From Solwaraspora sp. WMMA2056 (GTDB lineage: Bacteria; Actinomycetota; Actinomycetes; Mycobacteriales; Micromonosporaceae), in contig NZ_CP128360.1 of assembly GCF_030345095.1 (NCBI RefSeq), forward strand, positions 6,200,001 to 6,264,000: DNA of 64,000 bases, read 5' to 3'. The position numbers and the translations under genes were made by a program. The notes beneath the pieces were generated by a model. That model saw only the letters and a list, made by a program, of their open reading frames with translations, had not been told where the DNA came from and searched no databases. Of this stretch, positions 1 through 64,000 are shown in pieces (the first letter of the stretch is position 1; each line of letters begins with the position of its first letter).

Positions 1-155
1 GCGGGCCCGGTGCCGTGCCGCAGCAGCGGCACCGCGACGCCGAGGGTCAGCACCACGGCGGCGAGCAGCACGGCGACGGCCAGCGGGGCCGCGCGCCGCG
101 GCCATGGTCGCCGCCGCCAGCCCGGTCGCCGCCAGCCCGGTCGGTCGCCGGTCAC
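1..155 (-). CDS. Partial membrane-anchored protein, N-terminus only
   Basis: Only the first ~51 codons are in the window; the gene runs off the left edge. The start is a GTG whose GTGA overlaps the stop of the upstream deacetylase gene, a typical sign of translational coupling. The N-terminus is Trp/Arg/Pro-rich (several RRPGW-like repeats), followed by a clear hydrophobic segment of about 20 residues (LAVAVLLAAVVLTLGVAVPL), so the product is a membrane or secreted protein with a positive-inside N-terminus. Nothing seen identifies the family. The coupling suggests a role alongside the polysaccharide deacetylase, for example in envelope or exopolysaccharide metabolism, but this is inference. 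Confidence 0.6.
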   Translation of the reverse strand, partial: MTGDRPGWRRPGWRRRPWPRRAAPLAVAVLLAAVVLTLGVAVPLLRHGTGP

Positions 156-1003
156 GTCAACTGCCGGCCGGCCCGCCGGGCGACCCGTCGGGTGAGCCGC
201 CACGCCGGCTGCGCCAGCCGCTTGGCCTGCGGCACCATCCGGGGACCGCCGGTGCGGACCAGGTCGAGCAACGCGGCGGCGTCATGGTCGTCGGTGGGCA
301 GCAACCGGGGTACGGCGAGCCGCCGGTCGCCGCGCCGGTAACGGCGTCGGCCGACCTCGCAGGCGTTGTCGTGCCCCGCGCGGCGGACCGCTGCCCGGAC
401 CCGCCAGTCGTGGTAGCCGTGCGGGTAGCAGAACGACCGGACCGGCCGGCCGATGTGCTGTTCGAGCCGGTCCCTGGCCATGGTGATCTCGGCGGCGGCC
501 CGCTGCGGGGGCAGTACGTCGAGCGGGTGGTGCCACCACCCGTGCGAGCCGATCTCCACCCGCCCGGAATCGGCCACCTCGGTCAGTTGCGCCCAGTCCA
601 ACAGTGGCCCGAAGTCGGCGGCCCACCGTCCCAGCCAGTCGGCGGACTCCCCCAGGTGCCCCACCGACGGGTACAGCGTGGCGCTGGCGCCGGCGGCGTC
701 GAGCAACGGCAACGCGCGGGTGAGAAAGTCGGCGTACCCGTCGTCGAAGGTGAGGGCGACCAGCGGCGGACCCGGCGGGTCGCGGTCGCGGTCGCGGTCC
801 GCGGCGGCGTCGGCGTCGAGCTGATCGAGCGCGGCGCTGAGGCCGACCATCCGGTACCCGGCGTCGGCGAGCGCGGCGAGCTGTTCGGCGAACCGGGTCG
901 GGCCGACGGCGAGCGACCGCAGCGGGCCGGAGTCGATCACCGAGATCGAGTGGTACATCAGCACCGGCAGGGCGGTGACCGTCGGCGCGCCGGAGGCCGT
1001 CAT
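152..1003 (-). CDS. Polysaccharide deacetylase (NodB-fold, CE4)
   Basis: This 283-residue protein has the NodB homology signature. Motif 1 is TFDDGYAD, with the catalytic base Asp and the metal-binding Asp. Motif 2 is SHGWWHHPL, with the metal His pair. Motif 3 is FCYPHGYHD. The N-terminal LPVLMYHSI is typical of the single-domain deacetylases that remove N- or O-acetyl groups from sugar polymers in a metal-dependent reaction. No clear signal peptide is present, so it may act on intracellular or lipid-linked substrates or be exported atypically. It overlaps the next gene by 4 bp and is its probable operon partner. The substrate (peptidoglycan, chitin-like or exopolysaccharide) cannot be told from sequence. 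Confidence 0.9.
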   Translation of the reverse strand: MTASGAPTVTALPVLMYHSISVIDSGPLRSLAVGPTRFAEQLAALADAGYRMVGLSAALDQLDADAAADRDRDRDPPGPPLVALTFDDGYADFLTRALPLLDAAGASATLYPSVGHLGESADWLGRWAADFGPLLDWAQLTEVADSGRVEIGSHGWWHHPLDVLPPQRAAAEITMARDRLEQHIGRPVRSFCYPHGYHDWRVRAAVRRAGHDNACEVGRRRYRRGDRRLAVPRLLPTDDHDAAALLDLVRTGGPRMVPQAKRLAQPAWRLTRRVARRAGRQLT

Positions 1004-1196
1004 CCCAGGGGTCTACCCGCTGTGCGGGGGACAAACACGGTACGGAAGGAAGCGCCGGCTGCGGATGCCCTGGTGGGGGTCGGAGTTCGCCAGGGCACCC
1101 GCAGCCGGTGGTAGCCACCGAGAATTCCGGGATCTGAGCCGGTACTTTCGGCTACTTGTCGCAAAGATTACGGCTCCAGGATGGAGCGGTCAACCA

Positions 1197-1235
1197 GTAC
1201 GGGTGTGCCGGCACGACCGGTACGGGTGTGCCGGC
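1197..1235. repeat. Two 16-bp direct repeats just downstream of the xylanase
   Basis: GTACGGGTGTGCCGGC occurs at 1197-1212 and again at 1220-1235, a 23-bp period, in the 233-bp gap between the deacetylase and xylanase genes. The second copy almost touches the xylanase stop codon. No role is evident; slippage duplication or part of a 3' mRNA structure are both possible. I saw nothing else in the gap. Confidence 0.6.
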
Positions 1236-1236
1236 G

Positions 1237-2361
1237 TCACCGGCCGGGCGGGACCGCCATCGCCAACGTCGCGCGTACCGCGTCGTACGCCGGTTTCGGC
1301 TGGTACTGCTCGTCGTAGATGTTGGCCGCGCCTTCGCCTTCGAACCAGTCGGGCACCCAGGAGTACTTGTCGGTGACGCCCCAGAAGGTGAACGAGTGGC
1401 ACCGGGTGGCCAGCAGGCAGCCCTGCAGCAGGGTGTTGAAGCCCTGCGCCTGGGCCTGCAACTTGAACACGTCGGTCGGCATCGGCATCCGCACGTCGGC
1501 CTCGGTGACGGCGGTCTCCAACCCGAGCGCCTCGAAACGGCGCAGGTTCTCGGCGACGGCGGTCGCCGGCCAGAAGCCGTACTGGGCGCCGAGGTGGCCC
1601 TGGATCCCCATGCCGTGCACCGGAACCTTCTGCCGACGCAGCTCGCGGACCAGGTCGTAGTAGGCGGTGCTCTTGGCGCTGATCCCCTCCACGTTGTAGT
1701 CGTTGAGGAACAGCTTGGCGGCCGGGTCGGCCCGGTGCGCCCAACGGAACGCGTCGGCGATGTACGACGGGCCCAGTTCGCGCAGCCAGATGGTGTCGCG
1801 CAGGTCGGCGTTGTCGTCGAAGATCTCGTTGGCCACGTCCCACTGGTGGATACGGCCCTTGAAGTGGCGGACGGTGTCGGTGATGTGGTCACGCAGGATC
1901 TGCCGCAGTTCGGTCGGGCCGATCTCACCCGACTCGACGCCCTCGGTGAGCCAGGCCGGGTTCTGGTTGTGCCAGACCAGGACGTGGCCGCGGACCACCT
2001 GCTTGTTGCGGGCGGCGAAGTCGACCAGTTCGTCGGCGGGTCCGTAGTCGCGCTCGCCGCGGACCGGCTCCAGGGTCTCCCACTTCATGACGTTCTCGGC
2101 GGTGACACTGGAGAACTGGGCGGCGATCGTGTCGCGGTAGGTGTCGTCCTCGGCGAGCGCGGTCATGTCGACCGCCGCACCGACCTGCAGCTTGTTCCAT
2201 TTCGCCAGGTCACGCAGGGTCTGCTTGCCGACAGGCGTACCGCCGGTCGGCGGGCCGGCGCCGGGCCGACCAGGGTGGGCGAGAGCAGCGGCACCAGCAC
2301 CGATCGTGGCCATCATCGCCACGGAGAGTGCACTGGCGGCGAATACACGGGTCGCCTTCAT
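1237..2361 (-). CDS. Secreted endo-1,4-beta-xylanase, GH10
   Basis: The product hydrolyses internal beta-1,4 bonds of xylan outside the cell. The chosen ATG at 2361 has a GGAAGGA ribosome binding site and gives 374 residues; an upstream in-frame start would add 14 residues before the signal peptide. Residues 1-27 form a signal peptide ending near ALA. The GH10 barrel follows, with the acid/base Glu in WDVANE (about residue 179) and the nucleophile Glu in VTEADVRMP (about residue 287). Substrate-site signatures ENVMKWE and RGHVLVWHNQ are also present. No carbohydrate-binding module is attached, unlike other glycan-active proteins here. Two copies of a dyad operator lie about 80-120 bp upstream, shared with the CotH operon, so xylan-linked induction is likely. 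Confidence 0.93.
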   Translation of the reverse strand: MKATRVFAASALSVAMMATIGAGAAALAHPGRPGAGPPTGGTPVGKQTLRDLAKWNKLQVGAAVDMTALAEDDTYRDTIAAQFSSVTAENVMKWETLEPVRGERDYGPADELVDFAARNKQVVRGHVLVWHNQNPAWLTEGVESGEIGPTELRQILRDHITDTVRHFKGRIHQWDVANEIFDDNADLRDTIWLRELGPSYIADAFRWAHRADPAAKLFLNDYNVEGISAKSTAYYDLVRELRRQKVPVHGMGIQGHLGAQYGFWPATAVAENLRRFEALGLETAVTEADVRMPMPTDVFKLQAQAQGFNTLLQGCLLATRCHSFTFWGVTDKYSWVPDWFEGEGAANIYDEQYQPKPAYDAVRATLAMAVPPGR

Positions 2362-2430
2362 GGCATCCTTCCGGTGGACTGCATGGCGGAAGCGCCGGGG
2401 CACACGGGAGCATCAACCCGGGACGAGCGA

Positions 2431-2480
2431 CCGAAACACTCCCGCAAGGATCACGAGTATTTCCGGAACACTTCCGTAAG
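2431..2480. promoter_or_regulatory. Two operator-like sites upstream of xylanase
   Basis: The site at 2463-2480 contains the perfect dyad CGGAA-CAC-TTCCG. A weaker relative (CCGAAACACTCCCGCAAG) lies at 2431-2448; the two match at about 15 of 18 positions and are 32 bp apart, close to three helical turns. A near-identical box occurs at 6782-6799 in front of the DUF4956-VTC-CotH operon. The arrangement suggests cooperative binding of a transcription factor controlling glycan-use genes. Which regulator binds is unknown. Confidence 0.55.
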
Positions 2481-2553
2481 TTGATGGAAACCTATGGCCA
2501 GGCGATGCCATAGTCAACCCTCGATGCCAAGGGGCCAGGGGGGTGGCCCTGCG

Positions 2554-2970
2554 TCAGTCGACCCAGCCGCACTTGCGGGAGAACCGCAGCAGATGGGCCC
2601 GCAGCTCGACGATCTGCCCGCCGGTCAGGTACGGAGCATCCGACAGCAACAGCTCGGTGATCCGCTGCAGGTACTCCGGCTCCGAAAAGATCTCGCACAG
2701 CTCGTCGTCGCCGCCCTCGGCGGACGACGCCGATGTCCGGGCCACGGTCGGCGTCACCGACCCGCCGTCCTCGACGATCTCCACGTCGTACGCCTTCGGA
2801 CCCCGACCACCGTCGATCACCTTGAACGACACCCGGGTGCCGGTCGCGACCCGGATGCCCCGCTGGGTCAACTCACCAGCGTGCACGAAGACGTCGTCTC
2901 CGCCGTCGTCCGGAGCGATGAAACCGTAGCCCCGGCCTTCGTCGAACCGCACCACCCTGCCGACACCCAT
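2554..2970 (-). CDS. Cold-shock domain protein with C-terminal extension
   Basis: Residues 1-66 form a cold-shock (OB-fold) domain: MGVGRVVRFDEGRGYGFI carries the RNP1-type aromatic motif and DVFVHAGEL the RNP2-type motif, both used to bind single-stranded RNA or DNA. Classical CspA proteins are about 67 residues long. This one has 138, with an acidic linker and a C-terminal helical part (SEPEYLQRITELLLSDAPYL). Such extended forms are common in actinobacteria, where they are often annotated simply as cold-shock proteins. The gene stands alone between the xylanase and CotH genes. Its job is probably RNA chaperoning; nothing links it to the neighbouring glycan genes. Confidence 0.9.
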   Translation of the reverse strand: MGVGRVVRFDEGRGYGFIAPDDGGDDVFVHAGELTQRGIRVATGTRVSFKVIDGGRGPKAYDVEIVEDGGSVTPTVARTSASSAEGGDDELCEIFSEPEYLQRITELLLSDAPYLTGGQIVELRAHLLRFSRKCGWVD

Positions 2971-3084
2971 GAGGAACCCCTCCTACCGACCCATCCGCAC
3001 CACGACCGCTACCACACGTACCTGGCACCATACCAGCGAGGGGTACGGTGCCAGGCACATGCGGTCACATCGACGGATGCCCGG

Positions 3085-5228
3085 TCAGGTCGGTGTGCAC
3101 CGCGGGGTGGGCGTGCTGTTGGTGCCGGTGAACGAGGCCAGGAAGCCGAAGCTGGTGTTCGCACCGGCGGCGAGAGCGCCGTTGTAGGACACGTTGCGGG
3201 CGGTCACCGACGATCCCTGACTGGTGACCGTCGCGTTCCACGCCTGGCTGACCGTCTGCCCGTTGGCGAACGTCCAGGTCACCGTCCAGCCGCTGATCGC
3301 CGCCGCGCCGGCGGTGACCCGTACCTCACCCTGGAAACCGCCCGGCCACTGGCTGGTCACCGCGTAGGTCGCCGTACAGCCGGTGTTGCCCGGCGGCGGT
3401 GTCGTCGGCGGCGCCGTGGTCGGTGGCGGCGTGGTCGGTGGCGGTGTGGTCGGCGGCGGCGTGGTCGGCGGCGGTGTGGTCGGCGGGCCGCCCCAGCCGG
3501 AGGTGGTGTCGAGCCAGGCGGCGCGGCGCAGCATCCAGTCCCGCAGGTACTGGATCTGACCCTGCCAGGTCGGCGAGGTCGGCGTGATGAAAGGGCCGAT
3601 CATCCGGGTGGATAGGTTCGGCCACCGCTGGAAGTTGCGTTGCGCCCCGTTCGTCAGCGGTGCGGCGAGGGAGTCGATCCGGGCCTGCAGCGAGGCGTCC
3701 GACAGCAGTCCGCGGCGCAGTGACTGCCAGCGCAGCCGGACGTCGTTGACGAAGGCGGGGTCGCGCATCAACTGGTTGAACCAGTCGTTCGCCACCGGCT
3801 GACGGATCTGCTGGTACTGCCAGCCGGCAGTCTGGTCGTTCTGGAAGTAGCCGCCGACACCGAATGTCAGGTCGTAGTCCCACAGCGGTCCGGCAAAGAT
3901 CGGCGTGTCCCGGTCCTTGTAGAAATAGGCGCTGCGGATGTAGGCGTCCATCTCCCGACTCAGCTCGTTGAGGATCATCTGGTCGACGAACGACGGAACG
4001 TCGATGTACGCCCGGTAGCCGGTGACCGGATCGGCGAAGTTCGGCGCTCGCAGGACGTTGTGGAACTCCTGGATATGGTTGCGCAGCCAGTCGCGCTGTT
4101 CCGGCTGCAGCGGATCCGGATCGGCGACCTCAAGGTAGTTCCAGCAGGTGTTGGTCGGCCCGGTGCAGGGCAGGATCGGTTCCTCGGCGGCCATCCACTC
4201 GAACTTCCAGATGTAGCCGCCGGTGATCTTCGGCAGCGTCCGGTCGTCCTCGTCCAACTGCTTCAGATCGAGCCGCTCCTTCGCGTTCTTGATCGTCTCG
4301 ACGAGCATGTAGACGCCCATGTAGTCGTCGTTGCCGACCGGGGTCGCGTCGGTGTTGCGATAGAACTCGACGAACCGGTAGCGCTGGGCGTGGATCCCCG
4401 TCTCCCGACCGAGGTCGTAGACGAGCGCCTCACGGATCAGCGACTTGTCGGGGAACGGTCCGCGCAGCACCCAGTCCGACTGGGCGGGCATGCCGAGCAC
4501 CGGGTAGTCGGCATCGTCGTCGTTGTCCCAGAACTCGACCCGGTACGAGGTCTTCTCGAACGTCGAGGACGACTGCCCGCGCAGCCGGAACCCGGCCCGG
4601 ATGGCGACCGTCGGGGTGCCGGTCAACGAGGTGGTTCCGCCGGCCGGGTCGAAGATCATCAGAGCGGAGTCGAAGTACTCCCGGTCGGGCCGGCCGGCAC
4701 CGTACGAATCGATCACGACCACCGGCAGGTCATGGCTGATGGTGACAGTCCGGGCGACGTACATGGCGGTGCCCGGCGCTCCGGCGGCCGCGCCGCCCGC
4801 GAACGCCTGGGCACGCAGCTGGGTGGTACGGGTGAACCGCAACGGCGTACCGGAGTAGAGGCTGGACTGTACGGTCGGCAGTTGACCGTTGGTGGTGTAG
4901 CGGATCTGCGCACCGGCGACCGTGGTGCTCAGCGCGACGGAGATCTCGTTCTGGAAGGTGCCGCTGGGCACCGAGAAGACGATGTCGCCGACCAGTTCGT
5001 CGGCGGCCTCGGCGGCGGCCAGCTCATCGGCGGCGGTGCGCGCGGTGGCGACCAGTTCGTCGGCCGCGCTGGCCTCGGCGGCGGAGCGGTCGGAGCCGGC
5101 GACCGGTTCCGCGCCGCCGGTGGTGAGTGGGAGACGAGCAGCCCGGCGACGAGGGTGGCCGCGGCGGCGGCTCCCACCGCGCGGACGGCCGCCGTCGCTG
5201 TCCCGGTGTTACGGGCGGTCAGACGCAC
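3085..5228 (-). CDS. Secreted CotH-family protein with CBM2 (frameshift in signal region)
   Basis: In the main frame (from 5123 down to 3085) the protein has, in order, an acidic Ala/Glu-rich stretch, a chitobiase/Fn3-associated motif (IRYTTNGQLPTVQSSLYSG), a CotH kinase-fold domain, a Pro-Thr linker of TTPPP repeats, and a C-terminal CBM2 (CTATYAVTSQWPGGFQGEV to the end). CBM2 modules bind cellulose or xylan. A GTG at 5228 with a perfect GGAGG begins a clear signal peptide, but in another frame. One missing C in the run at 5129-5131 explains it: restoring it gives a 714-residue protein reading LLVSPLTTGG at the junction. The start overlaps the VTC gene by 10 bp, so the two are coupled. CotH proteins include protein kinases of spore coats; secreted actinobacterial ones are poorly characterised. 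Confidence 0.85.
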
Positions 5229-6067
5229 GATGCCTCCTGTTCGATTCGACGTACCAGGGTCGGCACCGGGTGCGGCGACGGACCCGACGGCCGGTCGGAC
5301 GCCGCAGCGGTGTCGCAGAAGTGCCGGCGCAGGGTGCGCCGCCACGGGCCGTCCGGCAGGTCCGGCCGCAGCGCGGCGAGGCCGGTGGCGTACTTGGAGA
5401 TGCGGATCGGGCGGATGCCCCGGTGCCACAGCAGCCGGTCCACGGCGGCGGCCGCCGCGCTCGACTTGGTCTCCACGACGGCGACCCCGGGCAGCGCCAG
5501 GCTGGTCGGCCCGCACTGCCAGCGCAGCTCGGTGTCGATGGTGACCCGGCTGACGGTGGCCGGCAGCAGCAGCGTGCTGCGCCGGTAGGTGGTGACCAGG
5601 GTCGGGGTGAGGTCGCCCTCGGCGGTGATCGTCTCGCGGGTGAGCACCTCGTCGACGAAGGCGCGACCGGGTTGGACCGAGCCACGGTCCGACGACCGGT
5701 ACGGCAGCCGGTGCTTGGTGATGCTGTCCCGGGCACCGTTGATCTTGACTTCCAGCCAGCAGTCGTCGGAGTCCAGGTAGGTCCGGGTGCGCACCTTGAA
5801 GCGCCGCCGGCGCCGGTACGCGGCACAGTGGTAGCTGGCCAGCCTCGGGGTGTCGAAGTAGACCGACTCGTAGCGGAACGACCGGTCACCGTCGATGTCC
5901 AGCACCCTGGTGTCGGCGTCCAGCTGGCTCAGCAGCGCCGGCAGGGTGGCCAGCGGGACGACGTACATGCGGTCCACTCTGGCCTGCAGGGCGGCGCACT
6001 CGACGAGTTCGGGCAGGCCGATCGGGGTCAGTTCGCCGAGCACGGCGACGATCGCCAGGTTGGTCAT
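5219..6067 (-). CDS. VTC-domain protein (polyphosphate polymerase-like)
   Basis: This 282-residue protein resembles the VTC/CYTH-type triphosphate tunnel domain: it has a basic strand RRRRRFKVRTRTY followed by LEVKING, the typical acidic/basic pair of the tunnel, and a late ETKSS strand supplying another acidic ligand. Yeast Vtc4 of this family makes polyphosphate. The bacterial versions beside CotH and DUF4956 genes are of unknown function, so enzyme activity is inferred. There is no signal peptide or membrane segment, so it is cytoplasmic. It overlaps the upstream DUF4956 gene by ATGA and the downstream CotH gene by 10 bp, making a tight three-gene operon. The DUF4956-VTC-CotH trio recurs in many bacteria and is treated here as one functional unit. 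Confidence 0.85.
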   Translation of the reverse strand: MTNLAIVAVLGELTPIGLPELVECAALQARVDRMYVVPLATLPALLSQLDADTRVLDIDGDRSFRYESVYFDTPRLASYHCAAYRRRRRFKVRTRTYLDSDDCWLEVKINGARDSITKHRLPYRSSDRGSVQPGRAFVDEVLTRETITAEGDLTPTLVTTYRRSTLLLPATVSRVTIDTELRWQCGPTSLALPGVAVVETKSSAAAAAVDRLLWHRGIRPIRISKYATGLAALRPDLPDGPWRRTLRRHFCDTAAASDRPSGPSPHPVPTLVRRIEQEASCV

Positions 6068-6669
6068 CGGGTCGCTCCCGCCGGTGCCGGGCTGCCGGTC
6101 GCGGTCGGCGCGGTCCGCCGGCCGGCGAGCGAGTACCGCACGTCCACGATCGTGGTCTCGTTGACCAGGTCGAGCCGCTGGATCGTGGCGGCGTGCACCC
6201 GGGCGCCGAGCAGTTGCTCCAGATGGGCGACGAGGGCCACCTGATCGGTGACGGCCGAGTCGAGCACCATGATCTGGTGCCGGTAGTGCCTGAGCAGCCG
6301 GGGATGGTCGCCGAGGAACATGACGGTGACGATGAGCGCCATCAGGCCGGCGCTGAGCCAGATCGAGGTGGTGCTCAGCGCGCCGAGGATGCCCAGCGCC
6401 AGGGCGGAGAAGTAGTAGGCCACCTCGTGCTGGTCCAGCTCCGTCGAGCGCAGCCGGATGATCGACAGTACGCCGAACAGCGCCAGCCCCAGGCCGAGTC
6501 CGGCACCGACGTTGCTGGCGCTCAGGGCGCTGGCGACGGCGAGTACGCCGACGTTGACGCCGAGGTAGGCCACGACGAGGTCCCGTCGACGGTGGCGCGG
6601 GAAGTACAGCCCGAAGACGAGCAGCGCCACCGCGCCGATGTCGATCGCGAACAGGACGAGCTGCGTCAT
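6064..6669 (-). CDS. DUF4956 integral membrane protein
   Basis: The ATG at 6669 is preceded by GGAGGAACGAACGAG, which decides the start over an upstream in-frame ATG. The 201-residue product has four or so hydrophobic segments in its first 120 residues (LVLFAIDIGAVALLVFGLYF, VVAYLGVNVGVLAVASAL, LGLGLALFGVLSIIRLRSTE, then a further hairpin). A cytoplasmic C-terminal domain of about 80 residues follows, with a Pro/Ala-rich tail. The segment FGVLSIIRLRSTELDQHEVAYYF is the characteristic DUF4956 signature. It is the first gene of the operon with VTC and CotH. The function is unknown; it may be the membrane component of a polyphosphate- or phospho-transfer system acting on the cell surface. Confidence 0.87.
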   Translation of the reverse strand: MTQLVLFAIDIGAVALLVFGLYFPRHRRRDLVVAYLGVNVGVLAVASALSASNVGAGLGLGLALFGVLSIIRLRSTELDQHEVAYYFSALALGILGALSTTSIWLSAGLMALIVTVMFLGDHPRLLRHYRHQIMVLDSAVTDQVALVAHLEQLLGARVHAATIQRLDLVNETTIVDVRYSLAGRRTAPTATGSPAPAGATR

Positions 6670-6760
6670 CTCGTTCGTTCCTCCTGGGGTCGCCGTCGAG
6701 GGGGCGGCGGCGGATCGGCGCATGCGGCAGCGCATTTGCGCGTACGGCAGCCGAACACCC

Positions 6761-6799
6761 TCAAAACTTCCGGTAAACTTTCGGGAACTCTTCCGAAAC
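6761..6799. promoter_or_regulatory. Operator cluster upstream of DUF4956-VTC-CotH operon
   Basis: The box at 6782-6799 has the dyad GGAA-CTC-TTCC and matches the xylanase box at 13 of 15 core positions (GGAAC-A/T-CTTCCG-T/A-AA). A degenerate relative (AAAACTTCCGGTAAACTT) starts at 6763. The cluster lies about 95-110 bp upstream of the operon start at 6669. The shared motif is directly visible; co-regulation with the xylanase is inferred. Confidence 0.55.
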
Positions 6800-6892
6800 G
6801 GTAGGCATGACATTGATTTACGTCAACGCCTTAGGTCAGGTGTGACCCGATCCGCGCCGGTTCGATCCGATGGCCCCGCCGCGCTGAGCTGG

Positions 6893-9526
6893 TCAGGAAC
6901 CGCCGGTGTGCAGATACGGCGCCCAGCGCAGCGGATCAGCCGGGTAGCTCACCCGCAGCGCCTCGACCGCCCGGTGCAGCGCGACCCCGACCGGCAGCTG
7001 CGCCAGCCAGGCCGAGTAGAACGCCCCGGCGACCCACGCCGCTGACCCGTCCTGGACCGCCCACCCGGTCGCCACCACGTCCCGGTACCCGACCAGCGAG
7101 AAGACACCGGCCAGGTGCAGCGCCTCGTCGGCGAGCAGGTGGTCGCCGCTCGCCGTCTCGCAGGCCGACAGGTACGCCAACTCGCCGCCGACTGCCGACG
7201 CCGCCCCGGCCAGCTCCGCCACGGTCAACGGACCGTCCCACAGCTGCAACGCGCTCCGGGCCGGATCCGTGCGGTCCCGCACGGCGTGACAGGCCAGGTG
7301 CACGACCGGGTAGCGGGCCAGCGCGGCCAGCAGGCGCGCCCGGGTCACCTGGTCACCGGTCCACCGGTCCGACGCGGGTGGCGGCAGCAACCGGGCCAGG
7401 TCCGCCAGCTCCGTGCGTACCGCTGGCAGGTCGGCCCGCCCCGGGGTGCGGGTCAGACCGACGGCGAGCAACCAGGTCGGCGGCCGGGCTGCTGGTACCT
7501 GCTCCCGCGCGCGCAGCAGCGCGACGACCGTCGGGGTGTACGAGCTGACCACCCGTCCGGCGACCAGGTCCGCCGCTGGGGTCGGTCGGGCGTTGGTCCG
7601 CGAGTGCCGGCCGGCGGCATGCAACGGCAGCAGCGCCAACGGCCCGGTCGGACACCACCACAGCCGAGCCGTCGGCTCCTCACCGGGGACCGCCCCGGTG
7701 TGCCCGAGCGCGGTCAGTACCGGCTCGACGACCTGCTCCCACAACCACTGCAGGACGTCGAGCATCACGTGCCGGTCCGCCTCCCACTGCGGCAACGGTC
7801 GCCGGTCGTCGCCACCCCCGCGCGCCACCGCCCCCAACAGAAGCTCCGCCTGCTCGACCACGCCGTCGAAGGTCAGCGTCGGCAGCGGCACCACCGTCGG
7901 GTCGCCGTCGGCGACGACCAGCAGCGCCTCACAGCCGAACCGGCTGACGTTGACGACCGCCACCGGGCCGTCGGCGGCCGCCGACCGCAACTCGTCGTAC
8001 GGCAGCGGGGCGAACAGCATCTCGAAGCCGGGCAGCGTGCGGACCTGGGCGAGCAGGTCGTCCCACCGGGTGGCGAGGCGACGGCGACCGTCGGTGGTCG
8101 ACCTCTCGGCGAGCGGGCCAGCACCCGGACCCAGCGGTCGGCTCAGCCCGGCGCGCACCTGGGACAGCTCGTGATGCAACCCTGGGTCGACCGCGGCGAG
8201 CCGGTCGAGGTCGTCGCGCAGCCGCAGCGCCTGGCTCCACAGCAGCGACCGACCCTGGTCGAGCAGCTCGACGGACCGGCGAGGCTGCCCGCAGGCGATC
8301 GCGGCGCAGGCCGCGTCGCTGGCCAGGCCGGACCACAACGCCAGCTGCCGCCGCCGGGTGTCGTCGGCCAGACCGTGCCAGGCGACCTGCGGCAACAGCT
8401 CGACGGCGGTCGAGAAGGCGGCGAGTGCCTCGGTGTGGTCGCCGCCGGCGAACGCCGCCGTCCCCCAGTGCCAGGCGGCCTTCACCCGTACGCCGGTCGG
8501 CGCCGCGCGGGTGTGCGCGGCGGCCCGGTGACTCGCCACGACGGTACGTCGCCGCACCGGCCCCTCGTCATCGTCGCCGTCATCGTCGCCGAAGCGCTCC
8601 AGCCGCCGCGCGACGGCCATCCCCAGGTTGTCCAGGATCGCGGCCCGGACGGAACGCTCCGCCGCAGTGGCCGCCACCGCCTCGGTGACCAGCTCGATCG
8701 CCCGGTCCAGGTCGGCCGGATCGTCGGCGTACCGGGCCTTGACCTGCAGCACCCCGGCGAGGTTGGACAGGTAGCCGGCCCGGTCCGGATCGGCTGCCGG
8801 GGTGCCCGCCACGGCCTCGGTCGCGATCGCCAGCGCCTCGTCGAGATCGGCCGGCCGACCAGCGCGCACGACACCGCCCTGACCTTCGGTCGCCTCGAAC
8901 CGGCTGAGGAGCGCCAGGGCCAGGTTCGTCAGACATCCGGCCACGTCCGCCAACAGCATCGCCTGCTCGACCGAGTCGGCCGGTGCCGCCTCGATCGCCA
9001 ACCGATCCCACTCGATCGAGGCGTCGAGATCGTCGGGGTCGCCGGTCCGCTCGAACCGCATCGCCGGCGCGTCGGCCAGGTGCGCACGGTACTGCGCTCG
9101 TGCCGGATCGTCGGACGGGACGACGGCCAACGCGTGTCGGAATAGCCGTACGGCAAGGTCTGCGCGCAACGCCCGGCCCGTCGCGGAGAACGCCACCAGC
9201 TCGATCATGCCGCGTCGGTCCGCCTCGGCCGCCGATTTCGCCCGGTCCGCCGCATGCGGTGGAATCCGGCGGAGGGTGAGCAGCCAGCCGAGAAAGGACA
9301 TGCCGAAGGCGATCACGGCGGAACCGATCGACAGTGGACCGATGGTGAGTTCGAGGACGACGACGAGCGCCCCGGCCAGCAGCCCGGCCCGCAACACCAG
9401 ACCCGGATAGGTGGTCGGCGGGTGCCAGAGCTTGCCATCGGGGATGCCGACTTTCCTCCAGCGGACACGCCAGCGGCGGGAGCCGCCCCATTGGCGGCGG
9501 GCACCTATCGTATTCACCGCAGCCAC
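6893..9526 (-). CDS. Membrane-anchored CHAT-domain protease with TPR-like repeats
   Basis: With GTG at 9526 (alternative 9517) the protein has about 877 residues. Two hydrophobic segments near residues 35-80 (LVLRAGLLAGALVVVLELTI and IGSAVIAFGMSFLGWLLTL) anchor it. A long alpha-helical middle with TPR-like units follows (for example AGYLSNLAGVLQVKARYADD and AAILDNLGMAVARRLERF). The C-terminal 330 residues are a CHAT domain (caspase-like fold) with the catalytic His in VVHLACHAVRD and the catalytic Cys in AYLSACETASG. CHAT proteases often act in defence or programmed-death systems, triggered by partner proteins. The gene is divergent from the zinc-ribbon/membrane pair at 9576-10580, its likely functional neighbours. 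Earlier in-frame starts would run into those genes and were rejected. Confidence 0.85.
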   Translation of the reverse strand: MAAVNTIGARRQWGGSRRWRVRWRKVGIPDGKLWHPPTTYPGLVLRAGLLAGALVVVLELTIGPLSIGSAVIAFGMSFLGWLLTLRRIPPHAADRAKSAAEADRRGMIELVAFSATGRALRADLAVRLFRHALAVVPSDDPARAQYRAHLADAPAMRFERTGDPDDLDASIEWDRLAIEAAPADSVEQAMLLADVAGCLTNLALALLSRFEATEGQGGVVRAGRPADLDEALAIATEAVAGTPAADPDRAGYLSNLAGVLQVKARYADDPADLDRAIELVTEAVAATAAERSVRAAILDNLGMAVARRLERFGDDDGDDDEGPVRRRTVVASHRAAAHTRAAPTGVRVKAAWHWGTAAFAGGDHTEALAAFSTAVELLPQVAWHGLADDTRRRQLALWSGLASDAACAAIACGQPRRSVELLDQGRSLLWSQALRLRDDLDRLAAVDPGLHHELSQVRAGLSRPLGPGAGPLAERSTTDGRRRLATRWDDLLAQVRTLPGFEMLFAPLPYDELRSAAADGPVAVVNVSRFGCEALLVVADGDPTVVPLPTLTFDGVVEQAELLLGAVARGGGDDRRPLPQWEADRHVMLDVLQWLWEQVVEPVLTALGHTGAVPGEEPTARLWWCPTGPLALLPLHAAGRHSRTNARPTPAADLVAGRVVSSYTPTVVALLRAREQVPAARPPTWLLAVGLTRTPGRADLPAVRTELADLARLLPPPASDRWTGDQVTRARLLAALARYPVVHLACHAVRDRTDPARSALQLWDGPLTVAELAGAASAVGGELAYLSACETASGDHLLADEALHLAGVFSLVGYRDVVATGWAVQDGSAAWVAGAFYSAWLAQLPVGVALHRAVEALRVSYPADPLRWAPYLHTGGS

Positions 9527-9575
9527 TGCCGCCGATGCGGACAGTCGGGGATGCGACCGACGGAAGGGCGGGCCG

Positions 9576-9973
9576 ATGGCCGTCGAGAGCGGATCACCAG
9601 GCGGGGCGGCTCCGGCCGGCGGCCTGACCCCGTACGCGTCGACGGCCGCGTACGAGTGGACCGAACGTGCGTACCGGATGCTGGTCGACGGGCAGTTGCA
9701 GGCCCGCTCGTACGACACCGACCGGGTGCTCTCCTCGCACGTGTGGGGGCCCTGCCCCGCTGCGGTCACCAGCTCGACCACCGTCAGGTGCACACCGCCG
9801 TCGCCGCCGGCCCCGGCCGGCAGACCGGTGGGCGGATCATCCCGCCCACCCCGCCGACGTTACTGGTGGACGTACCCTGCGGGTGCCGGCACACCCACCC
9901 CGACGCCCCGGACGACACCCTCGGCTGCGGCGTCAGCTTCCGGATCGAGATCATCCTGGGATCCGCGTCGTGA
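9576..9973 (+). CDS. Zinc-ribbon protein (frameshifted in a C run)
   Basis: Translation starts at ATG 9576 after a GGAAGGG-like site (MAVESGSPGGAAPAGG). At the CCCC run 9755-9758 the frame must change: adding one C gives CPRCGHQLDHRQ and continues in frame to the stop at 9973, for a 132-residue protein. The restored sequence has a first knuckle CPRCG and later CGCRHTHPDAPDDTLGCG, which look like zinc ligands, ending in a beta-rich tail (VSFRIEIILG). No membrane segment is visible. The last codons overlap the GTG of the next gene (GTGA). The family is not recognised. The divergent CHAT gene suggests a shared CHAT-linked system. Alternatively the gene is decayed, but the identical error type elsewhere in the window favours a sequence error. 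Confidence 0.6.
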
Positions 9974-10580
9974 CCACCGACCCGGCACCGGCCGAGCCGG
10001 AAGCGTCGGCGGCGGTCGGGCCGGAGGGGTCGGATGTGGCGCGGTTCCGGCTGCCGGCGGCCGCGCCCGAGCCGGTCAGCGACGCCGAACGCGCGGCGTT
10101 CGCGCAGCTCGCCCGCGAATCACTACCGGCGGTACGGGCCAGCGCCCAGTCCTGGCGCAACGGGCTGACCGCCCTGGTCAGCCTGGCCGCCGCCGGAGTC
10201 TTCGTACAGGGCCGCTCTGCCACCGCCGACCTGACGACGACCTGGCGTGGGGTGGTCACCGTACTGATCGGCGGCGGTCTGGTCGCCGCCGGTGTCGGCC
10301 TCTGGTACGCCCTCGCCGCCGAGGCCGGTGGCCGGGCGGCCCCGCTGACGCTGACCGACATCCACGCCCGGCACGCCTCGGTCGAGGCGTACCAGGTGGC
10401 ACTGGCCAACCGGGCGGCCGGCCGGCTGCACCGGGCCCGGATCGCCCTCGGGTGTCGCTGGCGGTGCTGATCGCCGGCGCCCTGGTCACCTGGTGGGCCC
10501 CGGCCACCCCGGCGTCGACCCCGCCCGCAACGCCCGCCGCCGGGCAGGTCAGCGATCAGGCGCCGCAGACCGCCGGGTAG
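9970..10580 (+). CDS. Membrane protein, three TM segments (frameshifted in a G run)
   Basis: GTG at 9970 overlaps the previous stop. An acidic Pro/Ala-rich N-terminus is followed by two hydrophobic segments (GLTALVSLAAAGVFVQG and TVLIGGGLVAAGVGLWYALAA). The frame then breaks at the GGG run 10450-10452. Adding one G continues the protein through a third membrane helix (SLAVLIAGALVTWWAP) to the stop at 10580, giving 203 residues. The two long hydrophobic parts fit together as one small integral membrane protein. The family is not recognised. Coupling to the zinc-ribbon gene and the divergent CHAT gene suggests a three-component membrane system, which is inference. Confidence 0.6.
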
Positions 10581-10633
10581 TTGTCAGCACCCGCTGTCCC
10601 ACGTGACTTGTCTACTCCGCGTAGCAGGGCGAC

Positions 10634-11659
10634 TCATGCGGCGGCTCCTTTGGGTGTTCCGTACGGTCCGCCGACTTCAGTGAGGATGCGTTCGGCCAGC
10701 GCCGCGAAATCGTTAGCCGCGGCTCTGACTGCCGCTTGATGCCCACCGAATGCGCCATCGGCTGGTTTAAGCGCGAAAACCGGTTTGTGAGCCTCGTACG
10801 ACAACGGCATCAGACTGCGATAGTGCTTGAGCTGGGCAAGACAGTACGGATCCCCGTCCACCGAGGGGGCAGGTTCGCTTATGTCGAGAACGGATGTCCG
10901 GTACACCTCTGGGATCCGGGCCATCCACCGCTGATAAGCCTGAACCGGCTGGCCGAGCCGTACGCCGTGGCCCAGCACTACGTAGCCGGCCGGGGTCATC
11001 TGACCAGCTGGCAACTTCAGTTCGGCATCCGGGTTGCGCGGGAGACGTGCCCGCCATTCGGCGCGCCAGTTCCGCAGTGCCGGGCCGAGGTTCTGCAGGC
11101 CCTGCACGCTGAACAGGTCGGGTGCCAACGGGATCACGACATGATCGGCCGAGATCAACGCAGCTCGGTTGATCGCACCAAGGTTGGGGCCGACGTCGAC
11201 GAGCACCACATCGGCTTCGGTCCGTCGGCTGGCCCGATCGAGCAGCCGCCAGAAGGCGGAGATGACCCGAAAGGCCCGCTCCTTGCCGTCCAGGCAGTCC
11301 GGCCACTGGTTGGACAGCTCGTCCTCGAACTTGGACAAGGTCAGATCGCCGGGGAGCAGGTGCAGCCGGTCATCGACGGCTACGAGGGACGGATCAGCGA
11401 TGTCACCCAGGCCACGAATCAGCGGAGAAAGGCTGCCGTACACGGTATGGCCGCGTTCGGTGAGTGCCTTGCCGGCGGGCCACAGCTCGACCAACTGTTC
11501 CTCGTCCAGGAAGTTGGCCGTCAGGTTCGCCTGCGGGTCCAAGTCGGCGGCGACCACCCGCAAGCCCTTTCCCGCCATCATCCACGCCAGGTGGTAGACC
11601 AGCGACGTCTTACCGACGCCACCCTTGTTGTTGAAAAAGGCAATCACCGGTGCGGTCAT
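10634..11659 (-). CDS. ParA/MinD-type ATPase
   Basis: The 341-residue product begins with the deviant Walker A FNNKGGVGKTSLVYHLAW, where the first Lys is the signature residue of ParA/MinD ATPases. The Walker A' motif VVAADLDPQANLT and the Walker B VVLVDVGPNLGAINRAALISAD follow. It lacks an N-terminal DNA-binding domain. It overlaps the upstream AlbA_2-type gene by ATGA, so the two proteins are made together. No parB-like gene is adjacent, which argues against plasmid or chromosome partition. Pairing with an AlbA_2/HATPase protein in a region rich in defence-like genes suggests a non-partition role. Length and motifs are ordinary for the family. Confidence 0.88.
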   Translation of the reverse strand: MTAPVIAFFNNKGGVGKTSLVYHLAWMMAGKGLRVVAADLDPQANLTANFLDEEQLVELWPAGKALTERGHTVYGSLSPLIRGLGDIADPSLVAVDDRLHLLPGDLTLSKFEDELSNQWPDCLDGKERAFRVISAFWRLLDRASRRTEADVVLVDVGPNLGAINRAALISADHVVIPLAPDLFSVQGLQNLGPALRNWRAEWRARLPRNPDAELKLPAGQMTPAGYVVLGHGVRLGQPVQAYQRWMARIPEVYRTSVLDISEPAPSVDGDPYCLAQLKHYRSLMPLSYEAHKPVFALKPADGAFGGHQAAVRAAANDFAALAERILTEVGGPYGTPKGAAA

Positions 11660-12858
11660 CGCGCCTCCCTGATGATGACGCCAACGTACGAGGGGTCCGG
11701 GGTGAACTCAGGTCGGGGGTTTCCGTTGTCCGACAGTGTGCGCCGGGCGATCTCCAGGCCCGCTCCGAACTTCTGTACGTACCCGAGGCCGGCCGCCGCT
11801 TCGGCGAGGATGGGATTACGGTAGTCAGTGACGCCCGGCCGGCCGAAGTTCTCCACGGTGACAGCGCCATAGGGGCCGCCCGGCGAGTAGACCTCGACCC
11901 GGTCGTCGTACCAGGTGATCCGCACCGGCGAATTGGTGCCCTCGTAGTTGCGGTGCAGCACCGCATTTCGGGTGAGCTGCTGCAACGCCGCCAAGGGGTA
12001 GTCCGCCCGGCGGGCATCGCGCAGGGTCTCGCCGATCTGCACAGATATATGAATGTTCAACTTGATCAGCTCGTCGAGTTCGCGCAGCAGGTCCGGCAGT
12101 GCGCCGCTGAGCCGGCGTTCGCTGCTGATCGGAGCGCTCAGGTCGCCGCCCTGCACTCGGAGGAACTGGATGTACGCCCCCGGTAAAAGACGGGTCGGCT
12201 CCACGCCAAGGATCAGCAGACCGGCGTTGGTTGGCACGCCCTCTACAGTCGCCAGCCGCAGTGACGCCAGCCGCTGCTCGATGGTCCGGCCATTGGCCGC
12301 AAGCACGTCCTGCGGCAGGACGCTTGGCAGGTATTCGCGCTCGAATAGCGTCAGATCAAGGTCATCCAGGGCGGCACCGACTGCGGGGCGACTATCGAAT
12401 GGCAGGTCGGCAGCGCGCTTACGCTCGGCAAGCCGGCGCTCCTCGTCCGCGGTGGCGATCGCCCGACGCGGTCCCACCCTGATCCACACCTGGCCATTGA
12501 ACCGCACCGGCGGGCTGGGGCTAGGTTCCACCTCGACCACGGCCACCGCCTGACCGTCGACCTCCAGCCTCCGAACGCTCATGATCGGTGGTGGCAGGAT
12601 TCGGCCCTGTCCCCGCAGGTCTGCGAGCTCCTGCAGCAGCCGGTCGGTGACGCTCAACCCGGCGGGCCGGCCGGCATCGGTCGCGCCGATGAAAAGCACA
12701 CCGGAACCACGGTGGTCGGGCAGATCGTTGGCGAACGCACAGATGGCCTGGCAGGCCCGGTCCTTGGTTTCGGCCGTCCTCAGCGACTCCTTACGCTCGA
12801 CCTGGTCGCTCTCCAGATCGGCGAGCAGCCGCAAAAGTTCGTCCGTGCTTCGCGCCAT
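11656..12858 (-). CDS. AlbA_2/Schlafen-type protein with HATPase-like C-terminus
   Basis: This 400-residue protein has an N-terminal AlbA_2 (Schlafen-related) domain at about residues 10-140. Recognisable parts are ESDQVERKESLR and AICAFANDLPDHRGSGVLFIGATDAGRPAG, matching the usual E-x-K-E-S start and the NT-x-GG-like loop. The C-terminal half contains LAALQQLTRNAVLHRNYEGTNSPVRI, the signature of the HATPase_c_4 domain of ATP-dependent helicase/transcriptional-regulator-like proteins. Family members are variously annotated as regulators or nucleases; several anti-phage systems use AlbA_2 domains. The gene overlaps the ParA ATPase by four bases. Neither gene has an obvious chromosomal housekeeping partner, so a two-component defence or regulatory unit is plausible but unproven. 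Confidence 0.82.
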   Translation of the reverse strand: MARSTDELLRLLADLESDQVERKESLRTAETKDRACQAICAFANDLPDHRGSGVLFIGATDAGRPAGLSVTDRLLQELADLRGQGRILPPPIMSVRRLEVDGQAVAVVEVEPSPSPPVRFNGQVWIRVGPRRAIATADEERRLAERKRAADLPFDSRPAVGAALDDLDLTLFEREYLPSVLPQDVLAANGRTIEQRLASLRLATVEGVPTNAGLLILGVEPTRLLPGAYIQFLRVQGGDLSAPISSERRLSGALPDLLRELDELIKLNIHISVQIGETLRDARRADYPLAALQQLTRNAVLHRNYEGTNSPVRITWYDDRVEVYSPGGPYGAVTVENFGRPGVTDYRNPILAEAAAGLGYVQKFGAGLEIARRTLSDNGNPRPEFTPDPSYVGVIIREAR

Positions 12859-13091
12859 GTCGGTGAGCCTGCCTTACCTAGCGGCCCGGCTGCCACGCCG
12901 GACGGGTTGCGGGTGGGCTGGCCCGGCAAGCCACACGCCAGGCCTCCCCGCTTGGTTGCAGTGCTTCATCTTGCCAAACATCGGCGCAGGTAGTGGTAAC
13001 GACTCAGCCGGTGCTAACAGCAGGTGACTCTGCTCGAAGAACGGGTGCCCGCAGGGCATACCTGCGCGGGTCTACCTAGCGACGCGGGCAC

Positions 13092-13126
13092 GGTCAGCGG
13101 CGTACAGCTCGGTTGAGCCGCTGACC
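13092..13126 (-). terminator. Hairpin downstream of the HTH gene
   Basis: A perfect 10-bp stem (GGTCAGCGGC with GCCGCTGACC, loop of 15) lies 8 bp past the stop codon of the minus-strand HTH gene at 13134. It has no long T run. It is best read as a 3' terminator or mRNA-stabilising hairpin. I saw no gene in the rest of the 12859-13133 gap. Confidence 0.5.
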
Positions 13127-13133
13127 TGACCGA

Positions 13134-13331
13134 TCACTCGGTGTCATGCAACTCTGGTCGGTGCTGCTTGATCCACCGCTCGACGTCCTCGGTGCGCCAG
13201 ATCCGGCCCACTGACAGCACCACCACCGGGTCCGGGAACGACTTCGAGTTGGTGATCTGGTAGGCGCGGGTACGCGAGACGCCGAGCATCTCCTGCACCT
13301 CCTGGCTCGCCATCAGACGAAGCTCTCCCAT
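13134..13331 (-). CDS. AlpA/excisionase-like helix-turn-helix protein
   Basis: A 65-residue protein starting at ATG 13331 (MGELRLMASQEVQEMLGV). It has the AlpA/MerR-like winged HTH used by excisionases and small phage or element regulators: the recognition part is EVQEMLGVSRTRAYQITNSK, the wing FPDPVVVLSVGRIWRTEDV, ending in ERWIKQHRPEL. Proteins of this size and layout bind DNA next to att sites or regulate element genes. Its promoter region contains a perfect LexA-type dyad at 13358-13369, so it may respond to DNA damage. No integrase or tRNA attachment site is nearby, so the parent element may be lost. The open frame extends upstream of 13331 but that part looks non-coding. Confidence 0.75.
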   Translation of the reverse strand: MGELRLMASQEVQEMLGVSRTRAYQITNSKSFPDPVVVLSVGRIWRTEDVERWIKQHRPELHDTE

Positions 13332-13357
13332 ACCGCCACGGTAAGAGCATGCGAACT

Positions 13358-13369
13358 GAACATATGTTC
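13358..13369. promoter_or_regulatory. LexA-type SOS box between HTH and DivIVA-like genes
   Basis: GAACATATGTTC is a perfect 12-bp palindrome that fits the Gram-positive LexA core GAAC-N4-GTTC. It lies 27 bp upstream of the minus-strand HTH start and about 80 bp upstream of the plus-strand DivIVA-like gene. Just beyond it TCAGATGC occurs twice (13375-13382 and 13388-13395). The fit to the core is visible; binding by LexA is inferred. Confidence 0.5.
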
Positions 13370-13449
13370 TCTGATCAGATGCACTCTTCAGATGCTCCGG
13401 GCATGTAAACTCATCATCCGAGTAGCACTCGACGTTCGGGGAGGAAGTC

Positions 13450-13773
13450 GTGGAGCAGCGGAGCAGGCGAGGGCGGGTGGTGCCTCGGCAGGGCCCACTC
13501 GTGGAGCCGTGGCAGGTCAGGGCGATGCAGTTCGACACCCGGTGGCGTGGGCTGGACCCGGCGGCGGTGTACGCGTACCTGCGGCAGGTCGCCGACGAGC
13601 TGGACCGACTCACCCGCCAGGCCGCCGTCGACCGGGCCGAAGCCGACCGGTGCCGCGAAGGACTGCGGCAGTGGCGGCAACGGCACATCGGCTGCCGGTT
13701 CAACGACCCGCCCGCCAGCGTCTACCGCTCGGAGCACCAGCGCCAGACCGGCGGCGACGGAGGCCACTGGTGA
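13450..13773 (+). CDS. Small DivIVA-domain protein
   Basis: GTG at 13450 follows a strong GGGGAGGAAG site. The 107-residue protein has a basic N-terminus, then MQFDTRWRGLDPAAVYAYLRQVADELDRL, the N-terminal DivIVA/GpsB signature: F-x-x-x-x-R-G-x-D-x-x-x-V-x-x-Y/F-L, followed by a coiled coil to about residue 85. DivIVA proteins sense negative membrane curvature and organise polar growth in actinobacteria. This one is much shorter than Wag31/DivIVA (usually over 250 residues) and lacks the long C-terminal coiled coil, so it is a paralogue of unknown role. It is first in a string of overlapping plus-strand genes and shares its upstream region with a LexA-like box. Confidence 0.78.
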   Translation: MEQRSRRGRVVPRQGPLVEPWQVRAMQFDTRWRGLDPAAVYAYLRQVADELDRLTRQAAVDRAEADRCREGLRQWRQRHIGCRFNDPPASVYRSEHQRQTGGDGGHW

Positions 13774-13841
13774 GCAACGAACCGCGCTGGACCATCCACC
13801 TGCCGACCCGGCTCACCAGCATCGAAGCCGCCGCCGGGTGA
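13770..13841 (+). CDS. Possible 23-residue coupled micro-protein
   Basis: GTG at 13770 overlaps the DivIVA-like stop (GTGA), and the stop at 13839-13841 overlaps the GTG of the next gene (GTGA again). The product would be VSNEPRWTIHLPTRLTSIEA plus three residues. Coupling on both sides suggests real translation, perhaps only to carry ribosomes to the membrane-protein gene. There is no recognisable domain. It could be spurious. Confidence 0.3.
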   Translation: MSNEPRWTIHLPTRLTSIEAAAG

Positions 13842-14734
13842 GGCGGCCCGGCCGCACGCCCAGCGGAAAGAAGGTGGTCGACGTGGTCCAGGCTGCGATG
13901 GTGCGGCGGGCGGCCGCCGCTCGTGCCACGACCAACGCGGGTGCCTGGGGCCCGGCGATGGCGGCGGCCGGCACCCTGGCCGCTGTGCTAGTCCTGGCCC
14001 GCCAGGCCCGTCCCGTCGTCGAGGCCGCCGCCTGGTCGTGGCGCTTCGCCGAGCAGGCCCCGACCACCATCATCGGCCCCATCGGCACCGCCCGGCTGGC
14101 CGGCTGGGCGCTGCTGGTCGCGGCACTGGTCGCCGGCTGGCGTACGGCCGCCGCGATCGGGGCGGGCGCCGCCGTACTGGCCGAGCTGGCGGTGCTGGCC
14201 ACCGGGGTACGCGACCATGCAGCACCCGGTTGGCACCTCCTGCTCGCCGTGGTCGTCGCCGTCCCGCTGTGCGGGTCACTGCTGCTTGCCGCCCGTGATG
14301 GCTGCGAGCAGCGACCGCTTCCGGGACGGTTCTGGGCCGCAGCGGCCGCGATGGGGCTGTGTGCATCGCTCAGCGCCGCTGGCGCGCCGCTGGTGGCGGA
14401 TCGTTTCGGCAACACCGTGGCGATCAGCACCATTCCAGTGGCGCGCATCGGGTTTGGCGCTCTGGCCGTGGTGGCGCTGTTCAGTCTCGTCGCGGTACTG
14501 GCGCTGCCGGTTGCCGTACGCCGCCGGGCGGTGGTGCTGCTGGCAGCCGTGGCTGCGTTGCTGGCCACGACGCAGCTCGGCTATGACGAGGCGTTCATGT
14601 CAATGCTCGACTACCCGGTCCTGCGCGACCAGCCAGCCATGGCGTTGGCGCTGGCCGCCGTGGCAGCGACCGTGGCGCTGACGCTCGGCACGCTCGCGGT
14701 GCTCTTTCTTCCACGCCTCCGACTTCCACGGTAG
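13838..14734 (+). CDS. Polytopic membrane protein, unknown family
   Basis: With the overlapping GTG at 13838 the protein has 298 residues (an ATG at 13896 is an alternative start). A cationic N-terminus is followed by about seven hydrophobic segments, e.g. AAAGTLAAVLVLARQA, LAGWALLVAALVAGW, LLLAVVVAVPLCGSLLLAA, IGFGALAVVALFSLVAVLAL and ALAAVAATVALTLGTLAVLF. No charged catalytic motif stands out and the family is not recognised. It sits between the DivIVA-like and toxin-antitoxin genes, only 1 bp before the antitoxin start, so these genes are probably co-transcribed. Some actinomycete integrative elements carry small membrane proteins of this kind for intramycelial spread, but no specific resemblance could be established by eye. 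Confidence 0.65.
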   Translation: MRRPGRTPSGKKVVDVVQAAMVRRAAAARATTNAGAWGPAMAAAGTLAAVLVLARQARPVVEAAAWSWRFAEQAPTTIIGPIGTARLAGWALLVAALVAGWRTAAAIGAGAAVLAELAVLATGVRDHAAPGWHLLLAVVVAVPLCGSLLLAARDGCEQRPLPGRFWAAAAAMGLCASLSAAGAPLVADRFGNTVAISTIPVARIGFGALAVVALFSLVAVLALPVAVRRRAVVLLAAVAALLATTQLGYDEAFMSMLDYPVLRDQPAMALALAAVAATVALTLGTLAVLFLPRLRLPR

Positions 14735-14735
14735 T

Positions 14736-15218
14736 GTGGATGTCATGGTGGCGGTACATGAGGAAGTGCCGTTCAGCGAATTCCTGCATCGGCCTGGCGC
14801 CGCCGCGGAACGGCTGAACGAGGTTCGTACGTTGCGGCTGCGTCGTCGCGACGCGGACGACTTGGCCCTTGTCCGCGCCGACCAGGTCGAACGAGAGGCA
14901 ATCGTCGTCGACTTCACCGCCCGTCTGCTGGCGGGCCTGGTTCGTTCCGGGTCGGTCGAGGCTGTCCGGCGGGTCCTTCAGGAGGCGCTGCCCTGGGTGA
15001 CGTTCCTCCCGGAGGGCGACGTCGACGAACTGCTCTCGGAACTGATCACCGTGGCCCAAGGCGCGGCCTCGCTGGAGAATCTGTCCCCGATCGCCACCCT
15101 GCTCGGGCAGTGGCGGCACACGGCGGAGATCTACAGCGACCCGGCCCTGCTGGAGATCATCAACCGAGAACCGGACGGCGACCTGGGTATGGTCGACCCG
15201 CCCGAAGAGCGACAATGA
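14736..15218 (+). CDS. Prevent-host-death-like antitoxin
   Basis: The 160-residue protein starts with MDVMVAVHEEVPFSEFLHRP (ATG at 14745 is equally possible). EEVPFSEFLHRPGAAAERL resembles the N-terminal Phd/YefM-type fold, in which a short strand and helix form a DNA-binding dimer, and a long helical C-terminus would wrap the toxin. It is longer than classic Phd (about 75-90 residues), as is common in actinobacterial versions that extend the toxin-neutralising region. It overlaps the downstream RelE/ParE-like toxin by ATGA. By analogy with the family, it should neutralise the toxin and repress its own promoter; that promoter is not separable from the upstream membrane gene. Confidence 0.72.
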   Translation: MDVMVAVHEEVPFSEFLHRPGAAAERLNEVRTLRLRRRDADDLALVRADQVEREAIVVDFTARLLAGLVRSGSVEAVRRVLQEALPWVTFLPEGDVDELLSELITVAQGAASLENLSPIATLLGQWRHTAEIYSDPALLEIINREPDGDLGMVDPPEERQ

Positions 15219-15568
15219 GTCCCAAGCGAGGCGACCGGGCAGCACCTCCAGCTGTCGGGACCGAGTACGAGTTGCGCTTCGCCACCTCCTCGGCCGCCGA
15301 CGGCTGGGAGACGCTCGCCCGGCAAGCTGCGGCGAACCTTCGGCGGGCCTACGACACCATCCGGGCGCAGCCGCGTGCCCGGCAGTCGACCGAACGGCAT
15401 CACCGGCTGAAGGGCTCCCTGGCCACAGGCAGTTGGAAGGGACAGGTCTACGAGCGGTGGCAGTACGAGGTCACCGGCGGCGGCCGGATCTGGTACCTCG
15501 TGGACGATGACCGACGTACCGCTTGGTTAACCTACGCCGGCACCGGGCATCCCCGGGAAACTGACTGA
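15215..15568 (+). CDS. RelE/ParE-like toxin
   Basis: A 117-residue basic protein overlapping the antitoxin gene by ATGA. Its core matches the RelE/ParE fold: YELRFATSSAADGWETLARQ (first strand and helix), RRAYDTIRAQPRA (second helix), HHRLKGSLATGSWKGQVYERWQYEV, and RIWYLVDDDRRTAWLTYAGTGH (the final beta hairpin that carries active-site residues in ribosome-dependent RelE nucleases). RelE members cut mRNA in the ribosomal A site; ParE members poison gyrase. The type cannot be assigned from sequence. Its last 37 bases overlap the 3' end of the opposite-strand ATPase gene at 15532, so the two transcripts converge. Confidence 0.75.
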   Translation: MSPKRGDRAAPPAVGTEYELRFATSSAADGWETLARQAAANLRRAYDTIRAQPRARQSTERHHRLKGSLATGSWKGQVYERWQYEVTGGGRIWYLVDDDRRTAWLTYAGTGHPRETD

Positions 15569-16737
15569 CGCCGAACTCCTTCGCCGTGCAACTCACGCTT
15601 CATGGCCCGCACCGTGTCCGGGTCGATCGCGGGAATACGCGACGCGGCGTCCTCGCCACGTTCACAGACGATCAGCTCGTCGGGGGTCAGCCGGTTGACC
15701 AGCGGCGGCGAATGGGTAGCTATCAGGAACTGGGTGCGCTCGGACGCCTCGCGCAGCAACTCGACCAACCGGTCGAGGATGTGGGAATGCAGACCGTGGT
15801 CGATCTCCTCGATACAAGTGAGACGCGGCGGCGCCGGGTCGTAGAGCAGAGCGAGCAGCGCAAGAGCCCGGATCGAACCGTACGACGCCTCCTGCAAGGT
15901 CGTCGCACCCGGCAGCCCACGCTCCACCAGGGTGAGTACGGTCCCCTCACCAGCACCACCGATCGGCCGGAACTGCAGTGCCTCCAGGCCCGGGATGAAG
16001 GCTCGCGCGTCGCGCTGCAGCGCGGCGAACTGGTCGCTGTGCTCATCGGCCAGGTAAGCGAGGAACGACGCCAGGTTGCTGGCGTCGTTGGCCAGCTGCC
16101 GGCTGCGCTGCTCCGTCGATGGCAGGCGGGCCGCAGCCACGTCGATGTCGAACACCCGGAAACTGGCGAACATGTCAGCGAGCGCTTCGACCTGCTCGCC
16201 GCCCTCCTCGGCACTGAGTTTGGGCAACGTCGACAATCCCAGCGAACCCTCGCGCAGACTGGCTTTCCGCTCCCCACCCTCGGGGCCATGGAAGGTGACC
16301 TGGTTGCCGGAGACCGCGATACGCCGGCCCGGGCCGGCGGTCCGCTTGAACGCGAATGCCTCAGAGCGCTGCAGGAAGTAGCGCTCCGTCTGGCCGCGTA
16401 GCTTTCCCCGGGACACACCGAGCTGGTAGTTGTCGGTGGCCCGCAAATTGCTGTTCCTGGTGACAGCGGCCTCCACCTCGATGGTGATGCTGGGCCGCTG
16501 GTCGCCACCGCCCCGGAACAGCACCCGGTCGAATCCACCGCGTCGCTCCAGCGCGGGCCCGAGGTCCTCCCGGGTGGCGTCGCCGAGGAAGGCGATCACG
16601 TCGAGGAGGTTGGACTTACCGGCGCCGTTGGGTCCGACGAGTACGTTGAGCGCGGCGAGCCGCACCTCCACCGCCCGAAGGCTGCGAAAGTTGCTCACCT
16701 TGAGCCTGAGCAGGTACGGGGGATGTCGGACGGCCAC
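15532..16737 (-). CDS. AAA family ATPase of the RecF/OLD type
   Basis: This 401-residue ABC-class ATPase starts with LLRLKVSNFRSLRAVEVRL, the typical RecF/OLD opening. It has Walker A VGPNGAGKSNLLDV, a signature-like EASYGSIRALALLALL, Walker B RLTCIEEIDHGLH and the H-loop in QFLIATHSPPLV. There is no C-terminal TOPRIM domain, so it is the stand-alone ATPase form rather than a full OLD nuclease. Related ATPases act in DNA repair or in phage-defence pairs with a separate nuclease. It is divergent from the DUF262 protein, and the 225-bp gap between them should hold both promoters, though I could not identify them. The C-terminal tail antisense to the toxin gene is probably disposable. Confidence 0.85.
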   Translation of the reverse strand: MAVRHPPYLLRLKVSNFRSLRAVEVRLAALNVLVGPNGAGKSNLLDVIAFLGDATREDLGPALERRGGFDRVLFRGGGDQRPSITIEVEAAVTRNSNLRATDNYQLGVSRGKLRGQTERYFLQRSEAFAFKRTAGPGRRIAVSGNQVTFHGPEGGERKASLREGSLGLSTLPKLSAEEGGEQVEALADMFASFRVFDIDVAAARLPSTEQRSRQLANDASNLASFLAYLADEHSDQFAALQRDARAFIPGLEALQFRPIGGAGEGTVLTLVERGLPGATTLQEASYGSIRALALLALLYDPAPPRLTCIEEIDHGLHSHILDRLVELLREASERTQFLIATHSPPLVNRLTPDELIVCERGEDAASRIPAIDPDTVRAMKRELHGEGVRRQSVSRGCPVPA

Positions 16738-16962
16738 GGCAGCAGGCTACCCGCTCGGCGCAGCGCCGCCAGCCAGGCGCAGCAAGTTGCCCGCTTCGAA
16801 TTGCCAAGGACACAGTCAGTCGCCCTCCGAGGTGTCCGATAACCGCCTCCGGCGGCCCGAACGAACACCCGGCAACTCGTACGCCTGGCCGTTGTCCATT
16901 GACGCGCACTCTGGTTGCATTGCCCGGGTTCGAGGAGTGTGCACACTAGACGGGAGTCGCCG

Positions 16963-19511
16963 ATGGTCGCGGCGCAGGAGACGACGCTGCAGAAGTTGCT
17001 CGAAGGCACCAAGCAGTACCGGGTGCCGTTGTACCAGCGGACGTACTCATGGTCCGAGCATCAGTGCAAGCGGCTCTGGGAGGACATCAAGAAGCTCGCC
17101 GACGACCGCCGCGCGGACCCCGCCGCCACTCACTTCATCGGCTCGGTGGTGCTGGCACCCAGCCCGGAGATCGGCCCGGTCGGGGTGCAGGAGTTCCTGG
17201 TCGTCGATGGGCAGCAGCGCCTCACCACCCTGTCGATCCTGCTCTGCGCGATCCGGGACCACCGGGCGAAGACCGAGGATCCGAAGCACCGGGGGCGGAT
17301 CGAACAGCTGTACCTGATCAACCAGTTCGAGTCCGATCCGCACCGGCTCAAACTCGTGCCCACCCAGGCTGACCGGGACGCGTACCTGGCCTGCGTGGAG
17401 TCGACTCCGCAGGTCGGCGGCAGCGACCACGTCGGTTCGGCGTACCGCTTCTTCGCCAGCCGGCTGATGGAATACGACGACGTCGAGGACCCGTTCGACA
17501 TCGCGCGGATCGAGAACGCCGTCATCACCGGGTTGGCGCTGGTGGCGGTCACCGCGCAGGCCGGCGACAACGTCTACCGGATCTTCGAGTCGCTGAACAA
17601 TACCGGCCTGCAGTTGACCCAGGCCGACCTGCTGCGCAACTACCTTTTCATGCGGCTGCCGACCCGGGGCGAGACCGTCTACAAGTCGCTGTGGTTCCCG
17701 CTGCAGGATACCCTCAACCGGGAGGACCTCGAGCTGCTCTTCTGGCTCGACCTGGTGCAGCGCAACGGCCGTGCCAAGCAGACCGACATCTACGCCGCGC
17801 ACCAGCTGCGGCTCAACGCGATGCGCGGCGAAGCGGAGATCGAAGCGGAGGTACGCCGGTTCAGCCACCTCGGCGCGCTGCTGAAGATCATCCTGCACCC
17901 GGAGAGCGAGCCAGACCCCGAGGTCCGGCGGCGGCTGACCCGGCTGCATGCCTGGGGCGCCACCACCGTCTACCCGCTGCTGCTGCACCTGCTGGACCGC
18001 CGTGCGCAGGGCACCGCCACCGCCGCGCAGGTCATCGCGGCCATGCGGTACGTGGAGAGCTTCTTCGTCCGCCGCCTGGTGATCGGTCGGGCGACCGCCA
18101 ACGTCAACCGGATCCTGATGTCGATCGTCACCGAGATGGACGCGAAGCTCCCGGTCGACGAAGCGGTCCGGGCGTACTTGTCGACTGGCCGTAAGCACTA
18201 CGCAACCGACGCGCAGATCCGCTCGTCGACCAGGACCATCCCCTTCTATCTCAACGGACGCGCGCATCAGCGCAACCTCGTACTTCAGTGGTTGGAGGAG
18301 GCGCACCGCAGCAAGGAGCCGGTGGCAGCCGACACGCTCACCATCGAGCATGTGCTGCCGCAGACGCCGACCGCGCAGTGGCGGCAGATGCTCAACGACG
18401 ACCTCGGGCCCGACGAGAACTTCACCGACGTGCACGAGTCGCTGGTGCACACGATCGGCAACCTGACCCTCACCGGATACAACTCCGAGCTGGGCAACAA
18501 ACCGTTCGACGCCAAGAAGGCCGCGTTGGCGAAGAGCCCGATCGTGCTCAACCGGGACATCGCCCAGCAGGAGCGGTGGGGGCGGCCGGAAATCCAGGCC
18601 CGCAGCGAGGCGCTCGCCGAGCAGATCATCTCGCTCTGGCCGGGTCCAGTCGAGGCCTCCCGCGACAACGACTCCGACGTGCCGTGGGACGTGATGAACC
18701 GGGCGCTGGCCGAGCTGCCCGCCGGTTCGTGGACCACGTACGGCGACGTGGCCGCGCTGATCGGCAGCCACCCGGTGCCGGTCGGGACGCGGCTGGCGAA
18801 CCATCCGGTGCCGAACGCACACCGGGTGCTGCAGACCGGCGGCACCGTCTCACCGGGCTTCCGCTGGCCCGATCCGGCCCGTACCGACGACCCGCTCGAC
18901 CTGTTGCGGGCCGAAGGGGTCGAGTTCGATGGCAGTGGGCGCGCCGCCCCGGAGCAGCGGATCCCGCTGGACGAGCTGGCCCAGCTCGCCGGGCTCAGCA
19001 CCGATGATCTGCCGCGCCCCCGGTCACCGCGATCCAGCGCGGCGCACGCCGAACGCTTCAACACTCAGCTGGCCCAGCTGCAGGACCCGCCGGTGGTCGC
19101 CGCCGTGCAGGCTGTTCGCGACGGCTGGACCGCGCTCGGCGGCCGCCTGCTCTACGGCACCGGCGACGAAACGTCGTGCTTTCTCATCGCACGCGGCAAG
19201 GACCATCGGCTCGGCAGCATCTGGCCGGCGACGATCTACCCGAGTGGCAAGTTCGAGATCGTCTTCCAGCATCTCAAGAACCGGATGCCGTTCGACGACA
19301 TGGCGCTGCGTGAGGAGTTCCGGCAGCGGCTCAACAAGATCCCGGGGTGTCCATCGCGGCGGCCCGGATCGGGCTACGGCCGGGTTTGCGGCTGTCGGTA
19401 CTCGCCGACCCGGCGGCCCGTGAGCTGCTGATCGAGCAGCTCGACTGGTTCTACCAGCAGGCGCAACCGCCGGCCGAGGACGACGCCGACGAGGGTGAAC
19501 AGTTGAGCTGA
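16963..19511 (+). CDS. DUF262-DUF1524 protein fused to an alkyltransferase-like domain (frameshift near 3' end)
   Basis: ATG at 16963 follows GGGAG. The N-terminal DUF262 domain has the ParB-like VDGQQRLTTL motif (residues 81-90), used for nucleotide binding and hydrolysis in GmrSD-type type IV restriction enzymes. DUF1524 follows, with the HNH-type LTIEHVLPQTP (about 458-468) and HTIGNLTLTGYNS. From about 573 to 665 there is an MGMT/ATL-like DNA-binding domain (GSWTTYGDVAALIGSHPVPV, then PNAHRVLQTGG). It lacks the PCHR alkyl-acceptor Cys, as ATL proteins do. A C-terminal domain of unknown family ends in LIEQLDWFYQQAQ. The GGGG run at 19344-19347 lacks one G: as given, the protein ends at 19431, but the restored frame continues to 19511 (849 residues). 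It probably restricts modified DNA. Confidence 0.82.
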
Positions 19512-19521
19512 CCGCCAGGCT

Positions 19522-20254
19522 GTGGAGGCGCTGCGCGCCGAGTTGGCCGCCGCTGGTGCCACCACCCACCTGCAGTTGTGCGCCGACGCGGCGCGGCTGC
19601 TCGCCGATGGCGACACCGGCGCCGCCGAGGACGCGTCTCTGCGGTTCGACCACGTGGTGGTTGACGAGGCGCAGGATCTGCACCCGGCGCAGTGGCGGGT
19701 GCTGCGGGCAGCGGTTCCGGCCGGTCCGGACGACACCTTCCTCACCGGCGATCCGCATCAGCGGATCAACGACGCGAAAGTGTCGCTGGCCGCGCTCGGG
19801 ATCCGTACCGCCGGGCGCAGCTTCCGGCTGCGAATCAACTACCGCAGTACGGCGGAGATCCTCACCTGGTCGACCGGGCTGCTCGACGGGGACGGCCGCG
19901 ACAACCTGACCGGCTACCGGTCGCTGCTGCGAGGTCGGCGGCCGACGGTAGCCGGGTTTCCGGACGAGCCGGCCGAGGCGGCGGCGCTGGTGCAGCGGGC
20001 CCGCGAGTGGCTCGACCGGGGCGTACGGCCGGCAGAGGTCGCCGGCTGCACCCGGTTCAAGGCCAGGCTGGACCCGGTGCAGGCGGCGTTGGCCGAGGCC
20101 GGCATCCCGACGGTGCTGGTCAAGGACCAGCCGTCAGCGGACATCGGCGGGGTACGGCTGGCCACCATGCGTACTGTTCGTCGCCTGCACCCGCGCCCGC
20201 GAAGCGCTGCATGTGTCGTGGACAGGCCAACCGAGTCAATTCCTCCCGCGATAG
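19522..20254 (+). pseudogene. UvrD-type helicase remnant with internal deletion
   Basis: The stretch from 19522 reads as the middle of a UvrD/Rep-type superfamily 1 helicase: FDHVVVDEAQDLHPAQWRVL is motif II, followed by FLTGDPHQRINDAKVSLAAL (motif III region) and FRLRINYRSTAEILTWS (motif IV). The N-terminal Walker A half is missing. After VRLATM at about 20168 the frame jumps straight to LFVACTRAREALHVSWTGQ (20174 onward, another frame), which is motif VI and the normal C-terminal end, closing with a stop at 20254. The part between motifs V and VI is thus deleted. The remnant cannot be an active helicase. It lies 10 bp after the DUF262 gene, so an intact helicase may once have belonged to that defence locus. 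Confidence 0.75.
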
Positions 20255-20321
20255 CTTGTGTCTCTTGTTCCAGGGTTCGCGCGGCCGCCTTGGCAGGCCG
20301 GCTTCTCCGGCAACCGCCACG

Positions 20322-21596
20322 TCAGACCGCCAACAGCCCCCCGTTTCGCACCTCGTCCTTGATCGCGATCAGGTTGGCCGCCACGTACGGAATGTGGTGC
20401 GCGCGGTGCCAGTCCGTCGGGAAGTAGGTAACCAACCTGGACACCTGGAAACGGCAGGTAATCTCCGGTACGTACTTGGCGTACTGCTGGTCCGTGAAAT
20501 ACCAGAACGAGTTCTCGTTGTAGAAGGCAACATGCGTCGGGTCCTGGAACGCGCCCCTGCCGTCGCTGCTCGGCGTCAACGACAACAGCATCCCGCCAGG
20601 CGCCAACAAGCGGTACAGCTCGTTGAACAACGCGATCTTGTCCGGGATGTGCTCCAGAAAGTCACTCGCCCGGATCACTCCAACGCTGCTGTCCGGCAGA
20701 TCCAGGCCCTTGGTGATGTCACATACCATGTCAACCTCAGGTCCGGCATGAACATCGACACCTTGGTAACCTTCGACCTTGTTGTGTGCCGCACCCAGGT
20801 CGAGCGCAAGCAGACCCTGCCGCTTGGCCCACGCCAACGCGTTCAGCTGCACATTCCGGTCATAGACCTCCACAGTACGCTGCTGAATCTTGGCGTTCAT
20901 CTCCGGCACACGCTGCGTATTTCCTGCATGCATCCGTTGCAGGTAGAGACACTCTGGGATGTGATGAAAATCCGCTAGCTGATACATGCGACACATGAGG
21001 TCGGCATCGTCGGCGACGTCAAGTACCTCGTCGTACCCGCCGGACTTTTCGTAGATGTCCCGGCGAAACGCACGTACATGATTCGGCGCGTACCAGATGT
21101 AGCTCACGTTGTGCGGCGTCGGCGGCAGTGCCATACAGGCCAACACTTCGCGGCCATCAACCCTGACGTCCCGATATCGCCAACCATGATCAGCCGAAAA
21201 ACGACTGTCGTCGCGACTACCGTCCTCAGCAATCTGGGCGGTGTCGCTGTAGACCAGGCCGACCTCCGGATTCTCGTCGAAGGCATCAACCACCTTTTCG
21301 AGGCAGTCGCTAGCAAGAAGATCGTCGTGGTCCAACTCGACGAGTATGTCGCCCGACGCCTCCGCACAGGCCCGCTTCTTGACCGCACCAACGCCCGACA
21401 CCTCATCCTGCACCACCAGGCGAATTCGCTGATCCGGCACCTCGGGCCGCCAGCGGTTCCCTTGATTCAGAACGATGACCCACTCCCAATCATCGAACGT
21501 CTGCGCTTGGAGCGACTGATGGCACTCATCCAAGAACTTGGTGCGATTACTGCCTGTGAAAACTGTAACAGCTGGCTTCCTCATCTCACCACTCAC
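20322..21596 (-). CDS. Bifunctional GT2 glycosyltransferase-methyltransferase
   Basis: The 424-residue protein is a fusion. Residues 8-230 form a GT-A family 2 glycosyltransferase: AVTVFTGSNRTKFLDECHQSL, the metal-binding DHDD near 89-92 in ILVELDHDDLLASD, and KSGGYDEVLDVADDADLMCR near the acceptor site. Residues 260-424 form a class I SAM methyltransferase, with LLALDLGAAHNKVEGYQGVDV as motif I and ASDFLEHIPDKIALFNELYRLLAPGGMLL as the later motifs. It has no signal peptide or membrane segment. Its GTG start directly follows the stop of the TPR lipoprotein gene. Together with the collagen-like gene upstream, this suggests it adds and methylates a sugar on that protein or another envelope component; the substrate is inferred. 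Codon use is less GC-rich than its neighbours, consistent with transfer. Confidence 0.85.
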   Translation of the reverse strand: MSGEMRKPAVTVFTGSNRTKFLDECHQSLQAQTFDDWEWVIVLNQGNRWRPEVPDQRIRLVVQDEVSGVGAVKKRACAEASGDILVELDHDDLLASDCLEKVVDAFDENPEVGLVYSDTAQIAEDGSRDDSRFSADHGWRYRDVRVDGREVLACMALPPTPHNVSYIWYAPNHVRAFRRDIYEKSGGYDEVLDVADDADLMCRMYQLADFHHIPECLYLQRMHAGNTQRVPEMNAKIQQRTVEVYDRNVQLNALAWAKRQGLLALDLGAAHNKVEGYQGVDVHAGPEVDMVCDITKGLDLPDSSVGVIRASDFLEHIPDKIALFNELYRLLAPGGMLLSLTPSSDGRGAFQDPTHVAFYNENSFWYFTDQQYAKYVPEITCRFQVSRLVTYFPTDWHRAHHIPYVAANLIAIKDEVRNGGLLAV

Positions 21597-22187
21597 TCAC
21601 TGGCTCAGAACATCTTCGACGTCGCCTCGATGTTCTTCGGGAACGCTTTCCAACAGCGCTCTATCGAGCCGCACCGCCTTCTCGAACGCCGTACGGGCTT
21701 CGGCCTCATCACCCTCGCTCACCAGCAAGAGACCCAGCCGCAGGTACGCGGTCGAAGCCTCATCATCAAGGTCGACGATCTGGCGATACAGACCGATCGC
21801 CGCCTCCTTGTCACGGCTTTCGAGTGCGATGGCCTTGTTGAACAGAGCAGGCTTATAGGAGGGATCAGCCTCTAATGCCTGATCATAGCGTTCGATGGCC
21901 TGCGCGATCTGGTCCCGCGACTGCGCGATGTAGCCGAGGTTGTACCAGGCCAACACGTTATTCTCATCGACAGCCAGTACCTGCTCGAAGGTTTCTTTAG
22001 CCTTCTCAATATCTCCCGACTGGCCCTCCTCGACACCCTTCCGAACCAAGGCGACGAGGTCTTCGCTCACAGCTCCGGCATTCTTGGTTTCCGGACCCTG
22101 CGCTTCTCCGTCGGTGGTGCATGCCGGAACCCCGGCCAGTAGCACTGCACCACACGCCAGCGATCCAAACATCGTTCGCATTTTCAT
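21597..22187 (-). CDS. TPR-repeat lipoprotein
   Basis: The 196-residue product starts with a lipoprotein signal (MKMRTMFGSLACGAVLLAGV then PACTT, probable lipidated Cys23). After an acidic linker come about three tetratricopeptide repeats. The clearest run NNVLAWYNLGYIAQSRDQIA and PSYKPALFNKAIALESRDKE, followed by ASTAYLRLGLLLVSEGDEAE. TPR units mediate protein-protein contacts, so this is likely an extracytoplasmic scaffold. It directly precedes the glycosyltransferase-methyltransferase gene with no spacer. It was originally preceded by the collagen-like gene at a spacing of about 60 bp, before an IS element landed 27 bp upstream of its start. The IS may have removed or replaced its promoter. 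Confidence 0.85.
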   Translation of the reverse strand: MKMRTMFGSLACGAVLLAGVPACTTDGEAQGPETKNAGAVSEDLVALVRKGVEEGQSGDIEKAKETFEQVLAVDENNVLAWYNLGYIAQSRDQIAQAIERYDQALEADPSYKPALFNKAIALESRDKEAAIGLYRQIVDLDDEASTAYLRLGLLLVSEGDEAEARTAFEKAVRLDRALLESVPEEHRGDVEDVLSQ

Positions 22188-22257
22188 TTCTCGTCACTCC
22201 TAATAATTGATGTCTGAGGGGCCTCGCGTTTTCCGGACAGTGGTTCGGCCGGTTCTT

Positions 22258-23142
22258 TCACGCCGCGATTTGAAGGTTCTCGAACTCTGCGTGGACTTCC
22301 CGGGGAGGTCGGTAGCCCACCGCTGAATGCAGACGCTGACGATTGTACCAGAATTCGATGTAGGCAGTAACGTCCCGGCGTGCCGCCTCACGAGTGGGAT
22401 ACTTCACACGCGACACGCGTTCGTTCTTCAGCGCACCGAAGAACGATTCCGCCATCGCATTGTCGAAACAAGTTCCGGTCCGGCCAGCAGATCGCCGCAA
22501 CCTCAGATCCCGCAGCGTTCTGCCGTAGTCGTCCGACATGTAGTTGCTGCCCCGGTCCGAATGAAAGATGGCGTTCTTCCTGAGTTCGCGATTCCGGGCG
22601 GCGTTACGGATGGCGCGGGATATCAACGGCGTCTGGTAGTGGTCGTCCATCGCGTATCCGATGACTTCCTTCGTGCAGCAGTCGATGACGGTCGCCAGAT
22701 ACAGCCACCCCTCGCCGGTCGGGATGTACGTGATGTCGCCGACGAGCTTCTCGCCAGGCGCGTCGGCGGTGAACTCCCGGCCGACGAGGTCAGGCACCGT
22801 GCCGGACGACGACTGGGTGAGACCCCACCGCCTCGGGCGGGGCTGGCACGGCACGAGCCCGAGCTCGCGCATCAGCTGGCGGACGAGTTCCGGCCCGGCG
22901 GACACGCCCTGGCGCCGCAGTTGCGCGTGGACACGTCGATGCCCGTAGGTGCCGTCGGACGCGGCGAACACCTCCTCGATGGCCGATCGAAGGTGGGCGC
23001 GGCGGGTGGCGGTCGCGGAGTCGGGGCGGGTTCGCCATTCGTAGTATCCGGACCTGGACACGCCGAGTTGTTCGCACATGAAGTCGACGGGGTAGGCGTA
23101 CTTCGCGGTGTCGAGTCGCATCGTCTCGATGAACTCGTACAA
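22258..23142 (-). CDS. IS3-family transposase OrfB (copy 1)
   Basis: The 294-residue product is an rve-type integrase/transposase with the DDE triad: the first Asp is in [15 protein letters not shown], the second in [15 protein letters not shown], and the Glu in [15 protein letters not shown]. The N-terminal part [20 protein letters not shown] matches the HTH_21-containing region of IS3 OrfB. As in other IS3 elements, it is probably made mainly as an OrfAB fusion by -1 frameshifting at the AAAAAAG run near the end of OrfA (coding strand), since this frame stays open back to that run. A TTG could serve as an independent start. Confidence 0.92.
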   Translation of the reverse strand: MYEFIETMRLDTAKYAYPVDFMCEQLGVSRSGYYEWRTRPDSATATRRAHLRSAIEEVFAASDGTYGHRRVHAQLRRQGVSAGPELVRQLMRELGLVPCQPRPRRWGLTQSSSGTVPDLVGREFTADAPGEKLVGDITYIPTGEGWLYLATVIDCCTKEVIGYAMDDHYQTPLISRAIRNAARNRELRKNAIFHSDRGSNYMSDDYGRTLRDLRLRRSAGRTGTCFDNAMAESFFGALKNERVSRVKYPTREAARRDVTAYIEFWYNRQRLHSAVGYRPPREVHAEFENLQIAA

Positions 23143-23147
23143 GCTCG

Positions 23148-23441
23148 TTACCGAGGGTCCTTCGCGAAGTACGCCGCGGCTTTTTTCAGGAAGCTGTTCT
23201 CCATTTCGAGTTCCCGGTTGCGACGTTCGAGTTCCTTCAGTCGAGCGCGCTCGTCGACGCCGATCGGTGGGCTGTCCTGGGCGCCGCTGTTTTCCCGCCG
23301 GTACTGGCGGACCCAGGAACGGAGCGTCTCCGGGTGAACGTCGATCTCCCGGGCAACCTGCGACACTGGCTTGTTCGACTGTAGAACGAGTTGCACTGCT
23401 TCTTCACGGAACTCTGGGGTGTATGAGCTTATGCGTGCCAT
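23148..23441 (-). CDS. IS3-family OrfA (copy 1)
   Basis: The 97-residue product is a helix-turn-helix plus leucine-zipper protein: [40 protein letters not shown], then a coiled coil in [20 protein letters not shown]. OrfA binds the terminal inverted repeats and regulates transposition. Its 3' part contains the A6G slippery heptamer (FLKKAAA codons) typical of programmed -1 frameshifting into OrfB. It is identical in protein sequence to the OrfA at 24733. Confidence 0.92.
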   Translation of the reverse strand: MARISSYTPEFREEAVQLVLQSNKPVSQVAREIDVHPETLRSWVRQYRRENSGAQDSPPIGVDERARLKELERRNRELEMENSFLKKAAAYFAKDPR

Positions 23442-23552
23442 CGCGCTTCTTCCCTCGACTTTCCTTACAGGGTAACCTTATTGGCTCCCTGTCCGGAATC
23501 CTCGGGGCACCTCATGTCCAACACCGAGCGCTCTCGTTCGTCGACCTTCAGA

Positions 23553-24659
23553 TCACGCAATGTCCGCACAGACGACATAGACTGTGCCGCCAGTTCCGCC
23601 AAACTCGGCTTGCCAACCAGTCGGCTCACCGGCGATGGGGATTGGCCGCGATGTGTCGGGGCTTCCCTGGGATTGGTAACCACCACCGGTAGCAACGTCC
23701 CCCGCATCGCACTGCACCTCAAGCAGCCCGGACCCCCCTGCGGAAGCCGAGTTGACGTAGAGATCCGGGAAGCCTGCACCTTGCGCGCCTTGTGGCCCCT
23801 GGGGACCTTGCACGCCCTGGAAACCTTGAGCACCCTGCGCACCTTGAGCACCCTGCGCGCCCTGGAAGCCCTGAGCCCCTTGCGCCCCTTGAGCCCCTTG
23901 CACGCCTTGAGCGCCTTGAGCGCCTTGAGCGCCCTGCGCCCCTTGTGCACCGTCAGCACCCTGGAACCCCTGCGCACCCTGCGCACCCTGCACGCCCTGG
24001 AAGCCCTGGGCTCCCTGCGCGCCCTGCGCACCCTGAGCTCCTTGAGCTCCTTGAGCTCCCTGCACGCCCTGGAAGCCCTGCGCTCCCTGCGCACCCTGTG
24101 CTCCCTGAGCTCCTTGAGCTCCCTGAGCTCCTTGAGCTCCCTGAGCTCCCTGAGCTCCCTGAGCTCCCTGCACGCCCTGGAAGCCCTGCGCACCCTGCAC
24201 GCCTTGTGCTCCTTGAGCGCCCTGCGCACCCTGCGCACCTTGAGCTCCCTGCACGCCCTGGAAGCCCTGCGCACCCTGCGCACCCTGTGCTCCCTGCGCA
24301 CCCTGCGCACCCTGCGCACCCTGTGCTCCCTGCGCACCCTGCACGCCTTGAGCGCCCTGCGCACCCTGCGCACCCTGCACGCCCTGGAAGCCCTGCGCAC
24401 CCTGCGCACCCTGTGCTCCCTGCGCACCCTGCACGCCTTGAGCGCCCTGCGCACCCTGCGCACCCTGCACGCCCTGGAAGCCCTGCGCACCCTGCACGCC
24501 TTGCGCACCCTGCGCACCCTGTGCTCCCTGCGCACCCTGCGCACCCTGCGCACCCTGTGCTCCCTGCGCACCCTGCGCACCCTGCACGCCCTGGAAGCCC
24601 TGCGCACCCTGCGCACCTTGTGCTCCCTGCGCGCCCTGCGCACCCTGCACGCCTTGAAC
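23553..24659 (-). pseudogene. Collagen-like protein gene, 3' part (separated by IS copy 2)
   Basis: This is the C-terminal portion of the collagen-like gene that begins at 27363. It encodes about 98 Gly-X-Gln triplets, mostly Gly-Ala-Gln with recurring GFQGVQ pairs every 8-13 triplets. A 73-residue non-repetitive end domain follows (from [20 protein letters not shown] to VYVVCADIA) with two cysteines. The end domain looks like a small beta-rich fold that could nucleate trimers or sit at the tip of a stalk. Removing IS copy 2 plus one AAC duplication joins it in frame to the 5' part; before insertion the protein had about 835 residues. On its own this part has no signal peptide and only weak GTG starts, so it is probably not usefully expressed. 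Confidence 0.88.
23790..24656 (-). repeat. Tandem 9-bp repeat array (3' part of collagen gene)
   Basis: The coding strand is a tandem array of GCGCAGGGT-type 9-mers with single-base variants (GCTCAAGGT, GTGCAGGGC, TTCCAGGGC). Most units carry GGG, so G-tracts recur every 9 bases with 6-base loops. The array resumes at 25960 after IS copy 2. Such arrays are prone to slippage, so the exact unit number here should be treated with care. Confidence 0.9.
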
Positions 24660-24732
24660 TGAGGTGCCCCGAGGATTCCGGACAGGGAGCCAATAAGGTT
24701 ACCCTGTAAGGAAAGTCGAGGGAAGAAGCGCG

Positions 24733-25026
24733 ATGGCACGCATAAGCTCATACACCCCAGAGTTCCGTGAAGAAGCAGTGCAACTCGTTCTACAGTCGAA
24801 CAAGCCAGTGTCGCAGGTTGCCCGGGAGATCGACGTTCACCCGGAGACGCTCCGTTCCTGGGTCCGCCAGTACCGGCGGGAAAACAGCGGCGCCCAGGAC
24901 AGCCCACCGATCGGCGTCGACGAGCGCGCTCGACTGAAGGAACTCGAACGTCGCAACCGGGAACTCGAAATGGAGAACAGCTTCCTGAAAAAAGCCGCGG
25001 CGTACTTCGCGAAGGACCCTCGGTAA
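24733..25026 (+). CDS. IS3-family OrfA (copy 2)
   Basis: Identical in sequence to the copy 1 OrfA: 97 residues with an N-terminal helix-turn-helix ([19 protein letters not shown]) and a C-terminal coiled coil. An upstream GGGAAGAAG-like site supports the ATG at 24733. The A6G heptamer at 24988-24994 allows a -1 slip into the OrfB frame, and that frame has no stop between the heptamer and 25032, so an OrfAB fusion transposase can be made. Confidence 0.92.
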
Positions 25027-25031
25027 CGAGC

Positions 25032-25916
25032 TTGTACGAGTTCATCGAGACGATGCGACTCGACACCGCGAAGTACGCCTACCCCGTCGACTTCATGTGC
25101 GAACAACTCGGCGTGTCCAGGTCCGGATACTACGAATGGCGAACCCGCCCCGACTCCGCGACCGCCACCCGCCGCGCCCACCTTCGATCGGCCATCGAGG
25201 AGGTGTTCGCCGCGTCCGACGGCACCTACGGGCATCGACGTGTCCACGCGCAACTGCGGCGCCAGGGCGTGTCCGCCGGGCCGGAACTCGTCCGCCAGCT
25301 GATGCGCGAGCTCGGGCTCGTGCCGTGCCAGCCCCGCCCGAGGCGGTGGGGTCTCACCCAGTCGTCGTCCGGCACGGTGCCTGACCTCGTCGGCCGGGAG
25401 TTCACCGCCGACGCGCCTGGCGAGAAGCTCGTCGGCGACATCACGTACATCCCGACCGGCGAGGGGTGGCTGTATCTGGCGACCGTCATCGACTGCTGCA
25501 CGAAGGAAGTCATCGGATACGCGATGGACGACCACTACCAGACGCCGTTGATATCCCGCGCCATCCGTAACGCCGCCCGGAATCGCGAACTCAGGAAGAA
25601 CGCCATCTTTCATTCGGACCGGGGCAGCAACTACATGTCGGACGACTACGGCAGAACGCTGCGGGATCTGAGGTTGCGGCGATCTGCTGGCCGGACCGGA
25701 ACTTGTTTCGACAATGCGATGGCGGAATCGTTCTTCGGTGCGCTGAAGAACGAACGCGTGTCGCGTGTGAAGTATCCCACTCGTGAGGCGGCACGCCGGG
25801 ACGTTACTGCCTACATCGAATTCTGGTACAATCGTCAGCGTCTGCATTCAGCGGTGGGCTACCGACCTCCCCGGGAAGTCCACGCAGAGTTCGAGAACCT
25901 TCAAATCGCGGCGTGA
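25032..25916 (+). CDS. IS3-family transposase OrfB (copy 2)
   Basis: Identical to the OrfB of copy 1: 294 residues, rve/DDE fold with Asp in GDITYIP, Asp in FHSDRGSNY and Glu in [12 protein letters not shown]. It starts at TTG 25032 or, more likely, is produced as an OrfAB fusion. No truncation or missing catalytic residue is seen, so the element is probably mobile, which agrees with two identical copies having landed within 3 kb with separate target duplications. Confidence 0.92.
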
Positions 25917-25956
25917 AAGAACCGGCCGAACCACTGTCCGGAAAACGCGAGGCCCC

Positions 25957-27363
25957 TCAAACGCCCTGCGCACCTTGCGCACCTTGAACGCCCTGTGCTC
26001 CCTGCGCACCCTGAGCACCCTGAGCGCCCTGGAAGCCCTGCACGCCCTGGAAGCCCTGCGCACCTTGAGCACCCTGCGCACCTTGCGCACCTTGAGCTCC
26101 CTGCACGCCCTGGAAGCCCTGCGCTCCCTGCGCACCCTGCGCACCCTGCACGCCCTGCACGCCCTGAGCACCCTGAGCACCCTGAGCGCCCTGAGCACCC
26201 TGAGCACCCTGAGCACCCTGAGCACCCTGAGCGCCCTGAGCACCCTGAGCACCCTGAGCGCCCTGCGCGCCCTGGAAGCCCTGCGCACCCTGCGCACCCT
26301 GCGCACCTTGAGCGCCCTGCGCACCCTGCACGCCTTGCGCACCCTGGAAGCCCTGCGCACCCTGCACGCCCTGCACGCCCTGCACGCCCTGCGCACCTTG
26401 CGCACCCTGCGCACCCTGCGCACCCTGCGCACCCTGCACGCCCTGCACGCCCTGCACGCCCTGCGCACCTTGCGCACCCTGCGCACCCTGCGCACCCTGC
26501 GCACCCTGCACGCCCTGCACGCCCTGCACGCCCTGCGCACCTTGCGCACCCTGCGCACCTTGCGCACCCTGCGCACCCTGAGCTCCTTGAGCTCCCTGCA
26601 CGCCCTGCGCACCCTGTGCTCCCTGCGCACCTTGAGCACCCTGCACACCTTGAGCGCCCTGGAAGCCCTGCGCCCCTTGAGCACCCTGCGCACCCTGCGC
26701 TCCCTGCGCACCCTGCGCACCTTGAGCACCCTGCACACCTTGAGCGCCCTGGAAGCCCTGCGCCCCTTGAGCACCCTGCACACCCTGCGCACCCTGCGCA
26801 CCCTGTGCTCCCTGCGCACCTTGAGCACCCTGCACACCTTGAGCGCCCTGGAAGCCCTGCGCCCCTTGAGCACCCTGCACACCCTGCGCACCCTGTGCTC
26901 CCTGCGTACCCTGCGCACCCTGCGCACCCTGGAAGCCCTGTGCCCCTTGAACGCCCTGCGCACCCTGCGCACCTTGAGCGCCCTGTGCCCCTTGCGCACC
27001 CTGAGCGCCCTGCGGTCCTTGAGGGCCACGGCTCGGCTTGTGTCGACGCCATTCGTCTTCTGAGCGCTGCCAACCCTGCGGCCCAAGGCCCGGCTGCCAG
27101 CGTTCGCGATCGCCAATCGCCGGGTCGTCGCGCAGCGGCGCTGCGGGATACCAGACGGCACGGTGCCCATGCGGCCCAGGTGTGACGAGCGATGACTCCG
27201 CGCTGGGACGCACATCCTCCAACTGCCGGACCTCTGCCGCAGCGGCCGGCTGCACCACCGGCGTCAAGCTACCGGTCGTCGCGGCAAGCAGCAGGAGATA
27301 GCCCACCTTGGCCGGGGTTTGGGCTTGTTTCAGTCGTCGACGTAGGCGTCGCTCACTGGTCAC
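25957..27363 (-). pseudogene. Collagen-like secreted protein gene, 5' part (interrupted by IS copy 2)
   Basis: GTG at 27363 follows GGGAG and begins a signal peptide: a basic [20 protein letters not shown], hydrophobic [17 protein letters not shown], and a cleavage site near QPAAAA (residues 38-43). An N-terminal domain of about 70 residues ([20 protein letters not shown] onward) precedes a long collagen-like region starting at about residue 113 with GPQGPQGAQ. It then runs for about 118 Gly-X-Gln triplets, almost all Gly-Ala-Gln. Proline is nearly absent, which is unusual for a triple helix. IS copy 2 ends the frame at 25957. The intact gene headed an operon with the TPR lipoprotein and the glycosyltransferase-methyltransferase. 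As it stands, the gene would make a truncated secreted stalk without its end domain. Confidence 0.88.
25960..27030 (-). repeat. Tandem 9-bp repeat array (5' part of collagen gene)
   Basis: About 118 units of a 9-mer (GCGCAGGGT and variants) run on the coding strand. It also shows higher-order blocks: a roughly 72-bp block with three GTGCAGGGC units in a row recurs three times between about 26360 and 26570, and a block with GGTGTGCAGGGT recurs between 26640 and 26890. These blocks indicate expansion by recombination or slippage. Confidence 0.88.
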
Positions 27364-27564
27364 AGCTACTCCCGCAGCGTCCCGAAGGTCAGTAGAAGTT
27401 CCTCGACGGGCGTTGGGGGGGTCCCGCACTACTCAAGACCATAAGCGCGCAGAAGCCTATATGTACTCATTATTGAGAAATATCTGTTATGAGGCTTCCT
27501 CGCCTTGATGCATCGCTCGGGAACCGGTCAAGGGCTCCCAGAGCGATACACCGCGCCGAAGAAG
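27364..27564 (-). promoter_or_regulatory. AT-rich promoter region of the collagen-like operon
   Basis: The 200 bp upstream of the collagen-like start include a stretch at about 27440-27500 that is clearly AT-rich compared with all surroundings (ATATGTACTCATTATTGAGA and TATCTGTTATGAGG). On the minus strand it contains CATATAGGC-like and CAATAATG-like elements that could form a -10 region. No precise promoter can be fixed. No gene is seen in this gap. Confidence 0.4.
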
Positions 27565-28653
27565 TCAGCGGTCCACGGCGTGCCGGATCACCCTGGCCTG
27601 CTGCTGGGCACGGACGCTGAGCTCCGCCGCTTTGAACGCGTGGGCCTGGGTCATGGCGTTCTCGGTCCGGTGCAGGCAGTCGAGGATCAGCTGGCCGAAG
27701 TACGGATAGCCGACCTGACCGGCGGCGACCAGATGGTGCTCGCCCGTGCCGTCGACGAGGAAGACGTGCCCGGGGCCGGCGTCGGTCGCCACGTTGATGT
27801 ACTTGCGCAGTTCGATGTAGCCGTCGGTGCCGAGGATGAAGGTGCGCCCGTCACCCCAGGTACGCAGCCCGTCGGGCGTGAACCAGTCCACCCGGCAGTA
27901 GCCGGTCGCGGTGCTGTTCAGCACCAGGCTGAGCTCGCCGAAGTCGTCGAGCTCCGGGTACTGGGGGTGGTTGAAGTTGCCGACGGTGGAGTGGCTGATC
28001 TCGGCGTCGGTCGAGCCGGTGAAGTACAGCATCTGTTCGACGTTGTGGCTGCCGATGTCGCAGAGAATGCCGCCGTACTTCTCCTTGACGAAGAACCAGT
28101 CCGGGCGGCCGGCGGCGGACAGGCGGTGCGGCCCCAGGCCCATGACCTGCACCACCCGACCGATGGCACCCCGCTGGACGAGCTGACCCGCCAGCACCGC
28201 CGCCTCGACGTGGATCCGCTCCGAGTAGTAGACCGCGTACTTGCGCCCGGTGCGCGCGGTCGCTTCGCGCGCCTCGGCCAGCTGTTCCAGGGTGGTGAGC
28301 GGGGCCTTGTCGGTGAAGTAGTCCTTGCCGGCCGCGATGACCCGCAGGCCGAGAGCGCACCGTTGCGAGGTGACGGCGGCACCAGCCACCAGGTGGACCG
28401 CGTCGTCGTCAAGGATCTCCGCCTCGTCACGCGCCACCCGCGCCTGCGGGAACCGCTGACGGTACGCGTCGACCTTAACCGGGTCGGGGTCGTACACCCA
28501 TTTGAGGGTGGCGCCGGCACCGAGCAGACCGGAACTCATGCCGTAGATGTGCCCGTGGTTGAGGCCGACCGCGGCGAAGACGAACTCCCCCGGTGCCACC
28601 ACCGGGGCCGGTACGGGATCCGGAGCGTACGTCGCCCCACTGACCTTCGCCAC
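27565..28653 (-). CDS. Gfo/Idh/MocA-family oxidoreductase
   Basis: This 362-residue protein has an N-terminal Rossmann-type part (EFVFAAVGLNHGHIYGMSSGL), less canonical than the usual GxGxxG. The strong family signature AGKDYFTDKAPLTTLEQLAE resembles the EKP-containing motif, with DKAP in place of EKP, and carries the catalytic Lys. Further down, KYGGILCDIGSHNVEQMLYF is the conserved GGG-D-G-H segment near the substrate site. Family members oxidise or epimerise sugars and inositols with NAD(P). It is 12 bp downstream of a second family member, so the two form an operon and probably act on the same sugar route. Position next to a CBM2 esterase and a LacI-type regulator suggests plant-polysaccharide-derived sugars. 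Confidence 0.88.
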   Translation of the reverse strand: MAKVSGATYAPDPVPAPVVAPGEFVFAAVGLNHGHIYGMSSGLLGAGATLKWVYDPDPVKVDAYRQRFPQARVARDEAEILDDDAVHLVAGAAVTSQRCALGLRVIAAGKDYFTDKAPLTTLEQLAEAREATARTGRKYAVYYSERIHVEAAVLAGQLVQRGAIGRVVQVMGLGPHRLSAAGRPDWFFVKEKYGGILCDIGSHNVEQMLYFTGSTDAEISHSTVGNFNHPQYPELDDFGELSLVLNSTATGYCRVDWFTPDGLRTWGDGRTFILGTDGYIELRKYINVATDAGPGHVFLVDGTGEHHLVAAGQVGYPYFGQLILDCLHRTENAMTQAHAFKAAELSVRAQQQARVIRHAVDR

Positions 28654-28665
28654 GTGTTCGTCTCC

Positions 28666-29832
28666 TCAGTTGTCGTGGTCGGCCGTGCCGCCGACGGTGA
28701 TGGCACCGGGCAGGTTCCGCACCGCAGCGGTCTTCTCGAAGAACCGCGGCGCGCGCCGTACCAGGGTGCCGCGCTGATAGTAGGGATCGTCCGGGGACAG
28801 CGGGAGGGCCACCGGCCGGCGTTCGATCCCCGATTCGTAGATCGCGGTGACCAGCTCGACCGCGTTGCGTCCGTCGGTGCCGCTCACCGCAGGTGCCACC
28901 CCGTCGCGGACCGCACGCAGGACGTCGCCGATCTGGCCGGTGTGCCCGACATGTGCCAACGGGCGGCGCGCCTGCGCAAGAGCATTGAGGTCGGCGAGCA
29001 GGTCCGGGTTGCCACCCGGGGTGGGGAACCCGTTCGGTGCACTGGTCTCGGCCGCTGCCCGCCATGGCTGGGAAACCCGAGCGTACGCGCCCTGAATGAC
29101 GATCTCCTGTTCTTCGCCGTGGTGCACCACCGAGCTGGTGAGCTGGGCCAGCGCCCGGTCGTACTGCAGGATCGCGACGGACAGGTCCTCGACCTCGGCG
29201 TTGTCGTGCTGCGAGTTGACCAGCATCGCGGTGACCGCCGAGGGCCGACCGAGCATCCACATGGTCAGGTCGATGTGGTGGATGGCGTGGTTGAGGGTGC
29301 AGCCGCCGCCCTCGGACGCCCAGGTCCCCCGCCACCACAGGTCGTAGTACGGCCGCCCCCGCCACCACGACGAGTTGACCTGCACGTGTGACACAGGCCC
29401 GATGAGACCAGAGTCCAGCACCGCCTTCAAGGTGGCCATGTCGTCGCGGAACCGGTTCTGTGCGACGACCGACAGCAGCTTGCCCGATTCGGTGGCGGCG
29501 CGGAGCATCGCGTCGCACTCCTGCAACGACGGAGCCATCGGCTTCTCCACCAGGACGTTGACACCCGCGCGCAGGGCCGCGATGGTGATGTCGGCGTGCG
29601 TCGACGGCGGTGTCGCGATGCTGACCAGGTCCAACTCCTCGGCGGTGAGCAGGGCCCCGGCATCGTCGTAGACGCGGGCGTCGGTGAGATCGAAGGTCGT
29701 TCTGCGCTCCTGCGCCTTCGCCAGGGTCACGTCGCAGACGGCGGTGATCCGGCAGTCCTCCCCGAACTCCTGGTAACCGGCGATGTGCGTACCGGCTATG
29801 CCGCCCGCACCGATAATTCCCACCTTGAGCAT
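28666..29832 (-). CDS. Gfo/Idh/MocA-family oxidoreductase
   Basis: ATG at 29832 with GGAGGACAGC decides the start; an ATG 12 bases upstream overlaps that site. The 388-residue protein has a canonical NAD(P)-binding motif MLKVGIIGAGGIAGTHIAGY, the EKP motif in VLVEKPMAPSLQECDAMLRA (catalytic Lys), and GGGCTLNHAIHHIDLTMWML with the conserved His pair. This is a typical full-length dehydrogenase of the family. With the downstream paralogue it forms a two-gene operon. Pairs of diverged family members often catalyse sequential oxidation and reduction in sugar conversion, for example keto-sugar formation, but the substrate is unknown. The start lies 69 bp past the end of the esterase gene on the same strand, so all three may be one transcript. 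Confidence 0.9.
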   Translation of the reverse strand: MLKVGIIGAGGIAGTHIAGYQEFGEDCRITAVCDVTLAKAQERRTTFDLTDARVYDDAGALLTAEELDLVSIATPPSTHADITIAALRAGVNVLVEKPMAPSLQECDAMLRAATESGKLLSVVAQNRFRDDMATLKAVLDSGLIGPVSHVQVNSSWWRGRPYYDLWWRGTWASEGGGCTLNHAIHHIDLTMWMLGRPSAVTAMLVNSQHDNAEVEDLSVAILQYDRALAQLTSSVVHHGEEQEIVIQGAYARVSQPWRAAAETSAPNGFPTPGGNPDLLADLNALAQARRPLAHVGHTGQIGDVLRAVRDGVAPAVSGTDGRNAVELVTAIYESGIERRPVALPLSPDDPYYQRGTLVRRAPRFFEKTAAVRNLPGAITVGGTADHDN

Positions 29833-29901
29833 GCTGTCCTCCATCGCGTACGGGTGGTGGGGCGTCCGTCCGGTCGGACCCCCCCACCACCGTGGCGCAC
29901 A

Positions 29902-31209
29902 TCAGGCGACGGCGCAGGGGGTGCCGTCGAGGGTGAACGAGCTGGGCCTACCACTGTTGCCGGAGTGGGTGGCCTGGAAGCCGATGCTCTGCGAGCCGTT
30001 CGGCGGGATGGTGGCGTTGTAGGACATGTTGCGGGCGGTGACCGCGCCGCTGGTCGGCGAGTACGTCGCGTTCCAGCCGGAGATGATGGTCTGCCCGGCC
30101 GGCAGGGTGAACGCCAGGCTCCAGCCGTTGATCGCGCTGCTGCCGGTGTTGGCGATGGTCACCGAGGCGACCAGCCCGTTGTTCCACGCGTTCACCCCGT
30201 AGGTGACCCGGCAGGCCCCGGACGGCGGCGGCGTGGTAGGCGGAGCCGTCGTCGGCGGAGCGGTCGTCGGCGGAGCGGTCGTGGGCGGAGCAGTGCCGTC
30301 GAGGCCGAAGAAGCGGATCACCTGGGCGGCGTCGACCGGAATGTTGTGGCTGACGCCCTGCATGCTGATCGCCTCGACCGGGGCCATCCCGCCGGAGGCG
30401 CCGTAGCGGGTGCGGGTGTAGTTGCCCTGCGGGTTGTCGGTGTAGGTCGGCGTCTGGCTGAGCCCGTACGTGTTGGTCCACTGCTTCACCTGCTCGGCGA
30501 AGTTCGGGTAGCGCAGTGTTTCGTCGTTGGTGCCGTGCCAGATCTGCATGCGGGGCCAGGGGCCGCGGTAGCTGGGGTTGGTGTTGCGGACGGCGTCGCC
30601 CCACTGCTGGGCGGTACGGACGATCTGCCCGTTGGCGCACTGGCTGTTCCACTCGGAGCCGCCGGTGGTGGCGAAACAGGTGAACGGCACACCGGCGAAG
30701 GACGCGCCGGCGGCGAAGACGTCCGGGTAGACGCCGAGCATGACGTTGGTCATCATCGCGCCGGACGACGTCCCGGTGGCGAAGATCCGGCCCGGGTCGG
30801 CGTTGTAGCGCTGCTGCACGTAGCTGATCATGGAGCGGATGCCGACCGGGTCACTGCCGCCGCCCCGGGTCAGTGCCTGCTGCGAGTAGACGTCAAAGCA
30901 CTGGCTGCTGCGGGTCACCGACGGGTAGATGACGATGTAGCCGTACCGGTCGGCCAGGGAGGCGTACTGGGTGCCGGAGTAGTAGGCGGGCCCGGTGCCG
31001 GTGCAGTAGTGCATGGCGACCAGGATCGCCGGGCGGGTCGCTACCCGGTCCGGCACGTACAGGTACATGCGCAGGTTGCTGGGGTTGGTGCCGAAGTTGG
31101 TGACTTCGGTGAGGGTGGCCGCCGAGGCGGGTGCCGCGAAGGTGAGGACGGCCGCCGCAGCCGTGACGGCGGCGGCGGTGACGGCCAGCATCTTGGCCAT
31201 GAGTCTCAT
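29902..31209 (-). CDS. Secreted PHB-depolymerase-type (CE1) esterase with CBM2
   Basis: ATG at 31209 has a perfect GGAGG ribosome binding site. The 435-residue product has a signal peptide ending near APASA and an alpha/beta-hydrolase domain of the PHB depolymerase/acetylxylan- or feruloyl-esterase type: the nucleophile Ser is in ATGTSSGAMM, the Asp in WHGTNDETLRY and the His in QGVSHNIPV. A Pro-Thr linker of PPTTA repeats leads to a C-terminal CBM2 (CRVTYGVNAWNNGLVASVTI to the end) for binding cellulose or xylan. The most likely job is removing acetyl or feruloyl groups from plant cell-wall xylan, complementing the GH10 xylanase 28 kb away. The divergent LacI-type gene and operators in the gap imply sugar-responsive control. 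Confidence 0.9.
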   Translation of the reverse strand: MRLMAKMLAVTAAAVTAAAAVLTFAAPASAATLTEVTNFGTNPSNLRMYLYVPDRVATRPAILVAMHYCTGTGPAYYSGTQYASLADRYGYIVIYPSVTRSSQCFDVYSQQALTRGGGSDPVGIRSMISYVQQRYNADPGRIFATGTSSGAMMTNVMLGVYPDVFAAGASFAGVPFTCFATTGGSEWNSQCANGQIVRTAQQWGDAVRNTNPSYRGPWPRMQIWHGTNDETLRYPNFAEQVKQWTNTYGLSQTPTYTDNPQGNYTRTRYGASGGMAPVEAISMQGVSHNIPVDAAQVIRFFGLDGTAPPTTAPPTTAPPTTAPPTTPPPSGACRVTYGVNAWNNGLVASVTIANTGSSAINGWSLAFTLPAGQTIISGWNATYSPTSGAVTARNMSYNATIPPNGSQSIGFQATHSGNSGRPSSFTLDGTPCAVA

Positions 31210-31279
31210 GTGCTTCCTCCGGAACGCACGCAGGGGAATCCGGTACGGGGCTGCCCAGGCTCCCGCTTTACTCCGGCTC

Positions 31280-31366
31280 GAAACAGTTACTAGTATCGAT
31301 AGAAACAGTTCGAGACACAAGGTCGAACCTCAGATCGACATCGAGACAACCCTATGGAAGCGCTTC
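31280..31366. promoter_or_regulatory. Operator-like repeats between esterase and LacI genes
   Basis: GAAACAGTT occurs at 31280-31288 and 31302-31310, a spacing of 22 bp, about two helical turns. A perfect 10-bp palindrome GAAGCGCTTC lies at 31357-31366, of the type bound by LacI-family regulators (central CG). The sites lie in the 217-bp divergent gap, so the LacI protein probably controls both itself and the esterase operon. Confidence 0.5.
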
Positions 31367-31426
31367 GACACCTCGTAGCATGAGCCGGGCGAAGCCCCAG
31401 ATCAAGCGGAAGGTTGGCGAACGGTC

Positions 31427-32509
31427 GTGGACCACGCCCCGACACACCCGGAACACCCGCCGACGGTCGGCACACCGTCGGGGGGCCAGCGCCGGGGCCG
31501 CCGCCGCGGCGAACTGTCCGTCGCGACCATCGCCGAGCTCGCCGGAGTCTCCAAACCCACGGTCTCCAAGGTTCTGAACGGACGAACCGGGGTGGCGCTG
31601 GAGACCCGCCGCCGGATCGAGGCACTGGTCCGCGAGCACGGCTACCAGCGGCCCGGCTCGGTCACCCCGACCGCCGGCGTCGAAGTGGTGTTCTACCAGC
31701 TGGAGAGCCACCTGGCGATCGAGATCCTGCGCGGGGTCGAGCAGGTCGCCCGGACCCACGAACTCTCCGTCGGCTTCACCGAGGTACAGGGCCGTACCGA
31801 CCCGGGCCGGTCCTGGGCCGAGCAGTTGCTCGCCCGCCGGCCGGTCGGCGTGATCGCCGTCTACTCCGCCTTCACCCCCGAGCAGCACGCTCAACTCGCC
31901 GCCAGCGCCATTCCACTGGTGGCCCTCGATCCGGTCGGGGAGCCCGTGCACGCCACTCCGTCGGTCGGAGCCACCAACTGGAACGGCGGCATCACCGCGA
32001 CCCGCCACCTGCTCGACCTCGGACACCGCCGGATCGCCGTCATCAGTGGGCCGATCGAGATGCTGGGGGCCCGCGCCCGGTTGGAGGGCTGCCGGGCGGC
32101 GATGGACGCCGTCGGCGTACGGCTCGACGACGACCTGGTCCGCAGCGGCCGGTTCTACTACGAGGACGGCGCAGCGCTGGGCCGTGACCTGCTCGACCGA
32201 CCCGACCGCCCGACGGCGGTGATCTGCGGCAACGATTTGCAGGCCCTCGGCGTCTACGCCGCCGCTTGGCAGCTCGGCCTGCGCATACCGCAGGACCTGA
32301 GCGTGGTCGGCTTCGACGACATCGACAACGCCCGCTGGTGCTGCCCGCCGCTGACCACCGTACGGCAGCCGCTGGCCGAGATGGCCTCGACCGCCACCGG
32401 GATGGTGCTCACCATGGCGGCCGGCGGGTCGCCGCCGCAGAGCCGGGTGGAGATCGGCACCACCCTGGTCGTCCGGGGCAGCACGGCTGCGCCACCGATC
32501 GTAAGATGA
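31427..32509 (+). CDS. LacI-family transcriptional regulator
   Basis: The 360-residue protein starts at GTG 31427 and has a Pro/Gly/Arg-rich N-terminal tail of about 30 residues. Then comes the LacI HTH (VATIAELAGVSKPTVSKVLN, followed by the hinge helix region ETRRRIEALVREHGYQRPGS). A periplasmic-binding-like sensor follows, with typical strand signatures GVIAVYSAFTPEQ, PLVALDPVGEP, GHRRIAVISGP and LSVVGFDDIDNARWCCPPLT. It is divergent from the CBM2 esterase, and LacI-type palindromes lie in the gap. It likely binds a sugar released from plant polysaccharide and then derepresses the esterase and neighbouring oxidoreductase genes. The ligand is not predictable from sequence. Confidence 0.92.
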   Translation: MDHAPTHPEHPPTVGTPSGGQRRGRRRGELSVATIAELAGVSKPTVSKVLNGRTGVALETRRRIEALVREHGYQRPGSVTPTAGVEVVFYQLESHLAIEILRGVEQVARTHELSVGFTEVQGRTDPGRSWAEQLLARRPVGVIAVYSAFTPEQHAQLAASAIPLVALDPVGEPVHATPSVGATNWNGGITATRHLLDLGHRRIAVISGPIEMLGARARLEGCRAAMDAVGVRLDDDLVRSGRFYYEDGAALGRDLLDRPDRPTAVICGNDLQALGVYAAAWQLGLRIPQDLSVVGFDDIDNARWCCPPLTTVRQPLAEMASTATGMVLTMAAGGSPPQSRVEIGTTLVVRGSTAAPPIVR

Positions 32510-32512
32510 CGT

Positions 32513-32920
32513 ATGAACTGGACACTGGAAGTGGTCGTGGTCCCGGTTTCGGACCTGGACCGGGCCAAGGACTTCTACGCCGGGCAGCTCGGCTTCGTCG
32601 TCGACCACGACACGAAGATCAACGACGAGGTACGGGTCATCCAGCTGACCCCGCCCGGCTCGGGCTGCTCCGTGGTGATCGGCAAAGGCGCGGTTCCGGA
32701 GATGCCGCCCGGTTCGCTACGTGGGCTGCAGCTCGTCGTCGCCGACATCAAGGCCGCGCACGCCGAGCTCAGCGGACGCGGCGTGGCGGTCAGTGACATC
32801 CAGGTCCTCGGCGAGAACCCGCGGCCGGTCCCCGATCCGCTGGACAACGTCGGTTTCTTTTTCTTCACCGACCCGGATGGCAACGGCTGGGCGGTGCAGC
32901 AGATCTCCAGCCGGGCCTGA
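32513..32920 (+). CDS. VOC-superfamily (glyoxalase-like) protein
   Basis: This 135-residue protein has the paired beta-alpha-beta-beta-beta modules of the vicinal-oxygen-chelate fold: LEVVVVPVSDLDRAKDFYAG at the start and NVGFFFFTDPDGNGWAVQQI at the end, where the DPDGN segment is the classic glyoxalase-like motif. A metal-binding Glu or His in the second module is not obvious. The start lies 3 bp after the LacI gene stop, suggesting co-transcription. VOC proteins include glyoxalases, extradiol dioxygenases and antibiotic-binding proteins. Nothing shows which applies here. Confidence 0.85.
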   Translation: MNWTLEVVVVPVSDLDRAKDFYAGQLGFVVDHDTKINDEVRVIQLTPPGSGCSVVIGKGAVPEMPPGSLRGLQLVVADIKAAHAELSGRGVAVSDIQVLGENPRPVPDPLDNVGFFFFTDPDGNGWAVQQISSRA

Positions 32921-32952
32921 GCTGCGCCCACGCAGGCACCGCCGGTGTCCGA

Positions 32953-33573
32953 TCAGGCCGGGGCCTCGGCGAACAGCGCCTGCTCGGCCCGCATCCGCGA
33001 CGCCAGGTCCGTCCGGGGCGGACGGTAGTCGGTGGTGCGGGCTGCGGCGAGCAACGGCGGGTACGGCGCGATCCCGTGCCGCCGGACGTGGTACGCCACC
33101 GCGTCGGGCCAGACGAACCGGCCGTCGGTGCGGTACGTCAGCGGCACGACGTCGCCATGCCCGGGGTCGACCACGTCGACCATCGTCGCCGTGGTCAGCA
33201 GCACCGCGTCGGAACCGTACAGGTAGCCGGCCACCGACTCGCGCTCGGCCGCGTCCAACGACGGCCGGTCGTCAGCGAAGATCGGCCGACCGGCGTCGTC
33301 GACGCCGTCGAAGACCGGGACCAGCTCCGGTTCCGGCGCGGACGCCGCCCACAGCAGGCTCGCGCCGACCAGCGCGGCCCGGTGGTAGGCCGGCAGCGCT
33401 GTGTCCGCGCCGAACACCTCCAATCGGGACGGCTCCTCCCCCGCCTCGCCCAACCGGGCCTGGGCGGTCGCGGTTACCGACACCGGGTCGGCCGTGCCGG
33501 CCACCTCGACCAGGAACACCCATTCGTACGCCGGTGGACACGTCTGCAGAGTGAAGACGCACGATGTCGACAT
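32953..33573 (-). CDS. Hypothetical protein
   Basis: The likely start is ATG at 33573 (MSTSCVFTLQTCPPAYEWVF), giving 206 residues; an ATG at 33597 is also in frame. The protein is acidic, with no signal peptide or long hydrophobic segment, so it is cytoplasmic. Visible parts are AALVGASLLWAASAPEPELV, PSLDAAERESVAGYLYGSDA, and a C-terminal GRFVWPDAVAYHVRRHGIAP. The last resembles proteins of unknown function that are common in actinobacteria, but no domain is recognised with confidence. It converges with the VOC gene (gap of 32 bp) and is divergent from the ABC exporter gene. No catalytic motif is visible. Confidence 0.7.
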   Translation of the reverse strand: MSTSCVFTLQTCPPAYEWVFLVEVAGTADPVSVTATAQARLGEAGEEPSRLEVFGADTALPAYHRAALVGASLLWAASAPEPELVPVFDGVDDAGRPIFADDRPSLDAAERESVAGYLYGSDAVLLTTATMVDVVDPGHGDVVPLTYRTDGRFVWPDAVAYHVRRHGIAPYPPLLAAARTTDYRPPRTDLASRMRAEQALFAEAPA

Positions 33574-33715
33574 CGGATCAACGGGACGTAGCCGCACCGT
33601 TGACCGGCCAGAGCACTGGGGAGTGCCCCAGCCACCCGGCAGTCACACCGTCACACGCTTTCCGTAACATTATCACCACCTAGAGTGTTTGCGCTGCTTC
33701 GATCGAGGGAGCATC

Positions 33716-35755
33716 TTGACACCGCCGACTACCAAGTCTGAGCCGGCCGACGCGGGTTCTCCGAGGAACCAGCCGGCAGGAGAACAACCGGAGGCCGGGC
33801 AACCGGAGGCCGGGCAACCGGAGTCGGTGCTGCCGGAGCTTCGGGCGATGTGGTGGGAGACCGGCGTGCGGGCACGGGCCGAGGCGGGACTGATGGCGGT
33901 CTTCGCCGAGCTGCCCCGCCTGGTCGCCGAGGCCGTGCGGATCAGCTGGCGGGCCGACCGGCTGCGGACCTGCGTGGTGGCGGTCGCCACGATCGGCGCC
34001 GGCACGATGGCCTCGTTCGGGCTGCTCGCCACGCAGCGGGTGCTCGTCGAGCTGTTCGCCGGCGGCCCGACCGCCGACAAGGTGGTCGCCGCCCTGCCCG
34101 CGTTGACGGCGCTGGCTGCGGTCACCGCGATCCGGGCCGGTCTGGGCATCGCGACCGGCTACGCCCAGAACGGCCTCACCCCCCGGGTGGACCGCGAGGT
34201 CGAGCGCGGCCTGTTCGAGGTCACCACGGCGGTACGGCTGGACGCGTTCGACGCCGACGCGTTCGCCGACGACATGGAGCGCGCCACCCGGGGCACCGAC
34301 GCGACCGCGTCACTGGTGCAGTCGTCGATGAACCTGTTCGCCGGGCTGGTCAGCCTGCTCGCGGTGACGGTCGCCGTCATCGTGATCCACCCGCTGTTGC
34401 TGGTCGCCCTGCTCGTCGCGACGCTGCCCAACGCATGGGCGTCGCTGCGGGCCGGACACCTGCGCTACCACACCTGGACCGCCGGCTCGGTACGCCGACG
34501 CCGTCTGTGGATCCTGCACCGGCTGATGGCCGAGCGGGTCTCCGCACCGGAGCTGCGCTCGTACGGCCTGCGGCGGTTCCTGCTGGACCAGTACGACCGG
34601 GTGATGGGCGTGGAGACCGACATCCAGCTTGCGCTGGCCCGCCGGGTCACCACCATGACCAGCGTCGGGTCGCTGGCCAGTGGACTGGCCACCGGTGTGG
34701 TGTACGTCCTGCTCGGGCTGCTGCTCGTCGGTGGACAGATCCCGTTGGCGGCGGCGGCCACCTGCGTGATCGCCGTACAGGCCGCCCAGCGGGCGTTGAC
34801 CTCCGTCACTCTGCACATCGACGGGGTCTACACCGACGGCCAACACTTCAACGACTACACCGGATTCATGGCCCGGGCCGTCGCGTACCTGCCCGACGGC
34901 AGCGCCGAGGTCGGGGTGCGCCCGCCCGGGGCCGTCCCCGAGCCGCTACGGGACCTGACCGTGCGCGGCCTGAGCCTGTGGTACCCGGACCGGGACACCC
35001 CTGCCGTCGACGACGTCACACTGACCATCCAGGCGGGACAAACTGTGGCCTTCGTCGGGGAGAACGGCTCCGGCAAGTCGACCCTGGCCGCGATGATCGC
35101 CGCGATGCGGACCCCGAGCGGCGGCACCGTCGAATGGAACGGTCGACCGCTCGGGCACTGGGACCTCGACGAGCTGCGTCGGCGCATCGCCGTGGTCACC
35201 CAGGAGTACCACAAGTGGCCGTTCACCGCGGCGACCAACATCGCTCTCGGCGACGCCGAGACCGAGCCCGACCAGCAACGGATCGAGGCCGCGGCGCGGC
35301 GCGCGGTCGCCCACGACATGATCCGCGAGCTGCCGTACGGGTACGAGACGCTGCTCGACCGGACCTTCGCCAAGGGCCAGGATCTCTCCGGCGGGCAGTG
35401 GCAGCGCATCACCGCCGCCCGCGGGTTCCTGCGTGACGCCGAGCTGCTGATCATGGACGAGCCCTCCTCGGCCCTGGATCCCCGCGCCGAGGATGCGCTG
35501 TTCCAGGCGATCCGGGACCGACAGGGCACCGCGACGACGATCCTGATCACCCACCGGCTCGCCAACGTCCGGCACGCCGACCGGATCTTCGTCCTGCACG
35601 CCGGCGCCCTGGTGGAGGCCGGCAGCCACGACGAGCTGCTCGCCGCCGGCGGCCGGTACGCCGAACTGTTCACCCTGCAGGCCGCCGGCTACCAGGGCGG
35701 CCCCACCACCGGTACGGCGATCCCCCAGCAGTCCGGACCCGCAACGGCACCCTAG
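33716..35755 (+). CDS. ABC exporter (fused permease-ATPase)
   Basis: TTG at 33716 is preceded by GAGGGAG; an earlier TTG at 33689 lacks a good site. The 679-residue protein begins with a tail containing a 15-bp repeat (GQPEAGQPEA), then six membrane segments in two clusters (e.g. VAVATIGAGTMASFGLLA, LLLVALLVATLPNAWASL, LATGVVYVLLGLLLVGG). The nucleotide-binding domain has Walker A GENGSGKSTLAAM, signature LSGGQWQRI, Walker B LLIMDEPSSALD and the H-loop in ILITHRLANVRHAD. It works as a homo- or heterodimer exporter; no partner gene is adjacent. Its stop TAG is part of the CTAG used as target by the downstream IS701 element and was shared with the convergent sigma factor gene before insertion. 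Confidence 0.9.
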   Translation: MTPPTTKSEPADAGSPRNQPAGEQPEAGQPEAGQPESVLPELRAMWWETGVRARAEAGLMAVFAELPRLVAEAVRISWRADRLRTCVVAVATIGAGTMASFGLLATQRVLVELFAGGPTADKVVAALPALTALAAVTAIRAGLGIATGYAQNGLTPRVDREVERGLFEVTTAVRLDAFDADAFADDMERATRGTDATASLVQSSMNLFAGLVSLLAVTVAVIVIHPLLLVALLVATLPNAWASLRAGHLRYHTWTAGSVRRRRLWILHRLMAERVSAPELRSYGLRRFLLDQYDRVMGVETDIQLALARRVTTMTSVGSLASGLATGVVYVLLGLLLVGGQIPLAAAATCVIAVQAAQRALTSVTLHIDGVYTDGQHFNDYTGFMARAVAYLPDGSAEVGVRPPGAVPEPLRDLTVRGLSLWYPDRDTPAVDDVTLTIQAGQTVAFVGENGSGKSTLAAMIAAMRTPSGGTVEWNGRPLGHWDLDELRRRIAVVTQEYHKWPFTAATNIALGDAETEPDQQRIEAAARRAVAHDMIRELPYGYETLLDRTFAKGQDLSGGQWQRITAARGFLRDAELLIMDEPSSALDPRAEDALFQAIRDRQGTATTILITHRLANVRHADRIFVLHAGALVEAGSHDELLAAGGRYAELFTLQAAGYQGGPTTGTAIPQQSGPATAP

Positions 35756-37311
35756 TAGTACTTTGTTAGGTCGTTGTGGCGTGTCGCTTGTGCGGGCATC
35801 TCGGCGGTGTTTGGCTGCGGTGCGTGGATGAGCTGGATCTGGTTCGGGTACGGGCGCAGTTGGAGGACTTCGCGGCCGGGGTGTTCTCGGGAATGCGACG
35901 GTCGGACCAGCGGGCGACCGGTCTGCGGTATCTGCGTGGGCTGATGCTGGACGGCCGGCGCAAGTCGATGCAGCCCATGGCGCAGCGGCTCGGGGTCGAC
36001 CACCAGCAGTTGCAGCAGTTCCTGACCTCGTCCACCTGGGACGTCGCCGGCGTGCGGCGGCGGACGGCCACGGCCGCGGTCGACCTGGTCGAACCGCGGG
36101 TGTGGGTGGTCGACGACACCGGATTCCCGAAGGACGGTAGGGCCTCGGCGTGTGTGGCCCGGCAGTACTCCGGCACCCTCGGCAAGGTCGCCAACTGCCA
36201 GATCGCCGTGAGCGTCCACGCCGCGACCGACACGGCGTCGGCGGTGCTGAACTGGCGACTGTTCGTGCCGGAGTCCTGGGACGAGACCTGCGTGCCAGGC
36301 CCGGACGGCAAGCCCGAGAACACGCACGCCCGCAGGCTGCGCCAGCAACCGGTCACCCTCGACCAGGCCGGGGCGAAGAAGCCACACGCACGGGTGCGGC
36401 TGCCGCCCGCCGAGCAGATCGATCAGATCCGCAGACGCCGGGCGGCATCGAAGGTCCCCGACACCGAGCGGTACCGGCCGAAGTGGATGATGGCCCTGGA
36501 GATGCTCGACGAGCTGGCCGAGTGGGGGCTGCGTCCGCCGCTGCTGACCGCCGACGCCGGCTACGGCCAGGTCGCCGAGTTCCGTCAGGGCCTGACCGAA
36601 CGCGGTATCGCCTACATCGTGGCGACCACCTCGTCCACGACCGCGCAACCCGGCGACGCCCACCCCGTGCCGGTGCCCTACGCCGGTGTCGGTAAGCACC
36701 CCGGACCGCGCTACCCCCAGCCGGCCCGCAGCCTGAAAGACCTGGCCCTCGCTCACGGCGCCGACGCCGCGCGTCTGGTGCGCTGGCGTCCCCGGCAACC
36801 CACCCGTGACCGCAGCCCGGACCGGCCCGCCGGCGAGCTGTCCGGGCACTTCCTCGCAGTACGGGTGCGTCCCGCCGGCCGGGTGATCCGACGCGGATCA
36901 CAGTGCGGCGATGACGGCGTCCTGCCCGAATGCTGGCTGCTCGTGCAATGGCCTCCCGGCCACGACGAACCCAGCGACTACTGGCTGTCCGACCTGCCCA
37001 CCGACACACCACTCGCCGACCTGGTCCGCCTGGCCAAGAGCCGCTGGCGCGTCGAGCACGACTACCGCGAACTCAAGACCGCCCTCGGCCTTGACCACTT
37101 CGAGGGCCGCTCCTGGATCGGCTGGCACCGCCACGTCACTCTCGCCACGGCCGCCCAACTGTTCCTCACCCGACTACGGACAGCCCGCCCAAAAGCGGCG
37201 GGGCGGACCTGAGCCTGTACACCGTCCTACGCGGACTGCAGTACCTACTCGCGACCTGGCTCGGGTTCTGCCCCCTCTGCCACCAACTGGTACCGACCTA
37301 ACAAAGTACTA
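35756..37311 (+). mobile_element. IS701-family element (1556 bp)
   Basis: Perfect 18-bp terminal inverted repeats (TAGTACTTTGTTAGGTCG) bound the element. CTAG at 35752-35755 and 37312-37315 is its 4-bp target duplication, the preferred target of IS701 elements. The insertion sits exactly in the CTAG that forms the stop codons of the convergent ABC exporter and sigma factor genes, and duplication leaves each gene with its own intact TAG. It encodes a single DDE transposase on the plus strand. Confidence 0.93.
35776..37301 (+). CDS. IS701-family transposase (frameshifted in a G run)
   Basis: The transposase reads from GTG 35776 (GTG at 35824 is an alternative, giving VDELDLVRVRAQLEDFAAGV). The DDE residues are Asp in VWVVDDTGFPKDG, Asp in LLTADAGYGQVAEF and Glu in KSRWRVEHDYRELKTALGLD, all as expected for the DDE_5 superfamily. 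As given, the frame stops at 37212 after ARPKAAGRT. One missing G in the GGGG run at 37200-37203 explains this: the restored frame reads KAAGADLSLYTVLRGLQYLL and ends at the TAA 37299-37301 (508 residues), matching the usual IS701 C-terminus with a CPLCHQ end. A base-calling error is more likely than real inactivation. Confidence 0.85.
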
Positions 37312-38232
37312 CTAGGGCTCGAGCGTGGCGGGCATGCTGAATGCGGCGACGTGACTGGCACCGATGAAGGCGTTGCTCTCTACGATCTTCCCGTTCTCGA
37401 TCCGGAGTACGTCGACGACCAACGCCTCGTAGCGCGGGCTACCGGGCCGGCGGAGATAGTTGATCAGTGCCGGGCGCCCGTTGGCGGAGGTGGGGAACGT
37501 ACGCCAGTCGAGCGGTCGGCCGAGGAACTCCGCAGCCGCGTCGATCCCGACGACCGGCGGCTCGGGGGGCATCGTGATCCGTACGTCCTCGGCAAGCAGT
37601 GCCCGGATCGTCTCCGGGTCCTTGGCGTTGGCGTAGCGGCGCAGGACCTCCTCGTCCTCACTGGTGAGCCGTGGGCGGCGCCAGTCCTCCGGGTCCGACG
37701 GAGCGTGCCGCCGGAGGGTGTGGCGGGCCCGCTGGATGAGGCTGTTGACGGCCGCTACGGCGGTGTCGAGCGCGGCGGCGATTTCCTGCGGCGTCCAGCT
37801 TAGGACGTCGCGCAGCACGAAGGCCGCCCGCTGCCGCGGCGGCAGGTACATGAGCGCTGCGATCACGGCAAGCTCGACGGTCTCCCGGGCGGCGAGTCCG
37901 GTCTGCGGATCGTCGGCGAGCAGGGCGTCGGGATAGGGGCCGAGCTCGGTGGACCACTCCAGCGGATCACCGTACGGAACTGTCCGGTGACCGGCCGCCT
38001 TGCGGCTGTCGAGGAAGACGTTCGTGGCGATCCGGTAGAGCCAGGTGCGCGCTGACGCCCGACCCTCAAAGCGGTCGCGAGCCCGCCAGGCACGGAGGAA
38101 GGTCTCCTGCACAAGGTCCTCCGCGTCGGTGACGTTCCCGGCGAGGCGGTAGCAGTGGACGTGTAGCTCACGCCGGTGCTCGCCGAAGGCGCGCTGCAGC
38201 CAGATCGCCTGCTCGTCAGACGAGTCGGACAT
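37312..38232 (-). CDS. ECF-type sigma factor with SnoaL-like C-terminal domain
   Basis: ATG at 38232 with GGGGGAACCAC was chosen over an upstream ATG at 38295. The 306-residue protein has sigma region 2 (CYRLAGNVTDAEDLVQETFL and RTWLYRIATNVFLDSRKAAG), then region 4 (MYLPPRQRAAFVLRDVLSWT with the HTH TPQEIAAALDTAVAAVNSLI). An extra domain of about 110 residues follows, of the SnoaL/NTF2 type (RALLAEDVRITMPPEPPVVG). This layout is typical of large ECF sigma factors in which the C-terminal domain replaces an anti-sigma factor. The gene is divergent from a DUF899 gene, with a 17-bp dyad between them, and probably controls both. Its stop codon lies in the IS701 target duplication. Confidence 0.9.
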   Translation of the reverse strand: MSDSSDEQAIWLQRAFGEHRRELHVHCYRLAGNVTDAEDLVQETFLRAWRARDRFEGRASARTWLYRIATNVFLDSRKAAGHRTVPYGDPLEWSTELGPYPDALLADDPQTGLAARETVELAVIAALMYLPPRQRAAFVLRDVLSWTPQEIAAALDTAVAAVNSLIQRARHTLRRHAPSDPEDWRRPRLTSEDEEVLRRYANAKDPETIRALLAEDVRITMPPEPPVVGIDAAAEFLGRPLDWRTFPTSANGRPALINYLRRPGSPRYEALVVDVLRIENGKIVESNAFIGASHVAAFSMPATLEP

Positions 38233-38291
38233 GTGGTTCCCCCGGAGCTGAGTGGTCCTCACGACCGTACTGACGACTGCGGACCCATCCA

Positions 38292-38308
38292 TCATCGGTT
38301 ACCGATGA
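38292..38308. promoter_or_regulatory. 17-bp perfect dyad between sigma factor and DUF899 genes
   Basis: TCATCGGT-T-ACCGATGA is an 8+1+8 bp perfect inverted repeat. It lies 60 bp from each of the divergent starts (38232 and 38369), close to symmetric. It looks like an operator for a dimeric repressor or activator. The binding protein is unknown. Confidence 0.5.
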
Positions 38309-38368
38309 CGATCGCCGACTCTGTCGTCTGTACCTGTGACCGATCCCCACTCCACGAAGGAGACAGCC

Positions 38369-39076
38369 ATGACGGCAACCCCCGCGTCCAGCGCCGCCGC
38401 GCCTCCGGTCGTCGACCGGGAGACCTGGCTGCGCGAGCGCGAAGAACTGCTGGTCCGGGAGAAGGCCCATACCCGCGAAGGAGACGCGATCGCAGCTGCT
38501 CGTCGTCAGCTGCCGATGACCTTGATGCCGGCGGTGACGGTGCGGGGCCCTGGCGGGGACACCTCGCTGGTGGAGGTGTTCGAGGGTCGCCGGATGCTCA
38601 TCGCCTACTTCCACATGTGGCACGACGGCAAGCCGTACGAGCATCAGTGTGAGGGGTGTACCTTCTCGACCTGTCACATGCAGATGCTGGACTACCTGCA
38701 CGCTCGGGACGTCACCTACGCCGTGTTCTGCGAGGGGCCCTACGACGAAAGTGCCCCGTTCGCGGAGTTCATGGGCTATAGGTTCCCCTGGTATTCGGCG
38801 AAAGACTCTGACGCGGCTCTGGCCGACGGTCGCAATTTCGGGTTCATCGCGTGCTACCTGCGCGACGGCGACCAGGTCTACGAGACCTACTGGACCACCG
38901 GGCGGGGTGTGGAGGCGTTGATGACCACCTACCACGCCCTGGACCTCACAGTGTACGGCCGGCAGGAGAACTGGGAAAACTCGCCTGAAGGCTGGCCGCG
39001 GGTCACCGGGCACCCGTGGCGTCTCGACGGCCGCCCCACCGCGCAATGGTCACGCCCCGGCGTCGCACCACGATGA
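38369..39076 (+). CDS. DUF899 thioredoxin-like protein
   Basis: ATG at 38369 with GAAGGAG is the best start and gives 235 residues. It belongs to the DUF899 family, a thioredoxin-fold relative. Recognisable segments are VVDRETWLREREELLVREKA and RRQLPMTLMPAVTVRGPGGD near the start, then HEQC-like HQCEGCTFSTCHMQMLDYLH (cysteines where the thioredoxin active site would be) and YRFPWYSAKDSDAALADGRN. The end WPRVTGHPWRLDGRP is usual for the family. The function is unknown; proteins of this family are often encoded next to ECF sigma factors with SnoaL-like domains, as here, suggesting an oxidative or electrophile stress response. That link is inference from context. Confidence 0.88.
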   Translation: MTATPASSAAAPPVVDRETWLREREELLVREKAHTREGDAIAAARRQLPMTLMPAVTVRGPGGDTSLVEVFEGRRMLIAYFHMWHDGKPYEHQCEGCTFSTCHMQMLDYLHARDVTYAVFCEGPYDESAPFAEFMGYRFPWYSAKDSDAALADGRNFGFIACYLRDGDQVYETYWTTGRGVEALMTTYHALDLTVYGRQENWENSPEGWPRVTGHPWRLDGRPTAQWSRPGVAPR

Positions 39077-39250
39077 CGTCCTGATGATCGAGGTGATCAT
39101 GCTCGGGTCGGCTGCGGTGTCAGCTGCTGCTGCGTCGTGCCCCGGGCGGGCGCTTCCGGCAGAGCCCGAATGCTTGCGGGTGCGACGGTGGCTGTCACGG
39201 TCGCGGTAACCCTCGACGCCGCACCGGTTGTGCAGCACGCGGACACGCTG

Positions 39251-41806
39251 CTACAACGTCACCAGGGTGCTCAGGCCCGGCTGGTCACCTTTCTCCGTGT
39301 CGAGCGACGCGACCCGGCCGGCGGCCCGCAGATCTTCCGCGACACCGCCGAGTGCGACCAGCATCGCCGGCTCGGCACGGACCAGGACCTTCGAGACGTC
39401 CGCCCGCATGGACAGCTTCGCTTCCGACTTGGCTTTGCGGATCGCGGCGATGACCTGGCTGGCGACGGTCAGCGCGGTGGCGTCGGCGCCGTCGACCGCC
39501 GTGCGCAGCTCGTCACCCGTCGGCCAGGCGGCCCGGTGCACCGTGCCGGTGCGCCACCAGGACCACACCTCCTCGGCGACGAAGGGCAGGAACGGCGCGA
39601 ACAGCCGCAGCAGCGTCGCCAGGGCGATGGTCAGCGCGGCGCGGGCGGACTCGGCCGGCGCGGAGCCGCGTTCGCCGTACCCCCGGCTCTTGGCCAGCTC
39701 CAGGTAGTCGTCGCAGAACCGCCAGAAGAACTGCTCGATCCGCTCCAGGGCGCGGGCGTAGTCGTAGCTTTCCAGCGCGGCGGTTGCGTCGTCGACCACG
39801 GTGGCCAGGTCCGCCAGCATCGCCCGGTCCAACGCCTCGGTCACCGTGGCCGACTCGACCGGAGCACCCAGGCCGAGCACGAACCGGCTGGCGTTGAGGA
39901 TCTTCATCGCGAGCCGGCGGCCGACCTTCATCTGCCCGGTGTCGAACGCGGTGTCGGTGCCGGGCCGGCCGTTGACCGCCCAGTAGCGGGCCGCGTCGGA
40001 TCCGTACTCCTCCAGCAGCGCCAGCGGAGTGACGACGTTGCCCTTGGATTTCGACATCTTCTTGCGGTCCGGATCCAGGACCCAACCGGAGATCGCGGCG
40101 TGCGACCACGGCAGGCTGTCATGCTCCAGATGCGACCGGACGACGCTGGAGAACAGCCAGGTCCGGATGATCTCGTGCGCCTGGGGGCGCAGATCCATCG
40201 GGAACACCCGCTGGAACAGGTCGTCGTCGGTGCCCCACTTGCCGGCGATCTGCGGGGTCAGCGAGGACGTCGCCCAGGTGTCCATCACGTCCGGGTCACC
40301 GACGAAGCCGCCCGGGGTTCCCCGCTGCCCGGCCTGGTAGCCCGGCGGGGCGTCCACGCTCGGGTCCACCGGCAGCGTCGCCTCGTCGGGCAGGATCGGC
40401 TGGTCGTGGAGCGGCTCGCCCTGCTCGTCGAGTGGGTACCACACCGGGATCGGCACGCCGAAGAACCGCTGCCGGCTGACCAGCCAGTCCCCGGTCAGGC
40501 CGCCGACCCAGCTGTCGTAGCGGGCCCGCATGTACTCCGGCTGCCAGGCCAGCTCCCGGCCCCGGGCCAACAGCGCCTCCCGCAGGTCGGTGTCGCGGCC
40601 CCCGTTGCGCAGGTACCACTGCCGGGTTGTGACGATCTCCAGCGGCTTGTCGCCGCGCTCGTAGAACTTGACCGGATGGGTGATCTTCTCCGGCTCGCCG
40701 ACCAGGTCCCCGCAGGCGCGCAGCAGCTCCACCACCCGTTCCCGGGCGGTGTGCATGGTGGCCCCGACCAGCTCGGCGTAGGTCGCACGTCCCTGCGGGT
40801 CGTCCAGGCCGGGCGGCGGGTCGGCCAGGACGCGGCCGTCGCGGCCGACGACCGGCCGGGTGGCCAGCTGCAGCTCGCGCCACCACAGCACGTCGGTCAG
40901 GTCGCCGAACGTGCAGATCATGGCGATGCCGGTGCCCTTGTCGGGCGCCGCGAGCCGGTGCGCGGTGACCGGGACCTCGACCCCGAACAAGGGGGTACGG
41001 ACGGTGGTGCCGACCAGGTCGCGGTACCGCTCGTCGTCCGGATGCGCCACCAGCGCCACGCATGCCGGCAGCAGCTCCGGTCGGGTGGTCATGATGTGGA
41101 CCGGGCTGCCGTCCGGCCGGTGGAATGCCACCCGGTGCTGCGCGCCGGGCCGCTCCCGGTCCTCCAGTTCCGCCTGCGCGACGGCGGTCCGGTACGTGAC
41201 GTCCCACAGCGTCGGCGCCTCGGACAGGTACGCCTCACCGCGCGCCACGTTGCGCAGGAATGCCCGCTGCGACACCCGCCGGGCGTCGGCGTCGATGGTC
41301 TGATAGGTCAGCTGCCAGTCGACCGACAGCCCGAGCCGCCGCCACAGTTGCTCGAACACCTGCTCGTCGGCGACGGTCAGCCGTTCGCACAACTCGATGA
41401 AGTTGCGCCGGGACACACTGATCTCCGACTTCCCTGGCCGCTCCGGTGGGGTGAAGTCCGGGTCGTATGGCAGGGAGGGGTCGCAGCGCACCCCGAAGAA
41501 GTTCTGCACCCGACGCTCGGTGGGCAGGCCGTTGTCGTCCCAGCCCATCGGGTAGAACACCGCCTTGCCGCGCATCCGCTGATAGCGGGCGATGACGTCG
41601 GTGTGGGTGTACGAGAAGACGTGACCGACGTGCAGCGACCCGCTCACCGTGGGCGGCGGAGTGTCGATGGAGTACACCCCGGCCCGGTCGGCGGACCGGT
41701 CGAACCGGTATACGCCCTGCTGCTCCCAGCGACGCGCCCACTTGTCTTCCAGCCCGTTCAACGACGGTGCCGACGGCACGGCGAAGCCCGCAGAGGTGTC
41801 AGTCAT
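39251..41806 (-). CDS. valS: Valyl-tRNA synthetase, archaeal-type
   Basis: The 851-residue class I synthetase has the HIGH motif as HVGH (VSGSLHVGHVFSYTHTDVIA), the motif GWDDNGLPTERRVQNFFGVR, and the KMSKS loop DRKKMSKSKGNVVTP. The GWDDNGLPTER sequence replaces the GTDHAGIATQ of usual bacterial ValRS and is characteristic of the archaeal-type enzymes also found in some bacteria. The bacterial C-terminal coiled-coil arm is short or missing: the protein ends with AAGRVASLDTEKGDQPGLST. The CP1 editing domain lies around residues 190-350 (IMTTRPELLPACVALVAHPD). Many actinobacteria carry this form either as the only ValRS or beside a second one; which applies here cannot be seen. Confidence 0.92.
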   Translation of the reverse strand: MTDTSAGFAVPSAPSLNGLEDKWARRWEQQGVYRFDRSADRAGVYSIDTPPPTVSGSLHVGHVFSYTHTDVIARYQRMRGKAVFYPMGWDDNGLPTERRVQNFFGVRCDPSLPYDPDFTPPERPGKSEISVSRRNFIELCERLTVADEQVFEQLWRRLGLSVDWQLTYQTIDADARRVSQRAFLRNVARGEAYLSEAPTLWDVTYRTAVAQAELEDRERPGAQHRVAFHRPDGSPVHIMTTRPELLPACVALVAHPDDERYRDLVGTTVRTPLFGVEVPVTAHRLAAPDKGTGIAMICTFGDLTDVLWWRELQLATRPVVGRDGRVLADPPPGLDDPQGRATYAELVGATMHTARERVVELLRACGDLVGEPEKITHPVKFYERGDKPLEIVTTRQWYLRNGGRDTDLREALLARGRELAWQPEYMRARYDSWVGGLTGDWLVSRQRFFGVPIPVWYPLDEQGEPLHDQPILPDEATLPVDPSVDAPPGYQAGQRGTPGGFVGDPDVMDTWATSSLTPQIAGKWGTDDDLFQRVFPMDLRPQAHEIIRTWLFSSVVRSHLEHDSLPWSHAAISGWVLDPDRKKMSKSKGNVVTPLALLEEYGSDAARYWAVNGRPGTDTAFDTGQMKVGRRLAMKILNASRFVLGLGAPVESATVTEALDRAMLADLATVVDDATAALESYDYARALERIEQFFWRFCDDYLELAKSRGYGERGSAPAESARAALTIALATLLRLFAPFLPFVAEEVWSWWRTGTVHRAAWPTGDELRTAVDGADATALTVASQVIAAIRKAKSEAKLSMRADVSKVLVRAEPAMLVALGGVAEDLRAAGRVASLDTEKGDQPGLSTLVTL

Positions 41807-42111
41807 AGTCGCTCATGCTAAGGCCGGCCGCCGTACGCCCGGCAATGGATTTTCGTGCTCCCGGTCGATGACAGCGGCAGCACCTCGGTGACGTACGCGG
41901 CGACCTGGCGGGCGGGCAGTGGATTCAACTGCCTCCGGTTCGGCCAGGCAACGTCGATGGCTGCCGCCCGATGATCTTATCGATGATGGTCGAATAACTG
42001 TTGGTTCATGGACAGAAGTCTCGCCAGCGGGCAGAAGGCGATGAAGATTCACCTACGGGAATACGTTCGAGTGGAGATCACCGGACGCCCACCTCATCAT
42101 CGGGAGGTTCC
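41807..42111. other. Intergenic region between valS and protease genes
   Basis: No gene is seen with confidence. On the minus strand, a stretch at about 41818-41935 could read RQVAAYVTEVLPLSSTGSTK and a few residues more before a stop. This faintly resembles the C-terminal end of acyl-CoA/AMP ligases (LPLxSTGKI) and may be a decayed fragment. A small AT-rich patch at 41970-42010 could hold the promoter of the protease gene. Confidence 0.35.
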
Positions 42112-43089
42112 ATGGAGAACAAGGCGCGCCGGACGCTCGGCGTCCTCGTCGCGACGGCGGCGTTGACGCTGGCCGCCGCGGCGACACCCGCTGCGGCCAC
42201 ACCCACCGGCACTGTCGACCCGGTCACCCCGGTCTCCGACACGGGCGTAACCATCAACCCGGCGGTCCTCGCCGAGCGGATCGACGAGACGATGGTCCGG
42301 GCCACCGGTCCGGCGCTGCGACGCGGCGCCGACGGGACGGACCGGGCGCCTGCCGGTCAGGTCGAAGGCAAGACCGAGCCGGGCGAGATCGGCATCAGCA
42401 GCATCATCGGTACGGACAGCCGGTACCAGACGACCCCGGCGAACTGGTGGCCGGCGAGCTCCACGGTCCAGATCACCCGTACCTCCGGTGGGGTCACCCG
42501 GGGGCACTGCACCGGCTGGATGATCGGTGCCGACACGCTGATCACCGCTGGGCACTGCGTCTACCCCCGTAACGGCACCGCGTGGTACCCGCGTAACGAG
42601 TTCAGGGTCTGGCCGGGACGCGACGGCAGTTCCACGCCGTACGGCTCGTGCACCGTGGCCAGTCTGCACTCGGTCGGGGGGTGGGTGAACAGCTTCACCA
42701 ACGGCTACGACTACGGTGCGATGAAACTCAACTGCACGGTCGGCAACAGCACCGGAACCTTCGGTTTCATGTGGACCTCCGCCAGCCAGAATGGCACGTC
42801 GACCTACAACCGGGGCTACAGCGGGGACAAGACCTTCGGCACCCAGTGGGCCAGCTCCGACCAGATCCGGGCGACCCAGTCCACCGAGTTGTTCTACCTT
42901 CACGACACGGTCGGCGGTAACAGTGGCGGACCTGTCTACACATATTCCGTGACCGACTGTGGCCCCTGCGCGGTGGCGGTGCACGCGCACGGCCTCCACG
43001 GCAGCGGCGCGCCGAACAACAACCACAACAGCGGACCGCGGATCACCGAGTCCGTGTTCAACAACTTCGTCTACTGGCGTGACCTGTAG
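42112..43089 (+). CDS. Secreted V8-like (S1B) serine protease
   Basis: ATG at 42112 follows GGGAGG. The 325-residue protein has a signal peptide (MENKARRTLGVLVATAALTL to about ATPAAA), a propeptide of about 90 residues, and a chymotrypsin-fold domain. The catalytic His is in DTLITAGHCVYPRNG, the Asp in NGYDYGAMKLNC and the Ser in TVGGNSGGPVYTY, as in glutamyl endopeptidases of the V8 type. Cysteine pairs (GHCTGWM and GHCV; CTVASLH and NCTVG) suggest disulfides. It probably acts as an extracellular degradative protease made as a zymogen. It stands alone; the next gene starts 156 bp later on the same strand. Confidence 0.9.
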   Translation: MENKARRTLGVLVATAALTLAAAATPAAATPTGTVDPVTPVSDTGVTINPAVLAERIDETMVRATGPALRRGADGTDRAPAGQVEGKTEPGEIGISSIIGTDSRYQTTPANWWPASSTVQITRTSGGVTRGHCTGWMIGADTLITAGHCVYPRNGTAWYPRNEFRVWPGRDGSSTPYGSCTVASLHSVGGWVNSFTNGYDYGAMKLNCTVGNSTGTFGFMWTSASQNGTSTYNRGYSGDKTFGTQWASSDQIRATQSTELFYLHDTVGGNSGGPVYTYSVTDCGPCAVAVHAHGLHGSGAPNNNHNSGPRITESVFNNFVYWRDL

Positions 43090-43245
43090 GACGGAGCCGA
43101 CGGCCCTGTCCGGTGACCGCACGACCGGTCGCCGGACGGGGACCGGCACGACGGCGACGGGCAGCACCACACCCCGGTATCTTGATACTCTGTGTGATCG
43201 AACACTGACGTGATCCGAGGACTGGCCGTGAAACGAGGACTGGCC

Positions 43246-43695
43246 ATGAAGCCGGTACGACATGCGCTTCTGCCGGTGCTGTTCGTCGGCTTGCTGCTGG
43301 CGGGCTGCGCCACTGAATCATCGGGTTCGCCCGGACCGTCGGCGTCGACCGGCCCGGACACCCCTGTGTCCGACCCGCGACAGCCGGAGGCGCCCTCGGC
43401 GTCGCCGGGTTCGGCCGCCGGCCGCGGTACGGCGATCATCGAGGTACGAGATCCGGCCGGTGAGCCGCTCCCGGTGATCCCGGTGGAGGTCCGTACGGTC
43501 GACTGGCCGATGCCTGCGGAACTGGCCGAGGACATCGCCCGGATGACCGACGCGCGTGGTGAGTACACCTGGACCGATCTGCCACCGGGGGAGTACGAGT
43601 TCACCGTACGGGTTCCGGGCGAGGACGTCGTCGCAGCCCAGCGGGTGACGGTGGTGGCGGATGAGACCAGCCGGGTGCCGATCACCCTCGGCTGA
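43246..43695 (+). CDS. Lipoprotein with carboxypeptidase-regulatory-like domain
   Basis: ATG at 43246 is the likely start; GTG at 43228 and 43210 lie in frame, and a 12-bp sequence (CGAGGACTGGCC) is duplicated just before the GTG and ATG. The 149-residue product has a lipobox in LLLAGCATESS, a Ser/Pro-rich linker, and a prealbumin-like beta domain: GTAIIEVRDPAGEPLPVIPV, then DARGEYTWTDLPPGEYEFTV, typical of carboxypeptidase-regulatory or SpaA/CnaB-like folds. It is anchored outside the membrane. The function is unknown; such domains serve as spacers or adhesive modules. A 34-bp perfect palindrome 60 bp downstream may terminate transcription. Confidence 0.8.
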   Translation: MKPVRHALLPVLFVGLLLAGCATESSGSPGPSASTGPDTPVSDPRQPEAPSASPGSAAGRGTAIIEVRDPAGEPLPVIPVEVRTVDWPMPAELAEDIARMTDARGEYTWTDLPPGEYEFTVRVPGEDVVAAQRVTVVADETSRVPITLG

Positions 43696-43754
43696 TCAGC
43701 CTCCGGGCCCGGTGAACGGGGACGTCCGCCGAGAGCTGGAGCCGGACACCGAAC

Positions 43755-43788
43755 AGCCGCCACTTCCAGGTACCTGGAAGTGGCGGCT
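43755..43788. terminator. 34-bp perfect palindrome, probable terminator
   Basis: The two 17-base arms (AGCCGCCACTTCCAGGT and its exact reverse complement) meet with no spacer. The palindrome lies 60 bp past the lipoprotein stop and 2 bp before the IS3 left end at 43791. It would fold into a strong stem with a 4-base loop at its centre. A terminator is the simplest reading; cruciform or protein-binding roles are possible. Confidence 0.55.
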
Positions 43789-43853
43789 CTTGAGGTCCCC
43801 CCGGTTTCACGGAGCTTCTGATCGTGGTCTGATGGCCATGGGAGGAGGCATTC

Positions 43854-44165
43854 GTGCCAGCACCGAAGAAGTACCCCGATGAGCTGCGTGCTCGTGCTGT
43901 CCGGTTGTATCGGGAGTCGGATCCGAAGCCGGTGATCCGTCGGCTGGCTGACCAGCTCGGCGTGCATCACGAGGCGCTGCGCAACTGGATCCGTCAGGAC
44001 GAGGCCGACCAGGGTCAGCGCGGTGATCGGCCGACGACGGACATGGTTGAGGAGAACCGGCGGTTGCGGCGGGAGAACACCGAGTTGCGCAGGGCGAACG
44101 AGATCTTGAAGGCCGCGTCGGTGTATTTCGCCCAGGAGCTCGACCCGACCCGGCGTCGGTCATGA
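43854..44165 (+). CDS. IS3-family OrfA
   Basis: A 103-residue protein from GTG 43854 with a GGGAGGAGG site. HTH_Tnp_1 type: YPDELRARAVRLYRESDPKP, VIRRLADQLGVHHEALRNWI, then a leucine-zipper-like ENRRLRRENTELRRANEILK. It overlaps OrfB by ATGA, so OrfB here is likely made by re-initiation rather than by a slippery heptamer; no A6G run is seen near its end. OrfA should bind the terminal repeats. Confidence 0.9.
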   Translation: MPAPKKYPDELRARAVRLYRESDPKPVIRRLADQLGVHHEALRNWIRQDEADQGQRGDRPTTDMVEENRRLRRENTELRRANEILKAASVYFAQELDPTRRRS

Positions 44166-45088
44166 GGTTCGTTGACGAACATCGTGGCCGTTACGCGGTC
44201 GCGCTCCTGCTACGGGTCCTGAACATCACCGCGTCGACGTACTACGGCTGGCGCGACAAGACGGTCCGGCCGTGTGATCGGGCTGAGGTCGACCGGGCGT
44301 TGTTGTCCAACATCCACGAGATCTGGGTCGCGTCGGGGCACACCTATGGCGCGGACCGGGTGCATCGGCGGTTGGCGCGGGACGGTGTCCGGGTCGGCCG
44401 TAAGCGGGTGGAGCGGCTGATGGCCGGCCAGGGTTGGCAGGGGGCGTTCCTGCGACGTGGCTGGCGGGGCGGGTCCACGAAGCAGGACCCGCGGCACACT
44501 CCGGCACCGGACCTGGTCAACCGGGACTTCACCGCGTCGGCGCCGAACCGGTTGTGGGTTGCCGACGCGACCCGGATCCCGTGCGGTCAGGGTGTGTTCT
44601 GGCTGGCGGCGGTCCGGGACGCGTTCTCGAACCGGATCGTGGGGTGGAAGACCTCCGATCGGTGCGACACCGACCTGATCCTCGGCGCGTTGGAGTACGG
44701 GATCTGGTCGCGGGATGTGCGGGATCAGGAGTTGATCCACCACAGCGACAAGGGGTCGAACTATACGTCGTTCCGGTTCGGGCAACGGTTGGCGGACAAC
44801 GGGATTCTGCCGTCGATGGGTTCCACTGGGGATAGTTATGACAACGCTCTGATGGAGAACTTCTTCTCGACGTTGAAGACCGAGTTGGTGTACCGGACGT
44901 CGTGGCGGACCCGCGACGAGGCCGAGAACGCGATCTTCACCTACATCGACGGGTGGTACAACCCTCGTCGGATCCAGCGTGACCTCGGCTACCTCAGCCC
45001 GGACGAGTACGAGACCGCCTGGGCGTCGACACGAATCGATCAGCCAGACTCGAACGGAACCATCCCGGCGCCGACCGGCGTCAGGTAA
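44162..45088 (+). CDS. IS3-family transposase OrfB
   Basis: The 308-residue rve-type transposase has its DDE residues in NRLWVADATRIPCGQGVFWL (Asp), IHHSDKGSNYTSFRFGQRLA (Asp) and DNALMENFFSTLKTELVYRT (Glu), with the final YIDGWYNPRRIQRDLGYLSP motif of the family. No truncation is seen. It shares family but not close sequence with the OrfB pair at 22-26 kb, so the window holds two different IS3 groups. Confidence 0.92.
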   Translation: MRFVDEHRGRYAVALLLRVLNITASTYYGWRDKTVRPCDRAEVDRALLSNIHEIWVASGHTYGADRVHRRLARDGVRVGRKRVERLMAGQGWQGAFLRRGWRGGSTKQDPRHTPAPDLVNRDFTASAPNRLWVADATRIPCGQGVFWLAAVRDAFSNRIVGWKTSDRCDTDLILGALEYGIWSRDVRDQELIHHSDKGSNYTSFRFGQRLADNGILPSMGSTGDSYDNALMENFFSTLKTELVYRTSWRTRDEAENAIFTYIDGWYNPRRIQRDLGYLSPDEYETAWASTRIDQPDSNGTIPAPTGVR

Positions 45089-45118
45089 CCACCGCTCCAC
45101 GAAAGCGGGGGGACCTCA

Positions 45119-45938
45119 ATGTGACCGCCAAAGCCGCGTCAGCCAACGCCACAGTTTGGGTGGGATCGCCGAAGTAGTACGGCAGCATCGCCGCTTGGGC
45201 CCGCACGAGCACCCTGAAACGAGGCTCCCCGCTGTCGTCCGCCGCGTGGATTGCCGTGCCGTACCACCGCCGAGCCTCAGCCACATCTCCGAGCCGCATC
45301 AACGCATCAGCGCACATCGTCGCCAGCAACGCCGCCACCCCGGACAGCCGGGACTGGACCGCCGCCGGCTGCCGCCGCTGCGACAGCATCTGAACCTCGC
45401 GGCAGTCGGCAGCCAGAAACGACAGCATGACCTGGGGCGAAGCCGAGGGGTAGACCCTCATGTGCTCGCTGGCGGACTCTTCGATCAACTCTAGTTGTGG
45501 AGGAGCGACGCTCGACGCCGCCAGAGCCTCGTCCAATCCCAGACGAAGTCTCACCAGATCGCTGACCTCCACGCTGGTACCCACACCGGCCAGCGACCGG
45601 TCCGCTCCACCCTCCACAGCGACACGGCCAAGGTCAACAGGCACAACCGCGTCCTCGTCGCGGCCGAGCCCCATCGCCGGACGCGGAATGTTCAGACCGT
45701 CGGCTATCCGTTCCAACACCTCGTAGGCCGTGACCTGCCGGACGCCCTTGGCTATCTCCGCAGCGCGGTTGGACGAGACACCGACCAGAGCTGCGATCCT
45801 GCCGTATGACACGCCCCGCGCGTGGAGGAAGCGGAAGACAGCAGTGACATCGCGCCGCCGCAGAGACTCGCTGATCGGACGGCCGTTCCAAAATCCCGAG
45901 TTCCACCACTCAGGGTCCACCTGCACGGCCACGAGCAC
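45119..45938 (-). pseudogene. HTH regulator-like gene truncated by IS3
   Basis: The reading frame starts at GTG 45938 and runs into the IS3 end at 45118, where it picks up about 12 codons of IS sequence before a stop at 45081. The preserved 273 residues contain an HTH of the XRE/Cro type (RGVSYGRIAALVGVSSNRAA, then EIAKGVRQVTAYEVLERIAD). A long helical TPR-like part follows (LSGVAALLATMCADALMRLG, VAEARRWYGTAIHAADDSGE, RFRVLVRAQAAMLPYYFGDP). This is the layout of actinobacterial XRE regulators with tetratricopeptide-like sensors. The C-terminal repeats are lost. The DNA-binding part is intact, so a shortened protein might still bind DNA. Confidence 0.75.
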
Positions 45939-46110
45939 CCCCGATCAAACGACGGCCACTCGCCAGCACAGCGCATCCGCGCCGTCACATCAAGTCAAGG
46001 CAGCCAAGTCGACGGCATCCACCCCCAGTGTCGGCACATGCAGCAACTCCCGGAACACCCACGATGGGCCCTCACGATGTCGCCACCTGGGATCAAGCAA
46101 TCAGCCTGCC

Positions 46111-46533
46111 CTACATCGAGCGCAGGGCCTCCTTGTTGGAAGAGATGAACTCGGTCAGCCCTTCCGGCTTTAGATCTACCGCAGGCAGCTCGTCGATCCT
46201 CATCCGGTCCAACTGGTAGCCACCACGCGACGGCTCAGCGAACTCCTGCCCCGTGCGGGCGTCCTCGTTGAGCCGAAGTAGCCGGCAAGCGAAGAAGTGC
46301 TGGACGGAAACGCCCTCACCAGCGGGAGCGGTGAACAGGAACACCTGAGCGAACCGATCGACCTCGGCACCGAGTTCTTCCTGCAACTCCCGACGAAGCG
46401 CAGCCTCCAGGGAGACATCCGTCGGCTCCACGCCACCGCCCGGCGTCGTCCAGTACGGCGCCTGGCCTGGCTTGATCCGCTTGATCAGCACGAGGCGGTC
46501 AGCCATTTGATCTTCGAGCCTGACTGCTGGCAT
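46111..46533 (-). CDS. NUDIX hydrolase
   Basis: With ATG at 46533 the protein has 140 residues; ATG at 46506 is a possible alternative. The NUDIX box is complete: GGGVEPTDVSLEAALRRELQ followed by EELGAEV, with the E-x-x-E-E metal ligands. The N-terminal LVLIKRIKPGQAPYWTTPGG gives the usual substrate-side strand. NUDIX enzymes hydrolyse nucleoside diphosphates linked to another moiety; the substrate is not predictable. The same frame is open far upstream, but the tRNA-Lys gene and a terminator lie there, so longer starts were rejected. I saw nothing coding in the 172-bp gap to the truncated HTH gene. Confidence 0.88.
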   Translation of the reverse strand: MPAVRLEDQMADRLVLIKRIKPGQAPYWTTPGGGVEPTDVSLEAALRRELQEELGAEVDRFAQVFLFTAPAGEGVSVQHFFACRLLRLNEDARTGQEFAEPSRGGYQLDRMRIDELPAVDLKPEGLTEFISSNKEALRSM

Positions 46534-46608
46534 CACACCGTGTCCGCAACGGTCCAGCGGCTCCCGAGCGCCCGGCGAGCACCCAGCCGGCCGTACGGCG
46601 TACGGCAA

Positions 46609-46646
46609 AAGGCCCCGACCGGGCGGAAACCGCCGGTCGGGGCCTT
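46609..46646 (-). terminator. Strong hairpin terminator after tRNA-Lys
   Basis: An approximately 17-bp GC-rich stem (AAGGCCCCGACCGG arm, one bulged G, AAA loop) ends in TTTT on the minus strand. It lies 10 bp beyond the 3' end of the minus-strand tRNA-Lys gene, an ideal intrinsic terminator. Confidence 0.8.
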
Positions 46647-46655
46647 GTTGTCTGG

Positions 46656-46728
46656 TACGCCGCGTAGGACTTGAACCTACAACCCGCGGATTAAGAGTCC
46701 GCTGCTCTGCCAGTTGAGCTAGCGGCGC
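46656..46728 (-). tRNA. tRNA-Lys (CTT)
   Basis: The minus strand folds as a cloverleaf of 73 nt. The acceptor stem GCGCCGC pairs with GCGGCGT (one terminal G-T), the D-arm is GCTCAACTGGCAGAGC, the anticodon arm CGGACTCTTAATCCG has anticodon CTT, and the T-arm GTAGGTTCAAGTCCTAC is standard. Discriminator A; CCA is not encoded. A hairpin terminator follows. Confidence 0.95.
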
Positions 46729-46914
46729 TCGCTGACAACGTCGGCAACCGTAGCACGGCGGCCCGCCCGTCTTCCAACCGGTTGCCGGGTACGAGCCGAC
46801 TGTCCGGCCGACCTGCCCACGTGCACGGATCTGGCACCCTTCCGGATCAGGCACGAAGGGCGTAGCGGGTGATGCACGATGTCGGCAGGGACGGAACAAG
46901 GAACGGGGACTGGG

Positions 46915-48210
46915 ATGGACAGGGTCAGGAGGCGTTGGTCGGTCGCGGTGACACTGGCAGTCATCGCACCGGCCGCACTGGCAGGGTGCGGAGCGGACAA
47001 GGAGGCACCACGGTTCGTCAGCGGTCAGGTGGCGTCGGCGAGTCCGACTCCGCCGCCGGAGCCGTTCGAGTTCGCCATCTCGCCGGAGGCTGACGCGAAG
47101 GACCTGCCGATCAGTACGGAGATCGGCACCTCGGTCAGCGGCGGGGAGGTGACCTCGGTGACGCTCGTCGAGGACGGCGGCGGCGAGGTCAGCGGCAGCA
47201 TGCGCGACGACGGTACCTCCTGGGTGCCGGACAAGCCGTTGAAGAACAACAAGAAGTACACGGCGACGGTGGTCGCGACGAGCGCCTCCGGGGACGAGGA
47301 GACGAAGACCACCACGTTCAGCACGATGGGCAAGTCGGGGTCGCAGACCGGCACCGGGCTCTACCTGTTCGACGGGCGTACGTACGGGGTGGCGATGCCC
47401 GTGGTGGTGGAGTTCTTCCCGGGCGTTCCGGAGAAGGAGCGGGCCAACGTGCAGAAGCGGATGTTCGTCTCGACGGACCCGCCGCAGCCGGGCACCTGGT
47501 ACTGGGTGGCCAACGGCAGTCAGGCGTTCTACCGGGCACCGGACTACTGGCAGCCCGGCACCAGCCTGACCGCGCGGATCGCGCTCGCCGGGCATCCGAC
47601 GGGTGACGGCCGGTACGGCGACCAGGACCGTGGTGCCACCGCCACGATCGGCGACAAGGTGACGATGGAGGTGGACAACGCCACCAAGCAGCTGTCGATG
47701 TTCAAGGACGACAAGCTGGTCAAGCAGATGCCGGTGAGTCTCGGCAAGCCGAGTACGCCGTCGTCGAGTGGCACGATGGTGGTGATGGACAAGCAGGCGC
47801 AGACCGTCTTCGACACCTTCGCGGAGCTGGGCCCGGAGGAGGGCTACCGGACGGACATCTCGTTCGCGCAGCGGATCACCTGGGGTGGCGAGTTCATTCA
47901 CGCGGCGCCGTGGTCGGTCGGTGACCAGGGGGTACGTAACGTGTCGCACGGCTGCGTCAACCTGTCGATGGCGAACGCGGAGTGGCTGTTCAGTCAGACC
48001 AAGGTCGGCGATCCGATCACGGTCAAGGGGACCGAGCGCAAGCTGGCCGACGGCAACGGGTGGACGGCGTGGAACCTGACCTGGGAGGAGTTCGTCAAGG
48101 GCAGTGCGCTGCCGGTGCCGGCTGATCTCGCGCCGAAGCAGCGGTCCGGCTCGCCAGCGCCCTCAGGTGGGGGCACGCCGACCCCGGCACCCTCGGTGAC
48201 GTCCGGATGA
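46915..48210 (+). CDS. L,D-transpeptidase lipoprotein
   Basis: The probable start is ATG at 46915 (MDRVRRRWSVAVTLAVIAPA), giving 431 residues; an in-frame start at 46879 is less likely. A lipobox (ALAGC) is followed by two Ig-like domains (about residues 50-250: TYVVTATSASG-type strands, then RTYGVAMPVVVEFFPGVPEK and WYWVANGSQAFYRAPDYW). The YkuD catalytic domain follows, with the active-site motif VSHGCVNLSMANAEWLF (catalytic Cys, with His and Ser), and a C-terminal Pro/Ser-rich tail. The enzyme forms 3-3 cross-links in peptidoglycan, as in the actinobacterial Ldt family. A second, similar gene follows 212 bp later, indicating a tandem duplication. Confidence 0.92.
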   Translation: MDRVRRRWSVAVTLAVIAPAALAGCGADKEAPRFVSGQVASASPTPPPEPFEFAISPEADAKDLPISTEIGTSVSGGEVTSVTLVEDGGGEVSGSMRDDGTSWVPDKPLKNNKKYTATVVATSASGDEETKTTTFSTMGKSGSQTGTGLYLFDGRTYGVAMPVVVEFFPGVPEKERANVQKRMFVSTDPPQPGTWYWVANGSQAFYRAPDYWQPGTSLTARIALAGHPTGDGRYGDQDRGATATIGDKVTMEVDNATKQLSMFKDDKLVKQMPVSLGKPSTPSSSGTMVVMDKQAQTVFDTFAELGPEEGYRTDISFAQRITWGGEFIHAAPWSVGDQGVRNVSHGCVNLSMANAEWLFSQTKVGDPITVKGTERKLADGNGWTAWNLTWEEFVKGSALPVPADLAPKQRSGSPAPSGGGTPTPAPSVTSG

Positions 48211-48272
48211 CATCGGGGCGAGGTGTCGCAGTGAGGTATGACATCTGAACAAACGCAAACAACGGACTAATC

Positions 48273-48328
48273 TGACGTGACCGATCGAAAATGCCCCGAA
48301 CAATCGGGAATTTCGGTCGGTCGTGTCA
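48273..48328. other. Long imperfect hairpin upstream of the second L,D-transpeptidase
   Basis: TGACGTGACCGATCGAAA at 48273-48290 pairs, with a few mismatches, with TTTCGGTCGGTCGTGTCA at 48311-48328; inner CCCCGA/CGGG extends the stem. It lies about 100 bp before the start at 48423 and 60 bp after the first gene's stop. It may terminate the first transcript or be a 5' leader element; no known riboswitch was recognised. Confidence 0.4.
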
Positions 48329-48422
48329 GTGTTTGAACCGTTCAGGCACGAACCCGGGAGTTGCCCTGCCGCGTCATTGATGGACGATGGGAGCCGGGGA
48401 CCGAACTTTCCGTGAGGAGATC

Positions 48423-49754
48423 ATGCGAGTGCGAGTCAGCCGCAATCAGGCACCGTCGGGCACCGGACGGGCGCGCCCACCCGTACCGCAGGCGCTCGTG
48501 GCCCTCGTGGCGACCGCCGCGCTCGCCCTGACCGGTGCCTGCACTGGCGGCGGCGACGCGCCCACCTGGCAGGGTGGCAGCGGCGTCGAGGCCGAGCCCA
48601 GTCCGAAGGCACAGGCGACGATCACCGGGCCGGCCGCAGACGCCACCGACGTGCCGGCCTCGACCGGGGTCACGTTCACGGCGACCGGGGCGGTCGAGAC
48701 GACGGTCGAGTTGACCGACGCCGCCGGCAACGCGGTGGAGGGCGAGGTCACCGCCGACGGCGGCCAGTTCCTGCCGACCAGTCAACTTGCCTGGGACACC
48801 GCGTACACCGCGACGGTGACGGTGACCGGGGACGACGACAAGACGACCACCGTCAGCCACAGCTTCCGCACGATGGCCGAGCCGGCCAACCAGGTCCGGG
48901 TCTCCAGTTTCCTCGGCGACGGCAACGTGGTCGGGGTCGCGATGCCGCTGATCCTGCGGTTCAGCCGGGACATCCCGCAGGAGCAGCGCGACGACGTGCA
49001 GCGCCGGCTGAGCGTACGGACCGAGCCCGCCCAGGAGGGCGTCTGGTACTGGGTCAGCCCCACCGAGGTCCAGTTCCGGCCCAAGGAGTACTGGCAGGCC
49101 GGCACGAAGCTGTTCTACAAGGCGCAGACCGGCGGACTGCCGATGGGCGACGGCTGGTACGGCCGCAACGACCTGACGATCGACGCCGAAGTCGGCTCCG
49201 CGCTGGTCATGACCGTGGACAACGCGACAAAGAAGATGACGGTCACCAAGGACGGGCAGACGATCAAGGAGATCCCGGTCAGCCTCGGCAAGCCGAAGAC
49301 CCCGTCGTCGAGCGGCACCATGATCGTGATGGAGAAGCTCAAGGAGACCGTCTTCGACACATACGAGGAGCTGGGCCCGGAGGAGGGCTACCGGACCGAC
49401 ATCGAGTACGCCCAGCGGCTGACCTGGGGCGGCGAGTTCATCCACGCCGCACCGTGGTCCGTGGCCGACCAGGGGGTACGCAACGTGTCGCACGGCTGCA
49501 TCAACATGTCGATCGCCAACGCCGAGTGGCTGTTCAACCAGACCAAGGTGGGTGACCCGGTGACCGTCAAGGGCACCGAGGTGCAGCTCGCCAACGGCAA
49601 CGGCTGGACCGTCTGGAACCTCAGCTGGGACGAGCTGGTGGCCGGCAGCGCCCTGCCGTACGAACCGCCGACGGCAGACCCATCCTCGACCGACACCGAC
49701 ACCGACACCGGAACCGACACCGACGGGGGCAGCGCGGCCGGGGACGGGCAGTGA
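48423..49754 (+). CDS. L,D-transpeptidase lipoprotein (paralogue)
   Basis: ATG at 48423 with GAGGAGATC is the clear start and gives 443 residues. The order is as in the preceding paralogue: lipobox (LALTGACTGGG), Ig-like domains, then a YkuD catalytic domain (SGTMIVMEKLKETVFDTYEE; active site VSHGCINMSIANAEWLF). The two proteins share long stretches such as EEGYRTDI and YAQRLTWGGEFIHAAPWSV, so they arose by tandem duplication and both keep the active-site His, Gly and Cys. The end is a Thr/Asp-rich tail (TDTDTDTGTDTD). Paralogous transpeptidases in actinobacteria often differ in growth phase or stress use. A bidirectional terminator follows. Confidence 0.92.
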   Translation: MRVRVSRNQAPSGTGRARPPVPQALVALVATAALALTGACTGGGDAPTWQGGSGVEAEPSPKAQATITGPAADATDVPASTGVTFTATGAVETTVELTDAAGNAVEGEVTADGGQFLPTSQLAWDTAYTATVTVTGDDDKTTTVSHSFRTMAEPANQVRVSSFLGDGNVVGVAMPLILRFSRDIPQEQRDDVQRRLSVRTEPAQEGVWYWVSPTEVQFRPKEYWQAGTKLFYKAQTGGLPMGDGWYGRNDLTIDAEVGSALVMTVDNATKKMTVTKDGQTIKEIPVSLGKPKTPSSSGTMIVMEKLKETVFDTYEELGPEEGYRTDIEYAQRLTWGGEFIHAAPWSVADQGVRNVSHGCINMSIANAEWLFNQTKVGDPVTVKGTEVQLANGNGWTVWNLSWDELVAGSALPYEPPTADPSSTDTDTDTGTDTDGGSAAGDGQ

Positions 49755-49780
49755 CGACCGCGAACGGATGACGGACAGCG

Positions 49781-49815
49781 AAAGGGCCGGTCAGGATCAT
49801 CCTGACCGGCCCTTT
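49781..49815. terminator. Bidirectional terminator
   Basis: AAAGGGCCGGTCAGGAT and ATCCTGACCGGCCCTTT form a perfect 17-bp stem around a single C (in practice a 5-base ATCAT loop), with A and T runs at the two ends. It sits between the convergent L,D-transpeptidase and tRNA-His genes and can end both transcripts. Confidence 0.8.
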
Positions 49816-49822
49816 GTGTTGG

Positions 49823-49896
49823 GGTGACTGAAGGGACTTGAACCCTCGACACCCGGGACCACAACCCGGTGCTCTACCTGCTGAGCTACAGCCACC
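49823..49896 (-). tRNA. tRNA-His (GTG)
   Basis: The minus strand shows acceptor GTGGCTG pairing with CAGTCAC, a D-arm GCTCAGCAGGTAGAGC, anticodon arm CCGGGTTGTGGTCCCGG with anticodon GTG, and T-arm GAGGGTTCAAGTCCCTT. The G before the acceptor stem faces C73, the G-1:C73 pair that defines tRNA-His. CCA is not encoded. Confidence 0.95.
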
Positions 49897-50018
49897 ATGA
49901 ACCTCACCCGACAGACTGCCGCGTGCGGTGCCGCCCAATGATAGCCCTACCCGGGCGGTTCCCGTCGAGCGGGTTCACCCGGCAGGTCAGCGACGGGCCG
50001 GGCCGGGCACCAGGCGGG

Positions 50019-50609
50019 TCACAGGCCGGCGGCGATCGCCTTGGCCGCGTCGACGTCCGGGCCGGGCAGCGGTACGAAGATCGCCCGTCGGTAGTACTCC
50101 AGCTCCCGAATGCTCTCCTGGATGTCGGCCAGCGCCCGGTGCGACAGCCCCTTGGCCGGCTGGCCGAAATAGACCCGGGGGTACCAGCGCCGGCACAGCT
50201 CCTTGATCGACGACACGTCGATCATGCGGTAGTGCAGGTGGGCGTCGAGCCGCGGCATGTCCCGGGCCAGGAAGCCCCGGTCGGTGGCGATCGAGTTCCC
50301 GCACAGCGGGGCGGTCTTCGGCTCCCGGACGAAACTGGTGACGTACTCCAGGATCCGGTCCTCGGCCTCGGCCAGGGTGACCGCCGAACGGCGTACCTCC
50401 TCGGTCAGCCCGGACCTGGCGTGCATCTCGCGGACCACGTCCGGCATCCCGGCGAGCGCCTCCTCGTCGGCGTGAATGACCAGGTCGACGCCGTCGCCGA
50501 GCACGTTGAGGTCCGAATCGGTGACCAGCGCGGCCACCTCGATCAACGCGTCCTTGCCGAGGTCCAGCCCGGTCATCTCACAGTCGATCCAGACAAGAAG
50601 ATCCGCCAC
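50019..50609 (-). CDS. orn: Oligoribonuclease
   Basis: A 196-residue DEDDh 3'-5' exonuclease. The signature residues are in [20 protein letters not shown] (D and E of motif 1), [20 protein letters not shown] (D of motif 2) and [20 protein letters not shown] (H and D of motif 3), and the length is normal for Orn. It degrades di- to penta-ribonucleotides left by other RNases and, as in other actinobacteria, pGpG from cyclic-di-GMP turnover. It stands alone, ending 122 bp from tRNA-His. The start ATG at 50609 faces a 111-bp gap to the GT87 gene; that gap holds a short tandem repeat of CCCACGACCGG (three copies, about 50647-50680). Confidence 0.95.
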
Positions 50610-50720
50610 GCCGACAGCCTACGCGCCGACGTCCAGCCTGCGCCCAGCCCACGACCGGCCCACGACCGGCCCACGACCGGTCACCGTCGCCGGACCGACG
50701 CGACCGCTAGGCTCGCGGTC

Positions 50721-52028
50721 GTGCCCGCCGACACCGTTCCGGACCGCCCTGCCCCCCACCCGGCCGGCGGCCGACCGCACACCGCCCGTCGGATCGGCGT
50801 CATCGTCGGCCTGGCCGCCGCCGTGGTCACGGCCCTGCTCTGGTACGGCAACCGGCACGACTTCTACGACCTGAAGATCTACCTGAACGCGATGCGCTGG
50901 TGGGCCGAGGGCAACCCGCTCTACGACTACGTCCAACCCGACGTCGTGCAGGGTGAGCTCTACTTCACCTATCCGCCGTTCACCGCACTGCTGCTGCGCC
51001 CGTTCGCGGCGCTGAGCGACGTGGACACCGCGACCGTGTTCACCGTCGGCTCCCTGCTGGCGGTGGTGGTCACCACGGTCTGGCTGGTCACCCCGATCGC
51101 CCGCCGCCGGGGTCTGCCGCGCTGGTGGCTGGCCGGTCTGGCGGTGCCGCTGGTGGTGCTGATCGAGCCGACCCGGGAGACGATCTTCCTCGGTCAGATC
51201 AACATGCTGCTGGTGGTGCTGATCCTGGCCGACCTGCTGTTCGCCGTACCGCAGCGGTCCCGCTGGGCCGGCGTCGGCATCGGGCTGGCGACGGCGATCA
51301 AGCTGTTCCCGGGCATCTTCATCGTCTACCTGCTGGTCACCCGGCGGTGGCGGGCGGCGCTGGTGTCCTGCGTCGCGGCGGCCGGCGCGACGCTGCTCGC
51401 GGCGGCGGTCCTGCCGGCCGAGTCGTGGCGGTTCTGGACCCGGGAGCTGTGGAGCACCGACCGGGTCGGCCGCAGCGACTACACCGGCAACCAGTCGCTG
51501 CAGGGGCTGCTGGGCCGCCTCGTCGCGCCGGACGAGCCGAACCGGCTGGTCTGGCTGGCGCTGGTCGCTGTCGTTGCCGGCTACGGGCTGTGGCGGGCCG
51601 CCCGGGCGGTACGGGCCGGCGACGAACTGGCCGGGCTGACCCTGACCGGGCTGGTCGCCGCGCTGATCGCGCCGATCACCTGGCCACACCACGTCTACTG
51701 GTTCGTCCCGGCGCTGATCCTGCTGGTCGACGCGGCGGTACGGCAGCCGCACCAACCTGACGCGACGCGACAGCCTGCCGCGCCGGCGGTCCGCAGCGGG
51801 GTCCAGGCCACCGGCGCGGCGCTGGTCGCGGCGGTCACGTTCGCGGTGCTGGTCTTCGGGGTGGTGTCGCTGATCGACTGGGGGCACGACAAGGTGCCGA
51901 CCGACGACCCGGCGACGTTCCTGCTGCGCAACCTGTACGTGCTGACCGCCGCGCTGCTGCTGGTCAGTCTGCCGATCCGCCACCACTCGACGACGCCTCC
52001 GACGCCGGAGCCGGCCCCGAAGCTGTAA
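50721..52028 (+). CDS. GT87-family polyprenyl-phosphate-sugar glycosyltransferase
   Basis: From GTG 50721 the protein has 435 residues. It is a multi-pass membrane enzyme of the DUF2029/GT87 (PimE-like) family: after a first membrane helix (IGVIVGLAAAVVTALLW) there is the conserved external loop NRHDFYDLKIYLNAMRWWAE with the catalytic Asp, then LYDYVQPDVVQGELYFTYPP, then about ten more membrane segments (e.g. LLVVLILADLLFAVP and GVGIGLATAIKLFPGIFIVY). Such enzymes transfer mannose or related sugars from polyprenyl-phosphate donors to lipoglycans outside the membrane. The last 65 bp overlap the opposite-strand YcnI gene end, so the transcripts converge. Confidence 0.88.
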   Translation: MPADTVPDRPAPHPAGGRPHTARRIGVIVGLAAAVVTALLWYGNRHDFYDLKIYLNAMRWWAEGNPLYDYVQPDVVQGELYFTYPPFTALLLRPFAALSDVDTATVFTVGSLLAVVVTTVWLVTPIARRRGLPRWWLAGLAVPLVVLIEPTRETIFLGQINMLLVVLILADLLFAVPQRSRWAGVGIGLATAIKLFPGIFIVYLLVTRRWRAALVSCVAAAGATLLAAAVLPAESWRFWTRELWSTDRVGRSDYTGNQSLQGLLGRLVAPDEPNRLVWLALVAVVAGYGLWRAARAVRAGDELAGLTLTGLVAALIAPITWPHHVYWFVPALILLVDAAVRQPHQPDATRQPAAPAVRSGVQATGAALVAAVTFAVLVFGVVSLIDWGHDKVPTDDPATFLLRNLYVLTAALLLVSLPIRHHSTTPPTPEPAPKL

Positions 52029-52773
52029 CGGGCGCGGGTCGCCGGGTCCGGTCGAACGCCAGGCCACCGAGTGCCAACCCGCCGAGGCCGGCGAGCAGTC
52101 CGGCGAGGCCGAGCCCGAGCGCCACTGGGGAGTCACCGGTGTCGGTGCCGGGCTGTGCCTCGGCGGCCGGCGCCTCGTCGACGGTCTCCGCACCACCACC
52201 GGCCGCGGGGGCCTGCGCGCCCTCCGGCACCAGGGTCAGCACGCTCGCCGGGGTGGCCGGTTCGTCCTGGCCGGGAACCGGCACCTCGATCCACCGCACC
52301 ACGGTGCCGTCGGAGTAGGTCTGCAGCGACTTGAACACCAGTTGCTCGGCGTCGGGCAGCGGGCCGAGGGAGACCGGGAACTCCAGGAACTCGCCCGGTT
52401 GGACCCCGGCCTGCGGGTCGTCGGCGGTCCAGACGATCCGGGCCACCGCCTCGGTGACCTGGGCGCCGTGCACCTCCAACGGCGGGTCGACCGGCTGGTT
52501 CTGCACCTGGGCCGTCCAGCCGGGCACCCGGGCCAGGGTGACCGACGCGATCGGCGCGTCCTCCGGCATCACCACCTCCACCTGGGTGGTGCTGTGCTCG
52601 TCGCTCTCGTTCGGCACCCGGAACGCCAGCCGGGCGTAGTCGCCGACGACCGCCTCCGACGGGTTGACGGTGATGTGCGCGGCTGCGGGAGCGGCCAGTC
52701 CGATGACGCCGGCGACGACGGTCGCGCCGGTGAGCGCCACGGCGCGGGCCAGCGTGCGTCGGTGACGGAGCAT
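51964..52773 (-). CDS. YcnI-family copper-associated protein
   Basis: ATG at 52773 gives 269 residues. The signal peptide ends before AHITVNPSEAVVGDYARLAF; after cleavage at AAA the mature N-terminus starts with His, part of the Cu-binding His-Glu-Trp site of the DUF1775/YcnI domain. A C-terminal membrane anchor (ALGLGLAGLLAGLGGLALGG) and a basic tail follow. YcnI proteins are secreted copper-binding partners of CopC/CopD. Here the gene lies 13 bp downstream of the CopC-CopD fusion, forming a two-gene copper operon. Its 3' end overlaps the convergent GT87 gene by 65 bp; the overlapping part is the variable Pro/Ser-rich tail. Confidence 0.9.
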   Translation of the reverse strand: MLRHRRTLARAVALTGATVVAGVIGLAAPAAAHITVNPSEAVVGDYARLAFRVPNESDEHSTTQVEVVMPEDAPIASVTLARVPGWTAQVQNQPVDPPLEVHGAQVTEAVARIVWTADDPQAGVQPGEFLEFPVSLGPLPDAEQLVFKSLQTYSDGTVVRWIEVPVPGQDEPATPASVLTLVPEGAQAPAAGGGAETVDEAPAAEAQPGTDTGDSPVALGLGLAGLLAGLGGLALGGLAFDRTRRPAPVTASGPAPASEASSSGGGSAD

Positions 52774-52786
52774 GAAGGAACCCTTT

Positions 52787-54448
52787 CTAGCTGATCGCCA
52801 CCGTGGTGGACACGGTGGCCTGGTCGATGTCGGAGATCCGGACGGTGATCCGCAGCTCCCAGTCTCCCGCAGTCGGCAGACTGATCTCACCGGTGGCGTG
52901 GTTGTCGGTCAACGGCAGCAGCGGAATCTCGATCGGTTCCACCCCGCTGGCCGGCAACGCCGCCGTCGCCTGCCACTCGATGACCGGCTGCGGGCGGTTG
53001 TCCGGGGTGTAGGCGTACAGGTGGACCGAGTTGTTGCCGCGTCGGGCCGGATCCACCTCGATCTGCAGCGAGTAGATGTCGCTGGTCAGGGTGGTGGAGA
53101 AGTAGGTGCTGGTGGCCCGCAGATCGTCGGCGACAGCGGTCCGCGCCGGGGTGGTCTGCACCAGCACCGCGGTCACCGCCAGCACCACTGCGGTCACCGC
53201 CAACTCGGCGACGATCGCCTGGCGCATCCGACCGGGCTGCCCGGCGGCGGTCCGGTTGCGCACCAGCTGCCGCGAGTACGCCGCCACCGCCAGCACCACG
53301 AGGAACAGCCCGATCTTGGCCAGCAGCAGTCGACCGTACGTGGTGCCGACCAGCGCGCCGAACGTCCCGACCTCGATCAACGCCTGGACGGTGCCGGCCA
53401 GCAGCAGGCCGCACACGGCCAACGCGGCCCACCGCGACCAGATCGGCAGGATCGCGCCGAGCTCCCGCTCGTCGGCCTGACGCAGCAGGAACACCGCGAG
53501 CATCAGCAGCCCGCCGAGCCAGACGGCCATCCCGGCCAGGTGCACGGCGTCGACCACCACCGACACGGCGGGCACCGGGGAGGCCGCGGGGTGCCCGGCC
53601 AGCGGCCAGGTGAACGCGCCGATCACCGCCAGCACGCCGAGCAGGATCCGGTCGCTGCTGCCGTCCGTACCGGCCAGCAGGGGGCGGATCAGGACGGCGG
53701 CGGCGGCCAGCACACCGAGGCGGACCAGCATGGCCGCGCCGATACTGCTGCCCAGCACGTCGCGCAGGGCCGCGCCGTCGGCATCGGCCAGCCCACCGCC
53801 GGTAACGTACGGGGCCTGCAGCCAGATGGCCGCCAGGGTGGCCGCCGCGACCAGCCCGAGGCCGGCCCAGACCAGCCGTCCCGGGCCGGCCCGCGACAGC
53901 CGCCGGGGCCAGAGCATGGTGAGCACCAGCACCGGGCCGACGATCAGCAGCAGGCCGACGTACCCGGCGAACTTGGCGACCTGGATCAGCCGGCTGACCA
54001 GCGGGTCGGTCTCGGCGCCGCCGGAGTCGGTCGGCACCGCCGACGGCGCGCCGACCGAATAGGTGAAGCCGCCGGTGACCGGGTGGCCGTCGGCGGAGAT
54101 GACCCGGTAGCTGACCAGGTACGTGCCCCGGGAGGTCTGCTGGTCGACCGTGACGCTGACCACTGCCCCGTTGAACACCGGCTCGCCCTGGTCGACCCGC
54201 TGCCCGTCCGGTGCGATCACCCGGACCCGGTCGGGCACCTGCCGCACCGACTCGGAGAAGGTGAGCACCACCTCGGCCGGGGCGTTCGGCAGCACCGCGT
54301 CGGCCACCGGGCTGGTGCTGACCAGTACGGCGTGGGCGCTGGCCGGGGTGGCGGGCAGCAGGACGACCGGCAACGCCGCCAGCACCAGTGCGGCGATGGC
54401 GGCGAGCCGGGAGGTCCACCTGTGGGAAGCGGCAGTCATGGGGAACAT
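52787..54448 (-). CDS. CopC-CopD copper transport fusion
   Basis: The start is ATG 54448 (MFPMTAASHRWTSRL) or 54439. The 553-residue protein has a signal peptide ending in PATPASA, then a CopC domain (HAVLVSTSPVADAVLPNAPA, with the N-terminal His as a Cu ligand, and the second His in SADGHPVTGGFTY). A CopD permease with eight or so membrane segments follows (e.g. LIQVAKFAGYVGLLLIVGPV, GLGLVAAATLAAIWLQAP, VHLAGMAVWLGGLLMLAVFL). The C-terminal region of about 120 residues is a beta-rich YtkA-like domain (SDIYSLQIEVDPARRGNNSV). The protein takes part in copper uptake or tolerance. YcnI follows immediately. It is divergent from the MauE gene. Confidence 0.92.
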   Translation of the reverse strand: MFPMTAASHRWTSRLAAIAALVLAALPVVLLPATPASAHAVLVSTSPVADAVLPNAPAEVVLTFSESVRQVPDRVRVIAPDGQRVDQGEPVFNGAVVSVTVDQQTSRGTYLVSYRVISADGHPVTGGFTYSVGAPSAVPTDSGGAETDPLVSRLIQVAKFAGYVGLLLIVGPVLVLTMLWPRRLSRAGPGRLVWAGLGLVAAATLAAIWLQAPYVTGGGLADADGAALRDVLGSSIGAAMLVRLGVLAAAAVLIRPLLAGTDGSSDRILLGVLAVIGAFTWPLAGHPAASPVPAVSVVVDAVHLAGMAVWLGGLLMLAVFLLRQADERELGAILPIWSRWAALAVCGLLLAGTVQALIEVGTFGALVGTTYGRLLLAKIGLFLVVLAVAAYSRQLVRNRTAAGQPGRMRQAIVAELAVTAVVLAVTAVLVQTTPARTAVADDLRATSTYFSTTLTSDIYSLQIEVDPARRGNNSVHLYAYTPDNRPQPVIEWQATAALPASGVEPIEIPLLPLTDNHATGEISLPTAGDWELRITVRISDIDQATVSTTVAIS

Positions 54449-54620
54449 GCTCGCCGGTCCACCCCGGTCCGCGCGACCCGGCTCCGCCTCATTCGTTGTT
54501 GGTCGGTACGACGGGCGGAAAAGTTCCCGCCGGACCGGGTGTGACGAAGGACATCCGAGTTCCCGGTTTGTTGTCACATCCGCCGGGAACCCGGCGCCGG
54601 GTGGGAAGCGACCAATAGAC

Positions 54621-55112
54621 ATGACAGCTGGTACGGGCGGACGCTGGCCGGTGGTGGTGCCCTGGCTCGGCACCGCCGCCCGCCTGGGGCTGGCCGCCGT
54701 GTGGCTGTACGCCGGCGGGTCCAAGGTCACCGACCTGGCCGGTTCCGGCCGGGCGGTCAACGCGTACCAGATCTTCCCGTACGACCTGGCGATGGTGATC
54801 GGCGCGGCGCTGCCGCTCGTCGAACTGGCTCTCGGGGTGCTGCTGCTGATCGGGCTGGCCACCCGGCTCTGCGCGGTGCTGTCGGCCGGATTGCTGGTGG
54901 TCTTCGTCGCCGGAATCGCCTCGGCCTGGGCTCGGGGGCTGCGCATCGACTGCGGATGCTTCGGCGTCGGCGGTGAGCTGACCGCCGGGCAGGACCCCAG
55001 CTACGGCCCGGAGATCCTGCGCGACCTGGCGTTTCTTGCGCTGGCCGGGTTCCTGATCTGGTTCCCCCGGACGAGGTGGTCAGCCGACCGGGTCATCTTC
55101 GAACGCAGATAG
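54621..55112 (+). CDS. MauE/DoxX-like membrane protein
   Basis: The 163-residue protein starts at ATG 54621 and has four membrane segments: LGLAAVWLYAGGSKVTDL, LAMVIGAALPLVELALGVLLLI, LCAVLSAGLLVVFVAGIA and LAFLALAGFLIWF. It has the MauE signature AGGSKVTDLAGSGRAVNAYQ and the RIDCGCFG cysteine motif, with two cysteines (CGC) likely to be redox-active. MauE/DoxX-like proteins reduce or oxidise partner thiols in the way VKOR or DsbB does. The next gene encodes a DsbA-like protein with a CPAC site, so the two should form an extracytoplasmic disulfide pathway; this inference rests on adjacency and fold. The start is 172 bp from the divergent CopCD start. Confidence 0.88.
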   Translation: MTAGTGGRWPVVVPWLGTAARLGLAAVWLYAGGSKVTDLAGSGRAVNAYQIFPYDLAMVIGAALPLVELALGVLLLIGLATRLCAVLSAGLLVVFVAGIASAWARGLRIDCGCFGVGGELTAGQDPSYGPEILRDLAFLALAGFLIWFPRTRWSADRVIFERR

Positions 55113-55153
55113 GCGATGAACACCTTGATTGTCACTGATCCTCAGATCGGCGG

Positions 55154-55873
55154 GTGACGGCGATGAGCCGGCGAGTGGAGCAGAAGAAGGCCGCCCGGGT
55201 GGTCCGCGAACAGATCGCCCGGGAACGACGACGCCAACGCGCCCTGTGGACGTCGGTCGCGGCCGCCGTGGCGGTGGTCCTCGCCGGGATGATCGGCTGG
55301 GCCGTCTACCAGACCCAGCGCAGCGGTGAGTACACCGCACCACCCGGCGTCGTCGCCAACGACTCCGGCATCCCGATCGGCGACGGCCCGGTCACCGTCG
55401 ACCTCTACGCCGACTTCCTCTGCCCCGCCTGCCGGCAGTTCGAACAGCAGGTCGGGCCGACCCTGGACCAGCTCGTCGAAGATGGCAGGATCACCCTCGT
55501 GTACCACCCTGTCGCGATCCTCGACCGGCTCAGCGACGACGCGTACTCGACGCGGGCGTCCGCCGCGTCCGGCTGCGCGGCCGCCGGCGGCAAGTTCAGC
55601 GAGTACGCCGCCGCGCTGTACGAGCAGCAGCCGGCCGAAGGTGGCCCCGGCCTGAGCACCGACCAGCTGATCGCCATCGGCGGAGACGTCGGCCTGGACA
55701 CCGGCAGCTTCGGCCAGTGCGTGCGCGACGACACCTACCGGGGCTGGCCCGCCCACGTCACCGAGCAGGCCGGCCGGGCCGGCGTCAGCGGCACCCCGAC
55801 CGTGCAGGTCGACGGCGAGACCGTCGGATCCAGCGCGGACGCCATCACCGCCGCCGTGGACGCGGCCGGCTGA
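55154..55873 (+). CDS. Membrane-anchored DsbA-like thioredoxin-fold protein
   Basis: GTG at 55154 or ATG at 55163 starts a protein of up to 239 residues. A basic N-terminus of about 30 residues (RRVEQKKAARVVREQIARER) precedes one membrane helix (WTSVAAAVAVVLAGMIGWAV). The outside part is a DsbA/thioredoxin_4 fold: GDGPVTVDLYADFLCPACRQ holds the redox motif CPAC, and GVSGTPTVQVDG is the cis-Pro loop. Extra cysteines (SAASGCAAAGG, FGQCVRDD) may form a second disulfide. It probably oxidises secreted proteins, with MauE as membrane partner. It is 41 bp downstream of MauE and 2 bp upstream of the next membrane gene. Confidence 0.88.
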   Translation: MTAMSRRVEQKKAARVVREQIARERRRQRALWTSVAAAVAVVLAGMIGWAVYQTQRSGEYTAPPGVVANDSGIPIGDGPVTVDLYADFLCPACRQFEQQVGPTLDQLVEDGRITLVYHPVAILDRLSDDAYSTRASAASGCAAAGGKFSEYAAALYEQQPAEGGPGLSTDQLIAIGGDVGLDTGSFGQCVRDDTYRGWPAHVTEQAGRAGVSGTPTVQVDGETVGSSADAITAAVDAAG

Positions 55874-55875
55874 CC

Positions 55876-56997
55876 GTGCGGCGACCCGGGCGACTGGCCG
55901 TACTGGCCGCCGCGGCGAGCGCGGTGCTCGTCGGCACCGCCGCACCGGCCGCCGCGCACGGCGCGGACGCCCCCGCCGCCACCGACTACCGGATCGCGGT
56001 GACCGGCACCGTCCCGGCCCTCGACGCCGTCACGGTACGGGTCGTCGAGGCCGGCGCCCGCCTCGAACTGACCAACCGTGGCGACCGGCCGGTCGAGGTG
56101 CTCGGCTACGACGGGGAGCCGTACCTGGAGATCCGCCCGGACGGGGTCTACCAGAACCGCCGCTCCCCCACCGCGTACCGCAACGAGACCCTCGCCGGCG
56201 ACACCCCGGTGCCGGCCGACGCCGACCCGACCGCGGCACCGGACTGGCGCCGGATCAGCACCGAGCCGGTCGTCCGCTGGCACGACCAGCGGACCTACTG
56301 GTTGGCCGACGGACCACCGGAGGCGGTGCGCGCCGCACCCGACCAGCCGCACCGGGTACGGGACTGGGTCGTGCCGCTGCGCGTCGGCGTCACCCCGGTC
56401 GAACTTCGCGGCACCCTCGACTGGGTGCCGCCACCGGACCCGTGGCGCTGGTGGGGCGGCACGCTGCTCGGCGCCGTACTCATGATGTCGGGTCTGCTGG
56501 CCGCGGCCCGGCGCGGACCGCGCACCGCGCACCGGCTGTCGGCCGTCGGGCTCGCCGTCGGCGGCGCGATCGCCGTCGGCTACGTCGTCACCCGCGCGGT
56601 GACCGCCGGCGCCGGCAGCGGGTTCGGCGGCGTCCTCGACGCGCTGCTCGCCGGGCCGGTCTGGGCGCTGGTCACCGGGGTGGCCGCGCTGGTCGCCGCC
56701 GGGTACGCGGTGCGCCGCCGCCCCGGGGTCGAACTGGCCCTGGCGCTGGGCGGCGCCTGCCTGGCGATCTTCGCCGGGGCGGCGAACGCCGCCGTCTTCG
56801 CCCGGGCGATCGCGCCGGTGCCCGGCCCCGGCTGGTGGCCCCGGGTCGCCGTCGCCGTCGTCGTCGCCGTCGGCGCGGCGGTCGCGCTCGGCGCGGTGCT
56901 GCGACTACGCGCCGAGCCCTCCATCGTCGGACCCGACAGTGCCTCGGGCGGCGGCGAGCTGATCGGCGGCGAGCAGCGGGTCGAAGCCGACCGGTAG
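55876..56997 (+). CDS. Secreted/membrane protein with N-terminal extracytoplasmic domain
   Basis: The GTG at 55876 follows the DsbA-like stop by 2 bp. The 373-residue protein has a signal peptide ending near AAPAAA, an extracytoplasmic beta-rich domain (YRIAVTGTVPALDAVTVRVV, GDRPVEVLGYDGEPYLEIRP, then REDQRTYWL-like strands), and five membrane segments from about residue 195 (e.g. GGTLLGAVLMMSGLLAAA, LSAVGLAVGGAIAVGYVV, WALVTGVAALVAAGYAV, LALALGGACLAIFAGAAN, VAVAVVVAVGAAVALGAVL). The family was not recognised. Clustering with MauE/DsbA-like and copper genes suggests a role in thiol or metal handling. The last 93 bp overlap the ECF ATPase gene on the other strand, an unusually long convergent overlap. 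Confidence 0.78.
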   Translation: MRRPGRLAVLAAAASAVLVGTAAPAAAHGADAPAATDYRIAVTGTVPALDAVTVRVVEAGARLELTNRGDRPVEVLGYDGEPYLEIRPDGVYQNRRSPTAYRNETLAGDTPVPADADPTAAPDWRRISTEPVVRWHDQRTYWLADGPPEAVRAAPDQPHRVRDWVVPLRVGVTPVELRGTLDWVPPPDPWRWWGGTLLGAVLMMSGLLAAARRGPRTAHRLSAVGLAVGGAIAVGYVVTRAVTAGAGSGFGGVLDALLAGPVWALVTGVAALVAAGYAVRRRPGVELALALGGACLAIFAGAANAAVFARAIAPVPGPGWWPRVAVAVVVAVGAAVALGAVLRLRAEPSIVGPDSASGGGELIGGEQRVEADR

Positions 56998-57792
56998 CTC
57001 CAACCGGTGCCGGGCCAGCAACCGCTGGTCCGCCAGCAACTGCGCGGTCGGCCCGTCCGCCACCACCCGACCGGCGTCCAGAATGACCGACCGCTCGCAC
57101 AGCTGGATCGCGTACGGCAGATCGTGGGTGACCATCAGGATCGTCACCGACAGCCCGTGCAGGATCTCGGCCAGCTCCCGGCGGGCCGCCGGATCCAGGT
57201 TCGACGATGGCTCGTCGAGCACCAGGATCTCCGGGCGCATCGCCAGCACCGTCGCCACCGCCACCCGCCGACGCTGGCCGAAGGACAGGTGCTGCGGCGT
57301 ACGGTCCCGGTGCTCGGACATCCCGACGGCGGCCAACGCCTCGTCGACCCGCGCCGCGAGCTGCGCCCCGCGCAGCCCCAGGTTCGCCGGCCCGAACGCC
57401 ACGTCCTCGGCGACCGTCGGCAGGAACAACTGGTCGTCCGGGTCCTGGAAGACGATCCCGACCCGGCGGCGTACCTCGGCCAGGGTGGCCCGCCGGTCGT
57501 CCACCGTCAGCCCGGCCACCTCGACCTGCCCGGACCCGCCCCGCAGTACGCCGTTGAGGTGCAGCACCAGGGTGGTCTTGCCGGCCCCGTTCGGCCCCAG
57601 CAACGCCACCCGGGCACCGGCGGGCACCGTCAGGTCCACGCCGTGCAACGCCGGGTGCCCGTCCGGGTAGCTGAAGTGCAGATCCCGTACCCGCAGCGAC
57701 GGTGGGCCGGGCTGCTCGTCGCCGGCAGGCGGGCCGGACTGCTCGCCGCCGGCAGGCCGGCTGTCCGGGTCGCCGCCGGCGATCGTGGTCAT
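56905..57792 (-). CDS. cbiO: ECF-type metal importer ATPase (CbiO-like)
   Basis: A 295-residue ABC ATPase with Walker A LLGPNGAGKTTLVLHL, Q-loop VGIVFQDPDDQLFLPTVAED (the PDDQ sequence typical of ECF/CbiO ATPases), signature HLSFGQRRRVAVATVL, Walker B PEILVLDEPSSNLDP and H-loop ILMVTHDLPYA. ATG at 57792 overlaps the stop of cbiQ (ATGA). It powers the CbiMNQO-type importer of Ni2+ or Co2+. It is the last of the four genes CbiM, small PDGLE protein, CbiQ, CbiO. The N-terminal 30 residues are a Gly/Pro-rich extension (DSRPAGGEQSGPPAGDEQPG). The 3' end overlaps the convergent membrane gene by 93 bp. Confidence 0.92.
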   Translation of the reverse strand: MTTIAGGDPDSRPAGGEQSGPPAGDEQPGPPSLRVRDLHFSYPDGHPALHGVDLTVPAGARVALLGPNGAGKTTLVLHLNGVLRGGSGQVEVAGLTVDDRRATLAEVRRRVGIVFQDPDDQLFLPTVAEDVAFGPANLGLRGAQLAARVDEALAAVGMSEHRDRTPQHLSFGQRRRVAVATVLAMRPEILVLDEPSSNLDPAARRELAEILHGLSVTILMVTHDLPYAIQLCERSVILDAGRVVADGPTAQLLADQRLLARHRLELPVGFDPLLAADQLAAARGTVGSDDGGLGA

Positions 57793-58556
57793 CGCAGTAC
57801 CGCCACGGCGGCGATCGTAGCCGCCGTGGCCGGCACCGACGCCGCCACCGCCCACTGCCGGACCGTCGCACCACCGGTGGCGTGCCAGGCGGCCGGCATC
57901 CGACCGGTGTAACCCCGGGAGATCATCGCCAGGTAGACCCGCTCGCCGCGTTCGAACGCCCGCAGGAACAGCGCCCCGATACCGGCGGCGAAACCACGGA
58001 CCTGCCAGAGGAAGCGGGGATCGTCGCCCCGGGAGATCCGGGCGATACGCATCCGCCGGGCCTCGTCGACCAGCACGTCGACGTAGCGCAGCATGAACGT
58101 GGCGATCTGCGTGATGATCGCCGGGCAGCGCAGCCGGTCCAGGCCGACCAGCAGGTCGCGGCCGGTGGTGGTGGCCGCCAGCAGCAACGAGGCGAGCACC
58201 CCGAGGGTCGCCTTGGCCAGGATGTTCCAGCCGCCGTAGAGGCCCTCGACCGACAGGCTGAGCCCGCCGACGACGACCTGCTCGCCGCCGGCCAGCCACG
58301 GCAGCGCCACCGCGAAGGCCACGAACGGGACCTCGATCAGTGATCGGCGGGCCAGCCAGCCGGCCGGCACCCGGGCCAGGGCGGCCACCACCGCCACCAG
58401 TACGGCGTACCCGCCGAAGGCCCACAGCTGCTCGCGCGGGGTGGCCACCACCACCAGGGTGAAGGCCACCATCGCCGCGATCTTGGTCTCCGGGGCGAGC
58501 CGGTGCACCGGAGAGTCCCGCTCCAGGTGCAGCACCTGTGAGTGCCCTGCGCCCAC
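57789..58556 (-). CDS. cbiQ: ECF transporter transmembrane protein (CbiQ-like)
   Basis: GTG at 58556 starts a 255-residue protein (VGAGHSQVLHLERDSPVHRL). It has five membrane segments (e.g. TKIAAMVAFTLVVVATP, QLWAFGGYAVLVAVVAALA, VPFVAFAVALPWLAGG). It has the two conserved cytoplasmic coupling motifs of EcfT/CbiQ: LRYVDVLVDEARRMRIARIS and FERGERVYLAMISRGYTG, both with the Ala-Arg-Gly-type loops that contact the ATPases. It links the CbiM substrate-binding subunit to the CbiO ATPase. It overlaps cbiO by four bases and starts 14 bp after the small PDGLE gene. Confidence 0.92.
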   Translation of the reverse strand: MGAGHSQVLHLERDSPVHRLAPETKIAAMVAFTLVVVATPREQLWAFGGYAVLVAVVAALARVPAGWLARRSLIEVPFVAFAVALPWLAGGEQVVVGGLSLSVEGLYGGWNILAKATLGVLASLLLAATTTGRDLLVGLDRLRCPAIITQIATFMLRYVDVLVDEARRMRIARISRGDDPRFLWQVRGFAAGIGALFLRAFERGERVYLAMISRGYTGRMPAAWHATGGATVRQWAVAASVPATAATIAAVAVLR

Positions 58557-58570
58557 GGTGGACCCGGCCC

Positions 58571-58936
58571 CTACCGCTCGCCGGTCGAGGCGTCGGCGGG
58601 CTCCTGCGGCCGGCGGCTGCGGGTCAGCCAGAACAGGCCGCCGGCGACGGCGAAGGTGAGCAGCACCCCGACGACGCCGGCGGCCGCCGTGCCGAGGAAG
58701 GCGTTGTCCACGGCGGCCAGGCCGTAGTCGGCGAACGGGCTGTCGGACAGCTCATGCTCGCGGGCACCGGACGCCATGCAGGCCCCGCCGACGATCTCCT
58801 CGCCGTCGACCTCGCAGCCCTGGGTCGAGGCCGAGTCCAGCCCGTCGGGCGAGCCGGAGGCGAAGTTGCTCACCACCCCGGCGAGCAGCAGCGAGACGAG
58901 CAGCCCGGCCAGGATGAACCCGGTGTTGCGTTTCAT
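58571..58936 (-). CDS. Small PDGLE-domain membrane protein (CbiN-like role)
   Basis: A 121-residue protein with two membrane helices (TGFILAGLLVSLLLAGVV and AAAGVVGVLLTFAVAGGLFW) around an external loop carrying SGSPDGLDSASTQGC, a variant of the PDGLE motif found next to CbiM-type permeases. Such proteins replace CbiN or the NikN-type small subunit in Ni/Co importers and are required for uptake. Loop cysteines (QGCEVDG, GGACMAS) could bind metal or form a disulfide. It overlaps cbiM by ATGA, so all four subunits are coupled. Confidence 0.85.
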   Translation of the reverse strand: MKRNTGFILAGLLVSLLLAGVVSNFASGSPDGLDSASTQGCEVDGEEIVGGACMASGAREHELSDSPFADYGLAAVDNAFLGTAAAGVVGVLLTFAVAGGLFWLTRSRRPQEPADASTGER

Positions 58937-59709
58937 GCGGCACCTCCGGCGGATGCGGGCTGGCTGGTCGTCGGCGTGGCCGCAGCGGCCGGGGTGGTGG
59001 GAGCAGCCGGCGGGCGCGGCGCGGTCGGGCGGCGCAGGCCGCGCAGGGCGTACACCAGGTCCGGGCGGGTCCGGGCGACGGTCAGTACGGTGACCGCGGC
59101 GATCAGCCCTTCGCCGATCCCGATGAGGGCGTGGGTGCCGGTCATCAGCGCCAGCACCTGGCCGAGGCCGAACTCCTGCAGGGCGGTGGTGCCGCCGAGG
59201 GCGTACTGCAGCACGAAGCTCAACGCGGCGGCGACCACACTGACCACCGACGCGACGAAGGCGGTCACCGCCAGGCCGGTCGGGGTGCGCGGCAGCACCC
59301 GCAGCAGGACGAAGATCAGCCCGTACGCGGCGGCGGTGCCGACCAGGGCCATGTTCGTGACGTTCGGGCCGATCGCGGTGACCCCACCGTCGGCGAACAG
59401 CAACGCCTGCACGATCAGCACGATCGACACGCAGAGCGCACCGACCCAGGGTCCGACCAGCAGCGCGGCGAGCGCGCCACCGAGCAGGTGGCCGCTGACC
59501 CCGGGCAGGACCGGGAAGTTGAGCATCTGGACGGCGAAGATGAATGCGGCGACCAGGCCGGCCATCGGGGCGAGCCGGTCGTCGAGGTCGCGGCGACCCC
59601 GGACCACGCAGTACGCGAAGGCGACCGCGGCGAGGACGGCGTAACTGATCGCTACGGGGCCGTTGAGCACCCCGTTCTGAATGTGGAGCGCGAGGGGATC
59701 CAGGTCCAC
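58933..59709 (-). CDS. cbiM: CbiM/NikM-type metal-binding permease of an ECF importer
   Basis: GTG at 59709 after GGGAGG gives 258 residues. The start VDLDPLALHIQNGVLNGPVA resembles the CbiM/NikM N-terminus, although the usual Met-His-Ile motif is altered: His sits at position 9 (LHIQNG), where typical proteins have MHI at positions 1-3. Seven or so membrane segments follow (e.g. AISYAVLAAVAFAYCVV, PMAGLVAAFIFAVQMLNFPV, HLLGGALAALLVGPWVGALC, with the conserved GxSGHLLGG segment that takes part in metal binding). It selects Ni2+ or Co2+. A Nur-like box lies about 65 bp upstream. The odd N-terminus could mean relaxed metal choice or a start further upstream. Confidence 0.88.
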   Translation of the reverse strand: MDLDPLALHIQNGVLNGPVAISYAVLAAVAFAYCVVRGRRDLDDRLAPMAGLVAAFIFAVQMLNFPVLPGVSGHLLGGALAALLVGPWVGALCVSIVLIVQALLFADGGVTAIGPNVTNMALVGTAAAYGLIFVLLRVLPRTPTGLAVTAFVASVVSVVAAALSFVLQYALGGTTALQEFGLGQVLALMTGTHALIGIGEGLIAAVTVLTVARTRPDLVYALRGLRRPTAPRPPAAPTTPAAAATPTTSQPASAGGAA

Positions 59710-59770
59710 TGAGTGCCTCCCGGCAGGGGAACGGTGATCGCCAGCTGAGCGTATTGCGACGTGGGCGCTC

Positions 59771-59787
59771 TTGCATAGAGATGGCAA
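59771..59787. promoter_or_regulatory. Nur-like (nickel regulator) box
   Basis: TTGCAT-AGAGA-TGGCAA matches the TTGCNN-N5-NNGCAA pattern described for the Streptomyces nickel-responsive Fur-family repressor Nur. It lies 62 bp upstream of the minus-strand cbiM start and 54 bp before the plus-strand bcp start. If real, it makes nickel the likely substrate of the importer. No cobalamin riboswitch was recognised in this gap. Confidence 0.45.
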
Positions 59788-59840
59788 GTGGCAGATGGTG
59801 GCGACGGCTCGCCGGCCGGGGCGGCGGGTAGGCTCCGGCC

Positions 59841-60332
59841 ATGACCACCGCAGCCCACGAGGGCCCCGCCCGCCTCGCACCGGGCGATCCGGCCCCGGAA
59901 TTCACCCTGCCGACCGACACCGGTGACCAGTTGTCCCTCAAAGAGCTACGCGGCCGCAACGTGGTGCTGTACGCGTACCCGTCGGCGATGACTCCGGGCT
60001 GCACCAAGCAGGCATGTGATTTCCGCGACTCATTGGCCTCGCTGCAGGCCGCCGGCTACGAGGTGGTCGGCATCTCCCCCGACAAACCGGAGAAACTGGC
60101 CAAGTTCCGGGAGCGCGACGGGCTGACCTTCCCGCTGGTGTCCGACCCGGACAAGGCCGTGCTCACCGCGTACGGCGCCTACGGCGAGAAGCAGCTGTAC
60201 GGAAAGACCGTCACCGGGGTGATCCGGTCGACCTTCGTGATCGACGGTGACGGGCGCATCACCAAGGCGCTCTACAACGTCAAGGCGACCGGTCACGTGG
60301 CCAAGCTCCGCCGCGACCTCGGCCTCGACTGA
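59841..60332 (+). CDS. bcp: Thiol peroxidase (Bcp/PrxQ-type peroxiredoxin)
   Basis: The 163-residue protein is a normal-length Bcp/PrxQ. It opens with LAPGDPAPEFTLPTDTGDQL and has the peroxidatic site VVLYAYPSAMTPGCTKQACD: peroxidatic Cys in TPGC and resolving Cys five residues on, in ACD (C-x4-C, typical of PrxQ). The usual Thr-Pro-x-x-Cys catalytic environment is kept. It reduces hydrogen peroxide and organic peroxides using thioredoxin. The gene is divergent from the metal importer, with the Nur-like box between. The last strands (STFVIDGDGRITKALYNVKA) are ordinary. Confidence 0.95.
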   Translation: MTTAAHEGPARLAPGDPAPEFTLPTDTGDQLSLKELRGRNVVLYAYPSAMTPGCTKQACDFRDSLASLQAAGYEVVGISPDKPEKLAKFRERDGLTFPLVSDPDKAVLTAYGAYGEKQLYGKTVTGVIRSTFVIDGDGRITKALYNVKATGHVAKLRRDLGLD

Positions 60333-60424
60333 GGCGTCACCGAATCCCGGCCTCCGGGGATGGAACCTCCAGCCCTCGGTCCTCGATCGAAGACAATGTC
60401 ACACCCCACCGATAGCGTTCGGTC

Positions 60425-61000
60425 ATGGGGAGGGAAAAATACACGCGTGAGCGACTTGCCGCTGCCGCCGCACAGTGCCGCAACGTCACCGATTTGCTGC
60501 GCCATCTGGGGATCCGGGTCAGCGGGGGCTCACACGCGCATATCAGTCGCCGCCTGAAGTTCTATGGCATCAATACGTCACACTTCACCGGCAGCGCCCA
60601 CAATCGAGGTCAACGTGGCTATTACCGATTGACCCCACCGATGCTGTTGACCAGGCTCCCGAAAGGATCTCGACGGACACCGGGGTTTCGACTGAAGCGG
60701 GCACTGCTGTCGCTCGGCGTCCCGGAGCAGTGCGCGATCTGCGGGACCGGCCCCATCTGGCAGAACACCCCGTTGACGTTGCACGTGGACCACATCGACG
60801 GCGACTTCCTGAACAACGGCGCGGCCAACCTGCGGCTGCTCTGCCCCAACTGCCACAGCCAGACGGAGACCTACGCCGGATCGCGTCGCAACACGACGAC
60901 ACACGAGCCGCAGGACGCGCCCGCTGCGACCAAGCCGGAGGATCGAACGGTCGCTGGACCGCCCGAGATTCGACTACCGTATCCTCGGAGCGTAACCTAG
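60425..61000 (+). CDS. HNH endonuclease
   Basis: ATG at 60425 begins a 191-residue basic protein (MGREKYTRERLAAAAAQCRN). The N-terminal 60 residues resemble an HTH found in several actinobacterial HNH proteins (VTDLLRHLGIRVSGGSHAHI). The nuclease core is C-terminal: CAICGTGPIWQ supplies the first zinc pair, LTLHVDHIDGDFLNNGAANL is the His/Asn catalytic part, and LRLLCPNCHSQTETYAGS holds the second zinc pair. Standalone HNH enzymes are often mobile or part of defence, but no cognate methyltransferase is adjacent. The C-terminal tail is long and Pro-rich. It stands 8 bp before an odd tRNA gene on the same strand. Confidence 0.88.
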   Translation: MGREKYTRERLAAAAAQCRNVTDLLRHLGIRVSGGSHAHISRRLKFYGINTSHFTGSAHNRGQRGYYRLTPPMLLTRLPKGSRRTPGFRLKRALLSLGVPEQCAICGTGPIWQNTPLTLHVDHIDGDFLNNGAANLRLLCPNCHSQTETYAGSRRNTTTHEPQDAPAATKPEDRTVAGPPEIRLPYPRSVT

Positions 61001-61008
61001 AGGCGTTT

Positions 61009-61082
61009 GGGGCCGTAGTCCAATTGGCAGAGACACACGGTTTAGGTCCGTGACGGTGCGGGTTCGAGTCCCGCCGGCCCTA
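61009..61082 (+). tRNA. tRNA with anticodon TAG (Leu-type anticodon, class I size)
   Basis: A 74-nt cloverleaf is clear. Acceptor GGGGCCG pairs with CGGCCCT (one G-T at the end), D-arm GTCCAATTGGCAGAGAC, anticodon arm CACGGTTTAGGTCCGTG with loop TTTAGGT and anticodon TAG, 5-nt variable loop ACGGT, and T-arm GCGGGTTCGAGTCCCGC. Discriminator A73 and G37 fit leucine. But bacterial tRNA-Leu is class II with a long variable arm, which is missing here. So it is an atypical Leu isoacceptor, a tRNA charged with another amino acid, or a tRNA-like gene. CCA is not encoded. Confidence 0.7.
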
Positions 61083-61127
61083 CTCAGGAACGTGTCACCC
61101 AGGCCCGTACGGAGTCAGCAAATCGCA

Positions 61128-61706
61128 ATGAGTTGCCCACCGTCCGTACAGCTGGGTTTCATCCTCGATCCGCCACTCGACGACGACCTGCGTGAGCGGA
61201 TCATCGCGGTCTGGGTGGCGGCCACCAACGCCGGTGGGGCGGTCGGGTTCGTCGCCCCGGTGACCGCCGTGCAGGTCCGCCCGACCGCCGAGGCCGCGTT
61301 CGCCGGGGTGGCCGCCGGCATCGACCGGCTGCTCATCGGCGTCGACGCTGACGGGCTGGCCGCGTTCGTCTTCGTCACCAGCAACCGGTTCGGTCTGAAG
61401 GAGCACTGGCGCGTGCTCAAGCGGGTGGTCGTGGCACCGGACCGGCAGGGTCGTGGCTACGGGCTGGCCCTGATGGCCGAGGCGGAGCGGGTCGGCCGCG
61501 CGCTCGGCCTGGCGGCGCTGCAGGTCACCGTTCGCGACGGGCACGGGCTGTCCGCGTTCTACCAGCGGTGCGGCTACCGCGAGGTGGGCCGGCTGCCGGG
61601 GGCGCTGCGGGTGGCCGACGGCGACGACCGCGACGAGATCATCATGTGGCGGGACCTGACCGGGCCGGTGCCCGAGCGCCGCGACGTCGGACCGGCATCC
61701 GACTGA
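61128..61706 (+). CDS. GNAT-family N-acetyltransferase
   Basis: The likely start is ATG at 61128 (MSCPPSVQLGFILDPPLDDD), giving 192 residues; a GTG at 61092 is also possible, but any earlier start would overlap the tRNA gene. The GNAT core is VLKRVVVAPDRQGRGYGLAL, with the acetyl-CoA-binding QGRGYG motif, and the C-terminal ALGLAALQVTVRDGHGLSAF YQRCGYREVG part shows the usual Y-x-x-x-G-F/Y end. The substrate (small amine, protein N-terminus or antibiotic) cannot be predicted. It starts 46 bp after the tRNA-like gene. Confidence 0.88.
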   Translation: MSCPPSVQLGFILDPPLDDDLRERIIAVWVAATNAGGAVGFVAPVTAVQVRPTAEAAFAGVAAGIDRLLIGVDADGLAAFVFVTSNRFGLKEHWRVLKRVVVAPDRQGRGYGLALMAEAERVGRALGLAALQVTVRDGHGLSAFYQRCGYREVGRLPGALRVADGDDRDEIIMWRDLTGPVPERRDVGPASD

Positions 61707-61732
61707 CCGGGCCGGTGCCCGGCCCGCACCGG

Positions 61733-62770
61733 TCAGCCGCAGGCTGCTGACGGTGGGTCGGCCAGTGCGGCGACCGGCTCCACCGACGGGGTGGTCGCCG
61801 CGCCGAGCCCTGCTGTACCGGCGGCTGGCGTCGCACCCGGCGTGGCCGACCCGGTGGGCGTGGCACCGGGCGTCGGCGCTTCGGTGGGTGCCGTGGTCCG
61901 CGCCGCCGTCGACCGCTCACCGGAGTCGCCGCCTGACGATGACGTACCGGTCCGTGCAGGCGAGTCGGCACCGCCGGAGTCGCCGGCCGAGCCCGACCCG
62001 GAGCCGCTGCCGTACAGCCGTACGCCGGTCGTCTGGGTCTGCTCCGGGGCGAGCTTGACGCCGGAGACGCTGGCCTGGTTGCCGTACACGTCGGTGATCC
62101 GCAGCGTGTACGGGCCGGGGCCGAGCCCGCTGTCGGCGAGCCAGTAGTTGTAGTCGTGCCGGACCAGTTTGCGGTAGCCGGAGCCGACCTTCGCCTCGAC
62201 CGCCGCCAACGGGTTGCCGTGGTTGGTGACCCGTACGGCGAACCACCATTGTGAGGAGCCTTCCTTGACCCGCAACGCCAGTGGCCCGGTCGGCGGGTCG
62301 ACCACCGCCCGATAGGTGACGGCGACGATGCCCTGCACCGGGTCGGCGATGCGGGCGAACGCCTCCCGGGACAGGTCGATGTGGCCGGTGGCGCATTCCG
62401 GGCACTGGTCCATGACGACGACCCGGACGCTGCCCCGTGGGCCGGTGACGTCGAGGTGTCCGCCGCAGGCGGCGGCGTCGGCGTACTCGCTCGGGCCGAG
62501 CGCGACGTACATCCGGTCGGCCGGGGCGCTGTCGAACGAGCAGTTGCCGCCCTGGCCCTGCGAGTCGTAGAAGGTCGCCTTGCCCTGGTAGGTGTTGCCG
62601 CCGGCCGGCGGTGCGGCGCAGGCCGGGCTGGCGCCGACCTGGGCGGCGAGCAGCAGGCCGAGCAGGGCGGTGCCGGTGGCGACGCCGCCGCCGGCGAGCC
62701 AGCGGCTCCGGGCGGTCCACCTGGACCAGGTGGTCCTGCGGGCATGGGAACCACGGCCGTCGTCGGTCAC
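61733..62770 (-). CDS. Expansin-like secreted protein
   Basis: The 345-residue protein starts at ATG 62770 with a basic N-terminus, a signal/anchor helix (LAGGGVATGTALLGLLLAAQ), and a mature part opening with NTYQGKATFYDSQGQGGNCS. This is the double-psi beta-barrel domain of expansins: KATFYDSQGQGGNCSF, AACGGHLDVTGPRG and the catalytic-type Asp in VVVMDQCPECATGHIDLSRE. A second domain, RAVVDPPTGPLALRVKEGSS to GVKLAPE, matches the CBM63-like domain of bacterial EXLX1. A long Ser/Thr/Gly/Pro-rich C-terminal tail follows. Bacterial expansins loosen cellulose networks non-hydrolytically. It fits the plant-polymer theme of the xylanase and CBM2 proteins. Confidence 0.88.
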   Translation of the reverse strand: MTDDGRGSHARRTTWSRWTARSRWLAGGGVATGTALLGLLLAAQVGASPACAAPPAGGNTYQGKATFYDSQGQGGNCSFDSAPADRMYVALGPSEYADAAACGGHLDVTGPRGSVRVVVMDQCPECATGHIDLSREAFARIADPVQGIVAVTYRAVVDPPTGPLALRVKEGSSQWWFAVRVTNHGNPLAAVEAKVGSGYRKLVRHDYNYWLADSGLGPGPYTLRITDVYGNQASVSGVKLAPEQTQTTGVRLYGSGSGSGSAGDSGGADSPARTGTSSSGGDSGERSTAARTTAPTEAPTPGATPTGSATPGATPAAGTAGLGAATTPSVEPVAALADPPSAACG

Positions 62771-62824
62771 ATCCGGTGATGCTGCCCTACTGCGACGTAC
62801 CGGGGCAACGGTCCTAAGTGAGAC

Positions 62825-63700
62825 CTAAGAGTCCGGGCCGGTCGCGCTGCTCACCGGGTCGGCGGGACCGGCCACCGGGTCGCCGACAGCGATCCGGCCG
62901 GTACCGTCCGGGATCAGGTTCATCCCGAACAGGACACCTTTCGGGCCGCGCCGGTGCTGGCCGAGGATCCGCAGCGGCTGCGGGCCCCGTTCGCCGGTGT
63001 CCTGGTCGGTGGTGGTGACGACGCACCGCGCGCAGGTCTTGGCCACCCGGAAGGTGACCGCACCGATCCGGATCCGCTGCCCCAGCCAGCCGTCCTCGGC
63101 CCAGGCCGGCGCTCCGGTGAGGACCACGTTGGGGCGGAACCGGTGCATCGGCAGGGGTGCCGCAGGGTCACCGGACCCGACGAGCCAGTCGTTCACCGCG
63201 TCGAGTGAGGCGGTGCTGGTCAGCAGCACCGGGTACCCGTCGGCGAAGCTGACCGTGTCGCCGGGTCGGCTGAAGTCGGGGTCGACCGCCCGTACCGTCG
63301 GGTCGGCGAGCCAGACCAGCCGGGCCGGGCGCTCGAGCAGGTCGCTGAGCCAGTCGTGCGCGGTGGGTGCGGCGAGCCGGGCCGGCACCGCGACCTTGGA
63401 CCGGAAGACCCGGACCGGCACCGGTTCGCCGTCGACCGGCGCGGGCACGTCGAGCGTGGGCCGGCCGGCGCCGCGCAGGGTGAGGCCGACAGCGCTGGCC
63501 AGGTCGGAACCGTCGGCGGCGGGTCCGGGGTGGACGGTGACCAGGGCGGGGACCTCCCGCTGGGTGAGTCCGACGCCGTCGGGGTCGACGATCATCCAGC
63601 GTCGGTCGCCGGCCAGGCCCCAGGGTTCGACGCGGGCGGCGTCGTGGTCGAGGCGGCGACAACCCTTCACCGGGTACGTGTGCAGTGCAGCGACCCGCAT
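62825..63700 (-). CDS. MOSC-domain protein (mARC-like)
   Basis: The 291-residue protein begins with MRVAALHTYPVKGCRRLDHD, a MOSC_N beta-barrel, and ends with a MOSC domain at about residues 150-285. The molybdenum-cofactor ligand Cys is in VAKTCARCVVTTTDQDTGER, and FRPNVVLTGAPAWAEDGWLG is the conserved preceding segment. mARC/YcbX-type proteins reduce N-hydroxylated compounds using bound Mo-cofactor. No electron-transfer partner is adjacent. The length and motifs are ordinary for an actinobacterial YcbX-like protein. Confidence 0.9.
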   Translation of the reverse strand: MRVAALHTYPVKGCRRLDHDAARVEPWGLAGDRRWMIVDPDGVGLTQREVPALVTVHPGPAADGSDLASAVGLTLRGAGRPTLDVPAPVDGEPVPVRVFRSKVAVPARLAAPTAHDWLSDLLERPARLVWLADPTVRAVDPDFSRPGDTVSFADGYPVLLTSTASLDAVNDWLVGSGDPAAPLPMHRFRPNVVLTGAPAWAEDGWLGQRIRIGAVTFRVAKTCARCVVTTTDQDTGERGPQPLRILGQHRRGPKGVLFGMNLIPDGTGRIAVGDPVAGPADPVSSATGPDS

Positions 63701-63740
63701 GCCGGTAACGATAGCGGCCGCGTTGCCGACTGAATGATTT

Positions 63741-63748
63741 TATGCATA
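63741..63748. promoter_or_regulatory. AT-rich TATGCATA palindrome before the RpiR-type gene
   Basis: The 8-bp palindrome lies in an AT-rich patch (TGAATGATTTTATGCATACA, 63731-63750) just 11 bp upstream of the GTG start. It is the only AT-rich stretch in the 58-bp gap and could combine promoter and autoregulatory operator. Confidence 0.35.
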
Positions 63749-63758
63749 CAGTACGCCC

Positions 63759-64000
63759 GTGAATAACAGCGACGTCGCGGCGGCCGGCTCGGCCGAACGG
63801 GTGCTCGACCTGTTCACCGGCGTCCGTCTCACCCCCACCCAACGACGGATCGCACACAGCCTGGTGCAGCACGCCGGATCCGCCGCGTTCCTGTCCGCCG
63901 CCGAGGTCGCCGAACTGGCCCGGGTCAGCCAACCGTCGGTCACCCGGTTCGCCATGGCGCTCGGCTACGACGGCTACCCGGCGCTGCGACGCCGGTTGCG
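63759..64000 (+). CDS. MurR/RpiR-family regulator, N-terminal part
   Basis: GTG at 63759 opens a frame that runs off the right edge after 80 codons. The visible part is the RpiR-type HTH: RVLDLFTGVRLTPTQRRIAH, then LSAAEVAELARVSQPSVTRF and AMALGYDGYPALRRRLR, the typical F-x-x-x-L-G-Y-x-G-Y/F-x-x-L-R signature of this family. The missing C-terminus should be a SIS sugar-phosphate-binding domain. Members control sugar or amino-sugar use. It is divergent from the MOSC gene; the gap has an AT-rich palindrome. Confidence 0.85.
   Translation, partial: MNNSDVAAAGSAERVLDLFTGVRLTPTQRRIAHSLVQHAGSAAFLSAAEVAELARVSQPSVTRFAMALGYDGYPALRRRL

Follow-up and report, generated by a model that had tools for sequence, protein, structure and literature searches.

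Gene content of the locus

The 64,000-nucleotide stretch of DNA analysed here (the window) carries on its minus strand a set of genes for a collagen-like protein built of Gly-X-Gln repeats, a putative TPR lipoprotein and a GT2-methyltransferase fusion (GT-MT) (Table 1). As the initial annotation had proposed, the three genes lie in a row, with two IS3-type elements interspersed, and the coordinates it gave hold. It had also joined the two pieces of the fibre gene into a protein of about 835 residues with about 215 triplets, and indeed both pieces share one frame, comprising 468 codons and 367 codons plus stop, with 118 and 98 Gly-X-Y triplets in runs. The start of the GT-MT gene at the base next to the TPR gene was likewise confirmed, the two ORFs being intact and abutting without a gap.

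In the sister genome G005 (locus L023), the collagen gene is unbroken and syntenic, with the same neighbours, and all 23 listed Pfam Collagen matches in the window's own genome (E up to 0.001) fall in this locus, which confirms beyond chance that the collagen-like gene is real. The repeat itself explains the long ORFs in alternative frames; only the reading frame of the Gly-X-Gln triplets is continuous with a signal-like N-terminus, a conserved tip and an intact homologue. The two IS3-type copies are identical over 1300 bp, mutually inverted and bounded by TGAGG...CCTCA, and the element is present in 9 full identical copies in the window's genome. Because one copy splits the fibre gene, the set is probably off in the strain of the window, while intact copies are present in relatives.

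Table 1. Features of the locus, in window coordinates
Feature	Position	Strand	Basis
Collagen-like protein, N-terminus: basic start resembling a signal peptide, then a hydrophobic stretch, AAAA and a linker	27026..27363	-	99% amino acid identity to G005; hydropathy; similar N-termini in relatives
Gly-X-Gln stalk, first piece, 118 triplets, terminated by IS insertion	25960..27025	-	Pfam; triplet count
IS3-type element splitting the collagen gene; AAC target duplication at its ends	24660..25959	+	Identical to the other copy, whose genes were Pfam-scanned
Gly-X-Gln stalk, second piece, 98 triplets in runs	23775..24656	-	Pfam; triplet count
C-terminal tip domain of 73 aa with two conserved Cys; small all-beta fold predicted	23553..23774	-	Conservation; model of the G005 copy
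IS3-type element separating the collagen gene from the TPR gene; TGTC target duplication at its ends	22215..23514	-	Pfam; sequence ends
TPR protein, lipobox-like start	21597..22187	-	Pfam TPR; alignment; same 20/250 genomes
GT2-methyltransferase fusion, with the GT2 part at about residues 7-230 and the methyltransferase part at about 245-424	20322..21596	-	Pfam; invariant residues; AlphaFold
Block missing from the equivalent site in G001 and G004; contains the gene set and defence-like genes	14703..27563		Genome comparison

Stalk, tip and TPR protein

Pfam Collagen (PF01391) matched the two stalk pieces with E = 6e-60 and 7e-50, as expected of a bacterial collagen-like protein. The stalk had been described as unusual and nearly free of proline, in agreement with our counts: Gln occupies the Y position in 100% and 98% of the triplets of the two pieces, and Pro about 2% of the X positions. 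Across loci, the share of triplets with Gln at Y is 95-100% for the window and G005 and 57-86% for eight further loci, and in the phage collagens nearest a GT-MT its fraction is mostly 0.5-1.0, with a minimum of 0.27. The window stalk contains 1 Thr in 216 triplets and that of G005 4 Thr and 1 Ser in 281 triplets (Ser, Thr, Asn, Tyr and Lys accounting for 5/562 X and Y residues), which makes it difficult to envisage conventional O-glycosylation of these two stalks; Thr is present in the stalks of several other family loci. An almost pure Gly-Ala/Val/Phe-Gln stalk offers a test of triple-helix stability with almost no Pro or Thr. NCBIfam NF038313 (His-Xaa-Ser repeat protein) also scored 73 and 85 bits on the collagen pieces against a cut-off of 55, but its best stretch consisted of one residue and it was dismissed as a low-complexity match.

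The tip domain is strongly conserved across genera in a large group, and it had neither a PDB sequence match at E up to 1 nor a PHROG match. In the TPR protein, Cys23 is invariant in 4/4 aligned sequences, and lipobox-like starts at other loci were judged by eye. The tip and the TPR protein are the most divergent parts between the window's genome (G000) and G005 (58% and 78% amino acid identity), whereas the two flanking oxidoreductases are about 99% identical; this divergence between G000 and G005 may represent one recombination tract. Pairwise distances of tip, TPR and GT-MT all correlate over 20 genomes, but tip and TPR do not co-vary more than the operon's shared history explains. Given GT-MT, the tip-TPR correlation was weak (partial r 0.19, reached by 212/2000 permutations), and a direct contact is not claimed.

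Conserved motif residues in both halves of GT-MT

The GT2 half scored 50 bits with PF00535, above the cut-off of 23.3, and its acidic residues E87, D89, D91, D92, D196 and D197 are invariant in 26/26 aligned proteins. The methyltransferase half exceeded the cut-offs of both Methyltransf_11 and Methyltransf_23 (31.1 and 32.4 bits against 21.2 and 27). D352 and H355 of this half are invariant in 26/26, and the SAM-type motif shows Asp/Glu at 266 in 25/26, Gly268 in 23/26 and Asp281 in 25/26, L168 being the exception at most sites. The AlphaFold model of GT-MT has a pLDDT of 90.9, and no strongly hydrophobic segment was found in the sequence.

The gene set is conserved and probably mobile in bacteria

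GT-MT, the TPR protein and the collagen tip, searched separately in 250 family genomes, were found in the same 20 genomes, the tip giving six weak matches besides. This identity of three separate searches, together with the conserved gene order, supports the initial proposal that the genes form a unit; had intact relatives shown them to be normally unlinked, the proposal would have fallen, and instead the linkage is conserved. The order at family loci is collagen-TPR-GT-MT on one strand, with a 4-nt overlap at 8/11 measured TPR/GT-MT junctions. The fetched stretch contained a collagen-like ORF at 40/43 bacterial GT-MT loci, window included (24/25 earlier fetched and 15/17 class-sample loci); two of the 3 misses are truncated by contig ends, and the ORF is absent from L366, a 15-kb bacterial locus. 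Pfam Collagen at 1e-5 matches 176/250 family genomes, with certain sites matched in two or more frames, and is thus too widespread to serve as presence/absence evidence; we therefore used arbitrary 12-kb stretches from ten of the GT-MT genomes, and 0/20 contained a collagen-like ORF. The TPR gene is frequent but not universal (detected at 6/17 class-sample loci), and in other arrangements, with a divergent collagen gene, no TPR gene or two GT-MTs, collagen and GT-MT genes still occur together.

A lower GC content than the surroundings had been noted. This is correct for the TPR and GT-MT genes (0.59; GC3 0.67 and 0.74, against 0.88-0.92 in four neighbours) but not for the first part of the stalk (0.72). 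The GC3 deviation, the patchy distribution and the absence of the block from G001 and G004 make horizontal transfer likely, as was first suggested. The neighbours in the window match candidate defence models. A defence link as a general feature was rejected: among 50 neighbour ORFs, chosen out of 96 picked by GC3 at 19 loci including the window, matches to the 8 defence models at 1e-20 were confined to single proteins.

Phage relatives of GT-MT

The GT-MT family also occurs in phage contigs, where 24/45 usable loci had a collagen-like ORF, against 0/33 and 3/41 for the control genes, a DNA methyltransferase and a T4-type neck protein (80 kept loci each); glycosyltransferase and baseplate control queries yielded only 2 and 1 loci and were excluded. 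No collagen-like ORF was present at 21/45 usable phage GT-MT loci, including those nearest the bacterial sequences (L046, L047 and L079; 9.6-11.3 kb), or at the neck-protein loci that carry a GT-MT (0/3). The collagen-like protein adjoining a GT-MT at L036 matched 28 PHROGs, many named tail fibre, although repeats inflate such matches. The initial annotation had overlooked that phages commonly carry enzymes of the GT-MT family.

A proposed fibre-decorating kit and its alternatives

The collagen-like protein is the common factor of the phage and bacterial settings and hence the most likely substrate of GT-MT. On balance, we lean towards a mobile kit that produces an exported collagen-like fibre, with GT-MT adding and methyl-capping a sugar on it and the TPR lipoprotein serving as an anchor or assembly factor. 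The fibre protein would be made with a signal-peptide-like N-terminus; judging from its sequence and the tip model, its Gly-X-Gln stalk would trimerise and display the small beta tip at the C-terminus. Before export, GT-MT, apparently soluble and cytoplasmic, would attach a sugar to the fibre protein, the likeliest acceptors being Ser/Thr residues in the linker or tip or the rare Thr of the stalk; it would then methylate the added sugar as a cap. The TPR lipoprotein would sit on the outer side of the membrane and hold the fibre or aid its assembly. Phages share the enzyme family, whose genes there often lie close to tail-fibre-type collagen-like genes. Against this reading stand the scarcity of hydroxyl residues in the stalks of the window and G005, the phage loci and the bacterial locus L366 that lack a collagen-like ORF, the 11/17 class-sample loci with no TPR match, and the weak tip-TPR correlation.

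It is less likely, though deserving of weight, that GT-MT acts on a polysaccharide or lipid of the cell surface, the fibre binding or sitting on that glycan, and that the phage enzymes alter the host surface or a different part of the virion. Among GT2 enzymes of solved structure, the best relatives in sequence are of the polysaccharide type (chondroitin synthase, SpsA and TagF), which points in this direction together with matches to NCBIfam TuaG, EpsD and others, themselves far below cut-off. So do the near absence of Ser/Thr from the stalks of the window and G005, the roughly half of phage copies without nearby collagen, and the 5 methyltransferases, 2 ABC-2 transporters and 1 RmlD among 50 scanned neighbour ORFs. 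However, the collagen linkage holds in phages and bacteria across several gene arrangements, and no polysaccharide gene was seen in most loci; no fourth gene is common to most family loci either, the most widely shared additional cluster beyond the set occurring in 3.

It seems improbable that the set simply rides on mobile DNA, as a fibre and enzyme pair that bacteria acquired from phages and that does little for the host. The bacterial GT-MTs do cluster with some phage copies, and the set is patchy, GC-deviant and island-borne, its window copy being broken by an IS. Nevertheless, the protein has a signal-like N-terminus, the TPR lipoprotein has no BLAST relatives at 94 phage loci, the tip is strongly conserved, and GT-MT of G000 and G005 differs at 52 codons silently and at 6 by replacement, as expected under selection.

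Modification of stalk Gln is, to our knowledge, not known chemistry for GT2 enzymes. Action of GT-MT on the repeat at Gln, suggested by the unusual frequency of this residue at Y near GT-MT, is very unlikely; Gln is also fairly frequent at Y in ordinary collagens (18% in Gram-positive and 13% in viral ones; PMC3368898) and is not the commonest Y residue in the linked stalks of L026, L166, L363, L168 and L373.

A bolder form of the fibre-decorating kit, in which one enzyme lineage is the dedicated decorator of Gly-X-Gln collagen-like fibres on phage virions and on an exported actinobacterial surface fibre, perhaps on the Gln-rich stalk itself, strikes us as rather doubtful; if true, action on stalk Gln would be a collagen modification chemistry seemingly not yet described. 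The set offers a small, testable case of possible collagen modification in a setting other than animals, spores and giant viruses, and a fused GT-methyltransferase beside phage and bacterial collagen-like genes suggests virus-host exchange of surface-decoration tools.

Comparison with known systems

We found no prior description of the gene set in the open-licence PMC literature. Like streptococcal Scl and Bacillus BclA, the window protein combines a probably exported Gly-X-Y stalk and an end domain that is not collagenous. Scl and BclA are rich in Thr and Pro and have an LPXTG or exosporium anchor; no LPXTG was read at the C-terminus of the window protein, which scored 139-181 bits over its two pieces against NCBIfam cut-offs of 400 (SclA) and 325 (SclB). 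Its signal-like N-terminus and PHROG-less tip set it apart from phage collagen-like tail fibres (PHROGs).

The nearest precedent is SgtA-BclA3 of Clostridioides difficile, in which SgtA, encoded beside bclA3, glycosylates the collagen repeat of BclA3 with GlcNAc onto Thr (PMC7157674). In both systems, a dedicated GT-A glycosyltransferase gene adjoins that of a collagen-like surface protein (here a TPR gene may lie between), TPR repeats belong to the set (C-terminal in SgtA, a separate lipoprotein-like protein here), and the glycan can carry a further capping group, as proposed for the kit of the window. In contrast, the window stalk is nearly free of the Thr acceptor, GT-MT carries a methyltransferase domain that SgtA, as there described, does not, and a spore link is known only on the SgtA-BclA3 side. 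For actinobacteriophages, a passage of PMC13313380 states that a glycosyltransferase and a methyltransferase are thought to decorate the virions, and cites Freeman 2023 in connection with phage virion glycosylation; the two enzymes are encoded there by separate genes, whereas here the two activities are predicted for a single fusion whose gene often lies close to collagen-like genes.

Genetic linkage of the collagen-like, TPR and GT-MT genes

The gene for the GT2-methyltransferase fusion (GT-MT) is present in 20 of the 250 sampled family genomes, spread over 5 of 44 genera, and separate profile searches for the TPR protein and for the C-terminal tip of the collagen-like protein recovered the same 20 genomes, the tip with E < 1e-21. 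The tip profile gave six additional weak matches (5e-10 to 1e-6), one of which was a second match inside one of the 20. At 19 loci and in the window, collagen, TPR and GT-MT follow one another in that order on a single strand; five family loci are truncated by contig ends, with the tip still visible in these. The genes overlap by 4 nt at 8 of 11 measured TPR/GT-MT junctions and at 7 of 11 measured collagen/TPR junctions. The stalk frame is split in three family loci (L154, L158 and L163), and in one genome (G208) the stalk contains an N gap and GT-MT a single stop. No cluster outside the gene set was common to most family loci among the neighbouring proteins; an ORF cluster found in 7 loci is the opposite-strand overlap of GT-MT, and one other cluster occurs in 3. 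The three genes are genetically linked, as the initial annotation had claimed.

The window locus and its intact sister

The same annotation had taken two IS3 elements out of the sequence on paper, leaving a collagen-like gene, a TPR lipoprotein gene and a GT-MT gene in a row, and this reconstruction proved right: the minus strand between and beyond the IS copies carries a collagen-like gene in two pieces, together with TPR and GT-MT genes that are both intact. The two copies are identical in sequence, and the element carries HTH_Tnp_1 and rve transposase genes. In the window's genome the element is present as nine full copies of identical sequence plus one that is split; it has therefore been active recently, and the two insertions here probably happened not long ago. 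A near copy (98.6%) was also seen in genome G001 (L337:1085-2385). All 23 Pfam Collagen matches in the window's genome at E <= 0.001 fall at the gene-set locus.

Features of the window and its gene-set neighbourhood
Feature	Coordinates	Remarks
Window	G000:C1:6200001-6264000	within 7.0-Mb single-contig genome of a presumed actinobacterium
IS3-type element, copy 1	22215-23514	1300 bp; inverted relative to copy 2; 4-bp flank duplication, TGTC
IS3-type element, copy 2	24660-25959	1300 bp; inverted relative to copy 1; 3-bp flank duplication, AAC
Block replaced in G001 and G004	14703-27563	12.9 kb
Candidate defence island	15532-19431	beside gene set
Possible helicase remnant	19522-20168	adjoining GT-MT
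Esterase	29902-31320	

GT-MT occurs in 4 of the 7 genomes of the genus, the window's included, and one of these, the sister genome G005, has a syntenic locus without IS. Its collagen-like open frame spans 1057 aa (1030 aa counted from the GTG matching the window's start) and includes a stalk of 281 Gly-X-Y triplets with Gln at 95.4% of Y positions. The window stalk is built of Gly-Ala/Val/Phe-Gln; Gram-positive collagen-like proteins are reported to have 31% Pro at X, and 48.3% Thr and 18.4% Gln at Y (PMC3368898). Gly and Ala are written with varying synonymous codons along the stalk, which suggests that the protein sequence is kept and not only a DNA repeat. Stalks at eight further loci are richer in Thr, Asn, Asp, Ser or Pro, with Gln still the commonest Y residue (57-86%).

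On one side, 4.5 kb of the sister locus is 97.9% identical in DNA to the window; on the other, 4.1 kb that includes part of the stalk is 93.4% identical. Codon differences number 7/362 and 10/392 in two flanking oxidoreductases, 2/112 in the collagen N-terminus and 58/423 in GT-MT, 52 of these silent. For the tip and TPR they rise to 56/73 and 112/193, a local divergence far exceeding that of the flanks even though the genomes are sisters. A tract that takes in both the tip and TPR has therefore undergone exchange or diversification.

Distribution in other bacteria

GT-MT was found in 4 further genomes of 396 in the phylum sample and 17 further genomes of 394 in the class sample, with G272 counted in both. 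A genome-contig search added two Acidimicrobiales/Acidimicrobiaceae MAGs (65-67% identity); three other loci from it (L028-L030), which match part of GT-MT only and are without collagen, were left uncounted. One detector called collagen-like ORFs in the fetched stretches (4-19 kb) of the bacterial loci: a frame needed 8 or more Gly-X-Y triplets lying in runs of 6 or longer, and Cys/Arg/His-rich frames were excluded. Such an ORF was present at 24 of 25 GT-MT loci fetched earlier and at 15 of 17 class-sample loci, or 40 of 43 bacterial loci with the window included, and in 0 of 20 arbitrary 12-kb stretches from ten GT-MT-bearing genomes. Two misses (L165 and L372) have a contig end just upstream, and L366 is a real miss, with no collagen-like ORF over 15 kb.

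The arrangement varies. In the class sample, the search for TPR relatives picked them up at 6 of 17 loci. At 7 of 9 loci of the f92 family, collagen immediately precedes GT-MT without TPR, the exceptions being L368, with collagen downstream, and L366. The collagen gene is divergent from the TPR-GT-MT pair at five loci (L358, L359, L361, L373 and L374), and at L167 it lies ~2 kb off on the opposite strand, without TPR. Three genomes (G778, G724 and G673) carry two GT-MTs at one locus. Within each of these pairs (L358, L359 and L360), the two genes come from different subfamilies and share one collagen locus, which suggests a glycan that contains two or more sugars. The L026 TPR domain forms the end of a membrane protein that matches PMT_2 weakly, below cut-off, and at L027 the domain is preceded by a hydrophobic segment, both of which fit an exported TPR. 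A DUF6445 ORF (L026:8262-8753) lies near an Acidimicrobiales copy of the gene set.

Phage relatives

An IMG/VR profile search gave at least 590 GT-MT relatives, of which the best 80 were used, and a single-sequence search gave 14, one common to both sets. The resulting 93 phage loci include 56 non-redundant ones, 45 of them at least 7 kb long. A collagen-like ORF is present at 24 of these 45, which are drawn from the best 80 of at least 590 and the single-sequence matches (at 20 of 41 when just the profile-search set, the best 80 of at least 590, is counted), against 0 of 33 control loci with a phage DNA methyltransferase (Fisher 5e-8) and 3 of 41 with a T4-type neck protein and no GT-MT (Fisher 5e-6). 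Three neck-protein loci that do carry GT-MT have no collagen-like ORF. For the 68 sequence-distinct phage GT-MTs among the matches listed, a collagen-like gene ends within ~150 bp upstream in 9 and starts within ~10 bp downstream in 3; at L036, the collagen-like protein has matches to tail-fibre PHROGs. Like the three neck-protein loci with GT-MT, the phage GT-MTs most similar to bacterial copies among the matches listed (L046, L047 and L079) count against the linkage, as they have no collagen nearby. In a quick-method tree with weak deep branches, placing the bacterial copies among the phage ones takes four label changes; two copies from bacterial genomes (L027 and L165) pair with phage sequences. 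The search at 94 phage loci found no TPR relative, although the window TPR does match phrog_7590, a phage family of unknown function. On one phage contig, a TOD1/MUCI70-like glycosyltransferase ORF lies directly 3' of GT-MT (L031:6316-6978).

Enzyme, tip and proposed function

The window GT-MT scores above cut-off for GT2 and for Methyltransf_11/23. All 26 aligned proteins share the acidic residues of the GT2 site, and 23-25 of them keep the methyltransferase motif residues, L168 being the main exception. Its AlphaFold model is confident (pLDDT 90.9, pTM 0.89). Sequence relatives of the GT half with structures include chondroitin synthase, SpsA and other GT2 enzymes; the methyltransferase half has weak matches, with a glucose O-methyltransferase (E 9e-4) as the weakest of those listed. 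The highest 19-residue hydrophobicity is 1.03, so the enzyme is likely cytoplasmic. The G005 tip is modelled as a confident six-strand domain (pLDDT 93.8), and two Cys are kept in 7 of 7 tips.

We infer that GT-MT would decorate the fibre in the cytoplasm and that TPR would act outside the cell. A precedent for a glycosyltransferase modifying a collagen-like protein encoded next door is SgtA-BclA3, described as a GT-A enzyme with C-terminal TPRs, its gene adjoining that of the collagen-like protein, which puts GlcNAc on Thr of the BclA3 collagen repeat (PMC7157674). In contrast, the stalk here has almost no such sites, and the candidate acceptors are therefore the tip, the linker, the rare Thr of the stalk, or Gln. 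A second precedent comes from Rhodococcus phages, whose glycosyltransferase and methyltransferase the authors interpret as indicating glycosylated virions (PMC13313380).

Genomic neighbourhood and probable mobility

GC3 is 0.74 in GT-MT and 0.67 in TPR, versus 0.88-0.92 in four neighbours. The flanking oxidoreductase is present in G001 and G004 (95-96%), but the 12.9-kb block is replaced there by ~1.7 kb, after which shared sequence resumes. One member of the candidate defence island is an AAA ATPase resembling HEC-01A; the test was made on its G005 homologue, which is followed by a gene matching HEC-01B. Another is a GmrSD-type protein that carries a fused alkyltransferase-like DNA-binding domain (Orf5/HEC-06 models). 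The sequence adjoining GT-MT resembles, by eye, a truncated UvrD-type helicase, and the esterase is PHB-depolymerase-like with a CBM2 cellulose-binding domain.
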